From Aspidapion aeneum (lineage: Eukaryota > Arthropoda > Insecta > Coleoptera > Brentidae): a DNA stretch of 64,000 nucleotides. Positions 1-64,000 of the stretch are shown in pieces (the stretch's first letter is position 1; every line of letters begins with the position of its first letter). The stretch spans positions 8,030,931-8,094,930 of the forward strand of contig OY755047.1 in the NCBI GenBank assembly GCA_963576565.1. Direction: 5' to 3'. The translations under genes and the position numbers were made by a program. The notes below the pieces were generated by a model. The model ran no database searches and was not told the origin of the DNA. It saw only the letters and a program-made list of their open reading frames with translations.

Positions 1-84
1 TAACCCAAAACTAGTTAAAAATTAGTCTTGAAAAAGTTTTTGGAGTATTATAGGGTGTGTCTGTATAACTAATTTAAAAAAAAA

Positions 85-1465
85 CTGTAATTTAACCCGG
101 TACTCATATCTGCCAGGTGCACCAAAAAACCCGGTCAAAATGTTTTTGTGATAACTATACTAACCAATTGATTAGGCTTTCAAGCAGAAAGATTTGATAT
201 TATAAATTCTAAGATGGCTGCGAGAATCAATCTTGCCCGTTTCAAAGAGGCTTTTTAATTCTTGTATTCCGGATAATTTCTGGAACTCTTAAAAACGCTC
301 TGTTTTCGCCACCCTCATGCAACTAGTTACGAATCATTAAAATCCGTTTAGTGGATCTCGAAACATTAATTTTAAAACGGTTTAGTGGTTCCCGAAATAT
401 TATTCCTTAATTCTGTATCCATTCATTTCCTTATAAATTCATTAATACTAAATGGATTCTATAAAATCTCTAAAATCGGTTCAGTGGTTCTTTAAATTAG
501 AATTGTTATAGCAACTGTTATTTCAATTTCTGTCTGCAATAATTTCCTTATAAACTCACTGAATCGATTTCAATGAAAAAAAAAAGAATTATGGTGATAC
601 CCGATTGCTCTTTGATCAAAACTATTAAAATTGAACAAAAGTCAAATTTGTCCTTCTATGAAGGATCGCTTCTTTGTATGTTGCGAAGATTTATTTTTTT
701 ATGATTAACTTGTGCGTGGTGGACCTAGGATCTTTTAAATAAATTCAAAAAAAGGTCGAAAAATTCTCTCAAAATAAGAAAAAACTACCCTTTATGGAGG
801 GTCAAATTCGAATTGGTAAGCTATATTATATTTAGAGATGGCTGAAAATTTAAATACGGATCTTTAATGAACTTGATCTTTGCCATGATGCTTTTTATTT
901 GATTGTCGGTTTACTAGTAATGAATTTATGAGGAAACAAATGCACATAGAAATTGCAAGGCAATCGTATATTCTGTAAAATTTTTCTATACTTCTAAAAA
1001 AATTCAAAACATTTTCGGAATATAAAAATAAACGAACGTTTTTAAAAAGTAAAGTTTTTATGTCCGCCATTTTGGATGTTACAATGACGGCAAATTTTGT
1101 TTGTGATCTTTTAAAAGCAATCAATCGTTAACCTGTATGTAAAAGAATATAGTTAAAGCAAAAATTAATTTTTAGGGGCCTAAACCGATTTAAACGATTC
1201 ATATCTCGTTGTGCGTAGCAATGATAGAGCTTTTCGACAAACAAAAAAATATCTAAAATTTCCGTAACAGAAGAATAAACGAGCCTCTTTCAAGGTCAAG
1301 TTTGATTCTGTCTGCCATCTGGGATTTTAAGATGGTGGACAAAAATATACTTTTACACAAATGTCCGATCAATTCACTGCAAACTACTGTTTGCTTTGGT
1401 AAAATCTATAGTTGGAAAGCTATAACGATAAACATTTTGTCCGGTTTTTTGCCCACCCGGTATGA
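85..1465. mobile_element. Non-autonomous DNA element family with CCCGG-type ends
   Basis: Non-coding repeat related to the element at 12578-14930. Both contain phrases such as 'aagatggcggac', 'aaccgattt..tgaaat' and 'cttataaattcatta', and both finish in a 'tgtccggtttttt..cccacccgg' end (here about 1440-1460). The 86-codon and 62-codon open frames inside are not protein-like. The outer limits are approximate because the left end is diverged. Family name unknown. Confidence 0.5.
618..1140. repeat. Direct repeat copy A (about 520 bp, near-identical to 6088-6622)
   Basis: The stretch from 'ttgaacaaaagtcaaattt' to 'caatcgttaacctgtatg' recurs 5468 bp downstream with essentially no differences. Both copies hold the same 86-codon minus-strand open frame, which looks spurious. 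The near-identity implies a recent duplication or gene conversion, in contrast to the decayed surroundings. Confidence 0.9.
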
Positions 1466-1742
1466 CACAATAAATATAAAATATACATAGATGGCATATT
1501 TTTTTCTTTTGCCCTTATTATCGAAGAAATAACAGTTATTATATCAGGGTGTAATAATAGCAAACTAATAGGCGCTAGAAAAGATCAAACTAAGGATTTT
1601 TTTCTTATTATATTTTGCATCAAACCTCTTTGCTTTTTAGAAAAAGTGTGCCAAACTTAACAGCTTTTATTTTATATTTTTTACTCCCTTGTAATAAACA
1701 ATGAGAAATGCTGGCCAGTTGGCTCGATCAAGGCAATAATAT

Positions 1743-1756
1743 ACACACACACACAC
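1743..1756. repeat. Short (CA)n microsatellite
   Basis: Alternating ca/ac dinucleotides (atacacacacacacac) just before a tandem pair of 'ttataacttcctgaaaaatta' units at about 1770-1815. Confidence 0.8.
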
Positions 1757-1974
1757 ATTTTATATTTTATTATAACTTCCTGAAAAATTAATTTATTATA
1801 ACTTCCTGAAAAATTACAACAAAATCGATATTTTTTGAAATTATGCATGACAATAGGGGTAATAATTAAATGGCAAAATTATTTAAAAATAAATAGAAAT
1901 ACTCAAAATTATTACCCAAAATCTCTTTTTTTCTTTAACAAATTTTAAAAACTCTTTAAAATGTAGTGCTACTA

Positions 1975-2159
1975 CAGTAAATATCGGTTATAACGACATT
2001 GAACGGACCGCTTAATTTCGGTCGTTAAAACCAAGCGTTGTAATAGAAAAAAAAAGTCACAAAATGAGTTATATATTAGAACTCGGTCGGGACCTTAATA
2101 TGTCGCCGCTATAACCGATATGTCGTAATATCCGATATCGTTATAAGCGATATTCACTG
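1975..2159. mobile_element. Pogo/Tigger-like MITE, 185 bp
   Basis: Ends read CAGTAAATATCGGTTATAAC and, on the opposite strand, CAGTGAATATCGCTTATAAC, giving terminal inverted repeats of about 20 bp with two mismatches. The element is flanked by TA on both sides (1973-1974, 2160-2161). The sequence style and TA duplication match non-autonomous pogo/Tigger (Tc1-mariner superfamily) elements. It has no coding capacity. Confidence 0.75.
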
Positions 2160-2519
2160 TATTACTATTTTATATATTTAAGTGGCCTTTAGACATGTAC
2201 AAAAATCTATTTCAATATCTTTTGTGTAAATTTAATAGATCATAAAAATATTAATTCCTCAAAGAATTGACAAATTTATACCTATTCCAAAGATTATTTG
2301 GCCACACTGTATCCGTAACCTATCCATATTTTCTTGGAAAAAAAGCAATAGAATATTTTTGAATTATATTAAAATTATTTAACCTTGTTCAATTTATCAT
2401 TTTAAAAATTCATCGTTTTTCCCTACTCTCCAAACTTAACAAATGCTATAACTTACAAAAAATATTTGAACTTTTTGTCTACTACCTTAACACAGATTAA
2501 TAAGTGCTATTATTTATTA

Positions 2520-3385
2520 AGTATGTGTGGCTGGACTGAATTGCCTCTCGCAAGATCAGGCCTCTATCAGCGTCGTAGCTAGCCTCAGTTTTCAGGGGGG
2601 CCGTGGCGTAGATCTATTTTTTCATAGATATTTTTATAGTAGAGGGGGGAAAGCCCCCCGTGCCTCCTGGCTACAGCAATGTTCTACTCTCTACTAATAA
2701 AAAATACAGAAACAATATACCTAATATGTGTATCACATAAAACATGGGCCCCAGCTTCGCTTAAACACTAGGCTAGCTTAAGGGCCTAAATAAGGGGGAA
2801 GTAGTTAATAGGGTTAAATATCCCCACCTTGCCCCAAAAAATTAGTTCATTGAGGATATATTATATTACAATGATTTTTTTTTATATTCTGAATTCTTGG
2901 GCTAGCTACGTCGATGGAGATTAGATAAAATGTATTTCTTTATGGACTGACCCCTTGATTTATTTGTAGTTTTTTACATTTTTGTATTTATTTGTTTTTG
3001 GGTTTAAATATTTTTTATTAATAAAATTAATCATGCAAATTAATTATAAGTAATCATTAAATAAAATTTATAAAATTCCATGGAAAAAATTCTAACTATA
3101 TGGATTACAATCTCAAAAACTAAAAACCAAAAGTGACAGATAAAATTTAATTTGACAGTTGGATTATTTATATTTTTTTAAATAAAAAAGCAATTTACAA
3201 TCAATTGTTTTTTTTAATAAAAAGTTATAGACCCCCTCTTAAACTGTAGACTACTTAGCTTATAAAGGGCTATTAAAATGAGGTTTTTACTTTTTTCTAT
3301 ATCCCCTAGAAATACCTAAACCCCCCAAAAAGATCGATATTGATATACATACAAGGTGTATTAAAACGCAAAGGAAGCGAAATAT
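2520..3385. other. No recognisable gene; AT-rich intergenic DNA
   Basis: No exon-like open frame, RNA gene or clear repeat boundary seen. It has homopolymer A/T runs and an isolated stretch at 2560-2680 ('ggggccgtggcgtag', 'cctcctggctac') resembling common insect interspersed repeat debris. Confidence 0.5.
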
Positions 3386-3388
3386 ATA

Positions 3389-3973
3389 CAGTATGTCCCC
3401 CTAAGTTGGAATCATATGAAAAACTTTTTTATTATTAATTTTAGGAAAAAAAGTTATTCTTCAAAAAAAATCCTGCATTATCTAAAACCTAGAATACAGT
3501 CATCAAATATCAAATTTTTTCAGTGGTATATGAGGTTTGTCAAAAAATATGAGTTTTACTCAAGAGTAAAGTACCTTTAAATTTGCAAAATAAATGAATA
3601 TGCACTTATTACGCGTTTTAATTTCAAAAGTATTAGAAAACATCGAAAAACTAAAACTAATCACAAGAGATACATGTTCATTCAAAATAGAAAGAGTAGT
3701 AAAAAATAAAATAATCTGAAGTTTTAAACGTAATTTTTAATTCTGATCAACTTTTTTTAGTAACATTTTTCGATATTGTCAAATTTAAAGGTACTTTAAT
3801 CTTGAGTAAAACTCATATTTTTTGACAAACCTCGTATACCACTAAAAGAATTTGATATTTGATGACTGTATTATAGGGTTTAGATAATGCAGAACTTTTT
3901 ATGAAAAATAACTTTTTTTTCTAAAATTATTAATAAAAAAGTTTTCCATATGATTCCAACTTAGGACATACTG
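3389..3973. mobile_element. Palindromic foldback MITE, 585 bp, TA target duplication
   Basis: Left arm starts CAGTATGTCCCCCTAAGTTG and the right arm ends in its near-complement (caacttaggacatactg). Complementarity continues inward for about 200 bp on each side, through 'ggaatcatatg', 'gatgactgta' and 'gagtttta'. The element sits in a TATATA context giving a TA duplication. It could fold into one long hairpin when transcribed. Confidence 0.85.
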
Positions 3974-4402
3974 TATATATACATTTACATATGTATAAGT
4001 CGAAAACGTAAACGCCTAAGCATATTAAATAGGCAGTAGCTAGAAAAGGAATAATATTTGATTAAATTACGTGGTATACCAATCAAATTCTAAATACCTT
4101 ATTCATAATGATCGAGTTCGACCAAACAAACCGGGGCTCCCGAGAGGCTCTCTCTCTTTAATGCACCACATTCAAAAGAGCGGAAGAATTGCCAAGCGCC
4201 CCGGGTTGTCTACGCGAACTCACTAACTGTCCACATATTGAAAAATCAATCTGGGGAAAGTAGGAGAATTGTAAAGTAGATAGGTATAATTGTCTTTGGT
4301 ATGGCAACACCGCCGACTCATTCAGGCGAGACAATTAGCAATTAATATTTACACCGTCGCGTATAGCCATCTGGTATGAGATTTCGGTAACTGGGGCCAT
4401 TT

Positions 4403-4681
4403 TTGGACCAGGCGTCTTTTATATTATTAGTTTATGCTTTAGTGGATGATATAAGAACAAAACAACTGGTGTGGTACGGACATGTACAAAGAATGAATGA
4501 TGAAAGACTACCTAAACAAACACTACAATGGAAACCAACTGGCCGAAGAAAACGAGGACGGTCAAGGAGAAGCTGGAGAGAAGGAATAGACAGTGAAATA
4601 AGAATAAGAGGCCTAGATGATGAATTATGGGCAAACAGACACGAGTGGAGATTGGGTATCGGAAGACGCAGAACGTTGTGA
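4403..4681 (+). pseudogene. C-terminal fragment of a non-LTR retrotransposon reverse transcriptase
   Basis: The open frame encodes the tail typical of insect non-LTR (LINE) polyproteins: a [21 protein letters not shown] segment, a basic GRRKRGR stretch, then RLGIGRRRTL and a stop. It matches the better preserved copy at 13361-14266 in order and wording. The fragment is 5'-truncated, as expected from target-primed reverse transcription, and is followed directly by a TA microsatellite tail. The clade is uncertain; RTE-like is possible because of the microsatellite 3' tail. Confidence 0.8.
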
Positions 4682-4686
4682 AACCG

Positions 4687-4689
<3 letters not shown>

Positions 4690-4757
<68 letters not shown>
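4690..4757. repeat. (TA)n microsatellite, 3' tail of the LINE fragment
   Basis: About 68 bp of nearly pure AT/TA, interrupted once by 'ttttt', directly after the LINE stop codon and 'aaaccgataaa'. Probably the element's own tail expanded by slippage. Confidence 0.85.
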
Positions 4758-4760
<3 letters not shown>

Positions 4761-5394
4761 TTTACTTATTAAGAAAGTTGTATGACCAGAGTCATCATCA
4801 AAATATTAAAATGCTTTTTATTGAAAGTGTTAGATGGTGCTGTACTAGGTCTTTCGCAACTTCGAACAGGTTGTCATCGCTAGTGTATTGCAATTCAGCA
4901 TCATTTTGGAAGTGCTGTTGTAGTGTAGATTAAGATTTTTTAGAAACTTTAAAAATATTAATTTTTATTGTTTAAATTGAAGTGTTTATATCCTAAATAA
5001 AGGGTAATTTGATTCAGAAAGATGTCTTACTTTAATAAAAGTGCAAAAGAAAAAAGAATCATTTTTATTATTTTGTGGACAAATTAGTCATTTCGGGAAC
5101 GCTAATAAATATTCAGCTAAAAAAAACATTGCGTATTTTAGAAATTATATAAGCATTGAAATATTGTGCTATTAAAGCCAAATATATCAATATATTAAAT
5201 AATTTAAAACTTCGAAACTCAAAAATAACAAATTAAAATGTTTTTAAAATTAGCAACAAAAATTTACCCCACCACTGGATAATTTCTCTCACTAATTACA
5301 CTGGTCTGCAAAATAAAGAAAAATTCTTGAGCCGTGGCATTATTTCCGCTGATTCTTATGCGAGGGGTGAACAGCTAACCCAAAATGTTTACAC

Positions 5395-5790
5395 CGATTG
5401 TGAAAATCCACAATCTTTTGCTAAGATTGTGTAAAGATTGTGAGGGATTGTGGCAAGATTGTGAAAGATTGTGAGGGGATTGGGGAGGACTGTGCAGCGG
5501 TGTAGCGTGCCTGAAAGGGCGGGGGGGGGGGGGGGGTTCCATCAAAAATTCTTGCGACCAAAAAAAAAAAAGTCATCATGTCTATAGTTTCCTTTGCCGC
5601 CCACTTAATTTACCGTTACCGGCCCTGCTACTTAATAACCGAGGGGTGACCAACTCTAACCCCAAAATGTGTACACCGATTGTGAAAATCCACAATCTTT
5701 TGCTAAGATTGTGAGAGATTGTCTACAGATTGTGAGGGATTGTGGTGAGATTGTGAGGGATTGTGGTGAGATTGTGAGGGATGTTAACTC
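5395..5790. repeat. GATTGTG-type minisatellite (left side of the element)
   Basis: Imperfect units of roughly 10-18 bp built from 'gattgtgagggattgtgg' at 5395-5480 and again at 5685-5780, split by a G16 homopolymer at 5521-5536 and a second copy of the element's subterminal sequence at 5640-5690. The mirror block on the other flank is 6800-6930. Confidence 0.8.
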
Positions 5791-5944
5791 GCGGATAGAA
5801 AAACGTTAAAAGCAATGAATGGACTGTAAATATTTTTAATGATATCGCGAGCAAACATAAAGATTGATATGAAATTACGAAATAATCAAAATGTCCATAG
5901 GTAAAATATTGATATCACACAACGGTAATCATAGACAAGCACTC

Positions 5945-6087
5945 ACCTCCTTTGCATTTAAGTTCTCCTCGTTCCCAGGGGCCCCCGATTGGATCTAATG
6001 ATGTCACCACGTAGCTGAAGGGTTGAAGTTTCCAGTTCTATGCTTCAGTACACAAAAATCGAGCACTTTCAGGTGTAGATATTTAAA
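5945..6087 (-). repeat. Inverted copy of the segment downstream of the Pao gag
   Basis: On the minus strand this reads through 'tacacctgaaagtgctcgat', 'gaagcatagaact', 'cttcagcccttcagctacgtggtgacatcatta' (in parts) and 'ggggcccc'. It matches 53785-53895 on the plus strand. The sequence may be an LTR piece or an unrelated repeat into which the gag sequence was joined. Confidence 0.7.
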
Positions 6088-6622
6088 ATAAATTAAAATT
6101 GAACAAAAGTCAAATTTGTCCTTCTATGAAGGATCGCTTCTTTGTATGTTGCGAAGATTTATTTTTTTATGATTAACTTGTGCGTGGTGGACCTAGGATC
6201 TTTTAAATAAATTCAAAAAAAGGTCGAAAAATTCTCTCAAAATAAGAAAAAACTACCCTTTATGGAGGGTCAAATTCGAATTGGTAAGCTATATTATATT
6301 TAGAGATGGCTGAAAATTTAAATACGGATCTTTAATGAACTTGATCTTTGCCATGATGCTTTTTATTTGATTGTCGGTTTACTAGTAATGAATTTATGAG
6401 GAAACAAATGCACATAGAAATTGCAAGGCAATCGTATATTCTGTAAAATTTTTCTATACTTCTAAAAAAATTCAAAACATTTTCGGAATATAAAAATAAA
6501 CGAACGTTTTTAAAAAGTAAAGTTTTTATGTCCGCCATTTTGGATGTTACAATGACGGCAAATTTTGTTTGTGATCTTTTAAAAGCAATCAATCGTTAAC
6601 CTGTATGTAAAAGAATATAGTT
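6088..6622. repeat. Direct repeat copy B (near-identical to 618-1140)
   Basis: Second copy of the 520-bp sequence, lying inside the TIR element at 5361-6944. The homology starts at 'attgaacaaaagtcaaattt' and stops at 'gtaaaagaatatagtta'. Confidence 0.9.
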
Positions 6623-6799
6623 ATGTATTTAAAATAGTTGGAGAACGAAATTAACACGCCTTTTTCTCTTGGCGATTGACAATGATCTCCCCGGTTGTTG
6701 GTGCGCATGTCCAAATACGCTGAATGCGCTTTGCCTTTCATACAGTTGTGTGTTTTTAAAAATATATATAAACAACCGCGAAATTTAGCGGGAGCTAAC

Positions 6800-6930
6800 A
6801 GAGGGATTGTGAAGGATTGTGGTAAGATTGTGAAGGATTGTGAGAGATTGTGGGTGATTGGGAGGGATTGTGTAAAGATTGTGAAGGATTGTGAACAGAT
6901 TGTGAGAAATGTGTACACCGATTGTGAGAG
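6800..6930. repeat. GATTGTG-type minisatellite (right side of the element)
   Basis: Eight or more imperfect units ('gattgtgaaggattgtggta') leading straight into the right inverted end of the element at 6929-6944. It is the counterpart of the block at 5395-5790. Confidence 0.85.
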
Positions 6931-7164
6931 CTGTTCACCCCTCGTTCTTATATAAGACAACACCCTGAATCCAAATATAGCTTGCATTTTCTTCTACCAC
7001 CCACCATTTTTGAGGGAGCAGCCCTTTTACCTATTTTAATCATTTTTCGATAATTATAATATTATCGACATAAATTTAAATTTTTAAGTATAAAGAGAGT
7101 TATTTTAGTTTTAAACAATAATAAATACATGGGCGCACCCAGGGAGTCCTTGGGCATCCACAAA

Positions 7165-7350
7165 AAAATCCGCGGTGCCGCAAGTGAAACTGTGGAACTG
7201 CTGTTAAAAGTAAGAAGGTAAGCTTCTAGCGTGTTGCCGATGTTTTTCCTTTGTTTTAGTTCAATAAACGTTTGTTTTCCCAGACGGGGTGAATTTAACT
7301 TTGGGATACATTTTTTTGAAATCTCTAGTTTTCTTCCCTTCAAGCACTCA
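7165..7350 (+). repeat. Gene-like repeat pair, copy 1 (inverted copy at 21165-21345)
   Basis: Shares with the reverse complement of 21165-21345 the order: 'gaaactgtgg', an 'agaag|gtaagcttctagcgtg' donor-like junction, 'ttgccgat', 'cctttgtttt', 'gttttcccag' and 'ctagttttctt'. Exon/intron-like punctuation at the same place in both copies suggests a duplicated gene fragment or a transposon with splice signals. I do not recognise any encoded product. Confidence 0.5.
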
Positions 7351-7584
7351 GCCGTCTATCTACCTTTTTATTTTTAATTAATTTTTTACTTGATCATTTT
7401 GAAATATTTTAAAACCAGTGAAAAAATGCAGTTTTTAAAAACTTCCTGTAGCTTAAAAATGGCTAGCTCTATGAAGATGCAGTTTTTAACTTCAGCTTCT
7501 CTTTAAAATTGAGGATCAATTTTTTTCTATCTTAAACATCAATTATCAAAAACATCAAACTTAAAATATCCTATAGGTACTTAC

Positions 7585-9754
7585 ATTTAAAACTTGGATT
7601 TCCAATTCAGTTACTTCTTCTTCGAGATTGAGAATTTCTTTTTCACTATAAACAAGCTTTTCAACTTGTTTCTCACTGTTTACCTCTTCTTTAAAACTGT
7701 CTTTTACTTCCAAGACGTTGTAGAGTCTTTCCTAAAAGGCATGTATTATTTTAGTTGATTCATATATACAGTATAGGCATGCAGGGACGCATCCAGGAAT
7801 ATGTCTTGGTGGGGGCCCAAAACACCATGATGTTGTATTTTATTCTATTTAATTTTCTTATTTATGAAAAAATCTATAAAATCTTAGGATTGGGAAGGGG
7901 GGGCAGCAAAAAAGGTCAAACTACTGTCTCTCTATCTTATCTGTGTTTTGCTCTATATGGATGATTCTACAAAAATGTTGCTGTGGAGTAGGAATGCATA
8001 TTTTTCAAACACAGACTGCAAATGAAGCATAGTTTTAGTTATAAGATTTAAAACGAAATGTCTTCTTTATGGAGCATTTGAGTTTAATGTATAAAAAAAA
8101 TTGCAAATTTATAATTTTTTTTATTACAAAGCAAATACCTCATTCCTCTGGTGTAGTCCCAAACCATATATTAAAAACTCAGAATGAAAAAAATATCCTA
8201 ATAAATAATATTTAACCAAGTCTTAACTATTTATCAAAAAATTGATAAAACTTAAGTTTACAGTCATATTTTTGAAAATCCGAATTTGCATCTTCCCGGA
8301 AAATTTTACAAATTTAAATGTGCTCCATTTTTAATAACACAATATTTGTGAATACCACCGGTTAATTTCTAGAGAAAGAGACGGCCCTGGATATCTAATT
8401 TACTTGTGAGGATGACAAGTTTTGACAAATAATGTCAACTTTAGTTTGGTTTAAGTTATAGATCTTTTTAATTTTGGCAGAAAATGAGTTTTTTTCGGAG
8501 AAATCAAAAAGGAACGCTTCAATTATCATTCCTCTGGTAAGTAAATATTCTACTGATATCAATAGCATAATTTTTTTGTTGATTGTTTTAAAATTATAAG
8601 TATAGGAACTTTGTTTAAGTTAAGTAGTCTAAATAGATTTTGATTTAAATTGGAAAACCATTAAAAAACTCAAAATTTGGAAAAATAAATGTTTCTTAGC
8701 TTACACCTAATTAGTTACATAAATTTAACAAAACAAAATTATTTACTGTGTTGTACTGTTATTTAAAGGCAATGACCAAAAATCATATCCATATAGCCCA
8801 CTTTTGGTAGAATCATCCTTATAATAAACCATTAATTAAAAAATTCACAGTTTACCAACACAGTTATATTTTTAATAGAAAAAATATTTTTTTTTTCATT
8901 TGTTTCCTTTTTTAATATTTGTTATTTTTTTAATGAGACATCAAAAACACCAACAAGCCACTATTTAAAAATACCTTTTTCTTAAAAAAATAAAAAACTT
9001 TTGTTTAATTAATCCACATAAAGGATGGTTCAGCCTCATAAATTACATTAGATTCAATTAAATTAACTTACATTAACTTATCCTAAGCCAAATTAGACTA
9101 ACTTAAGAGATTTTTTTGTGAAAAAGTGTTTTTTTTTTACTTAGGAAGGTTCCTAGAGGCATAAAATAAGATGTTTACAGAAAATACAAGTGACAAACTT
9201 CAGAAAAACTGTAAAAAATGAGAACATTTTCTCTAAAGTTAGTCTAATTTGGCTTAGGGTAAGTTAATTTAATTTAATCTAATCTAATTTATGAGACTGA
9301 ACTGACCTTAAGGGACTTTCTTTGATATTCAGGTAAAGACCCATATGTAGGTCATAGAATGATGAACATGTTAAAAATAAGCAATGTCATGGAGTATATT
9401 TAAAACTAGAGTAACTACGTACATAAAATTCGATCATGTGAGGACCCACAAATGACCAAAACTGATTATATTTGTCTAGTAATTCATCATTAATATCCTT
9501 CATTTTTTTGTCATCAAGGCCTTTGGCCTTGTAGGAATTGGATATCTCTAACATTATCCATTTTGTTTTATGATTGATGACGTTTGTATCTAAAAGTATT
9601 TATATAAATCAAATTTAATTATGGTAAATAATGTGAAAAATACATTATATTTTTGCTGTAAATACTTACAATCCATGTAGATTAGTAAGGCTGAATGTCC
9701 ATATTTTTGTATCTGTTGATACTCATTCCATAACCTTTCCTCACTTAATTCCAT
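7585..9754 (-). CDS. Unrecognised coiled-coil protein gene, first three coding exons
   Basis: Three minus-strand exons join in frame: 9670-9754 (starts at ATG; begins MELSEERLWNEYQQIQKYGH), 9423-9589 and 7585-7731. Donors GTAAGT, GTACGT and GTAAGT and acceptors 'ttttag' are in the right places and phases 1, 0, 0 are consistent. The joined peptide is about 133 residues, hydrophilic, Lys/Glu-rich, and the third exon (ERLYNVLEVK...LEEEVTELEIQVLN) looks like a coiled coil. No domain is recognised; a small kinetochore, augmin or trafficking subunit would be typical but is not shown. Later exons were not found below 7585. The first long intron has a palindromic element and a MITE. The start codon lies 353 bp from the SF3A3 start on the other strand, suggesting a shared promoter. 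Confidence 0.7.
7959..8818. mobile_element. GGATGATTCTAC MITE, copy 1 (860 bp)
   Basis: Starts GGATGATTCTACAAAA and ends TTTTGGTAGAATCATCC, an inverted end of about 17 bp. Five copies occur in the window (7959, 11506, 29855, 47800 and 49599), all in the same orientation. The body is AT-rich and non-coding, with recurring 'cattcctctggt' motifs. The superfamily is not determined. This copy sits in the first long intron of the minus-strand coiled-coil gene. Confidence 0.85.
9021..9310. mobile_element. Palindromic foldback element, about 290 bp
   Basis: Left arm 'aaggatggttcagcctcata' followed by 'aattaacttac..cctaagccaaattagactaac' is mirrored by 'gttagtctaatttggcttag' through 'tatgagactgaactgacctt' on the right. 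Arms are about 110 bp with a short spacer. It is intronic and non-coding. Confidence 0.8.
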
Positions 9755-10107
9755 TTTAATTCGTTCGGCTCCAAATTAATTGAAAAAAACTGATTTTTTT
9801 TACAAAATTAACGGTTCTAAAAAATTTGAAAAGAAATTGAGGTTAGGGCAAAAAATAAACAAAGATTGAGATTCCGTAATCACAGATATGAGAATCTCAT
9901 CACAGCCGGCTTTATTTACAGGTTTCTTTAAACTGAAAAATTTAGTGTGCTTAAACGTCACAATCGGACGCCCTAACCTTACTTTTGTGTTTATATTTCT
10001 GTGCGATTTAGTTTTTCTGATTTTTACTTATCTTATTTAACCTAATCTGTGTTTCTGATTTTTCATCGTTTTACCTTCTAAGAGTGCATTTGTAGACCGT
10101 CTTTGTC
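9755..10107. promoter_or_regulatory. Bidirectional promoter interval
   Basis: The start codons of the minus-strand coiled-coil gene (9752-9754) and of SF3A3 (10108) are head to head with only 353 bp between them, so both 5' UTRs and promoters must be here. No TATA box is obvious. The central part (9900-9975, 'cacagccggctttatttac', 'cacaatcggacgccctaacc') is richer in G+C and CpG than the surroundings. This is an inference from layout. Confidence 0.6.
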
Positions 10108-13100
10108 ATGGAAACGATTTTGGAGCAACAAAGGAGGTACCACGAAGAAAAGGAGCGTTTGGTGGACGCTATGACTAAAGAAATGCTTCATAAAAAGGGC
10201 ACAGTAAGTTCTCATAGAGGATTTATATACACATAGGATTGCTAAAGGTTGGTTTATGTTTTCTTTACAGTTCAGAGAGCAAATTAATTCAGATCACAGA
10301 ATGAAATACCTTCTAGACCGCTACATGACTTCAACCAATCGTCTTATTGATCTTTATGAGGACAAAGATGGTCAACGTAAAGCTGAAGTGGCCTCACTAA
10401 CAGGACCAAATGAATTTAATGAGTTTTATAACAGATTGAAGCAGATCAAAGAGTTTTATAAGAAGCATCCAAATGAAATTAGTGTCCCAATGTCTGTTGA
10501 GTTTGATGAGCTTGGAAAGGCCAGAGAAAATCCTTCTGATGAACTTTCAAGTAAGAAAACAAATATTACCTGTCAGGAGTTTTTGCCTTAGGGACTGTCC
10601 TTAAATTACATAACACTCTAGGGGGGGAGTTTTTTAATGTGTTTTTTCTTGAAAATGTGTTATGAGGGGGGGAGGGGGGTAAAAAATCCTGAATTTTTGC
10701 ATAACATAATTTAAGGATATTCCCTTACATTGTGTTAAAAATATTTATTCATGGTTATTTTTTTTTAGATCTAGTTGAATTTACTGATGAAGAAGGGTAT
10801 GGCAAGTACTTAGACTTACATGAATGCTATGAGAAATTCATTAATTTGAAAGGCATTGAAAAAGTTGACTACATTACCTATTTAGGTGTGTTTGACCAAC
10901 TATATGAGATACCAAAAGAACGCAAATCAGGAGAATACAGAAAATATTTGTTAATTTTGATAGAATATCTGAGCTGGTTTGTTCAGAGAATCAAGCCTCT
11001 TATGGACCTGGATAAGACCATGGATGATGAAGCTCAAATTGCTATTTCTAACTGGGAGAAAGGAGAATGTCCTGGCTGGCCTGTAAGTATTGTAGAATTA
11101 TCAGGGGAGCTTCCCCTACCTAACTTAACTAACACTAAGAACAATTTTAACACAATTTTTTTACCCCAAGATATTTTATATACAATTTATTGCACTTCTG
11201 GACTTTTTTGCTGAGTTTTTTTTTGGTGTTCAGGATTTTTTTTAGAGTTTTTTCACTTTTTCTCCTTGATATGTCACTTTGCATTTTTTATTTTGACTTT
11301 TTATCCCTTAGAAACAAAATTTCAGACTTTTGTCTTTATTTATTTTAAACACAACATTTCAGTTAGTATCTCTAACTGTTTTCAAGTGTAAACTAAACAA
11401 TCCAGGCTGCTACTAATACCACTTGGTTTGCAGTCATGTGTGATGTTTTATCCCTTATCTGTCACTTTTCATCCTTGATTTTTACTTTTTATACATGATA
11501 CATAAGGATGATTCTACAAAAATGGTGCTGTGGAGTGGGAATGTTTATTTTTCAAACACAGACTGCAAATGAAGCATAGTTTTAATTATAAGATTTAAAA
11601 CGAAATGTTTTCTTTATGGAGCATTTGAGTTTAATGTATAAAAAAAATTGCAAGTTTATAATTTTTTTTATTACAAAGCAAATATCTCATTCCTCTGGTG
11701 TAGTCCCAAACCACATATTAAAAACTCAAATTGAAAAAAATATCCGAATAAATAATATTTAACCAAGTCTTAACTATTTATCAAAAAATTGATCAAACTT
11801 AAGTTTGCAGTCATATTTTTGAAAATCCGAATTTACATCTTCTCCTGAGAATTTTACAATTTTAAATGTGCTCCATTTTTAATAACACAATATTTGTGAA
11901 TATCACAGGTTAATTTCTAGAGAAAGAGACAGCCAGCCCTAATTTACTTGTGAGGGTGACAAGTTGTGACAGATAATGTCAACTTTAGTTTGGTTTAAGT
12001 TATAGATCTTTTTTTTTCGGCAGAAAATTAGTTTTTTTCAGAGAAATCAAAAAGGAAAGCTTTAATTATCATCCCTCTGGTAAGTAAATATTCGACTGAT
12101 ATCAATAGTATAATTTTTTTGTTGATTGTTTTAAAATTATAAGTATAGGAACTTTGTTTATATAAAACTTAAGTTAAGTAGTCTAAATAGATTTTGATTT
12201 AAATTGGAAAACCATTAAAAAACTCATTCCTCTGGTACTCATCCCTCTGGAATTTTTATGCAATAATTCCTAAAATTCGGGAAAATAAATGTTTCTTAGC
12301 TTACACCTAATTAGTTACATAAATTTAAAAAAACAAAATTATTTACTGTGCTGTACTGTTATTTAAAGGCAATGACCAAAAATGATATCCATATAGCCCA
12401 CTTTTGGTAGAATCATCCATAACTTTTCATACTGGGAATATAAAGTGTCACTTTTATCCAACATTGCCTTAAACTGGGACATATAATACTTATATTAAGT
12501 ATATACCAACAGATAAAAATACATTTTTATCACAAGTTCTCTATCTTTTTTACTCTGAACCATCAATTTTTATCCATGCCAAAAAAAAACAGAATTTTTT
12601 TTTTATTGTAACTTTTGAACTATACAATCGATTTTAATGGGACAAACTGCATTTGGCAGAGAATTAGTCAGAGTTTTGACTAAATATAATTTTCTGTCCG
12701 CCGTCTCAAAATCCAAGATGGCGGACGACAGTAAAATGTACCCTTCAAAGATGCTTGTTTATTCTTGTGTTGTGAACATGTTTTAATTATTTTTTTAAAT
12801 CAGTAAAAAAGCTGCATTTTTGCAACACATAACAAGGTACAAATCAGCAAAATCTGCATTTATTTTCTTATAAATTCATTACTACTAAACCGATTTTGAT
12901 GAAATAAAAAACATCTTGGTGAGAATTGATTGCTTTTTAAAGATCGTGATCAAAATGGCGTGTTTATTCGTATTTTCTGAAAATGTTTTAGCTTTTTTTT
13001 AATCTATAGAAAAGCACTACTTTTACCTCACACAACGAGGTAGAAATTAGTAAAATCGGTGTGGTGGTTCTTAAAAAATCTATTTGTGTTTCATTTCAGC

Positions 13101-16100
13101 CAGTGTTTTACAGATTATATGATTGCAAACTCATTATTACTGAACCGATCTTAGGGAAATAAAAAAAATCATGGTGAAAATGAATTGTTCTTTAAAGATT
13201 ATAATCGAAATTTGCCACCATCTTAAAGGTTAAGATGTCAGACTTGACCCTTCAAAGAGGCACATTTATTCCTATTTTTCGAAAATTTTTTAGTTTTTCT
13301 TTTATTTAAAGAAAAGCGCTACTCTTCTCCTGCTTAACAAGGTGCAAAGTATTAAAACCGGTGAAGTGGTTTTTACAAAATCTGATTTTGTTTTTACCAT
13401 TGCTGTACAAATTATACCATTGCATTGCCAATCCACTCTGTATTCAGTTCTTTATAGATTCATTATTACTACTTAACGACCGATTTACTATATACACACT
13501 ACAGTTTGCTGACGACCAAGTAATTATAGCTAATGGTAAAGAAGACATGGAGTATATGATGAGAAAGTTAATGGAAGAATACCAAAAGTGGGAACTAACA
13601 GTGAACGTTGACAAGATACAGTACTTATGTATTGGAAACGAATCCAGTGAGTTAGAACTAGACAATGGACAAACAATATCTCCATGCAATGAGTATGTAT
13701 ACTTGGGTGTCACATTTGATAAGACAGGAACAGACTGTAAAGAATTGAAAAAAAGAATAGTAAAAGCAAAAAAGGTTATTGGATGTCTTAACAGTATTTT
13801 ATGGAGCAGAGAGATAAGAAAGAATGTAAAATTTAACATATATGAAACAATGGTAAAAAGCACGCTGCTGTATGGAATAGAGACTTGTCGCGTAACAGAA
13901 AAATACAAAACAAAAATGGAAAGTGTCGAAATGGATGCAATAAGAAGATAAATGAGAATATCTAGATTAGATCACATAAGAAATGGGATTATAAAAGAAA
14001 GAATGGGAATCGAGGGAAGCATAACTGATGACATCACTAAAAGGCAACTGATATGGTGCGGCCATGTACAACGGATGAATGACGAAAGATTACCAAAACA
14101 GGTCCTAGGGTGGCAACCAGTAGGGCGCAGAAAAAGAGGACGTCCTAAACTAGAATGGCAACAGTCAATCCAAAGATCAATGAGTCAAAAGAATCTGACA
14201 GAAGATGATTGTCAGGATCGAAGGAGGTGGAGAATAGGCGTCGGACAACGTAGAAAAACGTTCTAAACCGACATAGTAGTAGTAGTATTACTACTGAACC
14301 GATTTTAGTGAAATAAAAAACATCCTGTTGCAAGCTAATTGATCTTTAAAGAGCGGGAGAAAAGTAGTGTTTTTTTATAAATTTAAAAAAAAACTAAAAT
14401 ATTTTCGGAAAATTTAAACACGCCATTTTGAAGAATGAAGTATGATTCTGTCCGACATCTTAAATTCTAAGATAGCAGCAAATTTTGATTATAATCTTTT
14501 AAAGAGCAATCAATTTTCACATCATTTTTTTTATTTTACTAAAATCAGTTTAGCAATAACGAATTTATAAGCAAATGAATGCAGACAGGATTGGCAATGC
14601 AATCATATAATCTGTAAAACAATGGTTGAAACAAAAATAGATATTTTGAGAACCACCACACCTGTTGTGAGTGGCAAGAATGCAGCTTTTTTACTAATTC
14701 AAAAAAATAATTAAAACATGTTCGCAACACTAGAATAAACGAGCATCTTTGAAGGGTACATTTTAATTTCATTCGTCATCTTGGATTTTAAGATGGCAGA
14801 CAAAAAATGTATTTAGTACAAATTCTGATTAATTCTCTGCCAAGTGCAGTTTGTTTTATTAAAATTGATTGCATAGTTCAAAAGTTATAATGAAAAAAAA
14901 TTGTCCGGTTTTTTTTACCCACCCGGAATTTTCTTAAAGCGCGAACAATAATAGGGTGTTTGACAGTAGTAAAAAATAAACATATATTTATTTTTAGATA
15001 TCTCTTTAAGTCTTGGGAATGCTTAAAACAAACTTTTTTGTTTAATTTTTTATCAAATTCATAGTTCTTTTAATTAAATAAATTCATTGAATTCAAACAA
15101 TTAGCCACGTGATTCAAAACAGGCGATCTACCAATCAGCTGCGAGTGACGTCACAAAACAGTAAACGCCTCGAACGAACTTATTTTCTGTGTTATTTTCT
15201 TATGTATGGTAATGTTTGCTTTGGTTTAAAGTGCGAATTATTGTCCTAAATTAGATTTTATTTTGTGTTTTGCTTATAAAAAACATTTTCAATGGAAAAC
15301 GGATTCTCCAAAGCCGATAGCTCCAACTTACCAATGCTGAATTCCTTTATGGTAGCAGGCTTCTTTGCCAACAACAGTGATTTTTGTACTGTAGAATTTA
15401 GAAACGTTAAAATGTTAATGTAAGTATTCGATGAGTTGTTTTGTATATAACTGAAAGTTTTTTTACGAATATCTTCGCATACTTTTACTCATTTAGATTT
15501 TGAGGTTAGATTATATGTTTTGCTTTTTTGTTTAATATGCCACTTACAATAGATTCAATTAAATACCCAATCATTATTATTTTAAGCCTTAAGAAACAAT
15601 CAAAAATTGCTTTTTTAAAACAAAATTTTCGAAATACATTTTGTTTGAAAGAATTCTTATGACCCTTCATAACAAATATGCACTGCCTAGTCTTGCATAT
15701 GCACTGCTCAGTCCTACATTTAGCCTGCATGTGCACTGTCTCATCCTGCATTTAGAGGTACTCCCTAGTCCTGCCTAATAAATGCCTAGCACCGCCTAAA
15801 AATTTGTACACCTTTCTGCCTATTATAGTTGTTCACCCCTTGTAAGAAACATAACCTCAAAAATTTAATCGTCATTTACGAAATAGTTATATATATTATA
15901 GACAACGTGAGAAAAATTAATAGAAACAATTTAGTTATACTCACATCAAAGTGATCTTCACAAATGTAAAGTAAAGATGTATTAGATAAGGCCCTTGGGT
16001 CTCTTCGAGCAAGTTCTAGCCACTTTTTCCGTTCATTTACTGCTGTAGGCACATGAGTAAATAGTTTTTCAGGAGTTTTTATGCTAGTATTCAAACACTG

Positions 16101-17645
16101 ACGCACTATACACCACTTATAGGACATTTTTTGACATAAAAAACAGTAAAAACACAGACCAAAAACAAATAAACACTTGAATGCCGTGTATCTGTCCGCG
16201 AGTTTACTGCGCTGTGACGTCATTGCAACGCCATGCTAGAAATGAGCGTTTTAGCGGCAAATTCAAATCGGAAATTAGAAAACTTGATTTTAAATGTAGT
16301 CATGATAAAATATACTATTTTAATAATTTTGCGTAGCAAATTAGGGTTCTATGTATCATTCTAAACTTTTCTAAAATTTGTCAAACACCCTATTTTTTTG
16401 TTTTGTCTTTTTAGAAAGAAACAGGATCGGCCTTAGCCAACGTAGGTGCCCATTTGGACCTCTCAGCCTTCTCCAGTTGGGAAGAACTGGCTTCCCTGGG
16501 CCTGGATCGTCTCAAGTCTGCCCTGATGGCTCTGGGCCTCAAATGTGGAGGCACTCTGGAAGAAAGAGCTCAAAGATTGTTCTCTACCAAAGGACAAAGC
16601 TCCTTGGACCCGGCTATGATGACCAAAGCCAACAAGAGTAAGGCAACCAAGGAAAAGGAGCATCTGAGGCAGAGGGAGATAGCAATATTGGAAGCTCAAA
16701 TTTACAAGTAAGTACTCAAAGAAAAAATTTGAAATGACTCTTTTTTGGTAAATGGTCATTTCACCCTTGTGTCAAAACTTTTTTTGAATATATTTTTTTT
16801 TTTAAATCAGTTTCTTTTTAACAATTTTTTTTTATAACACTGTATTTTTTTTTGAAGGCTTGCAGATCTAGTAAGCGGCCAAAGATCTGCTACAAAGGAG
16901 AACGTTCAACGTAAACAAGCCCGTACTGACGGAGAGAGAGACGACTCCGAGAACGAAGCATCAGAAGAGGATAGCGATAACAATGACGACGACGATGTCC
17001 CATACAACCCCAAAAACCTTCCACTAGGATGGGATGGAAAACCAATTCCTTATTGGCTCTACAAGCTTCACGGGTTGAATATAAGCTACAACTGCGAGAT
17101 TTGTGGCAATTTTGTCTACAAAGGACCCAAGGCTTTTCAAAGACACTTTGCCGAATGGAGACATGCCCACGGAATGAGGTAATTATGGCTATAACTTGGA
17201 AACGGTTTATCTTAGGTTAAAAATTCTTGTTTTTTTGTAATCTGCGACCTTGATTTAGTCAGAAACGAACCCCCACACGACTTTTTGGAATACATGGAAA
17301 ATGTTTCCATTACTTTCCATGTTTTCTGAAAAACCTTGTGGGGGCTCTTTTTTGACTAAATCGAGGTCACAGATTTCAAATATTTTATTATTTTTGCGTT
17401 ATCATTTCCCGTTTATGAGTTATCACATAATTTTCTTTCTTTTCAGATGCTTGGGTATTCCAAATACGGCTCATTTTGCCAACGTGACCCAAATTGAAGA
17501 TGCGTTGGCTCTTTGGGAAAAATTGAAAGTTCAGAAGCAGTCCGAGAGATGGCAGCCAGAAAACGAGGAGGAATTTGAAGACTCTCTGGGGAATGTGGTC
17601 AATAGGAAGACCTATGAGGATCTTAAGAGGCAGGGACTGCTTTAA
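10108..17645 (+). CDS. SF3A3: Splicing factor 3A subunit 3 (SF3a60 / noisette), complete
   Basis: Six exons: 10108-10203, 10271-10550, 10769-11082, 16415-16707, 16858-17178, 17447-17645; 1503 nt, 500 residues plus TAA. All introns are GT-AG and phases agree. SF3a60 is a subunit of the SF3a complex that joins U2 snRNP at the branch site in the nucleus. Recognised: N-terminal [18 protein letters not shown]; the second exon ([18 protein letters not shown]...); the central SAP-like segment [27 protein letters not shown] block in exon 4; an acidic linker; [20 protein letters not shown]; the C2H2-type matrin zinc finger CEICGN...H..EWRHAHG in exon 5; and the end [10 protein letters not shown]. Length matches human SF3A3 (501). 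Introns 1, 2, 4 and 5 are 67-268 bp, but intron 3 (11083-16414) is 5.3 kb of transposons. In Drosophila the orthologue is noi. No defects seen. Confidence 0.97.
11305..11395 (-). mobile_element. Solo terminal repeat of a Penelope-like element
   Basis: Reads on the minus strand as the terminal repeat of the Penelope-like element at 28465-29806: 'agtttacacttga', a stem-loop, then 'ctgaaat..gtgtttaaaataaataaagac'. The stem pairs AGTTAG with CTAACT, where the 29.7-kb copy pairs GGTTAG with CTAACC. The pair changed from G-C to A-T on both strands of the stem. No coding sequence is attached. Confidence 0.75.
11506..12418. mobile_element. GGATGATTCTAC MITE, copy 2 (913 bp)
   Basis: Same inverted ends as the 7959 copy, flanked by ATAA on both sides (11502-11505 and 12419-12422), which is a candidate 4-bp target duplication. 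It lies in SF3A3 intron 3. It contains three 'ctctggt' blocks, including a tandem 'cattcctctggtactcat' segment near 12225. Confidence 0.85.
12578..14930. mobile_element. Long-TIR DNA element interrupted by a LINE fragment
   Basis: The left part (12590-12770: 'acttttgaactatacaatcg', 'gacaaactgcattt', 'ccaagatggcgga') is the inverted complement of the right part (14750-14905), giving imperfect arms of about 200 bp. The right end is 'cccacccgg', as in the element at 85-1465. A reverse-transcriptase fragment was inserted into its centre (13474-14284). It lies in SF3A3 intron 3. Confidence 0.65.
13474..14284 (+). pseudogene. Non-LTR retrotransposon reverse transcriptase, 3' fragment
   Basis: Two adjacent frames, joined at an in-frame TGA-free stop (TAA at 13949-13951), encode the end of a LINE reverse transcriptase. 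Seen in order: the catalytic FADDQ box (about 13505), the thumb-like segment with [24 protein letters not shown], and the tail [14 protein letters not shown]...GRRKRGRPK...[13 protein letters not shown]. It lacks the endonuclease and the first RT motifs (5' truncation). The tail is a (TAG)n run, and 'attactact' occurs on both sides, consistent with a target duplication. It is inactive by truncation and nonsense change. It is a relative of the fragment at 4403-4681. Confidence 0.88.
15292..15419 (+). CDS. Possible first exon of a SWIM/YqaJ-type transposon-associated protein
   Basis: ATG at 15292 opens a 43-codon frame beginning [20 protein letters not shown], continuing [13 protein letters not shown] and EFRNVK. 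It ends at a GTAAGT donor (15420), just before an in-frame stop. The pattern 'NGFxKAxSxNLPxxxxFMVxxFFxxNSDF...E.RNVK' is one I associate with the N-terminus of widespread, multicopy insect proteins carrying SWIM zinc-finger and YqaJ-like nuclease domains. This is a recollection of the family, not a search result. Only the first exon remains here. A TGACGTCA element lies 139 bp upstream. Confidence 0.4.
15945..16127 (-). CDS. THAP zinc-finger exon (transposon-associated)
   Basis: The 61 codons starting [20 protein letters not shown] contain a C2CH THAP signature: C6 and C11, then WLELARRDP, then CEDHFD (C-x2-H), with the conserved Pro (HVP) and Trp in place. The exon ends at a GTGAGT donor (intron from 15944). 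THAP domains are DNA-binding modules shared by P-element transposases and host proteins. An upstream in-frame ATG at 16223 exists, but the MSYKWC start fits the family. A CRE-like TGACGTCA lies about 90 bp upstream. Later exons are missing, so this is a remnant or non-autonomous derivative. Confidence 0.7.
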
Positions 17646-17704
17646 GTATGTAAGAATGATTTTTTTTCTTATTAGAAAAAGCATATTTTATCTCTGATTT
17701 TAGG

Positions 17705-17710
17705 AATAAA
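17705..17710 (+). terminator. Poly(A) signal AATAAA of SF3A3
   Basis: The first canonical AATAAA after the SF3A3 stop codon, 60 nt downstream, in a T-rich context suitable for cleavage at about 17725-17740. Confidence 0.6.
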
Positions 17711-17754
17711 AGAGACACTTTTTATCTATTGTGTTTTTTGTTGTACAATTGGGC

Positions 17755-17985
17755 AATTTTTAATGTGAACCCTCAAATTTCAAAACAAGATTTTTGATAA
17801 AAACCGCATTTTGATAATATATCAACCCGTTTTTGTACTACAGGGGCTTTTTGGAAAGTCTTCATTGGGGCCTATAACTGTTTTATTTTTCAAAATTTAT
17901 TTTTGGTGACACTTATTAGTTTCTACGAAATGCTTTAAAATGATGTATCACACTCAATGTTTTACTTTTGTTCATTTTTTATATT
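17755..17985. mobile_element. Diverged fragment of the 54.6-kb palindromic element family
   Basis: Shares with 54690-54860 the order 'caaatttca', 'aaaaccgcattttga', 'gggctttttg', 'aagtct', 'ggcctataact' and 'tgacactta'. No ends are preserved. It lies just 3' of SF3A3. Confidence 0.55.
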
Positions 17986-18028
17986 AATATTATTTTTTTA
18001 AAATAACGTAAAAAAGTATATGATATAA

Positions 18029-20986
18029 AAATACTTTGCCAATATATGGGCACCTAAGCTCACACTAGGTACTATATTTATAGTGTACGTGTGAGCTAAT
18101 ATAACTAAAAACTTAAATATATTTTATTCAACTCCAGACTCAATTACCTTTCGTTTGATACCACACAAGCCATGTTTTGACTTAAACTCTAATTTTTGAA
18201 ATCTACCCCCACCCTTTTAAAAAAAATAAACTAAAGTGTATTTTGTTTTACTCCAGACTTAATTATCTTTCGTTTGATATCACACCCGCCGTATTTTCAC
18301 ATAAACTTTAATTTTTGAAATCTACCCCCACCCTTTTAAAAAAAATTAACTAAAGTGTATTTTGTTTTACTCCAGACTCAATTACCTTTCGTTTGATACC
18401 ACACAAGCCACGTTTTGACTTAAACTTTAATTTTTGAAATCTACCCCCACCCTCTAAAAAAAATAAACTAAAGTGTATTTTGTTTTACTCCAGACTCAAT
18501 TACCTTTCGTTTGATACCTCACAAGCCATGTTTTGACTTAAACTCTAATTTTTGAAATCTACCCCCACCCTTTAAAAAAAAATAAACTAAAGTGTATTTT
18601 GTTTTACTCCAGACTCAATTACCTTTCGTTTGATACCACACAAGCCATGTTTTGACTTAAACTCTAATTTTTGAAATCTACCCCCACCCTTTAAAAAAAA
18701 ATAAACTAAAGTGTATTTTGTTTTACTCCAGACTCAATTACCTTTCGTTTGATACCACACAAGCCATGTTTTGACTTAAACTCTAATTTTTGAAATCTAC
18801 CCCCACCCTTTAAAAAAAAATAAACTAAAGTGTATTTTGTTTTACTCCAGACTCAATTACCTTTCGTTTGATACCTCACAAGCCATGTTTTGACTTAAAC
18901 TCTAATTTTTGAAATCTACCCCCACCCTTTAAAAAAAAATAAACTAAAGTTTATTTTGTTTTACTCCAGACTCAATTACCTTTCGTTTGATACCACACAA
19001 GCCATGTTTTGACTTAAACTCTAATTTTTGAAATCTACCCCCACCCTTTAAAAAAAAATAAACTAAAGTGTATTTTGTTTTAGTCCAGACTTAATTATCT
19101 TTCGTTTGATATCACACACGCCATGTTTTGACTTAAACTCTAATTTTTGAAATCTACCCCCACCCTTTTAAAAAAAATAAACTAAAGTGTATTTTGTTTT
19201 ACTCCAGACTCAATTACCTTTCGTTTGATACCACACAAGCCATGTTTTGACTTAAACTCTAATTTTTGAAATCTACCCCCACCCTTTTAAAAAAAATAAA
19301 CTAAAGTGTATTTTGTTTTACTCCAGACTCAATTACCTTTCGTTTGATACCACACAAGCCATGTTTTGACTTAAACTCTAATTTTTGAAATCTACCCCCA
19401 CCCTTTTAAAAAAAATAAACTAAAGTGTATTTTGTTTTACTCCAGACTTAATTATCTTTCGTTTGATATCACACACGCCATGTTTTGACTTAAACTCTAA
19501 TTTTTGAAATCTACCCCCACCCTTTTAAAAAAAATAAACTAAAGTGTATTTTGTTTTACTCCAGACTCAATTACCTTTCGTTTGATACCACACAAGCCAT
19601 GTTTTGACTTAAACTCTAATTTTTGAAATCTACCCCCACCCTTTAAAAAAAAATAAACTAAAGTGTATTTTGTTTTAGTCCAGACTTAATTATCTTTCGT
19701 TTGATATCACACACGCCATGTTTTGACTTAAACTCTAATTTTTGAAATCTACCCCCACCCTTTTAAAAAAAATAAACTAAAGTGTATTTTGTTTTACTCC
19801 AGACTCAATTACCTTTCGTTTGATACCACACAAGCCATGTTTTGACTTAAACTCTAATTTTTGAAATCTACCCCCACCCTTTTAAAAAAAATAAACTAAA
19901 GTGTATTTTGTTTTACTCCAGACTCAATTACCTTTCGTTTGATACCACACAAGCCATGGTTTAACTTAAACTCTAATTTTTGAAATCTACCCCCACCCTT
20001 TTAAAAAAAATAAACTAAAGTGTATTTTGTTTTACTCCAGACTCAATTACCTTTCGTTTGATACCACACAAGCCATGTTTTGACTTAAACTCTAATTTTT
20101 GAAATCTACCCCCACCCTTTTAAAAAAAATAAAGTAAAGTGTATTTTGTTTTACTCCAGACTCAATTACCTTTCGTTTGATACCACACAAGCCATGTTTT
20201 GATTTAAACTCTAATTTTTGAAATCTAACCCCACCCTTTTAAAAAAAATAAACTAAAGTGTATTTTGTTTTACTCCAGACTCAATTACCTTTCGTTTGAT
20301 ACCACACAAGCCATGTTTTGACTTAAACTCTAATTTTTGAAATCTACCCCCACCCTTTTAAAAAAAATAAACTAAAGTGTATTTTGTTTTACTCCAGACT
20401 TAATTACCTTTCGTTTGATACCACACAAGCCATGTTTTGATTTAAACTCTAATTTTTGAAATCTAACCCCACCCTTTTAAAAAAAATAAACTAAAGTGTA
20501 TTTTGTTTTACTCCAGACTCAATTACCTTTCGTTTGATACCACACAAGCCATGTTTTGACTTAAACTCTAATTTTTGAAATCTACCCCCACCCTTTTAAA
20601 AAAAATAAACTAAAGTGTATTTTGTTTTACTCCAGACTTAATTATCTTTCGTTTGATATCACACCCGCCATATTTTCACATAAACTTTAATTTTTGAAAT
20701 CTACCCTTTTATTTGGCTTGCGCTCGATGGATTCTGTTCATTTTTAAATCAGACCATCTCGACCCAAGACCCAGCCTAGGTACCAAATTTCATTCAGATC
20801 GGGCAAGCGGTTTTTGAGTTATGCGCGTTGGTCGTTACAGACAGACAGTGCGACAAAAAAATTTCAAAATCATCTGAAAAGCAAAGATATATAAAAAAAA
20901 TTTGAAATCGAAGCAACTTTTTTTTTCTCAGAAAAATTACGATCACCATAGCTCACACTACTAGAGTATAGTAGTAGTGTGAGATA
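18029..20986 (+). mobile_element. Helentron/HINE-like element with expanded satellite core
   Basis: Left end 'atactttgccaatatatggg' leads to a subterminal stem (AGCTCACACTA...TGTGAGCTAAT). The right end has a second stem, AGCTCACACTACT...AGTAGTGTGAG (20950-20985). Between them are about 21 satellite monomers, then a conserved block ('gacccagcctaggtaccaaa', 'aagcggtttttgagttatgc') and a short GTCT/AGAC tetranucleotide run (20838-20848). Subterminal inverted repeats, 3' hairpin, GTCY microsatellite and a tandem core are the published hallmarks of Helentron-associated interspersed elements such as DINE-1. Three relatives in the window (23250, 56850, 63451) have few monomers. No helicase or Rep gene is present. 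Confidence 0.6.
18124..20710 (+). repeat. Satellite array, about 119-bp monomer x about 21-22
   Basis: Monomers run from 'ctccagactcaattaccttt' through 'cgtttgatacc', 'caagccatgttttgac', 'gaaatctacccccaccc' to 'aaataaactaaagtgtattt'. Spacing of successive 'ctccagact' starts is 119-120 bp. Most copies are over 95% alike. A diagnostic variant ('cttaattatctttcgtttga'+'tatcac') recurs at about 18251, 19086, 19440, 19681 and 20633, suggesting multi-monomer block duplication. Confidence 0.95.
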
Positions 20987-21164
20987 ATAACTACAAGTTT
21001 ATTGCAAAAAATCGACAAAATTGCAATACGCTGTCATAAAGTTGGGATTTTAGATAATTAAAAAATAATAAAACTAACCATGACAAATTAAAGTTTCAGT
21101 CCAACAAAAAATAAAAATACATTTTTACTTACCAAAACATCAGCGACTTTAGAGATCTGAGCCC

Positions 21165-21345
21165 TGAAGGGGAGAAAAACTAGAGATATCCTAAAAAAAA
21201 ATAACCCCAAAATTAAATTCGCCCCGCCTGGGAAAACAGAGTCTATTAAACAAAAAAACAAAGGAAAAAATCGGCAACACGCTAGAAGCTTACCTTCTGT
21301 AATTCTGCTTGCTATACCACAATTTCACTGGCGGCGCCGCCCCTT
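21165..21345 (-). repeat. Gene-like repeat pair, copy 2 (inverted relative to 7165-7350)
   Basis: On the minus strand: 'ggcggcgccgccagtgaaat', 'cagaattacagaag|gtaagc', 'gttttcccag', then 'cccttcag|ggctcagatctct' up to 'gatgttttg|gtaagt'. The splice-like junctions could mark short exons, but the reading frames are too short to support a gene. G+C content is higher than surroundings. Confidence 0.45.
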
Positions 21346-21755
21346 CTTGCGACTGGAATTTCGGTCTTCAACCCGAAAACACGTGCGACTTCTATTCGTT
21401 TTTTGGCGGAAGTGAAGTCTTCATTCCCCTGTCACACACAGGGTGGCGCTTCAAACTCCCAGCGTGAGCAAAAACCGCGCATGATCGTACCAAAATGATC
21501 AGGTGATCAAAAAGAAAATAACTTTCAACAAAGGGAGAAATTATCACCTGATCGGAATTTTTCCCAAACAGGACTTTTTTTTTTGAAGGTTTTTGCAGAA
21601 AGCCCAAAATATCAAAACAAACTTTAAGGTTAGGTTTTCCAAAAAATTCAAAAAAAGAAAAATAACTGGCAGCATTAAACAGACTTTATAAAATAATAAA
21701 AAATAAGACACTGCAAGAGTCACAATCAAAACCCTATCCTAATCTTAGGAACACG
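21346..21755. other. No recognised gene; mixed unique DNA
   Basis: Contains a moderately GC-rich stretch (21350-21500, including 'tgtcacacacagggtggcgc') and then AT-rich sequence. The open frames of 60-71 codons on the minus strand are not protein-like. Confidence 0.4.
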
Positions 21756-21838
21756 TTACTCTAAAAATTCCCAGCACTTGTTTTAATCCAGCGCCTACTA
21801 TACGAGAAAAAACGATATTTTTAAACCATTACCCACAC

Positions 21839-22449
21839 CAGTGCTATCAAAATGGACGGGCCACGATCCTCCACTTTGTTGACGTCACATCCGGGGCTGA
21901 TTTTTTTTTGATGGTCACGATACGACACAGCTGATTGTCTTTAAAATTTTGAAGTTGGAATGACGGTTCATGGATATTTGATTTTTTGTTACATAAAGCC
22001 GTTTTTGAGATTGTTTTTACTTTATTCTGGCAGAACAATTTTTTTTAAATGTATAGTAAGCCCCAATTTTTCATAGCCGCTTCATTAGCTCACACAAAAA
22101 TTAAGTTTAAAGCAGAAGCGAATGTGACAATCACATATGACAAAGTCAAATACATGTCAAATATAACAGTTGGCATGTGGTACATGGCGGGTAATTTGAA
22201 TTCAAGATAAGGAATGCTAAATCTTGAAGATTTTAACCTTTTAATCATGTTGCTTCCTTACAAAACTTTGGTGGAATATCGGGATGGTGTCTGAGAATAT
22301 TTCACTGAAATTTTGCGGAAATCTGTAATGCCATTTTGAAAATATCATAAAAAAACGTCTGACCTCCCATAAGACCCAATGTAAAATTCAGCCCCGGGAG
22401 AACAGCTGATTTTTTCAGGGTCGTGGCCTCTATTTTTGTGTTGGCCTTG
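21839..22449. mobile_element. hAT-type MITE, copy 1 (about 611 bp)
   Basis: Begins CAGTGCTATCAAAATGGACG and ends ACAAAAATAG-type complement 'tttgtgttggccttg', an imperfect inverted end of about 28 bp including the shared GGCCACGA. It interrupts a 344-bp repeat unit: CCCACAC occurs on both sides (21832-21838, 22450-22456), and the uninterrupted sequence exists at about 22740-22800, an empty-site control. The CAGGGCT-like end and 7-8-bp duplication fit a non-autonomous hAT element. Other copies: 31085-31649, 32018-32617 (minus), 33490-34096. Confidence 0.8.
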
Positions 22450-23075
22450 CCCACACATATAATTTACATGTTCAAGCAGATAATTTTTAAGATGCAACTT
22501 TCAGTGCAAATATCTTGACAACCAGAAGGGATAAAAACAAAATTTTTAAGATCTATGATGTATGGAATGTGTACTTTAAATGTAGGTAGTTGATATCTTC
22601 AGTTATTGTACTTAATCATTTCCACCTAGATTATTAAAACGTTCCACTGTGCAGCGTCATAAAAATTAGCATAATATGTTACCCTCCAAGAAATAGATAC
22701 CCTATCTTCAAAAAATCATATTTTGATAAAAATTCCCAGCACGTTTAATCCAGCGCCTACTATACGAGAAAAAACGATATTTTTAAACCATTGCCCACAC
22801 ATATAATTAACATGTTCAAGCAGATAATTTTTAAGATGCAACTTTCAGTGCAAATATCTTGACAACCAGAAGGGATAAAAACAAAATATTTAAGATCTAT
22901 GATGTATGGAATGTGTACTTTAAATGTAGGTAGTTGATATCTTCAGTTATTGTACTTAATCATTTCCACCTAGATTATCAAAACGTTCCACTGTGCAGCG
23001 TCATAAAAATTAGCATAATATGTTACCCTCCAAGAAATAGATGCCCTATCCTCAAATAATCATATTTTTTTGCGA
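22450..23075. repeat. 344-bp tandem duplication
   Basis: 'cccacacatataatt.acatg' through 'ctgtgcagcgtcataaaaat' and 'gttaccctccaagaaataga' occurs twice, 344 bp apart (22450 and 22794). A third partial unit precedes the hAT MITE at 21755-21838. The units differ by a few substitutions only. Confidence 0.9.
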
Positions 23076-23249
23076 AAAAGCCTTTTTTGAGTTTATTACT
23101 ATTGATAGAAAGTGTTTTTTTTTTGTTGTAACTACATACAAAGTGGTAGCCTATGAATCTACAAAAAACTAATTAAAATTTGTTAAAAATAAAATTGCGA
23201 TATCGCAAAAAGATACGGCATCTATTCCTAGGTTTGAGTACAAAAAGCA

Positions 23250-23682
23250 GTTAAAAAACTTTGGGGTAGTGGGGGTAGATTTAAAAAATTAGAGTTTATG
23301 TGAAAATATGGCGTGTGTGATATCAAACGAAAGGTAATTGAGTCTGGAGTTAAACAAAATACATTTTGATTTATTTTAAAAAAAGGGTGGGGGTATATTT
23401 CAAAAATTAGAGTTTAAGTGAAAATATGACGTGTGTGATATCAAACGAAAGGTAATTGAGTCCGGAGTTAAACAAAATACATTTTAGTTTTTGTTTTTTT
23501 AAGGGTGGGGGTAGATTTCAAAAATTTGAGTTTAAGTCAAAACATGGCTTGTGTGGTATCAAACAAAAGGTAATTTAGTCTGGAGTTGAATAAAATATAT
23601 TTCAGTTATATTAGCTCACACGTACACTATAACTATAGTACCTAGTGTGAGCTTAGGGGCCCATATATTGGCAGAGTATTTT
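23250..23682 (-). mobile_element. HINE-like element, truncated copy (about 3 monomers)
   Basis: Minus-strand copy of the 18.0-kb element. Satellite monomers run from about 23265, followed by 'ttagctcacacgtacactat', 'cctagtgtgagctt' and 'tatattggcagagtatt', the inverted left end. The microsatellite end is missing. Confidence 0.7.
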
Positions 23683-25680
23683 GTATTGTATGCTTTTAAA
23701 AATTGTAAGGGTGTTATTAGGAGAAAAAAATAAACAAAATAAATAATAAACATTTCCTTATAATCAAAATCCTAGTGAAATTTTACAGAATATACATAGT
23801 ACAAAAAAATCGACCACGCCCCCAAAACTAAAATGGAGGCATTAATATTTAAAAAAATGAAACATTTTTTTTTAATTTCTCTGTACAAAAAATCTTAACC
23901 TGACTTTTTATGTTTACTAAAGAATGTACACTAACTTATCGCGAAAAAAAAAAAAAGAACGAAAATTATATTGAAATAAATTATGAACTTTTTAAGATGA
24001 AATAATATTTTACATATTTTATTCATAGCTTTGTACGAGAGAATAATTATTATTTAGTAATTATACAAAAAACTTTTATTAAAAAAGCTCTAAATGTTCA
24101 TAAAACGAAAAAAAAAACTTAAAATAAAAATCCTTAACCTTATAAAAAATCGTTGTTTTATTTTTTTAATTTAAAAAATGTTTTTTCTCAAAATATTTTG
24201 ATCAATTTTTATAAGTATTTTACAGCCCAACGAAAATTTTCAAAAAAATTAAAATCAAAATTTTTTGAGAATTAAAAGAGATCAGTTTTTAGTTATTTTT
24301 TCAAATAATATTTTTTGCCCCACCAATAAAAAAAAACATTTAATTGGCACTTGAAAAAAAAAGGAAAAAGTTCCTAGATAGTTTTTTTTCAAATAGTTTT
24401 TAAAAATACATTTTTTTTTTCAAAAAACAGGCACCGTTATCTTAAAATGGTCTTAGAGTAACACTGGTATGCTTTTTAACAAGAATTACAAATATGTTTT
24501 GTAGTTGTAAGTATGAGATATGTAAAAAAAACGAATTTTTGACATACCTCTTAAGACAAGTTTTGCTAGTTTTTATAACAAAAAAAAACGTGAAAATTAT
24601 TTGTTGCCAGTTGTAAGAATTACACTTGGCAACAGCGCTGTTTTTAGGTGTTTTTTTTACCCGGAAAATATGTGGTTAAAATATTGACATCAAATTTTGG
24701 GACATCCTGTATAATCAACCTGGATACTTTTTTACTTATTTTTGTTATAAAAACTCTCAAAATTTGGTGAGCCAATAGAAATATTTATATAAATATAGTC
24801 AAGCCCCACAGTTTTTTTTTTAACAAAGAAGATAGATTGATTTTTTTTTAAACAGGCTAAATACACAATATTTAAGATGGCGTCATTCCGCCATTATTGA
24901 CGGGACACGCGCTACAAACAGGAAGGTTTTTACCGTGCAATAAACTGCATCCAAAACATAAAAACAAAAAAAAAACAATTTTTTTTTGTACAAAAAAAAT
25001 ATTAAAATATACATTGTGCCCCAAGAGAATGGTTACCGAAAACTGTCTAAATTGGGACACCCTGTATTTTTTGTTAATGTGACGATTTTTTTTGGTGTTT
25101 TTTGCACAATTTTAAAAAATAAAATAAAAACTAAGACATTTTGCGATTAAGAAAATGTAGTTTTTTAGTTATGTCTTAGTTTTTACTTTGTTTTCAGTCT
25201 CAAGTATGATTTAAAATTTTACAAAAAAACTACCAGAAAAAAACGGTATTTTTTATACACTTTTTAAGGGACAATGAGTATGTCAAATATTTTTACACAA
25301 TATTTTTAACATACAGTAACCAATATTTTTTAAAAAAAGTCACATAGTTTTTGGTATAAAGTCTTTTTTTAAAAGGTCAATCTAAAATATGTCAACCTTC
25401 ATTTTAACAAATGTGTCAAAAATTATCGACGGTTGATATGTTTTAAAATGACATTCAAAAAACTATGTGAACATATTTTTTAAATTCAAACAGTCAAAAA
25501 TTATTTTTTTGACTCTTACTTTGTTTAATTTATCACAAAAAGAGAAAAACTGTAAAATCCTAGAAAAGTATTTTGTGAAAAAAATGATTTAAGTCATTTT
25601 TTTTTCAATATTAAACTTCTCAATTATTGAAAATGCTCTGCTTAGGCCATTTATCACAAATTATTTTGTTAAAAAACAGT
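23683..25680. other. AT-rich DNA without recognised features
   Basis: Long A and T runs; no exon, RNA gene or complete transposon recognised. 'gggacatcctgtat' (24700) and 'gggacaccctgtatt' (25056) resemble the termini of the CAGGGTGTCCC palindromic elements, so decayed element ends are likely. Confidence 0.5.
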
Positions 25681-25689
25681 AAAAGTAGA

Positions 25690-27958
25690 ATGGTCAGCAA
25701 ATTCGGTAGCTCCTTCACTGAGGGTCAGCAAATTAAGTAGCTCTTTGACTAAGGGTCAGCAAATCAAGTAGCCCTTTCAAAATCAGCAATTTTTCGCGTG
25801 AAAATTAAGCCTTTTCTGTCACACAGCTAAACAGAACAATTTCAAACTTAATCCTTTTCTTCTTTTCAACAGTTGCATCACAAGTGACGACATTTTACCA
25901 CTATGCTTGTTTATAAGAGACCCTAGACTTTTTATTATTATATTGAAAAAAAACATGTAATTTTTTTCCAATATATAACCTTACAATGATCGAAAATGCT
26001 CTGGTTAGGCACTTTCTCACATTATATTGTTAAAAAATATAGAAAGTGCAAAATGGTCAAAAAATTAGGTAACACTTTCAGGGTCAGTAAAACCATCACT
26101 TTTAATAAATAGCAAATAAGGTGGCTCTTTCAACAAAGTCAGCAAATTAAGTAGCCCTTTTACTAAAGGTCAGCAAATCAAGTAGCTCTTTCAACATTTG
26201 CAATTTTTCGCGTAAAAATCAAGCTTTTTCTTTCAGACAGCTAAACAGAGCATCTTCAAACTTAATCCTTTTCTTCTTTAATCTTCTTTGCAACAGTTGC
26301 GTCGCAACTGACGACATTTTTACCACTCTGCTTCTCCATAAGATTCATAAGCCTAGAGTCTTTATTATATTGAAAAAAACTTTTTTTTCAATATCTAACC
26401 TTACAATGATCGAAAATGCTCTGGTTAGGCACTTTCCCACATTATATTGCTAAAAAATATAGAAAGTGTAAAATGGTCAGCAAATTAGGTAGCACTTTCA
26501 GGGTCAGTAAAACAAAACTTTTAATAAAGTCAGCAAATAAGGTGGCTCTTTCAACAGAGTCAGCAAATTAAGTAGCCCTTTCACTAAAGGTCAGCAAATC
26601 AAGTAGCTCTTTCAATATTTGCAATTTTTCGCGTAAAAATCAAGCTTTTTCTTTCAGACAGCTAAACAGAGCATCTTCAAACTTAATCCTTTTCTTTTTT
26701 AATCTTCTTTGCAACAGTTGCGTCGCAACTGACGACATTTTTACCACTCTGCTTCTTCATAAGATTCATAAGCCTAGTCTTTATTATTATATTGAAAAAA
26801 AAAACTTTTTTTTCAATATCTAACCTTACAATGATCGAAAATGCTCTGGTTAGGCACTTTCTCACATTATATTGTTAAAAAATATAGAAAGTGTAAAATG
26901 GTCAGCGAATTAGGTAACACTTTCAGGGTCAGTAAAACAATCACTTTTAATAAATAGCCAATAAGGTGGCTCTTTTAAGAAAGTCAGCAAATTAAGTAGC
27001 CCTTTCACTAAAGGTCAGCAAATCAAGTAGCTCTTTCAACATTTGCAATTTTTCGCGTAAAAATCAAGCTTTTTCTTTCAGACAGCTAAACAGAGCATCT
27101 TCAAACTTAATCCTTTTCTTCTTTAATCTTCTTTGCAACAGTTGCGTCGCAACTGACGACATTTTTACCACTCTGCTTCTCCATAAGATTCATAAGCCTA
27201 GAGTCTTTATTATTATATTGAAAAAAAAACTTTTTTTTCAATATCTAACCTTACAATGATCGAAAATGCTCTGGTTAGGCACTTTCCCACATTATATTGC
27301 TAAAAAATATAGAAAGTGTAAAATGGTCAGCAAATTAGGTAACACTTTCAGGGTCAGTAAAACCATCACTTTTAATAAATAGCCAATAAGGTGGCTCTTT
27401 CAAGAAAGTCAGCAAATTAAGTAGCCCTTTCACTAAAGGTCAGCAAATCAAGTAGCTCTTTCAACATTTGCCATTTTTCGCGTAAAAATCAAGCTTTTTC
27501 TTTCAGGCAGCTAAACAGAGCATCTTCAAACCTAATCCTTTTCTTCTTTAATCTTCTTTGCAACAGTTGCGTCGCAACTGACGACATTTTTACCACTCTG
27601 CTTCTTCATAAGATTCATAAGCCTAGAGTCTTTATTATTATATTGAAAAAAAAACTTTTTTTTCAATATCTAACCTTACAATGATCGAAAATGCTCTGGT
27701 TAGGCACTTTCCCACATTATATTGCTAAAAAATATAGAAAGTGTAAAATGGTCAGCAAATTAGGTAGCACTTTCAGGGTCAGTAAAACAAGAACTTTTAA
27801 TAAAGTCAGCAAATAAGGTGGCTCTTTCAACAAAGTCAGCAAATTAAGTAGCGCTTTCACTAATGGTCAGTAAATCAAGTAGCCCTTTCAAAATCAGTAA
27901 TTTTTCGCGTAAAAATCAAGCTTTTTCTTTCAGACAGCTAAACAGAGCATCTTCAAAC
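25690..27958 (-). repeat. ~424-bp tandem array duplicating the Kdm3 terminal coding segment
   Basis: The sequence complementary to the Kdm3 C-terminus and stop begins at 25848, 26262, 26683, 27107, 27532 and, in the real gene, 27959: periods 414, 421, 424, 425 and 427 bp. Each unit contains the last about 30 codons, a 'ttgaaaaaaaac..tttttttcaa' hairpin, 'aatgctctggttaggcactt', and several copies of the 27-bp minisatellite. The copies at 26683 and 27107 still read in frame (LMNLMKKQSGKNVVSCDATV and a near-twin) to the same TAA. The array lies directly 3' of the gene. Confidence 0.93.
27631..27636 (-). terminator. Candidate Kdm3 poly(A) signal
   Basis: AATAAA on the minus strand about 320 nt past the stop codon, inside the first downstream copy of the tandem array. 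The same hexamer recurs in further units, so several polyadenylation sites are possible. Confidence 0.35.
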
Positions 27959-30900
27959 TTAATCCTTTTCTTCCTTAATCTTCTTTTCAACAGTTGCATC
28001 GCAAGTGAAAACATTTTTACCACTCTGCTTGTTCATAAGAGAGCCCAGAGTAGATAAGGCATCTTTTACAGCATGATAGATGATATTCTTAATCTGTAAC
28101 TTGTCCTCGTGATTCGTATGAGTGTCACTCAGGTCCCTGAACTCCTGGGTCAGGTGAAAACAGTGGGAAACATTTTCGGGTGAGACAAAATCTTCGGCTA
28201 CTTTGATGCAGTTGTGGAGGTTGCGGACCTGGTGAGGGGCCCCTGCGGGGATGAAAACTGCATCTCCATAGCACTGAACGATTGCATAACCTTCGACACC
28301 ATATTCTTTGTACAGACGTTCCCTTAAGGGACCGTCCAGGTACCCAGATTGATCGTGGATAGGGTCGTGTTGAGGTTCTAGGCGGCCTCCTTTCTCCACA
28401 GTTACCTGAAAAGAATAAAACAATATTTTTAGGTATATATGGTATTTTGTAATATGCCTTGGTAGAAATAAAATTTCGGACTTCCATTGTCTTTATTTAT
28501 TTTAAAACACGACGTTTCGGTTAGTAAGTATCTCTAACCGTTATCAAGTGTAAACTAAGGGGTGATGGATCTTTTGGAGCTCTGTCTCTTGAAATGATGG
28601 ACTCCCAATGGGTTCATCTCTTTCGCCAGTGGTAGCAAACATCTACATGGAGTGGTTCGAGGACCATGCGATCAACACAGCAAAAGTCAAACCGAAACTA
28701 TGGCTACGATACATGGATGACACATTTATTATATAGCCGGAAAATGATGACGAACTACAGAATTTTCTACACCATTTAAACGGTATTCGACCAACAATCA
28801 AGTGCACCATGGAAATTGAAAAAGATTCGGCCTTACCTTTTTTGGATGTTCTTGTCAAACAATTAGACAGAAACATTCAAACCACTGTATATAGGAAACC
28901 TACACACACGGGACAGTACCTAAATTTTAAGTCTAATCATTCTGTTGTAACAAAACAAGGAGTTATAAGAGGTTTGTATTTAAGAGCCGTAAATATTTGT
29001 AGTAATAATGAAGAATTAACCACGGAGATTAACAACATTAAAAAGGACTTACAACAGAATGGTTATTCCGAGAAATTAATAAACTCAACGATATTTAAAA
29101 TTAAAAACAAACTAAATGTACCAAATTCTCAAAATAATAATCCGTTAGGTGTTATTAACATTCCATATGTTCAAGGGATTTTAGAAAACATAAGACGAAT
29201 AGCTAAACACTATAATATAAAAACAGTATTTTCTTCGGGAAATACTATAAGAAGTTTTGTAACTAAAACAAAACCAGACAATCCCTCAAATAATAAGGAA
29301 TGTATTTACCAAATCCCGTGTGAGTGTGGTAAATCATATGTAGGTGAAACGAAACGCCCTCTTCAGGTTAGAGTAAATGAACATCTAAAAAGTACCCAAT
29401 TAGGGGATATTAAAAAATCCGGTTTAGCAGATCATGCATGGTCAAATGATCACAGGATTCAGTGGTCAGAAGCTAAAGTTTTACATAAGGAGTCGCATTG
29501 GCGAAAACGAAAGTTTATTGAAGCTGCGTTTATAATGCAGAATAAAGAAGTTTTCAGTCAACCAAGCACGGAAACCACTCCTTAAGGAAAACAGGCGTCT
29601 TAGGATTAAAAAAGGGGGCGGGCCGTCACACCTAACTGCACATTAAGTAGTATATGTAGTAGCTTAGAGACTAGATTGTTTAGTTTACACTTGATAACGG
29701 TTAGAGATACTTACTAACCGAAACGTCGTGTTTTAAAATAAATAAAGACAATGGAAGTCCGAAATTTTATTTCTACACAATCATTGTCTACGAGTTTCAA
29801 ACAAAGATGCCTTGGTATGATTTGGAATGATTTGCCTGTTGAAATGTCATATATGGATGATTCTACAAAAATGGTGCTGTGGAGTGGGAATGCATATTTT
29901 TCAAACACAGACTGCAAATGAAGCATAGTTTTAGTTATAAGATTTAAAACGAAATGTTTTCTTTATGGAGCATTTGAGTTTAATGTATAAAAAAAATTGC
30001 AAGTTTATAATTTTTTTTATTACAAAGCAAATACCTCATTCCTCTGGTGTAGTCCCAAACCAAATATTAAAAACTCAAGGTGAAAAAATATCCTAATAAA
30101 TAATATTTTTTATCAAAAAATTGATAAAACTTAAGTTTGCAGTCATATTTTTGAAAATCCGAATTTACATCTGCCCGGAAAATTTTACAATTTTAAACGT
30201 GCTCCATTTTTAATAACACAATATTTGTGAATACCACCGGTTAATTTCTAGAGAAAGAGACGGCCCTGGATATCTAATTTACTTGTGAGGGTGACAAGTT
30301 GTGACAGATAATGTCAACTTTAGTTTGGTTTAAGTTATAGATCTTTTTATTTTCGGCAGAAAATTAGTTTTTTTCGGAGAAATCAAAAAGGAACGCTTCA
30401 ATTATCATTCCTCTGGTAAGTGAATATTCGACTGATATCAATAGTATAATTTTTTTGTTGATTGTTTTAAAATTCTAAGTATAGGAACTTTGTTTATATA
30501 AAACTTAAGTTAAGTAGTCTAAATAGATTTTGATTTAAATTGGAAAACCCTTAAAAAACTCATTCCTCTGGTCCTCATTCCTCTGGCATTTTTATGCAAT
30601 AATTCCTAAAATTTGGGAAAATAAATGTTTCTTAGCTTACACCTAATTAGTTACATAAATTTAAAAAATCAAAATTATTTACTGTGCTGTACTGTTATTT
30701 AAAGGCAATGACCAAAAATGATATCCATATAGCTTTTTGTAGAATCATCCATATCAAAGATTATCACTCAAACTTACCTTATTCAACAAATCCCTAATCT
30801 TGTCCGCATCCCTTGCGTTGTATATGTGCCACAAGGCACCAGGTAACTCTCCTTTGTCCCTTACTCGTCTACGCGTCAAAATATCACACCCAGCCTCGTC

Positions 30901-33900
30901 GATTGCCTTGAACGCCTCGCGTATATGCTCGTCGTTGTCGCCATCTTTCGGAATACCAACGTACACCATGACGTTGACTGCGTCTGAGATGTCTAAGTGA
31001 AGATTTGTGGTTCCTGAAGAAAAAATTAAAAATAGTTAAAATTCGGTCAGCAAATTGAGTGGCAAGAAGTCAGCAAATTTAATGGCACATTTGTTGACGT
31101 CACATCGGGGGCTGATTTTTTTTTGATGGTCACGTCACGACACAGCTGATTGTCTTTAAAATATTGAAGTTGGAATGACGGTTCATGTTTTTTTTTTAAA
31201 TAAAGCCGGTTTTGAGATTGTTTTTACTATATTCTTGCTGAACAATATTTTTTAAATGTATAGTAATCATTAATTTTTCAGAGTCGCTTCATTAGCTCAC
31301 ACAAAAATTAAATTTAAAGCAGAAGCGAATGTGACAAACACAGATGACAAAGTCAAATACATGTCAAATATAACAGTTGGCATGGCGGGTAATTTGAATT
31401 CAAAATAAGGAATACTAAATCTTGAAGATTTTAACCTATTAATAATTTTGCATCCTTACAAAAGTTTGGTAGAATATCGGGATGGTATCTGAGAATATTT
31501 CATTGAAATTTCGAAGAAATTTGTAGTGCCATTTTGAAAATATCATAAAAAAACATCTGACGTCCCATAAGATCCAATGTAGAACTCAGCCCCCTGATAA
31601 CAGCTGATTTTTTCAGAGTCGTGGCCTGTAATTTTTTGTTGGCCTTGGGTCAGCAAATTGGGTGGCACGAGGTGAGCAAATTTCGTGGCGTGAGGTCAGC
31701 AAATTGAATGACACAAGGTCAGCAAATTGAATGACATAAGGTCAGCAAATTGAGTGGCACAAGGTTAGAAAAATTAGTGACACGGTGTCAGCAAATTAAG
31801 TGCTACGAGGTCAGCAAATTAAGTGGCACGAGGTCAGCAAATTGAGTGAAACAAGGTCAGTCAGTTAAGTAGCACAAGGTCGGCCCATTGTGTAGTACAA
31901 GATGTCTTCAATTCGATGATTTTGAGAGGTTTTAAGTATTTCTACACCCATTTGCGAGGTTAACTACGCAAAACTCCTCAAAAACATCGAGTTTGGGACA
32001 CCCTGTACAAGGTCAGCCAAGGCCAACACAAAAATAGAGGCCACGACCCTGAAAAAATCAGCTGTTCTCCCGGGGCTGAATTTTACATTGGGTCTTATGG
32101 GAGGTCAGACGTTTTTTTATGATATTTTCAAAATGGCGCTACAGATTTCCGCAAAATTTCAGTGAAATATTCTCAGACACATCCCGATATTCCACCAAAG
32201 GTTTGTAAGGAAGCAACATGATTAAAAGGTTAAAATCTTCAAGATTTAGCATTCCTTATTTTGAATTCAAATTACCCGCCATATACCACATGCCAACTGT
32301 TATATTTGACATGTATTTGATGTACGCTGATCATATGTGATTGTCACATTCGCTTCTGCTTTAAACTTAATTTTTGTGTGAGCTAATGAAGCGGCTATGA
32401 AAAATTAAGGATTACTATACATTTAAAAAATATTGTTCTGCCAGATTAAAGTAAAAACAATCTTAAAAACGGCTTTATTTAAGAATAATTCCAATTTTTT
32501 CAATATTTTAAAGACAATCAGCTGTGTTGTAACGTAATGACCATCAAAAAAAATCAGCCCCGGATGTGACGTCAACAAAGTGGAGGATCGTGGCCCGTCC
32601 GTTTTGATAGCCCTGGCTAAATCTTGAAGATTTTAACCTTTTAATCATTTTGCATCCTTTCAAAAGTTTGGTAGAATATCGGGATGGTATCTGAGAATAT
32701 TTCATTGAAATTTCGAAGAAATTTGTAGTGCCATTTTGAAAATATCATAAAAAAAGTCTGACAAGCAAGAACAGCAGATTTTTTCGTCGTGGCCTGTAAT
32801 TTTTTGTTGGCCTTGGGTCAGCAAATGGGGTGGCACGAGGTGAGCAAATTTCGTGGCGTGAGGTCAGCAAATTGAATGACACAAGGTCACCAAATTGAGT
32901 CGCACAAGGTCAGCAAATTGAGTCGCACAAGGTCAGAAAATTGAGTGACACGAGGTCAGCAAATTGAATGACACGAGATCATTAAATCAGTAAATTGAGT
33001 AAAACAAGGTTAAGTAGCACAAGGTCCGCTCATTGAGTAGTACAAGATGTCATTTCGATGTCAATTCGATGATTTTGAGAGGTTTTAAGTATTTCTACAC
33101 CCACTTGCGAGGTTAACTACGCAAAACCCCTCAAAAACATCGAGTTTGGGACACCCTGTACAAGGTCAGCCAATTGAGTAGTACAGGGTCAGCAAATTGA
33201 GTCGCACAAGGTCAGAAAATTGAGTGACACGAGGACAGCAAATTGAATGACACGAGATCATTAAATCAGTAAATTGAGTAAGACAAGGTTAAGTAGCACA
33301 AGGTCCGCTCATTGAGTAGTACAAGATGTCATTTCGATGTCAATTCGATGATTTTGAGAGGTTTTAAGTATTTCTACACCCACTTGCGAGGTTAACTACG
33401 CAAAACTCCTCAAAAACATCGAGTTTGGGACACCCTGTACAAGGTCAGCCAATTGAGTAGTACATGGTCAGTAAATTGAGTAACACAAGGTCAGCCAGGG
33501 CTGTCAAAATGGACGGGCCACGATCCTCCACTTTGTTGACGTCACATCCGGGGCTGGTTTTTTTTATGGTCACGTTACGACACAGCTGATTGTCTTTAAA
33601 ATATTGACGTTGGAATGACGGTTCATGAATATTTGATTTTTGTTAAAATAAAGCCGTTTTTGAGATTGTTTTTACTTTATTCTGGCAGAACAATTTTTTT
33701 TAAATGTATAGTAATCCTTAATTTTTCATAGCCGCTTCATAAGCTCACACAAAAATTAAGTTTAAAGCAGAAGCGAATGTGACAAACACAAATGACAAAG
33801 TCAAATACATGTCAAATATAACAGTTGGCATGGCGGGTAATTTGAATTCAAAATAAGGAATACTAACTCTTGAAGATTTTAACCTATTAATAATTTTGCA

Positions 33901-36900
33901 TCCTTACAAAAGTTTGGTAGAATATCGGGATGGTATCTGAGAATATTTCATTGAAATTTCGAAGAAATTTGTAGTGCCATTTTGAAAATATCATAAAAAA
34001 ACATCTGACGTCCCATAAGATCCAATGTAGAACTCAGCCCCCTGATAACAGCTGATTTTTTCAGAGTCGTGGCCTGTAATTTTTTGTTGGCCTTGGGTCA
34101 GCAAATTGGGTGGCACGAGGTCAGAAAATTGAGTGACACGAGGTCAGCAAATTGAATGACACGAGATCATTAAATCAGTAAATTGAGTAAGACAAGGTTA
34201 AGTAGCACAAGGTCCACTCATTGAGTAGTACAAGATGTCATTTCGATGTCAATTCGATGATTTTGAGAGGTTTTAAGTATTTCTACACCCACTTGCGAGG
34301 TTAACTACGCAAAACTCCTCAAAAACATCGAGTTTGGGACAACCTGTACAAGGTCAGCCAATTGAGTAGTACAGAGTCAGCAAATTGAGTCGCACAGGTC
34401 AGAAAATTGAGTGACACGAGGTCAGCAAATTGAATGACACGAGATCATTAAATCAGTAAATTGAGTAAGACAAGGTTAAGTAGCACAAGGTCCGCTCATT
34501 GAGTAGTACAATATGTCATTTCGATGATTTTGAGAGGTTTTAAGTATTTCTACACCCACTTGCGAGGTTAACTACGCAAAACTCCTCAAAAACATCGAGT
34601 TTGGGACACCCTGTACAAGGTCAGCCAATTGAGTAGTACAGAGTCAGCAAATTGAGTCGCACAAGGTCAGAAAATTAAGTGACACGAGGTCAGCAAATTG
34701 AATGACACGAGATCATTAAATCAGTAAATTGAGTAAGACAAGGTTAAGTAGCACAAGGTCCGCTCATTGAGTAGTACAAGATGTCATTTCGATGTCAATT
34801 CGATGATTTTGAGAGGTTTTAAGTATTTCTACACCCACTTGCGAGGTTAACTACGCAAAACCCCTCAAAAACATCGAGTTTGGGACACCCTGTACAAGGT
34901 CAGCCAATTGAGTAGTATAGGGTCAGTAAATTGAGTTACACAAGGTCAGCCTGTATCTGCTGTTCTTGCTTGTCAGACGTTTTTTTATAATATTTTCAAA
35001 ATGGCACTACAAATTGAATGGCACTAGGTCACCAAATTGAATGACACAAGGTCAGCAAATTGAGTGGCACAAGGTCAGAAAATTGAGTGACACGAGGTCG
35101 GCAAATTGAATGACACGAGATCATTAAATCAGTAAATTGAGTGAAACAAGGTTGGGTAGCACAAGGTCCGCCCATTGAGTAGTACAAGATGTCATTTCGA
35201 TGTCAATTCGATGATTTTGAGAGGTTTTAAGTATTTCTACACCCATTTGCGAGGTTAACTACGCAAAACTCCTCAAAAACATCGAGTTTGGGACACCCTG
35301 TACAAGGTCAGCCAATTGAGTAGTACAAGGTCAGTAAATTGAGTTACACAAGGTCAGCCTGTATCACTTTCAAGGTCAGCCAACTGAAATAATTTTTAAT
35401 GAAAGTCTAAACAATTAGCTACCACAAAATTAGTAATTTAAGTAGCAAAAGGTCAGCAATTTAACTAGCACTTTTACTGACGGTCAGCAAATCAAGTAAC
35501 ACTTTCAGGGACAGCAAAATGTAAGGTAAATGACACAGAGGAAAAAGTAAATCATACCTTTGTTGGGATGCAGTGCCGAGCCATAAGCGTTGTACATTTT
35601 GGGTCCCAAATCGGGTCGTACGAAACATTCTGGGAGCCGGGACGCCAAATTCAATCGTCCAGATCGGTGCGTGTATTCTTCCAAAGGTAGCACTTTCATG
35701 AGGTCAGCAAATCGAGAAGGTAGCATTTCCGCAAAGTCTTCGCCTGGCGGCCAGTCTTTCAGTTTCAGGAGCATCGGTTGCCCTTTGTCATCTCTTAATC
35801 TGTAAAAAAAACAATAAAAATATTTGTTGTAGTTTGATGCATTTATACTTATTTTTATCAAAATTATCTGCTTTGGTTTAGTTAGCAAAAATTGATCTAC
35901 TAGATCATATTTGTTTACCTCTTGGAAAAGTGGTCAAAGCCTTCCCAAAACTTCCTCATAGGCTGATTGGGTACAAGGTTGCCAGTCATGCAGTTGATTA
36001 AATCGTTTTTTTCGTCTCCAAAGTCCCTAGCAAAGGCGTCAGGGTTCCACAGGTCTTTGTTGATGTTCTTGGTGACGTCAGATACAATTACTGGTTGACC
36101 TCGTTTCCATTGGTCCTGAAAACAAAACAAAAATATTTAAGGTATGTAGATTTAGGTAGCACTTTCATGGTCAGCAAATTAGGTAGCACTTTCAAGGTCA
36201 GCAACTTTGGTAGCTCTTTCAAAGTTAATAAAAAATATTGGGGTATGTAAATTTGGTAGCACTTTCATAGTCAGCATATTATGTAACCCTTTCATGGGCG
36301 GCGAATTTGGTAGCTCTCCTTATTAGTAAAAAGATTGAGGGTTAGTAAATTTGGTAGCACATTCATGGTCAGCAAATTAGGTAGCACTTTTACGGTCAGC
36401 AAATTTGGTAGCTCTTTCAAAGTTAATAAAAAATATTGAGTAGTAAATGTAAAGTATGTAAATTAGGTAGCACTTTCATGGTCAGAAAATTATGTAACGC
36501 TTTCATGGGCGGCGAATTTGGTAGCTCTCATTATTAGTAAAAAGATATTGAGGGTTAGTAATTTTGGTAGCACATTCATGGTCAGCAAATTAAGTAGCAC
36601 TTTCATTATCAGCAGATTTGGTAACTCTTTCATGGTTAGAAAAAAAAATTAAGGGCAAGTCGAGGGGGATTTCACTGACCATTTTTTTGTACATATGTTC
36701 GCATTGTTTGACAAAATGCGAAAAAATGCGAAATAGTGCGGAAAAATGCTAAATAATAAAATTAAGAATTGTTGAGTTCATTGAATTCGGGCAGTGTTGT
36801 AAAAAGGGTAAAAAGAAAAGGGTAATTTTTCGGTAGGTTAATTTTTAAAAAGGTATTTTATTAATCATGTTTATAAAACTTTTTAAGAGTAGACATGCTT

Positions 36901-39900
36901 TTTTTCCAGTCTGTCACCTTAGCTCCGAAATGTAGAAGCGACGTTGCAAAATGCGGCAAAACGACTCACGTGATATACATACCTTTTTGAGTGGAAAAAA
37001 CATCAGAATTGGCTGAAATTTCAGTGGAAGGCACATTTTGTAAAAACTAAGACAAGGCTCGGAGCAATTTTTTGGTTTTTTTTGCCGAATAAGTAAAAAC
37101 TTCTTTCTAAGGACACCGATTCGAAATATTCATGACATACATATTTCGAATCGGTGGCCTAGAAAGAATTTTTGACAAAAAAATCAAAAAAGTGCTCCGA
37201 GCCGTGGCTTAGTTTATACAAAATGCGCCCTCCACTCAAATTTCAGCCAATTCTGATGTTTTTTTCACTAAAAAAGGTATGTATATCACGTGAGTCGTTT
37301 TGCCGCATTTTGCAACGTCGCTTCTACGTTTCGGAGCTAAGGTGACTGACTGGAAAAAAAGCATGTCTACTCTTAAGTGAAAATATACATTTATACTCAT
37401 TACTCCTAATCGTCTGATATATCAATGTCCTCAAAATATTCTGCTTCTATCTCACTTTCACTTATGTAATCTGTTTCACTTTCAGTTTCTGTTTCAGTCT
37501 CACTTTTTTGGTACATTTTTTTTGTACGTCTTTGTTTTGTAAGCGTTTTTTCTGAAGGTTGTTTTGATTTTAGTATTTGGCTGGTCAGTCTGTTCTTTGT
37601 TTTTCCCTGTCCTGTTTGTTTTGTTCGAGGTTGGTCTGTCATTGGTCCTTGAAATCTTAAAAGTCTGTCAGTCGAGAGTCGTCCCACATTATTGGAGTAA
37701 AACCAGCATAATGTGGATTTGCGTACAGCGCCAACTCTTTCTATTGCCTTAAAAATATCACTTCTTAGCTGACGCGGACTTTAGTTTGGCAGTTTTAAAA
37801 ACGAATTTAACACGTCCTTATTTTTTGCATTTAGAAAAATATAACTTGAAGACCTCGTTGAAGACTCAGCAGTTATCAGGGCTAATTTAATTTTCATTTA
37901 AATGGGCAAAAAAAAATGCGTAATTACTAAAATATTTACCGAACACTAATTCCGTTTGTTTGTTTGAACTCGGGGAGAGCAATCATACGATTTTTGATTT
38001 ATAAGAAAAAAAAAATTATAACAAATAAGAAACAATGCAGAAAAATGTGAAAAAATGCAGAAAAATGTGAAAAAATGCAGAAAAATGTGAAAAAATGCAG
38101 AAAAAATGCGAAAAAATGTGAAAAAATTCGAAAAAATGTGAAAAAATGCGAAATAATGCCGCATTATTTCATCAAAATTTGTACATATATTGCGGCTAGT
38201 GAAATCCCCCTCGGGGCAAGTAAATTTGATAGCACTTTCATGGTCAGCAAATTAGGTAGCTCTTTCATGGTCAATAGAATCAATTAAGTCAGCAAGTTAG
38301 CCTTTTTTTTTCTTACCTGGAAGATTTTGTAGTTTTCCTTGGACAAAGCATCACTCAGCCTCAAAAGTTTGCCATCACATAGCCAAGAGTGCGGTGTTTT
38401 GGGGTACAGAATTTTGCTTTCTGTCAAGGTCATTATTCTAATCGGAAGTTGTTGTCTACCTTTATTTTGCCAGTTGTATCTGAAAGAGATGGAGAATTAA
38501 AAGTTAAATGAGAATTACAGGGCTCTCAGCACCTTCATATTTTATGAAAATGTTCATATTTTTTTTCAGACTTCATAAGACTTCATATTTTTAGAAAAAC
38601 CTTCATATTTTCTCCAATGAAGAAACTTCAGTCATAAAATAAGTGTGGAAATTTTCAATATTTTTCCTAGTCTTGAATTTTGAGTTCCTTTTAGTTTATT
38701 ATTAGTTTGTTGCCTCTGAGAAAGTCTGAATAAAGTAAGGCTTTTTTGCCTTTTGTTTTATTATTCTTATGTTTGTTGCATTTCTTATGTTAATTAGTTG
38801 TTTTGGTCATCCGTGGTTAGTTCGGAAAAAGTCTAATTGAGCAGGGCTTTTTCAGGAATTTTATTCTTTTACTCTGTAATGTTGACTTTTTTTAAATGTT
38901 TGAGCTCGGAATATGTATTTAAAGTATACCAATTATATCATCGAGTATATTTAAGTTTTCTGTGTTACTAGATGTACAGAGTGTTTTGGTATATTTCCAC
39001 AAAGGTCTACTGCACTTATTTCAAGATATAGAAAATAGGGTACCTATTTTTAAGAAATGTAGAGTAGGTCCCAAACCGCTAGAAATTATTGATACTAATA
39101 TTTTAACAGTGGCTTTATCAAATGGCAGTTTATCATATATTTTTGAGTTTAGAAAGAAAATATATTTTTTTTTAAGTTAAATCATTAACATATTAATTTG
39201 TAGGATGTTCCCTAAGAGATTTACAATGTTTGTGTTTTTTTATAACTCTTTTTGATGATATAATAAAGCCTACAACTTTTGCATTTATAATTTTTTTTCT
39301 ATTTCTTTGAATAATTGCAGTAGACCTTGGTTTAAAAATACGAAAAAAACCCTTATACCTTGTTGTAAAATATGCTTTAAAAAATGTGCCTTGTTTTTGT
39401 TAGGCCATAGTTGTTTGGATGGGGATCCAAGGCTAATTCAACTTCAAAATGTTTGCTAATACTTTTCTTAATAAATAAAATCAAGAAATATACAGGGTGT
39501 TATTAAAAGTTTGTAACAAACTTTGACAGGTGATAGTACACATAAAAATAAGAAAAAAAGTTCATATGAACATAGGTCCTAAAATGCATAGTAGGGGAGC
39601 TACGGGCACCAAAAGGGTTAATATCGAAAATGGTTTTTTTATACAGCAACTTTAAAAAGCTATGGAATTTTACAAAAAATTGCAAATGTTAATTCATTTT
39701 GATCCTTCACATTGTGGTAAGGTAAAAAAATAATTACTTAACTCAAAAGGGTACTTTTGGTAGGGGTGGGGGGTTGTTTTAACACGATTTTTTTTTGTAT
39801 TGCATTTTTTTGCATTTTTAGTCCATTTTTGAAAACTACTCCCCTTTTAAAGTAAAAAAGGTACTCTTGTCTAAAGTAGCCCAGAGCAACGATTTACGAG

Positions 39901-42900
39901 ATAATTAAGCGTAAAGATTTTTAGTACCTTAGAATTTTTTTTTGTATTGCATTATTTTACATTTTGAGTCCATTTTGAAAAACTACTCCCTTTTTTAGGT
40001 AAAAAAGGTACTCTTGTCTAAAGTCGCCCAGAGCAACGGTTTACGAGATAATTGAGCGTAAATTTTTTTAGTACCTCCCATAAGCAGAATAACTTTTACG
40101 TTCAATTATCTCGTAAACCGTTGCTCTGGGCGACTTTAGACAAGAGTACCTTTTTTACTTAAAAAAGGGAGTAGTTTTTAAAAATGGACTCAAAATGTAA
40201 AAAAATGCAATACAAAAAAAAAATCTTGTTAAAACCCCACCCCTACCAAAAGTACCCTTTTGAGATAAGTAATAATTTTTTTACCGTACCACAATGTGAA
40301 GGGTCAAAATTAATTAACATTTGCAAGTTTTTGTAAAATTCCATAGCTTTTTAAAGTTGCTGTATAAAAAAAACCATTTTCGATATTAACCCTTTTGGTG
40401 CCTGTAGCTCCCCTACTATGCATTTTAGGACCTATGTTCATTTGAACTTTTTTTCTTATTTTTATGTGTACTATCACCTGTCAAAGTTTGTTACAAACTT
40501 TTAATGACACCCTGTATATTTTCGCTGAGTAAATGAGTTTTCCTAAAAAACAGTTGGGTTGGACATAACAAGCCATTTGCTAGAGGACCCAAAAAAAAAG
40601 TTTTTATTCATATTTCCTTGATATTTTGTTTTCTGAATTTCATATTTTTCATAATTTTATTTAAAAAAGTTCATATTTTTCATATTATTTTGCTGTCTAT
40701 CTGTTGAGATAAAATAAGTGATTCATAACAGAGTGCACAGGCATATACATCTTTAGAGAGTCGTACTGAGTTAGAGAGAGACAGCTGCTGTGTGGGTGGA
40801 CGCCATATTTGTTGTTCATTTACATTTTGCGGTGTTTTGCGTTTGTCATGTAAAATTTTATCTTTTTCTGTGAAAAATGGGAAATAGTTCACATAAATAT
40901 GTGCGGTATGTGGAAAAATGTCCGGGAAAAGTAAGGGAGTGACATTCCATAGATAAGTACTTGTATTTTTCTTTATAATTTGTTCATAAAGTTAAGAGTG
41001 GTTTACTTCATGGTGTCCACAATAAACCTGCAGAATTAATTTTAAAAAACTAAAATTTCAGCCAACAGGGCCCAAGTGACACCTCAGTGCTATAATTAAA
41101 TCTGCTTACCTTCTGACGAAATGCTTCAACTCCATTTTCTCCTCCTCAGTGTCATCTTTTTCCACTTTTAGTGGAGAATCCATGGCGAACGCAAGGGGAT
41201 CTTGTTCGGAATTGGGTGTTTTTTTCTTGTTGTTCTCCTTGTCTTTGCTGACTGGCGAGGCTGCTCTCGAGGAACCGTTGGCTTTATGCGAGGGTCTGAT
41301 CAAGAGCTCTCTGAGAGTGGAAAAGTTGCCTTCATCTTCGCTCGAAGAGTTCTCGTGTGATCCTTGTTTTGACTTGTTGTCTTTGTTGTTTGACGCTTCC
41401 GAGTCTGGTTTTTCTTCGTTTTTTATCGCTACATCTGCCAACCAATTCAGAGGGGAGTTTTTCTCGTCTTTCACTGCCCCGTTTGCTAGTTTTGGTTTTT
41501 CGTCTTTTTCTTCCTTGATGCCTAAGAAAAAATAAAAGTTAAAAATATGGGAAGCAGTTTTTTGCAGTCAGCAAATTATGGGTAGCACTTTCATGGTAAG
41601 CAAATTATTATGGGTAGCACTTCTATGGTCAGCTAATTAGCGGTAATGCTTTCATGGGTCAGGAAATTATGGGTAGCACTTTCATGGTAAGCAAATTATT
41701 ATGGGTAGCACTTCTATCGTCAGCTAATTAGCGGTAACGCTTTCATGGGTCAGCAAATTATGGGTAGCACTTTCATGGTAAGCAAATTAGTATGGGTAGC
41801 ACTTCTATGGTCAGCTAATTAGCGGTAACGCTTTCATGGGTCAGCAAATTATGGGTAGCACTTTCATGGTAAGCAAATTAGTATGGGTAGCACTTCTATG
41901 GTCAGCTAATTAGCGGTAACGCTTTCATGGGTCAGCAAATTATGGGTAGCACTTTCATGGTAAGCAAATTAGTATGGGTAGCACTTCTATGGTCAGCTAA
42001 TTAGCGGTAACGCTTTCATGGGTCAGCAAATTATGGGTAGCACTTTCATGGTAAGCAAATTAGTATGGGTAGCACTTCTATGGTCAGCTAATTAGCGGTA
42101 ACGCTTTCATGGGTCAGGAAATTATGGGTAGCACTTTCATGGTAAGCAAATTATTATGGGTAGCACTTCTATGGTCAGCTAATTAGCGGTAACGCTTTCA
42201 TGGGTCAGGAAATTATGGGTAGCACTTTCATGGTAAGCAAATTATTATGGGTAGCACTTCTATGGTCAGCTAATTAGCGGTAACGCTTTCATGGGTCAGC
42301 AAATTATGGGTAGCACTTTCATGGTAAGCAAATTAGTATGGGTAGCACTTCTATGGTCAGCAAATTAGTGGTAACGCTTTCATAGTCAGCAAATTATGGG
42401 TATCACTTTCAGTAACAGCAAATTGGGGGTAGCACTTTAAGGCTCAGGGATATTCTATAAAAATGCGGACATGAATAGAAAAAAAAACAAGCCGTGTAAG
42501 TTTTTAATTAAAAACATTGGTTAATATGAAACTATCAAAATTATGTATTGTCGTTTTATTGTTAAATAATGTATTCGATCGTAACACGAAATTCTCGTCA
42601 GCAAATTATGGGCAGTACTTTCATGGTCAGCAAACTATTGTTAGCACATTCAGGTCGCAAATTATAGAAGCACTTTCATGGTTAGCTAATTTAGTACCAC
42701 TTTCATGGTCAGCAAATTGAGTAGCACTTTCATGGTCAGCAAATTATTATGGGTAGCACTTCTATGGTCAGCTAATTAGCGGTAACGCTTTCATGGGTCA
42801 GCAAATTATGGGTAGCACTTTCATGGTAAGCAAATTAGTATGGGTAGCACTTCTATGGTCAGCAAATTAGTGGTAACGCTTTCATAGTCAGCAAATTATG

Positions 42901-45900
42901 GGTATCACTTTCAGTGTCAGCAAATTGGAGGTAGCACTTTAAGGCTCAGGGATATTCTATAAAAATGCGGACATGAATAGAAAAAAAAACAAGCTGTGAA
43001 TTTTTTTAATTAAAAACATTGGTTAATATGAAACTATCAAAATTATGTATTGTCGTTTTATTGTTAAATAATGTATTCGATCGTAACACGAAATTCTCGT
43101 CAGCAAATTATGGGCAGTACTTTCATGGTCAGCAAACTATCGTTAGCACATTCAGGTCGCAAATTATAGAAACACTTTCATGGTTAGCTAGTTTAGTACC
43201 ACTTTCATGGTCAGCAAATTGAGTAGCACTTTCATGGTCAGCAAATTATTATGGGTAGCACTTCTATGGTCAGCTAATTAGCGGTAACGCTTTCATGGGT
43301 CAGCAAATTATGGGTAGCACTTTCATGGTAAGTAAATTAGTATGGGTAGCACTTCTATGGTCAGCAAATTAGTGGTAACGCTTTCATAGTCAGCAAATTA
43401 TGGGTATCACTTTCAGTGTCAGCAAATTGGGGGTAGCACTTTAAGGCTCAGGGATATTCTATAAAAATGCGGACATGAATAGAAAAAAAAAACAAGCTGT
43501 GTAAGTTTTTAATTAAAAACATTGGTTAATCTGAAACTATCAAAATTATGTATTGTCGTTTTATTGTTAAATAATGTATTCGATCGTAACACGAAATTCT
43601 CGTCAGCAAATTATGGGCAGTACTTTCATGGTCAGCAAACAATTGTTAGCACATTCAGGTCGCAAATTATAGAAGCACTTTCATGGTTAGCTAATTTAGT
43701 ACCACTTTCATGGTCAGCAAATTGAGTAGCACTTTTATGGTCAGCAAATTTAGTGACACTTTTATGGTCAGTGTTCTATTTTAAAATGAATATAGCACTT
43801 ACCATTCATTTTCTCAGCGAGAATCATTTTGACCACTTCTTTGCACTCTGTATGGTTCAGTTTGGTGTCTTTTTGAGTTGGGCATCCGCAGTATTGTTCG
43901 ATGCCCCAAATGTCCCTCATTTCGTGCACCATTCTGCCCAGTTTCAAAAGGCAGTCGTCAGCAATTATTTGGGTAAGCATTAGTTTTTCTTGTTCGTGCG
44001 ATCCTCGGTTCGTACATAACAGCCAGTTGAATTCGTCTCTGTCTTTTTGCTCGCTTTGGGACTTTGAGTTGTTTTTTCGGCTCTGAAAGCAAAATGATAT
44101 GTTAAACTTTTATAGAAGAATTTTTAAGAAATTAAAATTAAAAAAAAAATTAGGGTCAGTAAATTATGGGTAGCACTTTGATGATCAGAAAATTATTGGT
44201 AGCACTTTAATGGTCAGCAAATTTGGTAGCATTTTTATGGTCAGCAAATTATTAGTAGCACTTTAATGGTCAGCAAATTCGGTAGCACTTTCATGGTCAG
44301 CAAATTCGATGGCACTTTCACGGTCAGTAAAAACAAAAAACTTTCAACTAGGTCAGCAAATCGAGTAGCATTATAACTAGTTTGTTTTTTTTAAATTGTA
44401 AAACAGTTTTTATTCTTACCTTATAACAGTCTAAACAGACGACAAACCCGCACTTTCCGCACGCCCAGTGGTAGTTGAAAAGCGTTGTTTCGCACACGTC
44501 ACACATTTCTCTCACGCCTTGGACAACTCGTTTCCAGGCAACAGTCTTATCTAGAAAAAATATATAAAAAATAGTCATTAGTACTTAATTCGAAATACGG
44601 TAGCACTTTCGTGGTCAGCAAATTGGGTAGCACTTTCATGGTCAGCAAAAAATATTGAAGTAAAGTGTGTAGCATATTCTTAGTTAACAAATTAGTTAGC
44701 ACTTTGGTCAGCAAATTTGGTAGGTCTTTTATGGTCAGTAAATGCATTAAAGTATATTAGGCAGCACTTTGGTCAGCAAATTTGGTAGGTCTTTTATGGT
44801 CAGTAAATGCATTAAAGTATCCTTTGTGTTTTTTTGATGGGTGGGAAGCATGACTTCTGAAGATGGGCTTACCTTCGGACATATGTTCATTGTGGGCTTC
44901 TTTTTCTTGTAAGAGCAAGTCACAAAAATGGTCTCCCACTTGTTTGAGCAAAAATCGGGATGTTTCCAGGTCGAGATCGTTTGGAGGGTCTTCTGTATTT
45001 GGTAACCTTTAATAAAATAAAAAATATATCAAACAAGTTTCATGGCTAATCGGGCAAAAAGGAGTTTTTTGGTTCCCTTATATTTTTCCGTGGGTAGCTT
45101 GAAAGCTTAACCTCACGGGGGTCCAAGATCTAATGGACACCTAATAAGTGTTGACAGTTAACCGTTTCGTTCTTATGGGACTCCTCAGAACACTGCTGGT
45201 CAAGTGACAAATCTTGCGAAGTTAATCAGACGGTTTTGTCTCTAATTAAATGTAATTAGTGAGCGAACTATAGCATACGAGAGAAACAAAAAACCAAAAG
45301 CAGGGAAAAACACAGCTATACAATATCGATCAATGAAAAGATCGAATGCAAATAAAAGAAAACAACTATAGTCCGTGACCTACGACAGCTCTTTGTCTTT
45401 TCAGGCCGGATCAACGCATTTTGCATTTTTACCCGTCATCAAGACAGTGAGCGTCAATCAACGGAATTTTTGAGCCAAATAATACTAACAAACGTGAAAT
45501 TTCGTACCCGTGAATTTAAAAATCAAACAAGTTTCATGGCTAATCGGGCAAAAAGGAGTTTTTTGTTTCCCTTATATTTTTCCGTGGGTAGCTTGAAAGT
45601 TTAACCTCACGGGGGTCCAAGATCTAATGGACACCTAATAAGTGTTGACAGTTAACCGTTTCGTCCTTATGGGACTCCTCAGAACACTGCTGGTCAAGTG
45701 ACAAATCTTGCGAAGTTAATCAGACGGTTTTGTCTCTAATTAAATGTAATTAGTGAGCGAACTATAGCAAGAGGCGCCATCTACCGAGATACGAGAGAAA
45801 CAAAAAACCAAAAGCAGGGAAAAACACTGCTATACAATATCGATCAATGAAAAGATCGAATGCAAATAAAAGAAAACAACTATAGTCCGTGACCTACGAC

Positions 45901-48900
45901 AGCTCTTTGTCTTTTCAGGCCGGATCAACGCATTTTGCATTTTTACCCGTCATCAAGACAGTGAGCGTCAATCAACGGAATTTTTGAGCCAAATAATACT
46001 AACAAACGTGAAATTTCGTACCCGTGAATTTAAAAATCAAACAAGTTTCATGGCTAATCGGGCAAAAAGGAGTTTTTTGTTTCCCTTATATTTTTCCGTG
46101 GGTAGCTTGAAAGTTTAACCTCACGGGGGTCCAAGATCTAATGGACACCTAATAAGTGTTGACAGTTAACCGTTTCGTCCTTATGGGACTCCTCAGAACA
46201 CTGCTGGTCAAGTGACAAATCTTGCGAAGTTAATCAGACGGTTTTGTCTCTAATTAAATGTAATTAGTGAGCGAACTATAGCAAGAGGCGCCATCTACCG
46301 AGATACGAGAGAAACAAAAAACCAAAAGCAGGGAAAAACACTGCTATACAATATCGATCAATGAAAAAATCGAATGCAAATAAAAGAAAACAACTATAGT
46401 CCGTGACCTACGACAGCTCTTTGTCTTTTCAGGCCGGATTAACGCATTTTGCATTTTTACCCGTCATCAAGGCAGTGAGCGTCAATCAACGGAATTTTTG
46501 AGCCAAATAATACTAAAAAACGTGAAATTTCGTACCCGTGAATTTAAAAATCAAACAAGTTTCATGGCTAATCAGGCAAAAAGGAGTTTTTTGTTTCCCT
46601 TATATTAAAAATATATATTAAACAAACTGAAAAAAATCTCTATATTAATCATTTTAATGGTCAGCAAATTATAAGTAGCACTTTCATGGTCAGCAAATTC
46701 GGTAGCACTTTCACGGTCAGTAAAATAAAGTTACTAACGATAGGATCAGTAGAACAGGCGGGTTAAAACTCACCATAGTTTGATGTCCTCCTCCAAGGCG
46801 TCTTTATGGGGATCCGAGAATCCCGCGATGGCCAATTGGCCATTCTTGGTGTACCTCAGTCTTCTAAATGCGTAGAACCGGCAAAAGATGTTCGGCATGT
46901 TTCGAGAACGCTGATTCGGTGTCCATCGGCATTCTCGGCACTTTTGCAGCTTGGGAGCTACCTGAAAAGACAAGAGAAATTTTGCTATAACTCTAACGAT
47001 ATTTAACGAAATCTTATAAAACATGTTTTATTTGAATCTTTGCAACTTGAATATTAGTCAGCAAATTGGGTAGCACTTTCACCAAAAGTCAGCAAAACTT
47101 AAGGGTCAGTAAAATTAAGGAGTTTTCAATGAGTTCAGAAAAAATACGATAGTTTCTAAACTAATGGCCCGATTTGGATGATTCTTTTTTTGTTTTGTTG
47201 CAAATTGATGTGTTTATCTTACCTCAAAACAGGGTCCGTCTTGAAGGAAGCTCTCGCCGGTTTTTTTGAGTTGGCCCACGGGGGGTTTGCGAAAGGGGTC
47301 GCGCTGGGGCTCGTTATCTTCGTTGTCTTTGGATTTCTTGGCGCGCGGCTCCTCGCCCTTGTCGTTTTTTGACCTGGCAATGTCAAAAAAACAACCTGTC
47401 AGTTTTTTATGAAAAAAAAATGTTATATAAATCATCGCAACTGGTTTAAAAAATAACGAAATACTGGCAAATGCTTGGATAGTCTGGCTAGAATAAAATG
47501 AGGCACAAAAGAGATGGCTTTAATTAGTGCTATCTTTCTCTTTCCAGTGACGTGCTATAATTTTTTAATTCATTATTATTAGGTATTAATTTTATATTTT
47601 ACTCCTCCTAAGCCTTTTTGTGCTGGAAAACTCCATATCTTATTTTTCTTAAAAAGAAATATAATTAAAAACTTTTATACTTATTATATTATATAGGTAC
47701 CTACTTATTTCATTAGGTAGGTGCGGACGAATCTAGAAACCTACAAAAATACCAGTTAACTTTCTAAAAATTGCAAAAATCCAAAACCATTCGTTATATG
47801 GATGATTCTACAAAAATGGTGCGGGAGTGGAGTGTGAATGCATATTTTTCAAACACAGATTGCAAATGAAGCATAGTTTTAGTTATAAGATTTAAAACAA
47901 AATGTTTTCTTTATGGAGCATTTGAGTTTAATGTATAAAAAAAAATTATAATTTTTTTTATTACAAAGCAAATACCTCATTCCTCTGGTGTAGTCCCAAA
48001 CCAAATATTAAAAACTCAAATTGAAAAAAATATCCTAATAAATAATATTTAACCAAGTCCTAACTATTTATCAAAAAATTGATAAAACTTAAGTTTGCAG
48101 TCATATTTTTGAAAATCCGAATTTACATCTTCTCCAGAAAATTTTACAATTTTAAACGTGTTCCATTTTTAATAACACACTATTTGTGAATACCACCAGT
48201 TAATTTCTAGAGAAAGAGACGGCCCTGGATATCTAATTTACTTGTGAGGGTGACAAGTTGTGAAAGATAATGTCAACTTTAGTTTGGTTTAAGTTATAGA
48301 TCTTTTTATTTTCAGCAGAAAATTAGTTTTTTTCAGAGAAATCAAAAAGGAACGCTTCAATTATCATTCCTCTGGTAAGCAAATATTCGACTGATATCAA
48401 CAGTATAATAAAGAATATAAGTATAGAAACTTTGTTTATATAAAACTTAAGTTAAGTTAAACTTTTCTATATACGCCACTGAGTGGGAGCATTCGAATGT
48501 GAATCATCATGTATTGTCCGGCCAGAATAAAATGAGGCGCAAAAGAGATGGCTTCAATTAGCGCTATCTTTATCTGTCCAGTGGCGTGCTATAATTTTTT
48601 AATTCATCATTATTAGGTATTAATTTTATATTTTACTCCTCCTAAGTCTTTTTTTGCTAAAAAACTCCATACCTTATTTTTCTTAAAAATAAATATATTT
48701 TCAAAAGTTTTATACTTATTATATTATATAGGTACAGTCGGAGACTTTTTAAATTGCCTCTGTATTTTTTTTCGATCAAAATTATTCATTTAAAGAAATC
48801 AAAAAACTAGTAAATATTCGACTGATATCAATAGTATAATTTTTTTGTTGATTGTTTTAAAATTATAAGTAAAGGAACTTTGTTTATATAAAACTTAAGT

Positions 48901-51900
48901 TAAGTAGTCTAAATAGATTTTGATTTAAATTGGAAAACCATTAAAAAACTAATTCCTCTGGTACTCATCCCTCTGGAATTTTTATGCAATAATTCCTAAA
49001 ATTCGGGAAAATAAATGTTTCTTAGCTTACACCTAATTAGTTACATAAATTTAAAAAAACAAAATTATTTACTGTGCTGTACTGTTATTTAAAGGCAATG
49101 ACCAAAAATGATATCCATATAGCCCACTTTTGGTAGAATCATCCTTATGTGTAAATGATACGCCACTGTTTCTTTTTGAATTTTAGAATGTGTATGAAAC
49201 GTGCCTAGTCATCCTGTTTGAGCTCAGCGATAACAATAGAAGCCCTATAAAAGGGTGTGAATTGTGAACGGGCCGGATTCTAATTGAGTCAGCGGTAACA
49301 ATAGAAACCCAATAAAAGGGTGCGAATTATGAACGGACTGGAGTTGATTTCGTTAAGCGTACCAGACGAATACCGTTTTTTCTTGTAATATTAAAATTTT
49401 GTTCATGGTAAATTTGCTAAAAATAAAAACCACCCAGTAAGATCAAAGTGCTGTAAACAGAGGGAGATGGATAGAGTTGAGCCATCTCTTTTTCGCCTCA
49501 TTTTATTCTGGCCCGACAGTAAGGGTTTTTTTTTAAGGCATTTTTTGACATCAAATTGTCAAACTGTCATTTTGAACTAAAACAATAGTATATTATATGG
49601 ATGATTCTACAAAAATGGTGCTGTGGAGTGGGAATGCATATTTTTCAAACACAGACTGCAAATGAAGCATAGTTTTAGTTATAAGATTTAAAACGAAATG
49701 TTTGCTTTATGGAGCATTTGAGTTTAATGTATAAAAAAAATTGCAAGTTTATAATTTTTTTTTATTACAAAGCAAATATCTCATTCCTCTGGTGTAGTCC
49801 CAAACCAAATATTAAACACTCAGATTGAAAAAAATATCCTAATAAATAATATTTAACCAAGTCTTAATTATTTACCAAAAAATTGATAAAACTTAAGTTT
49901 GCAGTCATATTTTTGAAAATCCGAATTTACATTTTCTTCGGAAAATTTTACAATTTGAAATGTGCTCCATTTTTAATAACACAATATTTGTGAATACCAC
50001 CGGTTAATTTATAGAGAAAGAGACGGCCATATCTAATTTACTTGTGAGGGTGACAAGTTGTAACAGATAATGTCAACTTTAGTTTGGTTTAAGTTATAGA
50101 TCCTTTTATTTTCGGCAGATAATTAGTTTTTTTCAGAAAAATCCAAAAGGAATGCTTCAATTATCATTCCTCTGGTAGGTAAATATTTGACTGATATCAA
50201 TAGTATAATTTTTTTTGTTGATTGTTTTAAAATTATAAGTATAGGAACTTTGTTTATATAAAACTTAAGTTAAGTAGTCTAAATAGATTTTGATTTAAAT
50301 TGGAAAACCATTAAAAAACTCATTCCTCTGGTACTCATCCCTCTGGAATTTTTATGCAATAATTCCTAAAATTCGGGAAAATAGATGTTTCTTAGCTTAC
50401 ACCTAATTAGTTACATAAATTTAAAAAAACAAAATTATTTACTGTGCTGTACTGTTATTTAAAGGCAATGACCAAAAATAATATCCATATAGCCCACTTT
50501 TGGTAGAATCATCCTTATGTGTAAATGATACGCCACTGTTTCTTTTTGAATTTTAGAATGTGTATGAAACGTGCCTAGTCATCCTGTTTGATCTCAGCGA
50601 TAACAAGAGAAGCCCTATAAAATGGTGTGAATTGTGAACGGGCCGGATTCTAATTGAGCCAGCGGTAACAATAGAAACCCAATAAAAGGGTGTGAATTAT
50701 GAACGGGCTGGAGTCGATTTCGTTAAGCGTACCAGACGAATACCGTTTTTTCTTGTAATATTAAAATTTTGTTCATGGTAAATTTGCTAAAAATAAAAAC
50801 CACCCAGTAAGATCAAAGTGCTGTAAACAGAGGGAGATGGATAGAGTTGAGCCATCTCTTTTTCGCCTCATTTTATTCTGGCCTGACAGTAAGGGGTTTT
50901 TTTAAGGTATTTTTTGACATATCAAATTGTCAAACTGTCATTTTAAACTAAAACAATAGTATATTATATACAAAGTTTCTATTTTTTTGGTATTTTTAGA
51001 TTTATTTTTTAATTTTTACTGTTTATGTCTGATCAGTCGCGTTTCATCCCTGTTATGTAACTTTCCATCCTAATTTTTTGATTTTTCATCCCAGAATAGT
51101 AGAAAACATTTTTCTCAATAATTTGTTTTATAACCAAAAACTTCGTAGGAGCATTCGTTTCTGAGATATTTACAAAAAACTGTTTTTAAGGCTGATATAG
51201 CATATAGTTTACTTGGAGTCTGCTAATGGACTAGGAAGGTATCAGATCCATCATGGATCCATTTCAGCCAAACTGAACCCTCCTGCCAAACATATAACTT
51301 ATTTTTTAGTTTATTTAAAATTTGTCACAAATTCTAATGAAATTTTTTACAAAAATTCGCCTGCGGTGCCAAAAATCTCCTTTAGATACATTTTACACCT
51401 CAGATCTATCAAAAACCGCTAATAAAAATATTTTGATGTTTGCTGCCACTTTGTGACCCCCCCCTTCCCCCCCATGGAAATCCTGGATCGGCCACTGGTC
51501 CATTTATTTTCTCTTACCCTTTAGGTCTTCGTCCCCTCTTCCTGGGTTCTCGGTTAGGGGTTCCTCCTTTGTTCTTCCCGTTGCCCCCAGAACTGCCTCC
51601 GTTATTCGAGACCACAGTACTTGCTCCGGAGTCAGAGTCCTTTTCGGAACCCGATTCTTTGTCGCTGTCGCTTCCGCTCTCGCTGGGAAGGTTCGAGGGT
51701 TTCGTATCACCTAACAAAAAGACTAGAATTATAAAAGAAATATTTCATCATAACAAAAACTTTAGATGTAGAAAAAAGCCAAGAACGCGAAAATTGTATT
51801 GCGTAAAAAGAATTGAGATAAAAGTAGAGCCAAGTTCTCTAATACAAATTTCAAAATGAAAGGTTCTTACTAGTTTGAAAATGTTTTTTATTTTATTTTT

Positions 51901-54900
51901 GGTATTACAGCCAAACTTTTTTATGTTCAATTTAGCACTGTGCCTAAGCCGTAATAGCCAAGTTTAGAAAAACATTTTCAAACTAGTAAGAACCTTTCAT
52001 TTTGAAAATTGTATTAGAGAACGCCAAGTGTATTAGTGTTCCTTCGACCGAATTATTTACGGTATTAATAAGTCGGCCATTTATTTTCACGCCGAGATCA
52101 AGGCGGCCTTGAATTTTGTCAATCGTATTGAAACGAGAGAGATTTTCACTCGACCTTCGGTAGCGGCGCAGTTCACGTGTTTTTCGGTCCGCTGCTATGG
52201 TAACGTACCGTGGTCATTCAGTAAACAAAGCGAAGCAATCAAAATAAACAAGCACATGTTCAGTGTGTTAGGTGTGTTCCATATCATTTCGATATTTAAA
52301 ACAATTTTCATCAATTGCGATAAATTAGTGCATAATTTCGACAATTCGTCATTTTTCTATTTCAGAAGCATTAATTTAGCGTTAATTGTATATTTACCGG
52401 CATTTCTGTGATTAGATGTGTTCCATATCATTTCGATATTTAAAACAATTTTCATCAATTGCGATAAATTAGTGCATATTTTCGACAATTCGTCATTTTT
52501 CTATTTCAGAAGCATTAATTTAGCGTTAATTGTATATTTACCGGCATTTCTGTGATTAGATGTGTTCCATATCATTTCGATATTTAAAACAATTTTCATC
52601 AATTGCGATAAATTAGTGCATAATTTCGACAATTCGTCATTTTTCTATTTCAGAAGCATTAATTTAGCGTTAATTGTATATTTACCGACATTTCTGTGAT
52701 TAGATGCGTTCCATATCATTTCGATATTTAAAACAATTTTCATCAATTGCGATAAATTAGTGCATATTTTCGACAATTCGTCATTTTTCTATTTCAGAAG
52801 CATTAATTTAGCGTTAATTGTATATTTACCGACATTTCTGTGATTAGATGTGTTCCATATCATTTCGATATTTAAAACAATTTTCATCAATTGCGATAAA
52901 TTAGTGCATATTTTCGACAATTCGTCATTTTTCTATTTCAGAAGCATTAATTTAGCGTTAATTGTATATTTACCGACATTTCTGTGATTAGATGTGTTCC
53001 ATATCATTTCGATATTTAAAACAATTTTCATCAATTGCGAGAAATTAGTGCATATTTTCGACAATTCGTCATTTTTCTATTTCAGAAGCATTAATTTAGC
53101 GTTAATTGTATATTTACCGACAATTTCGTCATTTCAAAGGTAAAATCATGTCTGTCAAAAAAGCCGTGCAAAAACGCAAGGGTTTTTTATCTGCGATCAC
53201 CGAGTGTTGTGTTTTCACAGACCGCGGCATCGGACGAAAAAGCGAGAAACGAGTTTCAAGTGAGGTATTCCGATTTGGATGAAACCTTCGATAAATGCAT
53301 GCTGGCACATAATGATGTCATTATGTTGATAGACCACTCGGACGACGAGGAGTTTAAAACGCAGAATGCGATCCTTTCAGAAGCTCGTAAATATTTTTAT
53401 GCGTGTAAGGGGGTTTACTCTAAAATATTTCCGGTTGAGGCCCCATCCTTTTCGGGATCATATATTCGACAAAACGAAACTCCAAAACTCAAAGAGTTAG
53501 GTATTCCCATATTTCGAGGTGATAAAAAATTATGGCCAAGCTTTTTCGATCTTTTTAATAACATTATAGATCAAAATCAAAGTCTAAGTAACGTTCGAAA
53601 ACTTCAATATTTATTTTCATATCTCGAGGATGAGCCTTTAAAATTGATATCACGGATTAGCTTATCTGATCAAAATTATAAAATTGCTTACGACAAATTA
53701 GTCAATAGATATCAAAACAAGCGAGATCCTTTTTCGACCGCCTCGAGAAATGGCGTGTTAATTTACTTTCTCCAACTATTTCAAATTTCTACACCTGAAA
53801 GTGCTCGATTTTGGTGTACTGAAGCATAGAACTAGAAACTTCAGCCCTTCAGCTACGTGGTGACATCATTAGATCCAGATAGGGGCCCCTTGGAAGTGGA
53901 GAAATTGGCTGCAAACTGGTGAGTGCTTTGTCTCTGATTTCCCTTGTGTGGTACCCACAATTAACCTATGGACCTTTTAATTATTTCGTAATTTTCATAT
54001 CAATATATTTATGTTTGTTCGCGCTTTCATTGATTAAATTATATACAGTCCATTGCATTTATCGTCTTTCTTACTGCGGGCAAAACATAAGTGGTTAATT
54101 TTTATCTCAATTCTTTTACGGAATACCACTTTCGCGTACTTGGCTTTTTTTTACATGAAATGTTTTTGTTATGATTTCACGCCTTTTTTTAAGGGATTTG
54201 GATAATATTTAAAATATGCGGAATATTGTTCAAAACTTTTGCAATGCCTTATTAAAAATTTTGAGGTTTTTTAATTTTTTCGTATGTTTATATTATAGTT
54301 CCAATCACCCTTTCAAAGCTCAGCTCCCTAGCGTTCCTGGAAGTGGACAATGTTACTTTTACATAACTTTATATTTATGGGGAAGGAAAGTAAATTAAAA
54401 TTGTGGTGTATTATCATATTTCCTATCAGTCTGCCAAAGCTCAGGTCTGTAACACTTCTGGAAGTAAATTCGAATTTTTGGGTTTTTTGATTTTTTCCAA
54501 GAGTTTGGTCCATTGAGTTGTATAATAGAAGTCAATGGTTTGGTCATAATTTCTATCAGTCTGTCAAATTTCAGCTTTGTACCATGTCTGGAAGTACAGG
54601 GTGTCCCAAATTGGACACTTTTACAGGGTTTAAGGTACTTCTAGGGGAGACAGAGAAAAGCTGACCACGCATTGCGAGGCTCAAATTTCAAGAGAAGACT
54701 TATAGTGAAAACCGCATTTTGAAATATCGTCTCGTCTTTGAGCTACGGGGGCTTTTTGAAAAGTCTGCATTTTGCAGGGGGGTCTATAACTTCGTTATTA
54801 TTGGAAATATTAATTTAGAGTAAATTAAATTTTAACTGTCACTTTTAGTTTTTGAGATATGATATAAAGTTGCATTTTTTCTTATGGAAGGGCCTATATT

Positions 54901-57900
54901 TTAATTAATTTTCGAATTCGTCATTGAATTCTTTTTAAAATGATGTATCATATATCATAGTTTGATTGAGCGGTTTCGGAGATAATTAAAGTTTTTTATT
55001 TTTGTCTAGTGTGCGTTGAATGACGTCATGCGCCATTGACGTGAAAGCTTTGCGTTCAAATGCTACTTCAATGCTCCTATAGTTTTGTTGTCTTATACTA
55101 TGCAAATCAAGTTGGCCTTGCGTCTTGGCGTTTTGTCATTGTTTTCAATTGTTTAAACAATTTGACATTACGCTTTGATATGAAATTATTTTGCACAAAA
55201 GCGTTTTAATTTTATTTTGAAATATGTATCATTTTTTAAAACTTTTTAACTAGGTTTTGAGGGTGGTCAGCTGAATTATAATTTTTCCAAACCAGGCTTA
55301 CTATATTTTTGACTGTGTAAAATAATAAAAATACTGGAGTGCCTTGACCTGCCTCAGCAGCAAATCATAGCGCACTAGAAATAAGTGAAAAAGCTGAATA
55401 TCTCCTAAACCGCTCAATGAAACTATGACATATGATACATCATTTTGAAAAGAATTCAATCACGAATTCGAAAATTAATTAAAATATAGGCCATTCCATA
55501 AGAAAAAATGCAACTTTATGTCATATCTCAAAAACTAAAAGTGGCAGTTAAAATATAATTTAGCGGGTGAATTCCTCGTAACAAAGTCTATAAAACTGCA
55601 ATTTACTCTAAATCAAAATTTCCACTAATAACGAAGTTATAGACCCCCTTCAAAAATGCAGACTTTTCAAAAAGCCCCCGTAGCTCAAAGACGAGACGAT
55701 ATTTCAAAATGCGGTTTTCACTATAAGTCTTCCCTTGAAATTTGAGCCTCGCAATGCGTGGTCAGTTTTTCTCTGTCTCCCCTAGAAGTGAACCTTAAAC
55801 CCCCTAAAAGTGCCCAATTTGGGACACCCTGTACAGTAAAATTTTGATGATCTATACATGAGTAAGTGAGTGGCAATTTCGACATTTTTTGAAATTTTTA
55901 CTACTTTATGGAAGTCCATGAAATTTGAAAGGATTGTTAACTTTATAAAGATCTAAGACTGTGCAAAGTTTGAGTTTCGTAGCTCATTCCGAAGTAGAGT
56001 TTTAGATAGGTCCAATATTAAAAAAAAAAAAAGTTGTGTTTGTAAAATGAATCCGCCACAAACATATAGATTTTATTTATAAAAAAAAGCTCTAGAAATG
56101 CAATTTTTAAGAATGAATATATTAAAATAAAGTTGCAAGTTAAAGACTTCAAAATTTTGAAATTTAATAGTATTTAAATTTTGAAATTTTTTAAAAAAAT
56201 ATTTGAAATTTTAAATAAAATCGAATTTCAAAATGTTTAAAACATTTAAAATCATTATAAATTTTTTTTTGAAAAGTTCTTAGAATTTTGAGAATCATTT
56301 TTGCTTACCTTTTCGCTTTTTTTCTTCTAACGCCTTTTTTCCAAGCGGTCCTCCCCCCTTTTTTCTTTTCACCTTGGGAGGTTTTCGCTTGGGAGGACTT
56401 TTCCTCCCTCCTCTCTCTTGGTCTGAGCTGGAGGAGTCGTCTCCCCCTTTGCTGTTGTCACTGGGGTGACCGTTGACATTACTAGTTTCTTTGGCTGAAA
56501 CAATAATAATAGTTTAAATAATTGCGAATTTAACTTTATGAACATTATTTAAATTATTAAATAATTTTGATTTTTTTTAATTTAATTTTTTTTTAAAATT
56601 TTATTTCAAATTTGAAAAGTTTTTTAGAATGTTGAAAGGTTTGAGAATGTTTGAAAATTTTTTAAATTTGAGAAGGTTGCAAATTTTTATACCCAATTTT
56701 ATAACTTTTTTTGATACAATTTTTTTTAAATATTTCTTTACTATAATAATTTGTGTTCCCTTGCAAACAAAAAAAGTGTTTAAAACAGTTTTTTTGTAAA
56801 ACTAATTTAGCAAAATTTATAAACCAAAGTTTGTGAAAAAACATGAAAAAAATACTCTGCCAATCTATGGGCACCTAAGCTCACACTAGGTACTATAGTT
56901 ATAGTGTGAGCTAATATAATCAAAAACTGAAATATATTTTATTCAACTCCAGACTCAATTACCTTTCGTTTGATACCACACAAGCCATGTTTTGACTTAA
57001 ACTCAAATTTTTTAAATCTACCCCCACCCTTTAAAAAAAACTAAAATGTATTTTGTTTAACTCCAGACTCAATTACCTTTCGTTTGATATCATACACGCC
57101 ATATTTTCACTTAAACTCTAATTTTTGACATCTACCCCCACCCTTTTTTTAAAAATAATCTAAAATTCATTTTTTTTAACTCCAGATTTAATTACCTTTC
57201 GTTTGATATCACACACGCCATATTTTCACATAAACTCTAATTTTTGGAATCTACCTCCACCCTTTTATTTGGCTTGCATTCTGTGGATTTTGTTCATTTT
57301 TAAATGGGACCATCACGGCCCAAGACCCAACTTAGGTACCAAATTTCATTAAAATCGGACAAGCGGTTTTTGAGTTATGCGGGTTGGTCGTTACAGACAG
57401 ACATACAGAGAGACAGACAGACATACAGACAGACAGACAGACAGCAAAACAAAAAAGTTTCAAAATCATCTGAAACGCAAAGATATATAAAAATTTTTGA
57501 AATCGGAGCAACTTTTTTTTTCTCGAAAAAATTAGGATCACCATAGCTCACACTACTTATATAGTAGTAGTGTGAGCTAATATTTTTTTTTGTGTCTGCA
57601 TATTTATGGAATATTCCAAAGACCACAAATGTGGGCGGTTCAACTAACATTTTTAGGCGGAGCCCAATTATACACCCTCCCAGATACTTCTTTTTTAGGA
57701 TATTTAATATTTTTTTTAGCTTTTATGATTTTTTAATTGAATAAGAACAGGTTGTTTTTACCTGTTTTTCGGTTAAGGGCTTTGTTCTGAAAATGCTTCG
57801 TCTTGTTTATGCTGTTAACGGCCATACTTCCCACCGAATGTATCGAGTTGACGGGATTCTCATTTTTCGTATTATTAGAATTCATCGCCGGTGGGGGGCT

Positions 57901-58306
57901 TGGCCTATTAATGTGAAGGGGTAAGGACACACTACTTCCTGTACCTAGAAAAAAAAGTATAAAAATGAATTTAAATTTAACGAATTCAACTATCACTTTT
58001 AATTATTTAAATGATGATATACCTATTCTAGAGTTTAATATCTTTGGCACTCACCTATCACGCCCGTAGTATCTTCAACGTCCTCCCCCGTGTGCCTCTG
58101 AAGCCACGCCTTCTTCAAATGCCGGACCGGGTAGCTAGCTCCTCCCCCGCCTCCTTTGATAGGCTGTGGGCCGGGCGAGTTGGATTTTTCCGAATCCAAG
58201 GAACTCGGTTGAGGGGCGGGCGTCGAACTCTTCAGGGGCGTGGTCGCTTGCTCTTGCTCGGCGGTGGAGGGTGCTGGGGTACTGCAGCTCGGTGGAGTAG
58301 GTGCAC
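27959..58306 (-). CDS. Kdm3: Kdm3: JmjC-domain histone H3K9 demethylase (JMJD1/KDM3), 15 exons, 5' end not seen
   Basis: Exons in transcript order: 58306-58055, 57944-57762, 56494-56309, 51710-51518, 47373-47223, 46961-46774, 45006-44873, 44550-44420, 44082-43803, 41521-41110, 38479-38317, 36115-35919, 35799-35558, 31013-30778, 28405-27959 (stop). All have AG/GT borders and continuous phase; about 1130 codons. KDM3 enzymes are nuclear Fe(II)/2-oxoglutarate dioxygenases removing H3K9 mono- and dimethyl marks. The N-terminal part seen here is a low-complexity Ser/Gly/Lys-rich region. Next are [18 protein letters not shown], a Cys-rich zinc finger (CDVC...[12 protein letters not shown]), the WGIEQYC region, and the JmjC domain: [50 protein letters not shown] (Fe ligands His and Asp of HxD) and [15 protein letters not shown] (second His) with [11 protein letters not shown] (2-oxoglutarate Lys region). 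The gene looks functional despite 30 kb of repeat-laden introns. Confidence 0.96.
28608..29585 (+). pseudogene. Penelope-like reverse transcriptase + GIY-YIG endonuclease, one nonsense codon
   Basis: Frame from ATG 28608: [18 protein letters not shown] (RT motif 4-like), then the catalytic RYMDDTFI box, interrupted by TAG at 28734-28736, then [21 protein letters not shown], and a C-terminal GIY-YIG nuclease: [18 protein letters not shown], with the Arg/Glu-containing helix VNEHLKS and HAWSNDH. Stop at 29583-29585. RT plus GIY-YIG is diagnostic of Penelope-like elements. The N-terminal RT motifs are missing and there is one in-frame stop, so the copy is dead, but the downstream 258 codons remain open. 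Confidence 0.92.
29681..29775 (+). ncRNA. Terminal repeat with degenerate hammerhead-ribozyme-like core
   Basis: Contains ttgataac, then stem GGTTAG (29699-29704) / CTAACC (29714-29719), then GAAAC (29720-29724) and GTC (29725-29727). This is the order of a hammerhead core (CUGANGA - stem II - GAAA ... GUC), but with two changes in the first box (UUGAUAA). Hammerhead motifs are known in Penelope-like terminal repeats. The inverted copy is at 28465-28558, and a third copy at 11305-11395 has compensatory stem changes. Catalytic activity is doubtful given the core changes. Confidence 0.45.
29855..30750. mobile_element. GGATGATTCTAC MITE, copy 3 (896 bp)
   Basis: Same inverted ends as the other copies, flanked by ATAT on both sides (29851-29854, 30751-30754). 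It lies in the last Kdm3 intron, 23 bp from the donor of exon 30778-31013. Confidence 0.85.
31085..31649. mobile_element. hAT-type MITE, copy 2 (left-truncated)
   Basis: Matches 21885-22449 from 'gttgacgtcacat.gggggctg' to 'gttggccttg', embedded in the GTCAGCAAATT minisatellite of the 31.0-35.6-kb Kdm3 intron. Confidence 0.8.
32018..32617 (-). mobile_element. hAT-type MITE, copy 3
   Basis: Reverse-oriented copy from 'aaggccaacacaaaaataga' to 'ccgttttgatagccctg'. The right flank runs straight into a partial direct copy (32618-32815), so the flank is rearranged and no target duplication is seen. Confidence 0.8.
33490..34096 (+). mobile_element. hAT-type MITE, copy 4
   Basis: Full-length copy starting CAGGGCTGTCAAAATGGACG and ending 'gttggccttg'. 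GGTCAGC, part of the host minisatellite unit, is present on both sides, giving a 7-8-bp target duplication. Insertion therefore came after the minisatellite formed. Confidence 0.82.
35686..35730 (-). other. Kdm3: Exonic segment of Kdm3 identical to the intronic minisatellite core
   Basis: Within coding exon 35558-35799 the plus strand reads GGTAGCACTTTCATG (35686-35700), AG, GTCAGCAAAT (35703-35712), six bases, then GGTAGCATTTCC. On the minus strand this encodes [18 protein letters not shown], a conserved part of the KDM3 JmjC region. The minisatellite that fills the introns is GGTAGCACTTTCATG + GTCAGCAAATT. See the findings. Confidence 0.9.
36150..36652. repeat. 27-bp minisatellite, intron upstream of exon 35919-36115
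   Basis: About 18 units of 'ggtagcactttcatggtcag'+'caaatta' with variants ('ctctttc', 'gggcggcgaatt'), including an internal ~230-bp duplication marked by 'aaaaaatattg' spacers. It continues after an inserted element at 38222-38290. Confidence 0.92.
36884..37376. mobile_element. Nested palindromic element, about 493 bp
   Basis: Arms start 'ttaagagtagacatgctttt' and are complementary over about 200 bp ('gtcaccttagctccgaaa', 'gacgttgcaaaatgcggcaa', 'acgactcacgtgatata'). The centre is 'gattcgaaatattcatgaca' and its complement. Non-coding. Confidence 0.85.
37406..37790 (-). pseudogene. C-terminal remnant of an unidentified transposon protein
   Basis: Frame on the minus strand reads [40 protein letters not shown], then a Lys/Thr-rich linker and an acidic end ([18 protein letters not shown], stop at 37406). 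The 'RKST..W......RLSTDRLLR' wording recalls repeated insect ORFs that I cannot name. The N-terminal part is missing, apparently replaced by the nested palindrome and tandem repeats. No catalytic motif is visible. Confidence 0.45.
38520..39480. other. Kdm3 intron without recognised features
   Basis: AT-rich sequence between exon 38317-38479 and the palindromic element. 'cttcatatttt' motifs recur at 38535-38640 and resume at 40590-40685, on the far side of that element. The 72-codon open frame at 38962 is not supported as a gene. Confidence 0.5.
39493..40514. mobile_element. Palindromic CAGGGTGT element, 1022 bp, TA duplication
   Basis: Left arm starts CAGGGTGTTATTAAAAGTTT and the right arm ends in its near-complement 'aacttttaatgacaccctg', with TA on both sides. 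Arms are about 450 bp ('ttgacaggtgatagtacaca', 'ggtacttttggtaggggtgg', 'ctcgtaaaccgttgctctgg'). A third 'acgagataatt' block at 39897-39912 duplicates part of the left arm. Non-coding. Confidence 0.88.
41560..42420. repeat. 91-bp tandem array derived from the minisatellite (8 perfect periods)
   Basis: 'cggtaacgctttcatgggtc' starts at 41641, 41732, 41823, 41914, 42005, 42096, 42187 and 42278, exactly 91 bp apart each time. Each unit is three variants of the 27-bp core ('gtagcacttctatggtcagc', 'ctttcatgggtcagcaaatt', 'gtagcactttcatggtaagc'). Intron between exons 41110-41521 and 43803-44082 of Kdm3. Confidence 0.95.
42400..43770. repeat. 502-bp higher-order repeat, three copies
   Basis: A unit containing minisatellite plus a distinct 110-bp insert ('gatattctataaaaatgcgg', 'ggttaatatgaaactatcaa', 'gtattcgatcgtaacacgaa') recurs at offsets 502 and 503 bp (insert starts at about 42450, 42950, 43450). 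The 67-codon frames in each copy are by-products of the repeat. Confidence 0.93.
44155..44815. repeat. 27-bp minisatellite flanking the zinc-finger exon
   Basis: Units at 44155-44360 (downstream of the zinc-finger exon 44420-44550) and 44590-44815 (upstream of it). In the latter, a 65-bp piece ('ggtcagcaaatttggtaggt' to 'gcattaaagtat') is directly duplicated. Units stop short of splice sites by 50 bp or more. Confidence 0.9.
44420..44550 (-). other. Kdm3: Kdm3 zinc-finger exon
   Basis: A 131-bp exon encoding [20 protein letters not shown], then a Cys-rich [16 protein letters not shown]: six cysteines and a histidine in the arrangement of the KDM3-family C6-type zinc finger needed for substrate recognition and activity. 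In phase with exons 44873-45006 and 43803-44082. Confidence 0.92.
45029..46601. repeat. 514-bp tandem repeat (three units plus a partial)
   Basis: 'tcaaacaagtttcatggcta' starts at 45029, 45523, 46037 and 46551 (periods 494, 514, 514). The first unit lacks 20 bp, 'agaggcgccatctaccgaga'. Units are about 99% alike, so amplification is recent. A single diverged copy lies at 60818-61129, and a fragment in reverse at 62175-62250. The unit is G+C-richer than its surroundings and probably derives from a transposon end or SINE, unnamed. It is in the Kdm3 intron between exons 44873-45006 and 46774-46961. Confidence 0.93.
46655..47115. repeat. 27-bp minisatellite around exon 46774-46961
   Basis: Units at 46655-46735 and 47055-47115 on either side of the exon. 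This is the 5'-most occurrence in Kdm3; none is seen in the introns further 5'. Confidence 0.85.
47800..49144. mobile_element. GGATGATTCTAC MITE, copy 4, rearranged
   Basis: Left part (47800-48460) and right part (48800-49144) of the MITE are separated by about 340 bp containing an end of another family (CCGGCCAGAATAAAATGAGG, near 48515). The two parts overlap by a repeated 'gactgatatcaa.agtataat', so the join is a recombination product and not a simple insertion. Confidence 0.8.
49599..50514. mobile_element. GGATGATTCTAC MITE, copy 5 (916 bp)
   Basis: Complete copy with both inverted ends, inside the duplicated region of the Kdm3 intron 47374-51517. Confidence 0.85.
51730..52022. mobile_element. 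Inverted-repeat element related to 54.1 and 58.4 kb
   Basis: 'ttctctaatacaaatttcaa', 'atgaaaggttcttactagtt' and 'tgaaaatgtttt' on the left are mirrored by 'aacattttcaaactagtaag' to 'gtattagagaac' on the right (palindrome centre about 51930). The reverse complement of 51750-51845 matches 54095-54180 and 58460-58570 ('taccactttcgcgtacttgg'). Confidence 0.7.
52274..53128 (+). repeat. 144-bp tandem repeat, six copies
   Basis: 'gtgttccatatcatttcgat' starts at 52274, 52418, 52562, 52706, 52850 and 52994, each exactly 144 bp apart. Every unit contains 'tttttctatttcag', a strong splice-acceptor-like string. Units are about 98% identical. Position just upstream of gag suggests a promoter/leader repeat of the Pao element. 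Confidence 0.95.
53148..53829 (+). pseudogene. Bel/Pao-type gag (DUF1759-like) fragment, frameshifted
   Basis: ATG 53148 begins [20 protein letters not shown]. The frame is lost near 53215, and the neighbouring frame continues [20 protein letters not shown], then [20 protein letters not shown] and [20 protein letters not shown], then [20 protein letters not shown] and KLVNRYQNK. The 'LP.F.GD...W..F...F...I..N.SLS...K..YL...L...'-type order is the gag region of Bel/Pao elements. From about 53730 the frame leaves gag and reads unrelated DNA to the stop. Confidence 0.8.
54095..54596. repeat. Repeat block 'agtctgccaaagctcagctc'
   Basis: Related to the longer block at 58395-59275. Units contain 'ctggaagtgggcaatgttac', 'tttacataactttatattta', 'ggaaagtaaattaaaat' and 'cctatcagtctgccaaagct'. 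Non-coding. Confidence 0.7.
54597..55831. mobile_element. Palindromic CAGGGTGTCCC element, 1235 bp, TA duplication
   Basis: Ends CAGGGTGTCCCAAATTGGAC / 'gcccaatttgggacaccctg', TA on both sides (54595-54596, 55832-55833). Arms are complementary for about 400 bp ('gagacagagaaaagctgacc', 'aaaaccgcattttgaaatat', 'gtctcgtctttgagctacgg'). The centre (55000-55400) is unpaired and includes 'aatgacgtcatgcgcc'. Decayed relatives at 17755 and 24700-25070. Confidence 0.9.
56850..57580 (+). mobile_element. HINE-like element, short complete copy (3 monomers)
   Basis: Has both ends seen in the 18.0-kb copy: 'aatactctgccaatctatgg' with AGCTCACACTAGG stem on the left, and AGCTCACACTACTT/AGTAGTGTGAGCTA on the right. 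Core: three satellite monomers (from 56945), the 'ggtaccaaatttcattaaaa' block, then a (GACA)n tract of about 45 bp (57397-57442). Its small size shows the ancestral monomer number. In the Kdm3 intron 56495-57761. Confidence 0.75.
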
Positions 58307-58394
58307 CTGGAAGAGAGAAAGGGAAAATGAATGTTAAGTTAAGAAAACTGAAGCTTAGAATGGGTAATACAAGGGCCATCTTTTATATCTTGCA

Positions 58395-59275
58395 TATAGG
58401 AAGATAGACAAGTTTAGAAAAATATTTCGAAACTAGTAAGAACCTTTCATTTTGAAATTTGTATGGGAGAACTTGGCTTTACTTTTATCTCAATTCTTTT
58501 TATAGAATACCACTTTCGCGTACTTGGCTTTTTTTACATAAAATGTTTTTGTTATGATTTCACTTCTTTTTTAAAGGATATGGATAATATTTAAGTTTTA
58601 AAGTAGTAAAATATGCAAAATATTGTTCAAAACTTTTGCAATGCCTTATTAAAAATTTTGAGGTTTTTTTGATTTTTTTCTATGGTTTTGTCATAGTTCA
58701 GCCTTCTAAAGCTCAGCTCTCTAGCGTTCCTGGAAGTGGGCAATGTTACTTTTACATAACTTTACGTTTATAGGGGAGGAAAGTAAATTAAAATCTTGGT
58801 GTACTTAAATTTTTCCTATAGTTTTATCATATTTCCTATCAGTCTGCCAAAGCTCAGCTCTCTAGGGAGGGAAGCTAATTAAAATTTGAGGTTTTTTTAA
58901 ATTTTCTTCTATAGTTTTATCATAGTTCCTATCAGGCTTTCAAAGCTCAGCTCTATAGCGTTTCTGGAAGTGGGCAATGTTACTTTTACATAACTTTACA
59001 TTTATAGGAAAGGAAAGTAAATTAAAATTTTCGGGTTTTTAAATTTTTTCCTATAGTTTTATCATATTTCCTACCAGTCTGCCAAAGCTCAGCTCTAGCG
59101 CGTCTGGAAGTGGGCAATGTTTTTTTACATAACTTTACATGTATAGGGGAGGGGAGTAAATTAGAATTTTGAGGTTTTTTGATTTTTTCCAAGGGTTTGC
59201 TCACAATTTTTATCAGTGTGCCAAATTTCAGCTTCGTAGCATGTCTGAAAGTACAGTAGAATTTTGATGATCTAT
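58395..59275. repeat. Tandem block 'ctggaagtgggcaatgtt' (about 5 units)
   Basis: Irregular units of about 110-230 bp with 'aaagctcagctctctagcgt', 'tacataactttac', 'gggaggaaagtaaattaaaa' and 'ttttatcatatttcctatc'. Probably a tandemly expanded transposon interior shared with 54095-54596. Confidence 0.75.
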
Positions 59276-59279
59276 ACAT

Positions 59280-60815
59280 TTCGACGTTTTTTGAAATTTC
59301 GTAACTACTTTACTACTTCAGCTAAGTCCATGAAACTTGGAGGGGTTGTTAACTCTATGAAGCTCTACGACTATGCAAAGTGTGAGTTTAGATAAATCAA
59401 ATATGGGCTGAAATGTTTTAAGAAAAGATGGTACAGCAGTTTCCGCGCGAACTTGACTGGGCACTGCTGTGCCCCCTGATATGTCATGTTGGTATAAAAT
59501 TAAAGGTAAAACTGTCATTGTCTTTGGATAAAAAGAACAAAAAAAAGCACAGATAAAAACAACTCAAAGACATGGCATTTTTTAGATTTTTTTTTGTTGC
59601 TCTCAGTATGCATATTTTAAATAAAGAGGTTGGAAATACCACAAAAGTGTATAGTTTTTGCAAAGTCAGTTGAACAAAGGTTAAAGCCGACCATCGGCAT
59701 ATCCTTTAAAGAAAGTGACGGCGGTAGATATATCATGAAAATTATTTCATTTAATTATGGCGTAAACTAAAGAAATAAAAATAGATAATAAAACTTTCTA
59801 TTCCTACACCTACAGAAACGACACTGATTTATTTTCTAACTCTGCATACTGCCGACTAAAGGGGTTCCGAAAAGCACACCCGAAAGCAATCAAAAGCGCA
59901 TCTCAAAAAAATCTGCCAATCAGGTGCCGTCTATCCACATGTGCTGGGTCGGTCAGAAAACAAATACTTTGTGCTCGGACCGCAAAGAGCCGCGCCTTTT
60001 CTCTGTCGGTAGGGTTGAAATTATACCAGGAAGATTTTATATGAATTTGGATAACTTTTGACGGGCAGATTGAAGCAAAATATCATGAAATCGATAGAAC
60101 CCCTTATTAGGAGCATTTCAGGTGACTTTGCAAAAACTATAACTGCCTATAACAAGGACTATAAAAGCTTTGTTCGATTGCTCTTCTTCGGCTTTGTTAA
60201 ATCGTTTCGTATGTATGTAGGCGGGAAATTTCTATTACCTTTAAAAAACCGTTATTTTTACTTCACAATAACTTTGCAAATGTTTTTTAATGTAATAAAC
60301 GCAATAAAAGATCCAAATAAAATTCTCAATGCCACAAAATGTTTTCAAGATCAACACTAGCACAGAACTATTTTTAGCTGATGCACGGCGTCAAACAAAC
60401 TGAATTTGGCCTTCATCAAATGCAAACGCTACCGCAGAAAAAGTGCCTACGTGTGAGCATATGCCAGATATCGTTAAAATCAAAGAGATTAAAGCATTTA
60501 TGTAGAATGGCCAGAATCTCATACGCCATTAATTTTATTAATCAATTAAATTCAAAATAAGATTTAATGTCAGAAATTTACAAAATCCATTGACAAAGCA
60601 AGAATCAACCTATATATTCTCTAACCAAAAGGTAAATACTAAAAAAAATGCTTAAAATATAAATAAAATGATAATTAACCGAGTAAATAACAATAGGAAA
60701 AGATAACAAATATTAACCAAAGAAATTCAAGGAACCCCCTTTAGTTGAATGTTTTTGATATTAACAAACAACACAATAAGCGCAATAAACATTCTAAGTG
60801 CAATAAATTATCAAT
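59280..60815. other. No recognised gene
   Basis: A 100-codon frame at 60058-60360 has no recognisable domain. A moderately GC-rich part at 59850-60010 ('gtgctcggaccgcaaagagc') may be the promoter or 5' UTR of a retroelement or of the upstream Kdm3 region, but nothing decides this. The 5' exons of Kdm3 were not found here. Confidence 0.4.
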
Positions 60816-60817
60816 CA

Positions 60818-61129
60818 ATCAAGATTCGTGGCAAATCGGGTAAAAAGAAGTTTTTGTTTTCTCTCATATTTTTCCGTGGGTAGCTCCAAAGCCTAACCTC
60901 ACGGGGTTCCTAGATCTAATGAACCCCTATTAAGTGTTGACAGTTAACTGTTTCGTCCTTATGGGGCTCCTCAGAACAATGCTTGGTCAATGTGACACCC
61001 TTGTGAAGTTAATCCGACGGTTTTGTCGCGAATCCTACGTTTATAGTGAGAAAACCCTTGCAAGAAGCGCCATCTACCGAGATACGAGAGAAACTAGAAC
61101 AAAAGCAGGCGAGTATAAACTGCTATATA
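60818..61129. repeat. Diverged single copy of the 514-bp repeat
   Basis: Aligns with 45035-45330 ('tttttccgtgggtagct', 'taagtgttgacagttaac', 'gcgccatctaccgagatacg') at perhaps 85% identity. Indicates the 514-bp unit is a dispersed repeat that was later amplified inside Kdm3. Confidence 0.8.
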
Positions 61130-62176
61130 CAGGGTGTTCGGCACATGAACCGTCAAAAATTTTTGGGATATTGTTGGGGTTATTTGCTACCTTTTCAACC
61201 TTGGAACTTGGGTCCTTAGAGTCACGGCTAAAGAGATATGAATTTTTTTATTTTTTTTCTCAAATTACCCAAAATCCCACCTTTAAACCCTTGTAAGCTT
61301 TTTATTAATGTCTGGAAAAGCATAATTTTTTTTATAATTCTATAATCTTATGCTACTTCAACTAATTAATAGATTTGTTAAAATTTATGTACCAAAGGGA
61401 CATACGAGGTGTTTTCTTGAAGAACATTAGTGATTTTGTGAAAGAAAATCAATTTCAAAATTAAAAAATAAAAAAAGTATCGACACTTGAGAACTTCATT
61501 TTCTTTTAAAAACTTATCTAGTTGATTACCTTTCTAACGGTATGCTACACATTGATTTAAAAAAAAACAATTCTGCTTTAAAATACGGATATTCTGTGAG
61601 ACGGGCAATAATCGTTCGGACTTGATAAGAAAAACAACTTGATGTTTATGATCGTTTCGAACAAAATTTATAAATAAAGAACACAATACATTATTGTTAA
61701 AAGTTTAACTTTTGTTTAAGTAGGTAAACGATCATAAACATCAAATTGTTTTTCTTACCAATTCCAAACGAGTCTCGCCCTTCTGACGGAATATCCGTAT
61801 TTTAAAGCAGAAATGTTTTTCTTTTTATCAATGTGTAGCATACCGTTAGAAAGGTAATCAACTAAAGAAGTTTTTAAAAGAAAATGAAGTTCTCAATTGT
61901 CGATACTTTTTTTGATTTTTAATTTTGAAATTGATTTTCTTTCACAAAATCACTAATGTTCTTCAATAAAAAACCTCGTATGTCCCTTTGGTACATTAAT
62001 TTTAACAAATCTATTAATTATTTGAAGAAGCATAAGATTACAGAATTATTTTTAAAAAATGGTGCTTTTCCAGACATTAATAAAAAGCTTACGAGGGTTT
62101 AAAGGTGGGATTTTGGATAATTTGAGAAAAAAAAATCATATCTCTTTAGCCGTGACTCTTAGGACCCAAGTTCCAA
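61130..62176. mobile_element. Palindromic CAGGGTGTTCGG element, right end lost
   Basis: Left arm starts CAGGGTGTTCGGCACATGAA. The right arm complement stops at 'ggacccaagttccaa' (62176) and runs into a reversed piece of the 514-bp repeat. Arms pair over about 430 bp ('acggctaaagagatatga', 'gggacatacgaggtgttttc', 'ttttaaaatacggatattct'). A nested smaller inverted repeat lies at 61590-61800. Confidence 0.8.
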
Positions 62177-62179
62177 TTG

Positions 62180-63450
62180 ACCAAGCAGTATTCTGAGGAC
62201 TCCCATAAGGACGAAACAGTTAACTGTCAACACTTATTAGGTGTCCATTATTTTTTTGGGGAAAAATATTCTAGCAAGGTATCAATCACTTTACCTTAGT
62301 GGCCAATAATTAATTTCGTAAAGACCTAAATCTGTATGAAAATCTGATCCTAAACCATCAAAAAACTAGAGTGTATTTAAAAACTTTAATCTATTCCTTA
62401 GCTTAGATGCACAAGCTATTTTTATTTTATAAAATTTTATAGTGTTTTTTTGTCACCTTTAAGCTTAAAAAAGCTGTAAAAACTTTCTTAAAAGTAGTTT
62501 TAGGCAAAAAATGAGTGACAGCATTCGAAAAAGAGATAAAAGTTTTATACCTCCTAAAAATTTCATAACAATTGGATGGTCTAGATATAAATTTTTAAAT
62601 TTAGCAAAAATTGCTAAAAATACCCAATTTTTCACAAATTCAGCCAATTTTGATGATAAAAATTTTAGTGGACACCAAAAAAATATCCTTAAAAATGAGT
62701 ATAGATAAACCATTAGGCTTTCTATGAATAGTTTAATTAAAAAAAAAAAAAACAAATTGTGTGCTTAAGACCACACGGCAGAAGTATAAACTTCAACAAG
62801 GCGAAATTAATAATACTGGCCTTCATCTGCATCATCATATCGCTCGCTGAATGTTCCTCTCACAGTTTGTTGACTCGAGCCGACTTTATCCGAATGAGCG
62901 TTACATAGCCGAGCCTGACGGCTCAGTTCAATTCACTACCCACAAAAACTGCTAAACGCGCCTAAAGAAGCTTAAAAAAAAAATCAACTTTCTTGACTGT
63001 TTTAAATCAACTACAATTTGTGAGGCATTCTGACACATTTTTAAATTTCTTTGGTCAAATAAAATCTAGTATACCTGATCCCCACAACAACCGTCTCAAA
63101 ATACAAAACTAAAAACCTTTTCAAACTAAAACTGCAAGGGGGAATGGGTAGAGGTTATAACAATGATATTTGCTGTCTTTATTTGTTACAGACAAAGAAG
63201 ACAGAGACAGAAAAAAAATCCTGTTTTGTTAAGTGGGTTTCAACCATAGATTCTTGGTAAAATGCTGGGTTTAAATATGTGGGTAAACTTATGGTGTGAT
63301 GGGTCAGCTTTTTTCTTTTTTTTTCTCGACGTTTCTTGTGTTATCATCACGGATCACCCAACAAACCTGTGTTATCATGTAGGTAACACTATTTTTACCT
63401 TCCTAGCCCAGCAGTGGCTAGAGAAGGTATTCTTTTCGACGAAAAATTTT
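62180..63450. other. No recognised gene; AT-rich flank
   Basis: Contains a reversed 514-repeat fragment (62177-62250) and overlapping short frames on both strands at 62465-62755 without protein character. 62800-62960 is less AT-rich ('cctgacggctcagttcaatt') but unrecognised. Confidence 0.4.
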
Positions 63451-64000
63451 TAGCTCACACATATACTATACTATAGTAGTGTGAGCTATGGTGATCCTAA
63501 TTTTTTCGAGAAAAAAAAAGTTGCTCCGATTTCAAAATTTTTTATATATCTTTGCGTTTCAGATGATTTTGAAACTTTTTTGTTGCGCCGTCTGTCTGTC
63601 TGTCTGTATGTCTGTCTGTCTGTCTGTCTGTCTGTATGTCTGTCTGTAACGACCAATGCGCATAACTCAAAAACCGCTTGGCCGATTTTAATGAAATTTG
63701 GTACCTAGGCTGGGTCTTGGGTCGAGATGGTCCCATTTAAAAATGAACAAAATTCACCGAACACAAACCGAATAAAAGGGTGGGGGTAGATTTCAAAAAT
63801 TAGAGTTTATGTGAAAATATGGCGTGTGTGATATCAAACGAAAGGTAATTGAGTCTGCAGTTAAACAAAATACATTTTAATTTATTTTAAAAAAAGGGTG
63901 GGGGTATATTTTAAAAATTAGAGTTAAAGTGAAAATATGGTGTGTGTGATATCAAACGAAAGGTAATTGAGTCCGGAGTTTAACAAAATACATTTTAGTT
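63451..64000 (-). mobile_element. HINE-like element, continues beyond the window
   Basis: Reverse-oriented: stem AGCTCACACATATACTATACT/AGTAGTGTGAGCTA-type end at 63451-63487, (CTGT)n tract at 63588-63650, the 'ggtacctaggctgggtctt' block, then at least two satellite monomers ('gggtgggggtagatttcaaa', 'aacgaaaggtaattgagtct'). Confidence 0.75.

Follow-up and report, generated by a model that had tools for sequence, protein, structure and literature searches.

A minisatellite private to the Kdm3 locus of Aspidapion aeneum, probably seeded by a coding exon of the same gene

The window analysed here, a stretch of 64,000 nucleotides from contig OY755047.1 of Aspidapion aeneum, carries the gene Kdm3 on its minus strand, and a model of 11 exons in a single open frame of 859 amino acids, partial at its 5' side, was obtained for it (Table 1). 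The combined peptide of the three JmjC-region exons matched that of human KDM3B with an E value of 5e-116 and without gaps at the ten-residue peptide, termed the seed peptide, discussed below. A protein search of the insect's own genome returned three matches, one per exon and all in this gene; no second Kdm3 was found by this search, and the exon proposed as the source of the repeat (jmjC1) is single copy by the same search and open in the frame of the model. The named top homologues of Kdm3 include sequences of Dendroctonus, Cryptolaemus, and Callosobruchus, with those of Clastoptera, Fopius, and Ladona also close.

Between 25.69 and 47.12 kb, a GTCAGCAAATT/GTAGCAC minisatellite of 178 units fills seven of the ten modelled introns and the end of Kdm3 in one direction, with 151 units in the introns, 26 in the 3' flank, and one within exon jmjC1. 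An earlier sequence-only reading, which had placed more than 100 repeats in the 3' flank and at least seven introns, is hereby confirmed. The catalogue, for which indels were allowed, covered 25.5-47.3 kb and comprised 240 candidates, from which 25 weak or isolated and 37 half-unit matches were removed. The introns, named here by their flanking exons, hold 59 (e6-e5), 55 (jmjC1-jmjC2), 16 (e4-e3), 8 (e7-e6), 7 (e8-e7), 3 (e9-e8), and 3 (e10-e9) units; none was catalogued in introns e5-e4, e3-jmjC1 (119 bp), or jmjC2-last. Searched over the window with at most one mismatch, GGTCAGCAAATT occurs 129 times on the plus strand and never on the minus strand, always within 25,690-47,120. With up to two mismatches, it occurs 151 times on the plus strand, twice outside this span (5303 and 48374), and four times on the minus strand (12688, 13503, 24761, and 41099), of which only 41099 lies inside.

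The unit had been described as a single 27-bp sequence, but several lengths were found (23 and 27-32 bp). Tandem Repeats Finder (TRF) arrays were of 23, 27, 29, 31, and 91 bp, with head-to-tail units in the size range of a minisatellite (about 10-100 bp). The associated suggestion that the unit is a multiple of three and stays open in one frame did not hold, as only 49 of 143 unit spacings are divisible by three and the reading frame is not kept. The unit families differ in the exon bases that they retain: the 27-bp type has TTTCATG, the 23-bp type GAGGTCAGCAAATTGAG, and the 31-bp type AAATC.AG.

Table 1. Exons of Kdm3, clusters of minisatellite units, and the putative seed, with positions in the window
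Feature	Positions	Strand	Remarks
3' flank, 31-bp type units	25692..28040	+	within 425-bp tandem array also carrying last-exon tail copies
Last Kdm3 coding exon	27959..28405	-	gene model; at least four further copies of its tail lie downstream
Exon jmjC2	30778..31013	-	gene model
Intron jmjC1-jmjC2, 23-bp type units (GGTCAGCAAATTGAGTGRCACRA)	31045..35360	+	interleaved with foldback-like elements
27/31-bp type units adjoining seed exon	35374..35520	+	with exon-like ..GACGGTCAGCAAATCAAG
Exon jmjC1, putative seed holder	35558..35799	-	AG/GT bounded, in 859-aa spliced frame
Putative seed segment, about 1.3 repeat units in exon	35684..35730	+	encodes 14 residues on minus strand
Direct repeat AAGGTAGCA, left copy	35684..35692	+	9 bp, longest direct repeat in exon
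Direct repeat AAGGTAGCA, right copy	35717..35725	+	33 bp from left copy
Exon e3	35919..36115	-	gene model
Intron e4-e3, 27-bp type units	36142..36645	+	includes best intronic match to exon (36154-36193, score 50)
Remainder of e4-e3 cluster, past inserted element	38214..38300	+	
Exon e4	38317..38479	-	gene model
Exon e5	41110..41521	-	gene model
Intron e6-e5, 59 units of 27-32 bp	41566..43771	+	higher-order repeats of 91 bp and about 500 bp
Exon e6	43803..44082	-	gene model
Intron e7-e6, 8 units	44154..44370	+	exact copy of split string starts at 44281
Exon e7	44420..44550	-	gene model
Intron e8-e7, 7 units	44599..44810	+	
Exon e8	44873..45006	-	gene model
Intron e9-e8, 3 units	46659..46731	+	
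Exon e9	46774..46961	-	gene model
Intron e10-e9, 3 units	47056..47120	+	5'-most found in Kdm3
Exon e10, first of partial model	47223..47373	-	gene model

As far as the searches reach, the repeat is restricted to this locus. A search of the insect's own 1.286-Gb assembly with a 26-bp unit and up to three mismatches gave 53 reported matches, all 53 in the Kdm3 locus and on one strand, a number equal to the count for the window. Two further unit-pattern searches placed 7/7 and 70/74 of the reported matches in the locus, the other four being isolated, and hence the genome-wide dispersal that the sequence-only reading had held up against its own proposal was not observed. The split string GGTAGCACTTTCATG + 0-4 nt + GTCAGCAAAT occurs three times genome-wide, in the seed exon and in two Kdm3 introns. 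Matches between clusters (i.e., from one intron to another or to the 3' flank) numbered 510 direct and 0 inverted, all eight clusters having one orientation, a pattern that speaks against transposition. Nor does the repeat, which occupies one region of about 21 kb, have the large arrays at more than one locus that typify satellite DNA or the dispersed copies and both-orientation insertions of transposable elements. That the units belong to the interior of a transposable or foldback element, as the foldback-like sequences flanking the 23-bp type at 31.6-35.4 kb might suggest, is hardly credible, given that none of the unit patterns searched is dispersed, that the unit is lacking from a related sequence recognized by eye at about 22.0-22.5 kb, and that the inter-cluster matches are never inverted.

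The unit string reported earlier from within exon jmjC1 is indeed present at 35686-35730, as GGTAGCACTTTCATG-AG-GTCAGCAAAT-CGAGAA-GGTAGCATTTCC. Against a dimer of the 27-bp unit, this exon scored 48 and the other 21 exon-strand comparisons 18 or less, with the similarity limited to about 45 bp. A score of 48 was reached by none of 20,000 base shuffles (maximum 28), none of 20,000 synonymous recodings (maximum 45), and none of 3,000 shuffled units compared with all 11 modelled exons (maximum 33; fitted Gumbel tail 5e-8). The controls came from 30 kinase loci: the maximum was 29 for 421 genomic 242-mers cut from 29 of them, and 21 for 27 tandem-repeat rows compared each with its own exon at 24 loci (the 30 minus six overlapping ones of a C7 tandem cluster). 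When the comparison was made with all of the masked region, the score was 50 for the real exon and at most 48 among 1,500 synonymous recodings; with recodings scoring nearly as high, it is the peptide that accounts for most of the match. A chance resemblance between exon and minisatellite, the other objection anticipated by the sequence-only reading, is very improbable. Weaker resemblances do occur, but scores of 48-50 stand well above the shuffles and kinase-locus controls and were attained by none of them, the one synonymous recoding at 48 comparing with 50 for the real exon over the whole region, and the three copies of the split string in the assembly all belong to Kdm3. Three other exon scores were set aside: that of e6 against the arrays (29) as a chance value equalled by 52 of 400 shuffles, that of e8 (36) as stemming from AT-rich sequence at 40.4 kb in an inverted-repeat element, and that of the last exon (127) as due to the copies of its own tail in the 3' flank.

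The ten-residue seed peptide is ordinary for KDM3 and, consistent with the conservation claimed for it, gap-free in 120/120 aligned homologues, the best listed of 2,823. Its near-fixed positions (counts of 120) are R 119, D 117, L 119, M 117, L 119, and P 120, and its variable positions A 25, K 54, and V 23; Fopius arisanus (P0011) has the identical ten residues. Because the peptide is an ordinary KDM3 sequence that aligns without gaps in these listed homologues, copying from exon to repeat, as first suggested by the sequence-only reading, appears the likelier direction, with protein conservation as its support. Under the reverse order, an unrelated locus-private minisatellite would have come first, and gene conversion would have overwritten silent or tolerated positions of the exon. 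The exon does sit amid the arrays, the residues A, K, and V vary, and centrality among the 178 units does not favour the exon, which ranks 32 for mean and 36 for best cross-group similarity; an intronic unit (36169) is the most central by mean. This order is nonetheless unlikely, since the near-fixed positions already fit the coding of the unit and no homologue is gapped there, such that no unit was inserted into the exon; an earlier minisatellite would also have needed to encode MKVLP in advance, and the ten residues recur unchanged in F. arisanus. In a midpoint-rooted unit tree, for which units of about 40 bases are too weak to fix a root, the root-to-tip path of the exon was the third-shortest of 178. 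There is no clean gradient with distance: the adjoining intron matches the exon at 38 and introns 6-11 kb away at 42-44, and no units lie in the 119-bp intron at the opposite end of the exon.

It is proposed, with a probability of about 0.75, that a locus-private minisatellite was seeded by a piece of Kdm3's own coding exon and then spread among its introns. Counted against this explanation were the centrality ranks of the exon, the lack of a clean distance gradient, the high scores of synonymous recodings, the frequency of 9-bp direct repeats, and the small number of background controls (24 loci). The start would have been the 33-bp exon stretch bounded by the AAGGTAGCA pair, at which slippage or unequal copying may have generated the first tandem unit. 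At this exon length, direct repeats of 9 bp are no rarity, being found in 141 of 2,000 shuffles, and repeats of at least 9 bp are present in 4 of the 11 exons (seed exon included); the right copy itself adds to the exon-unit match. A copy of the first unit would then have settled in a nearby Kdm3 intron, and loss or change of linker bases would have led to the 27-32-, 31-, and 23-bp forms, with expansion in place and same-orientation copying between Kdm3 introns, most likely through short-range same-strand template switching and gene conversion. The exons would have been kept clean because the protein is under selection. The array itself is most likely neutral, and the proposal requires no function of it.

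A reverse-transcribed Kdm3 pre-mRNA serving as a repair patch would also impose one orientation relative to transcription, consistent with the single orientation of the eight clusters and with the finding of no unit outside the Kdm3 region in the genome and window searches. However, same-strand DNA template switching predicts the identical orientation, and the tail array of the 3' flank is in keeping with simple tandem duplication; this RNA route is rather improbable. Improbable as well, if less so, is the broader notion of a transcript-linked process that copies the exon-derived repeat from intron to intron, in one orientation relative to transcription and only in the gene and its 3' flank; if true, such spread would represent a gene-private route of intron growth.

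The arrays might alternatively have been retained for a regulatory role through a Maf-type motif in the unit core, GTCAGCA, the complement of TGCTGAC, which a passage of PMC7618790 gives as the motif of Traffic jam, a Drosophila large Maf. All 91 exact GTCAGCA on the plus strand of the window lie within 25,600-47,200. However, the exon seed (AGGTCAGCA) already contains the motif, whose abundance is thus a consequence of seeding, and no unit was found 5' of 47,120 in Kdm3 with up to one mismatch; such a role seems most unlikely.

Exon duplication can yield mutually exclusive exons, which likewise arise by copying of exon sequence within a gene; a duplicated alternative exon would be copied exon-wide with its frame kept, whereas the Kdm3 repeat involves about 45 bp and does not keep the frame. 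Introner elements resemble it as one family in many introns, but they spread across many genes and create introns, whereas the Kdm3 repeat lies inside the introns of one gene. In one model, minisatellites are born at direct repeats of 5-10 bp (Haber and Louis, 1998; Taylor and Breden, 2000; as described in a section of PMC3389668), and the 9-bp copies 33 bp apart around the seed are as the slippage models outlined there would expect. The Kdm3 minisatellite shares with those cases its head-to-tail units of tens of bases and a 9-bp direct repeat on either side of the seed, and differs in that the seed would be a conserved host-gene coding exon and the arrays lie in seven introns and the 3' flank. 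Tandem repeats that originate from transposable elements (passages of PMC3389668 and PMC6947457) also pass from non-repeat sequence to tandem array, but from a source other than coding DNA. The legend to Figure 6 of PMC6947457 depicts passage from satellite to coding sequence and states the reverse sense to be not proved yet. Among the open-licence titles and abstract beginnings listed, no description of an exon-seeded, gene-wide intronic minisatellite appeared, which is weak evidence of absence.

The Kdm3 repeat thus remains a minisatellite, its new features being the probable coding-exon seed and the gene-wide intronic spread. It offers a concrete candidate for the passage of coding DNA into tandem repeats, and suggests a route by which the introns of one gene may grow jointly. 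The beginnings of minisatellites are difficult to investigate, as the sequence they came from usually cannot be recognized; here the likely source still stands in a demethylase exon, kept by protein conservation, and hence birth, divergence, and spread could be dated in related species. The last-exon tail copies, also considered as selected alternative ends, were rejected as such, differing from their parent by 4-5 synonymous and 17-19 non-synonymous changes.

Kdm3 was placed on the minus strand as 11 exons spanning 27,959-47,373 (named along the gene e10 to e3, jmjC1, jmjC2 and last), with AG/GT ends and a single open frame of 859 amino acids, the model being partial at its 5' end. Translated, the three JmjC-region exons gave a peptide that aligned with human KDM3B at an E value of 5e-116; its named top homologues were insect KDM3 proteins, and in the own genome it matched three places, each exon once and all of them within Kdm3. 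A repeat unit made up of two halves, GTCAGCAAATT and GTAGCAC, in 27-bp (27-32), 31-bp and 23-bp forms, occupies 7 of the 10 modelled introns and the 3' flank. With 25 weak or isolated matches and 37 half-unit matches removed from 240 + strand candidates, 178 units were counted: 151 in introns, 26 in the 3' flank and one in exon jmjC1 (35558-35799). A separate count of the GTCAGCAAATT core on both strands, with at most one mismatch, gave 129 on the + strand and none on the - strand. At odds of about three to one, we regard these units as a locus-private minisatellite that was seeded by Kdm3's own coding exon and copied among its introns.

The unit-bearing introns look like short introns enlarged from within. 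In five of the seven, the distance between the 3' splice site and the first unit is 31-71 nt, and in six the units stop 18-63 nt from the donor. Intron e10-e9 departs from this at both ends (94 and 107 nt) and intron e9-e8 at its 3' end (1,652 nt), where a 0.5-kb sequence in about three direct copies (45030-46600) is inserted between the units and the splice site. Within the repeat cluster of intron e4-e3 lies an element with inverted-repeat arms (36661-38213); GGGCAAGT stands on either side of it, at 36653 and 38214. Foldback-like sequences at 31640-35000, in a Kdm3 intron, enclose 23-bp units; one at 22044-22500, related to them by eye, is without such units.

Tandem and other repeats located in the window
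Feature	Positions	Remarks
425-bp tandem array	25724-28040	5.5 copies; 3' flank of Kdm3; also holds 31-bp units
Marker string of the 0.5-kb copies	45030, 45524, 46038, 46552	intron e9-e8
114-119-bp tandem repeat	18109-20706, 23269-23602, 56922-57266, 63774-63997	both orientations by eye
10-11-bp unit (GGATTGTGAA-like) in several arrays	5423-6905	close to the window's 5' end

The sequence-only reading had seen the unit in Kdm3 and its 3' flank and not at the window ends, and this was borne out. At one mismatch or fewer the GTCAGCAAATT core was not found in the rest of the window; at two or fewer, 2 extra + and 4 - matches appeared, one of the latter (41099) inside the span. Across the 1.286-Gb assembly, where repeat counts are possibly lower bounds, all 53 listed matches of a 26-bp unit (up to three mismatches) fell in the locus, equal to the window count, as did 7 of 7 listed for a 23-bp-type dimer. 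A relaxed 21-mer had 74 listed matches, 70 of them in the locus and the other four at single places; its chance expectation was about 11 by a rough hand estimate assuming equal base use, and the search's reversed control gave 0.

Exon jmjC1 carries approximately 1.3 units, arranged as AAGGTAGCACTTTCATG-AG-GTCAGCAAAT-CGAG-AAGGTAGCATTTCC. That this resemblance, also part of the earlier reading, exceeds chance was upheld by every control. Compared with the 27-bp unit as a dimer, the exon scored 48, and the other 21 exon-strand comparisons reached at most 18; the best scores were 28 among 20,000 base shuffles, 45 among 20,000 synonymous recodings, 29 among 421 genomic 242-mers, 33 when 3,000 shuffled units were set against all 11 exons (fitted Gumbel tail, 5e-8) and 21 for 27 tandem-repeat rows from 24 kinase loci, each compared with its own exon. 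Arrays of the window outside the locus scored at most 23 against any Kdm3 exon, and those within it up to 50, against jmjC1. Since recodings come close when the whole masked region is used (best of 1,500, 48; real exon, 50), the match is mostly carried by the peptide. The split string was found three times genome-wide, in the seed exon and two Kdm3 introns, and the best intronic copy of the exon segment (36154-36193) lies 0.4 kb from the exon.

With respect to direction, the seed peptide aligned without a gap in 120 of 120 homologues (the best 120 of 2,823), and likewise in human KDM3B. Among these 120, six residues were retained almost throughout (R 119, D 117, L 119, M 117, L 119, P 120), one position held F in 99 and Y in 21, and A (25), K (54) and V (23) were among the usual residues at theirs. 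Given this conservation, the stretch was probably protein first, and the repeat unit looks like a decayed fragment of it. The exon bases kept differ by unit family (27-bp, TTTCATG; 23-bp, GAGGTCAGCAAATTGAG; 31-bp, AAATC.AG). A test of cross-group centrality does not favour the exon as source, ranking it only 32nd of 178 with the intronic unit at 36169 ahead; the direct founder may have been an early intronic copy.

The seed (35684-35730) is bounded by the exon's longest direct repeat, AAGGTAGCA, at 35684 and 35717. Direct repeats of 5-10 bp initiate minisatellites under one published model (PMC3389668), and the AAGGTAGCA pair may have started this one in that way. Because 9-bp pairs are not rare (141 of 2,000 shuffles; at least 9 bp in 4 of 11 Kdm3 exons), the bounding repeat supports, and does not prove, a slippage-type start. 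Matches among different introns and the 3' flank were 510 direct and 0 inverted; the simplest route of spread would be template switching on the same strand with gene conversion, and transcript-templated copying of units would be expected to leave the same pattern. Match quality showed no clean gradient with distance from the seed exon, introns 6-11 kb away resembling it more closely than the adjoining one that bears units.

No function is needed for the array. The unit core, GTCAGCA, is complementary to TGCTGAC, a motif reported for Traffic jam, a large Maf protein of Drosophila (PMC7618790). The window has 91 exact copies on the + strand, every one within the locus, but GTCAGCA is already in the exon seed. 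The minisatellite itself is of a known kind; what would be new is its seeding by a conserved exon of the host gene and its extension across seven introns of that gene. The legend to Figure 6 of PMC6947457 holds the direction from coding sequence to satellite as not yet proved, and no exon-seeded, gene-wide intronic minisatellite was found among the titles and abstract openings listed for open-licence papers.

Conversion of coding DNA into arrays may be frequent in the A. aeneum genome. The tail of the last Kdm3 exon, including its stop codon, has at least four additional copies in the 3'-flank array; these differ from the parent exon mostly at non-synonymous positions and look unconstrained. 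Elsewhere in the assembly (C7:3556994-3562457, kinase loci L023, L034 and L036-L039), a kinase-domain exon has partial copies of itself behind it that contain stops and recur every 940 bp, and the 940-bp tandem array there has 95-97% matches (TRF).
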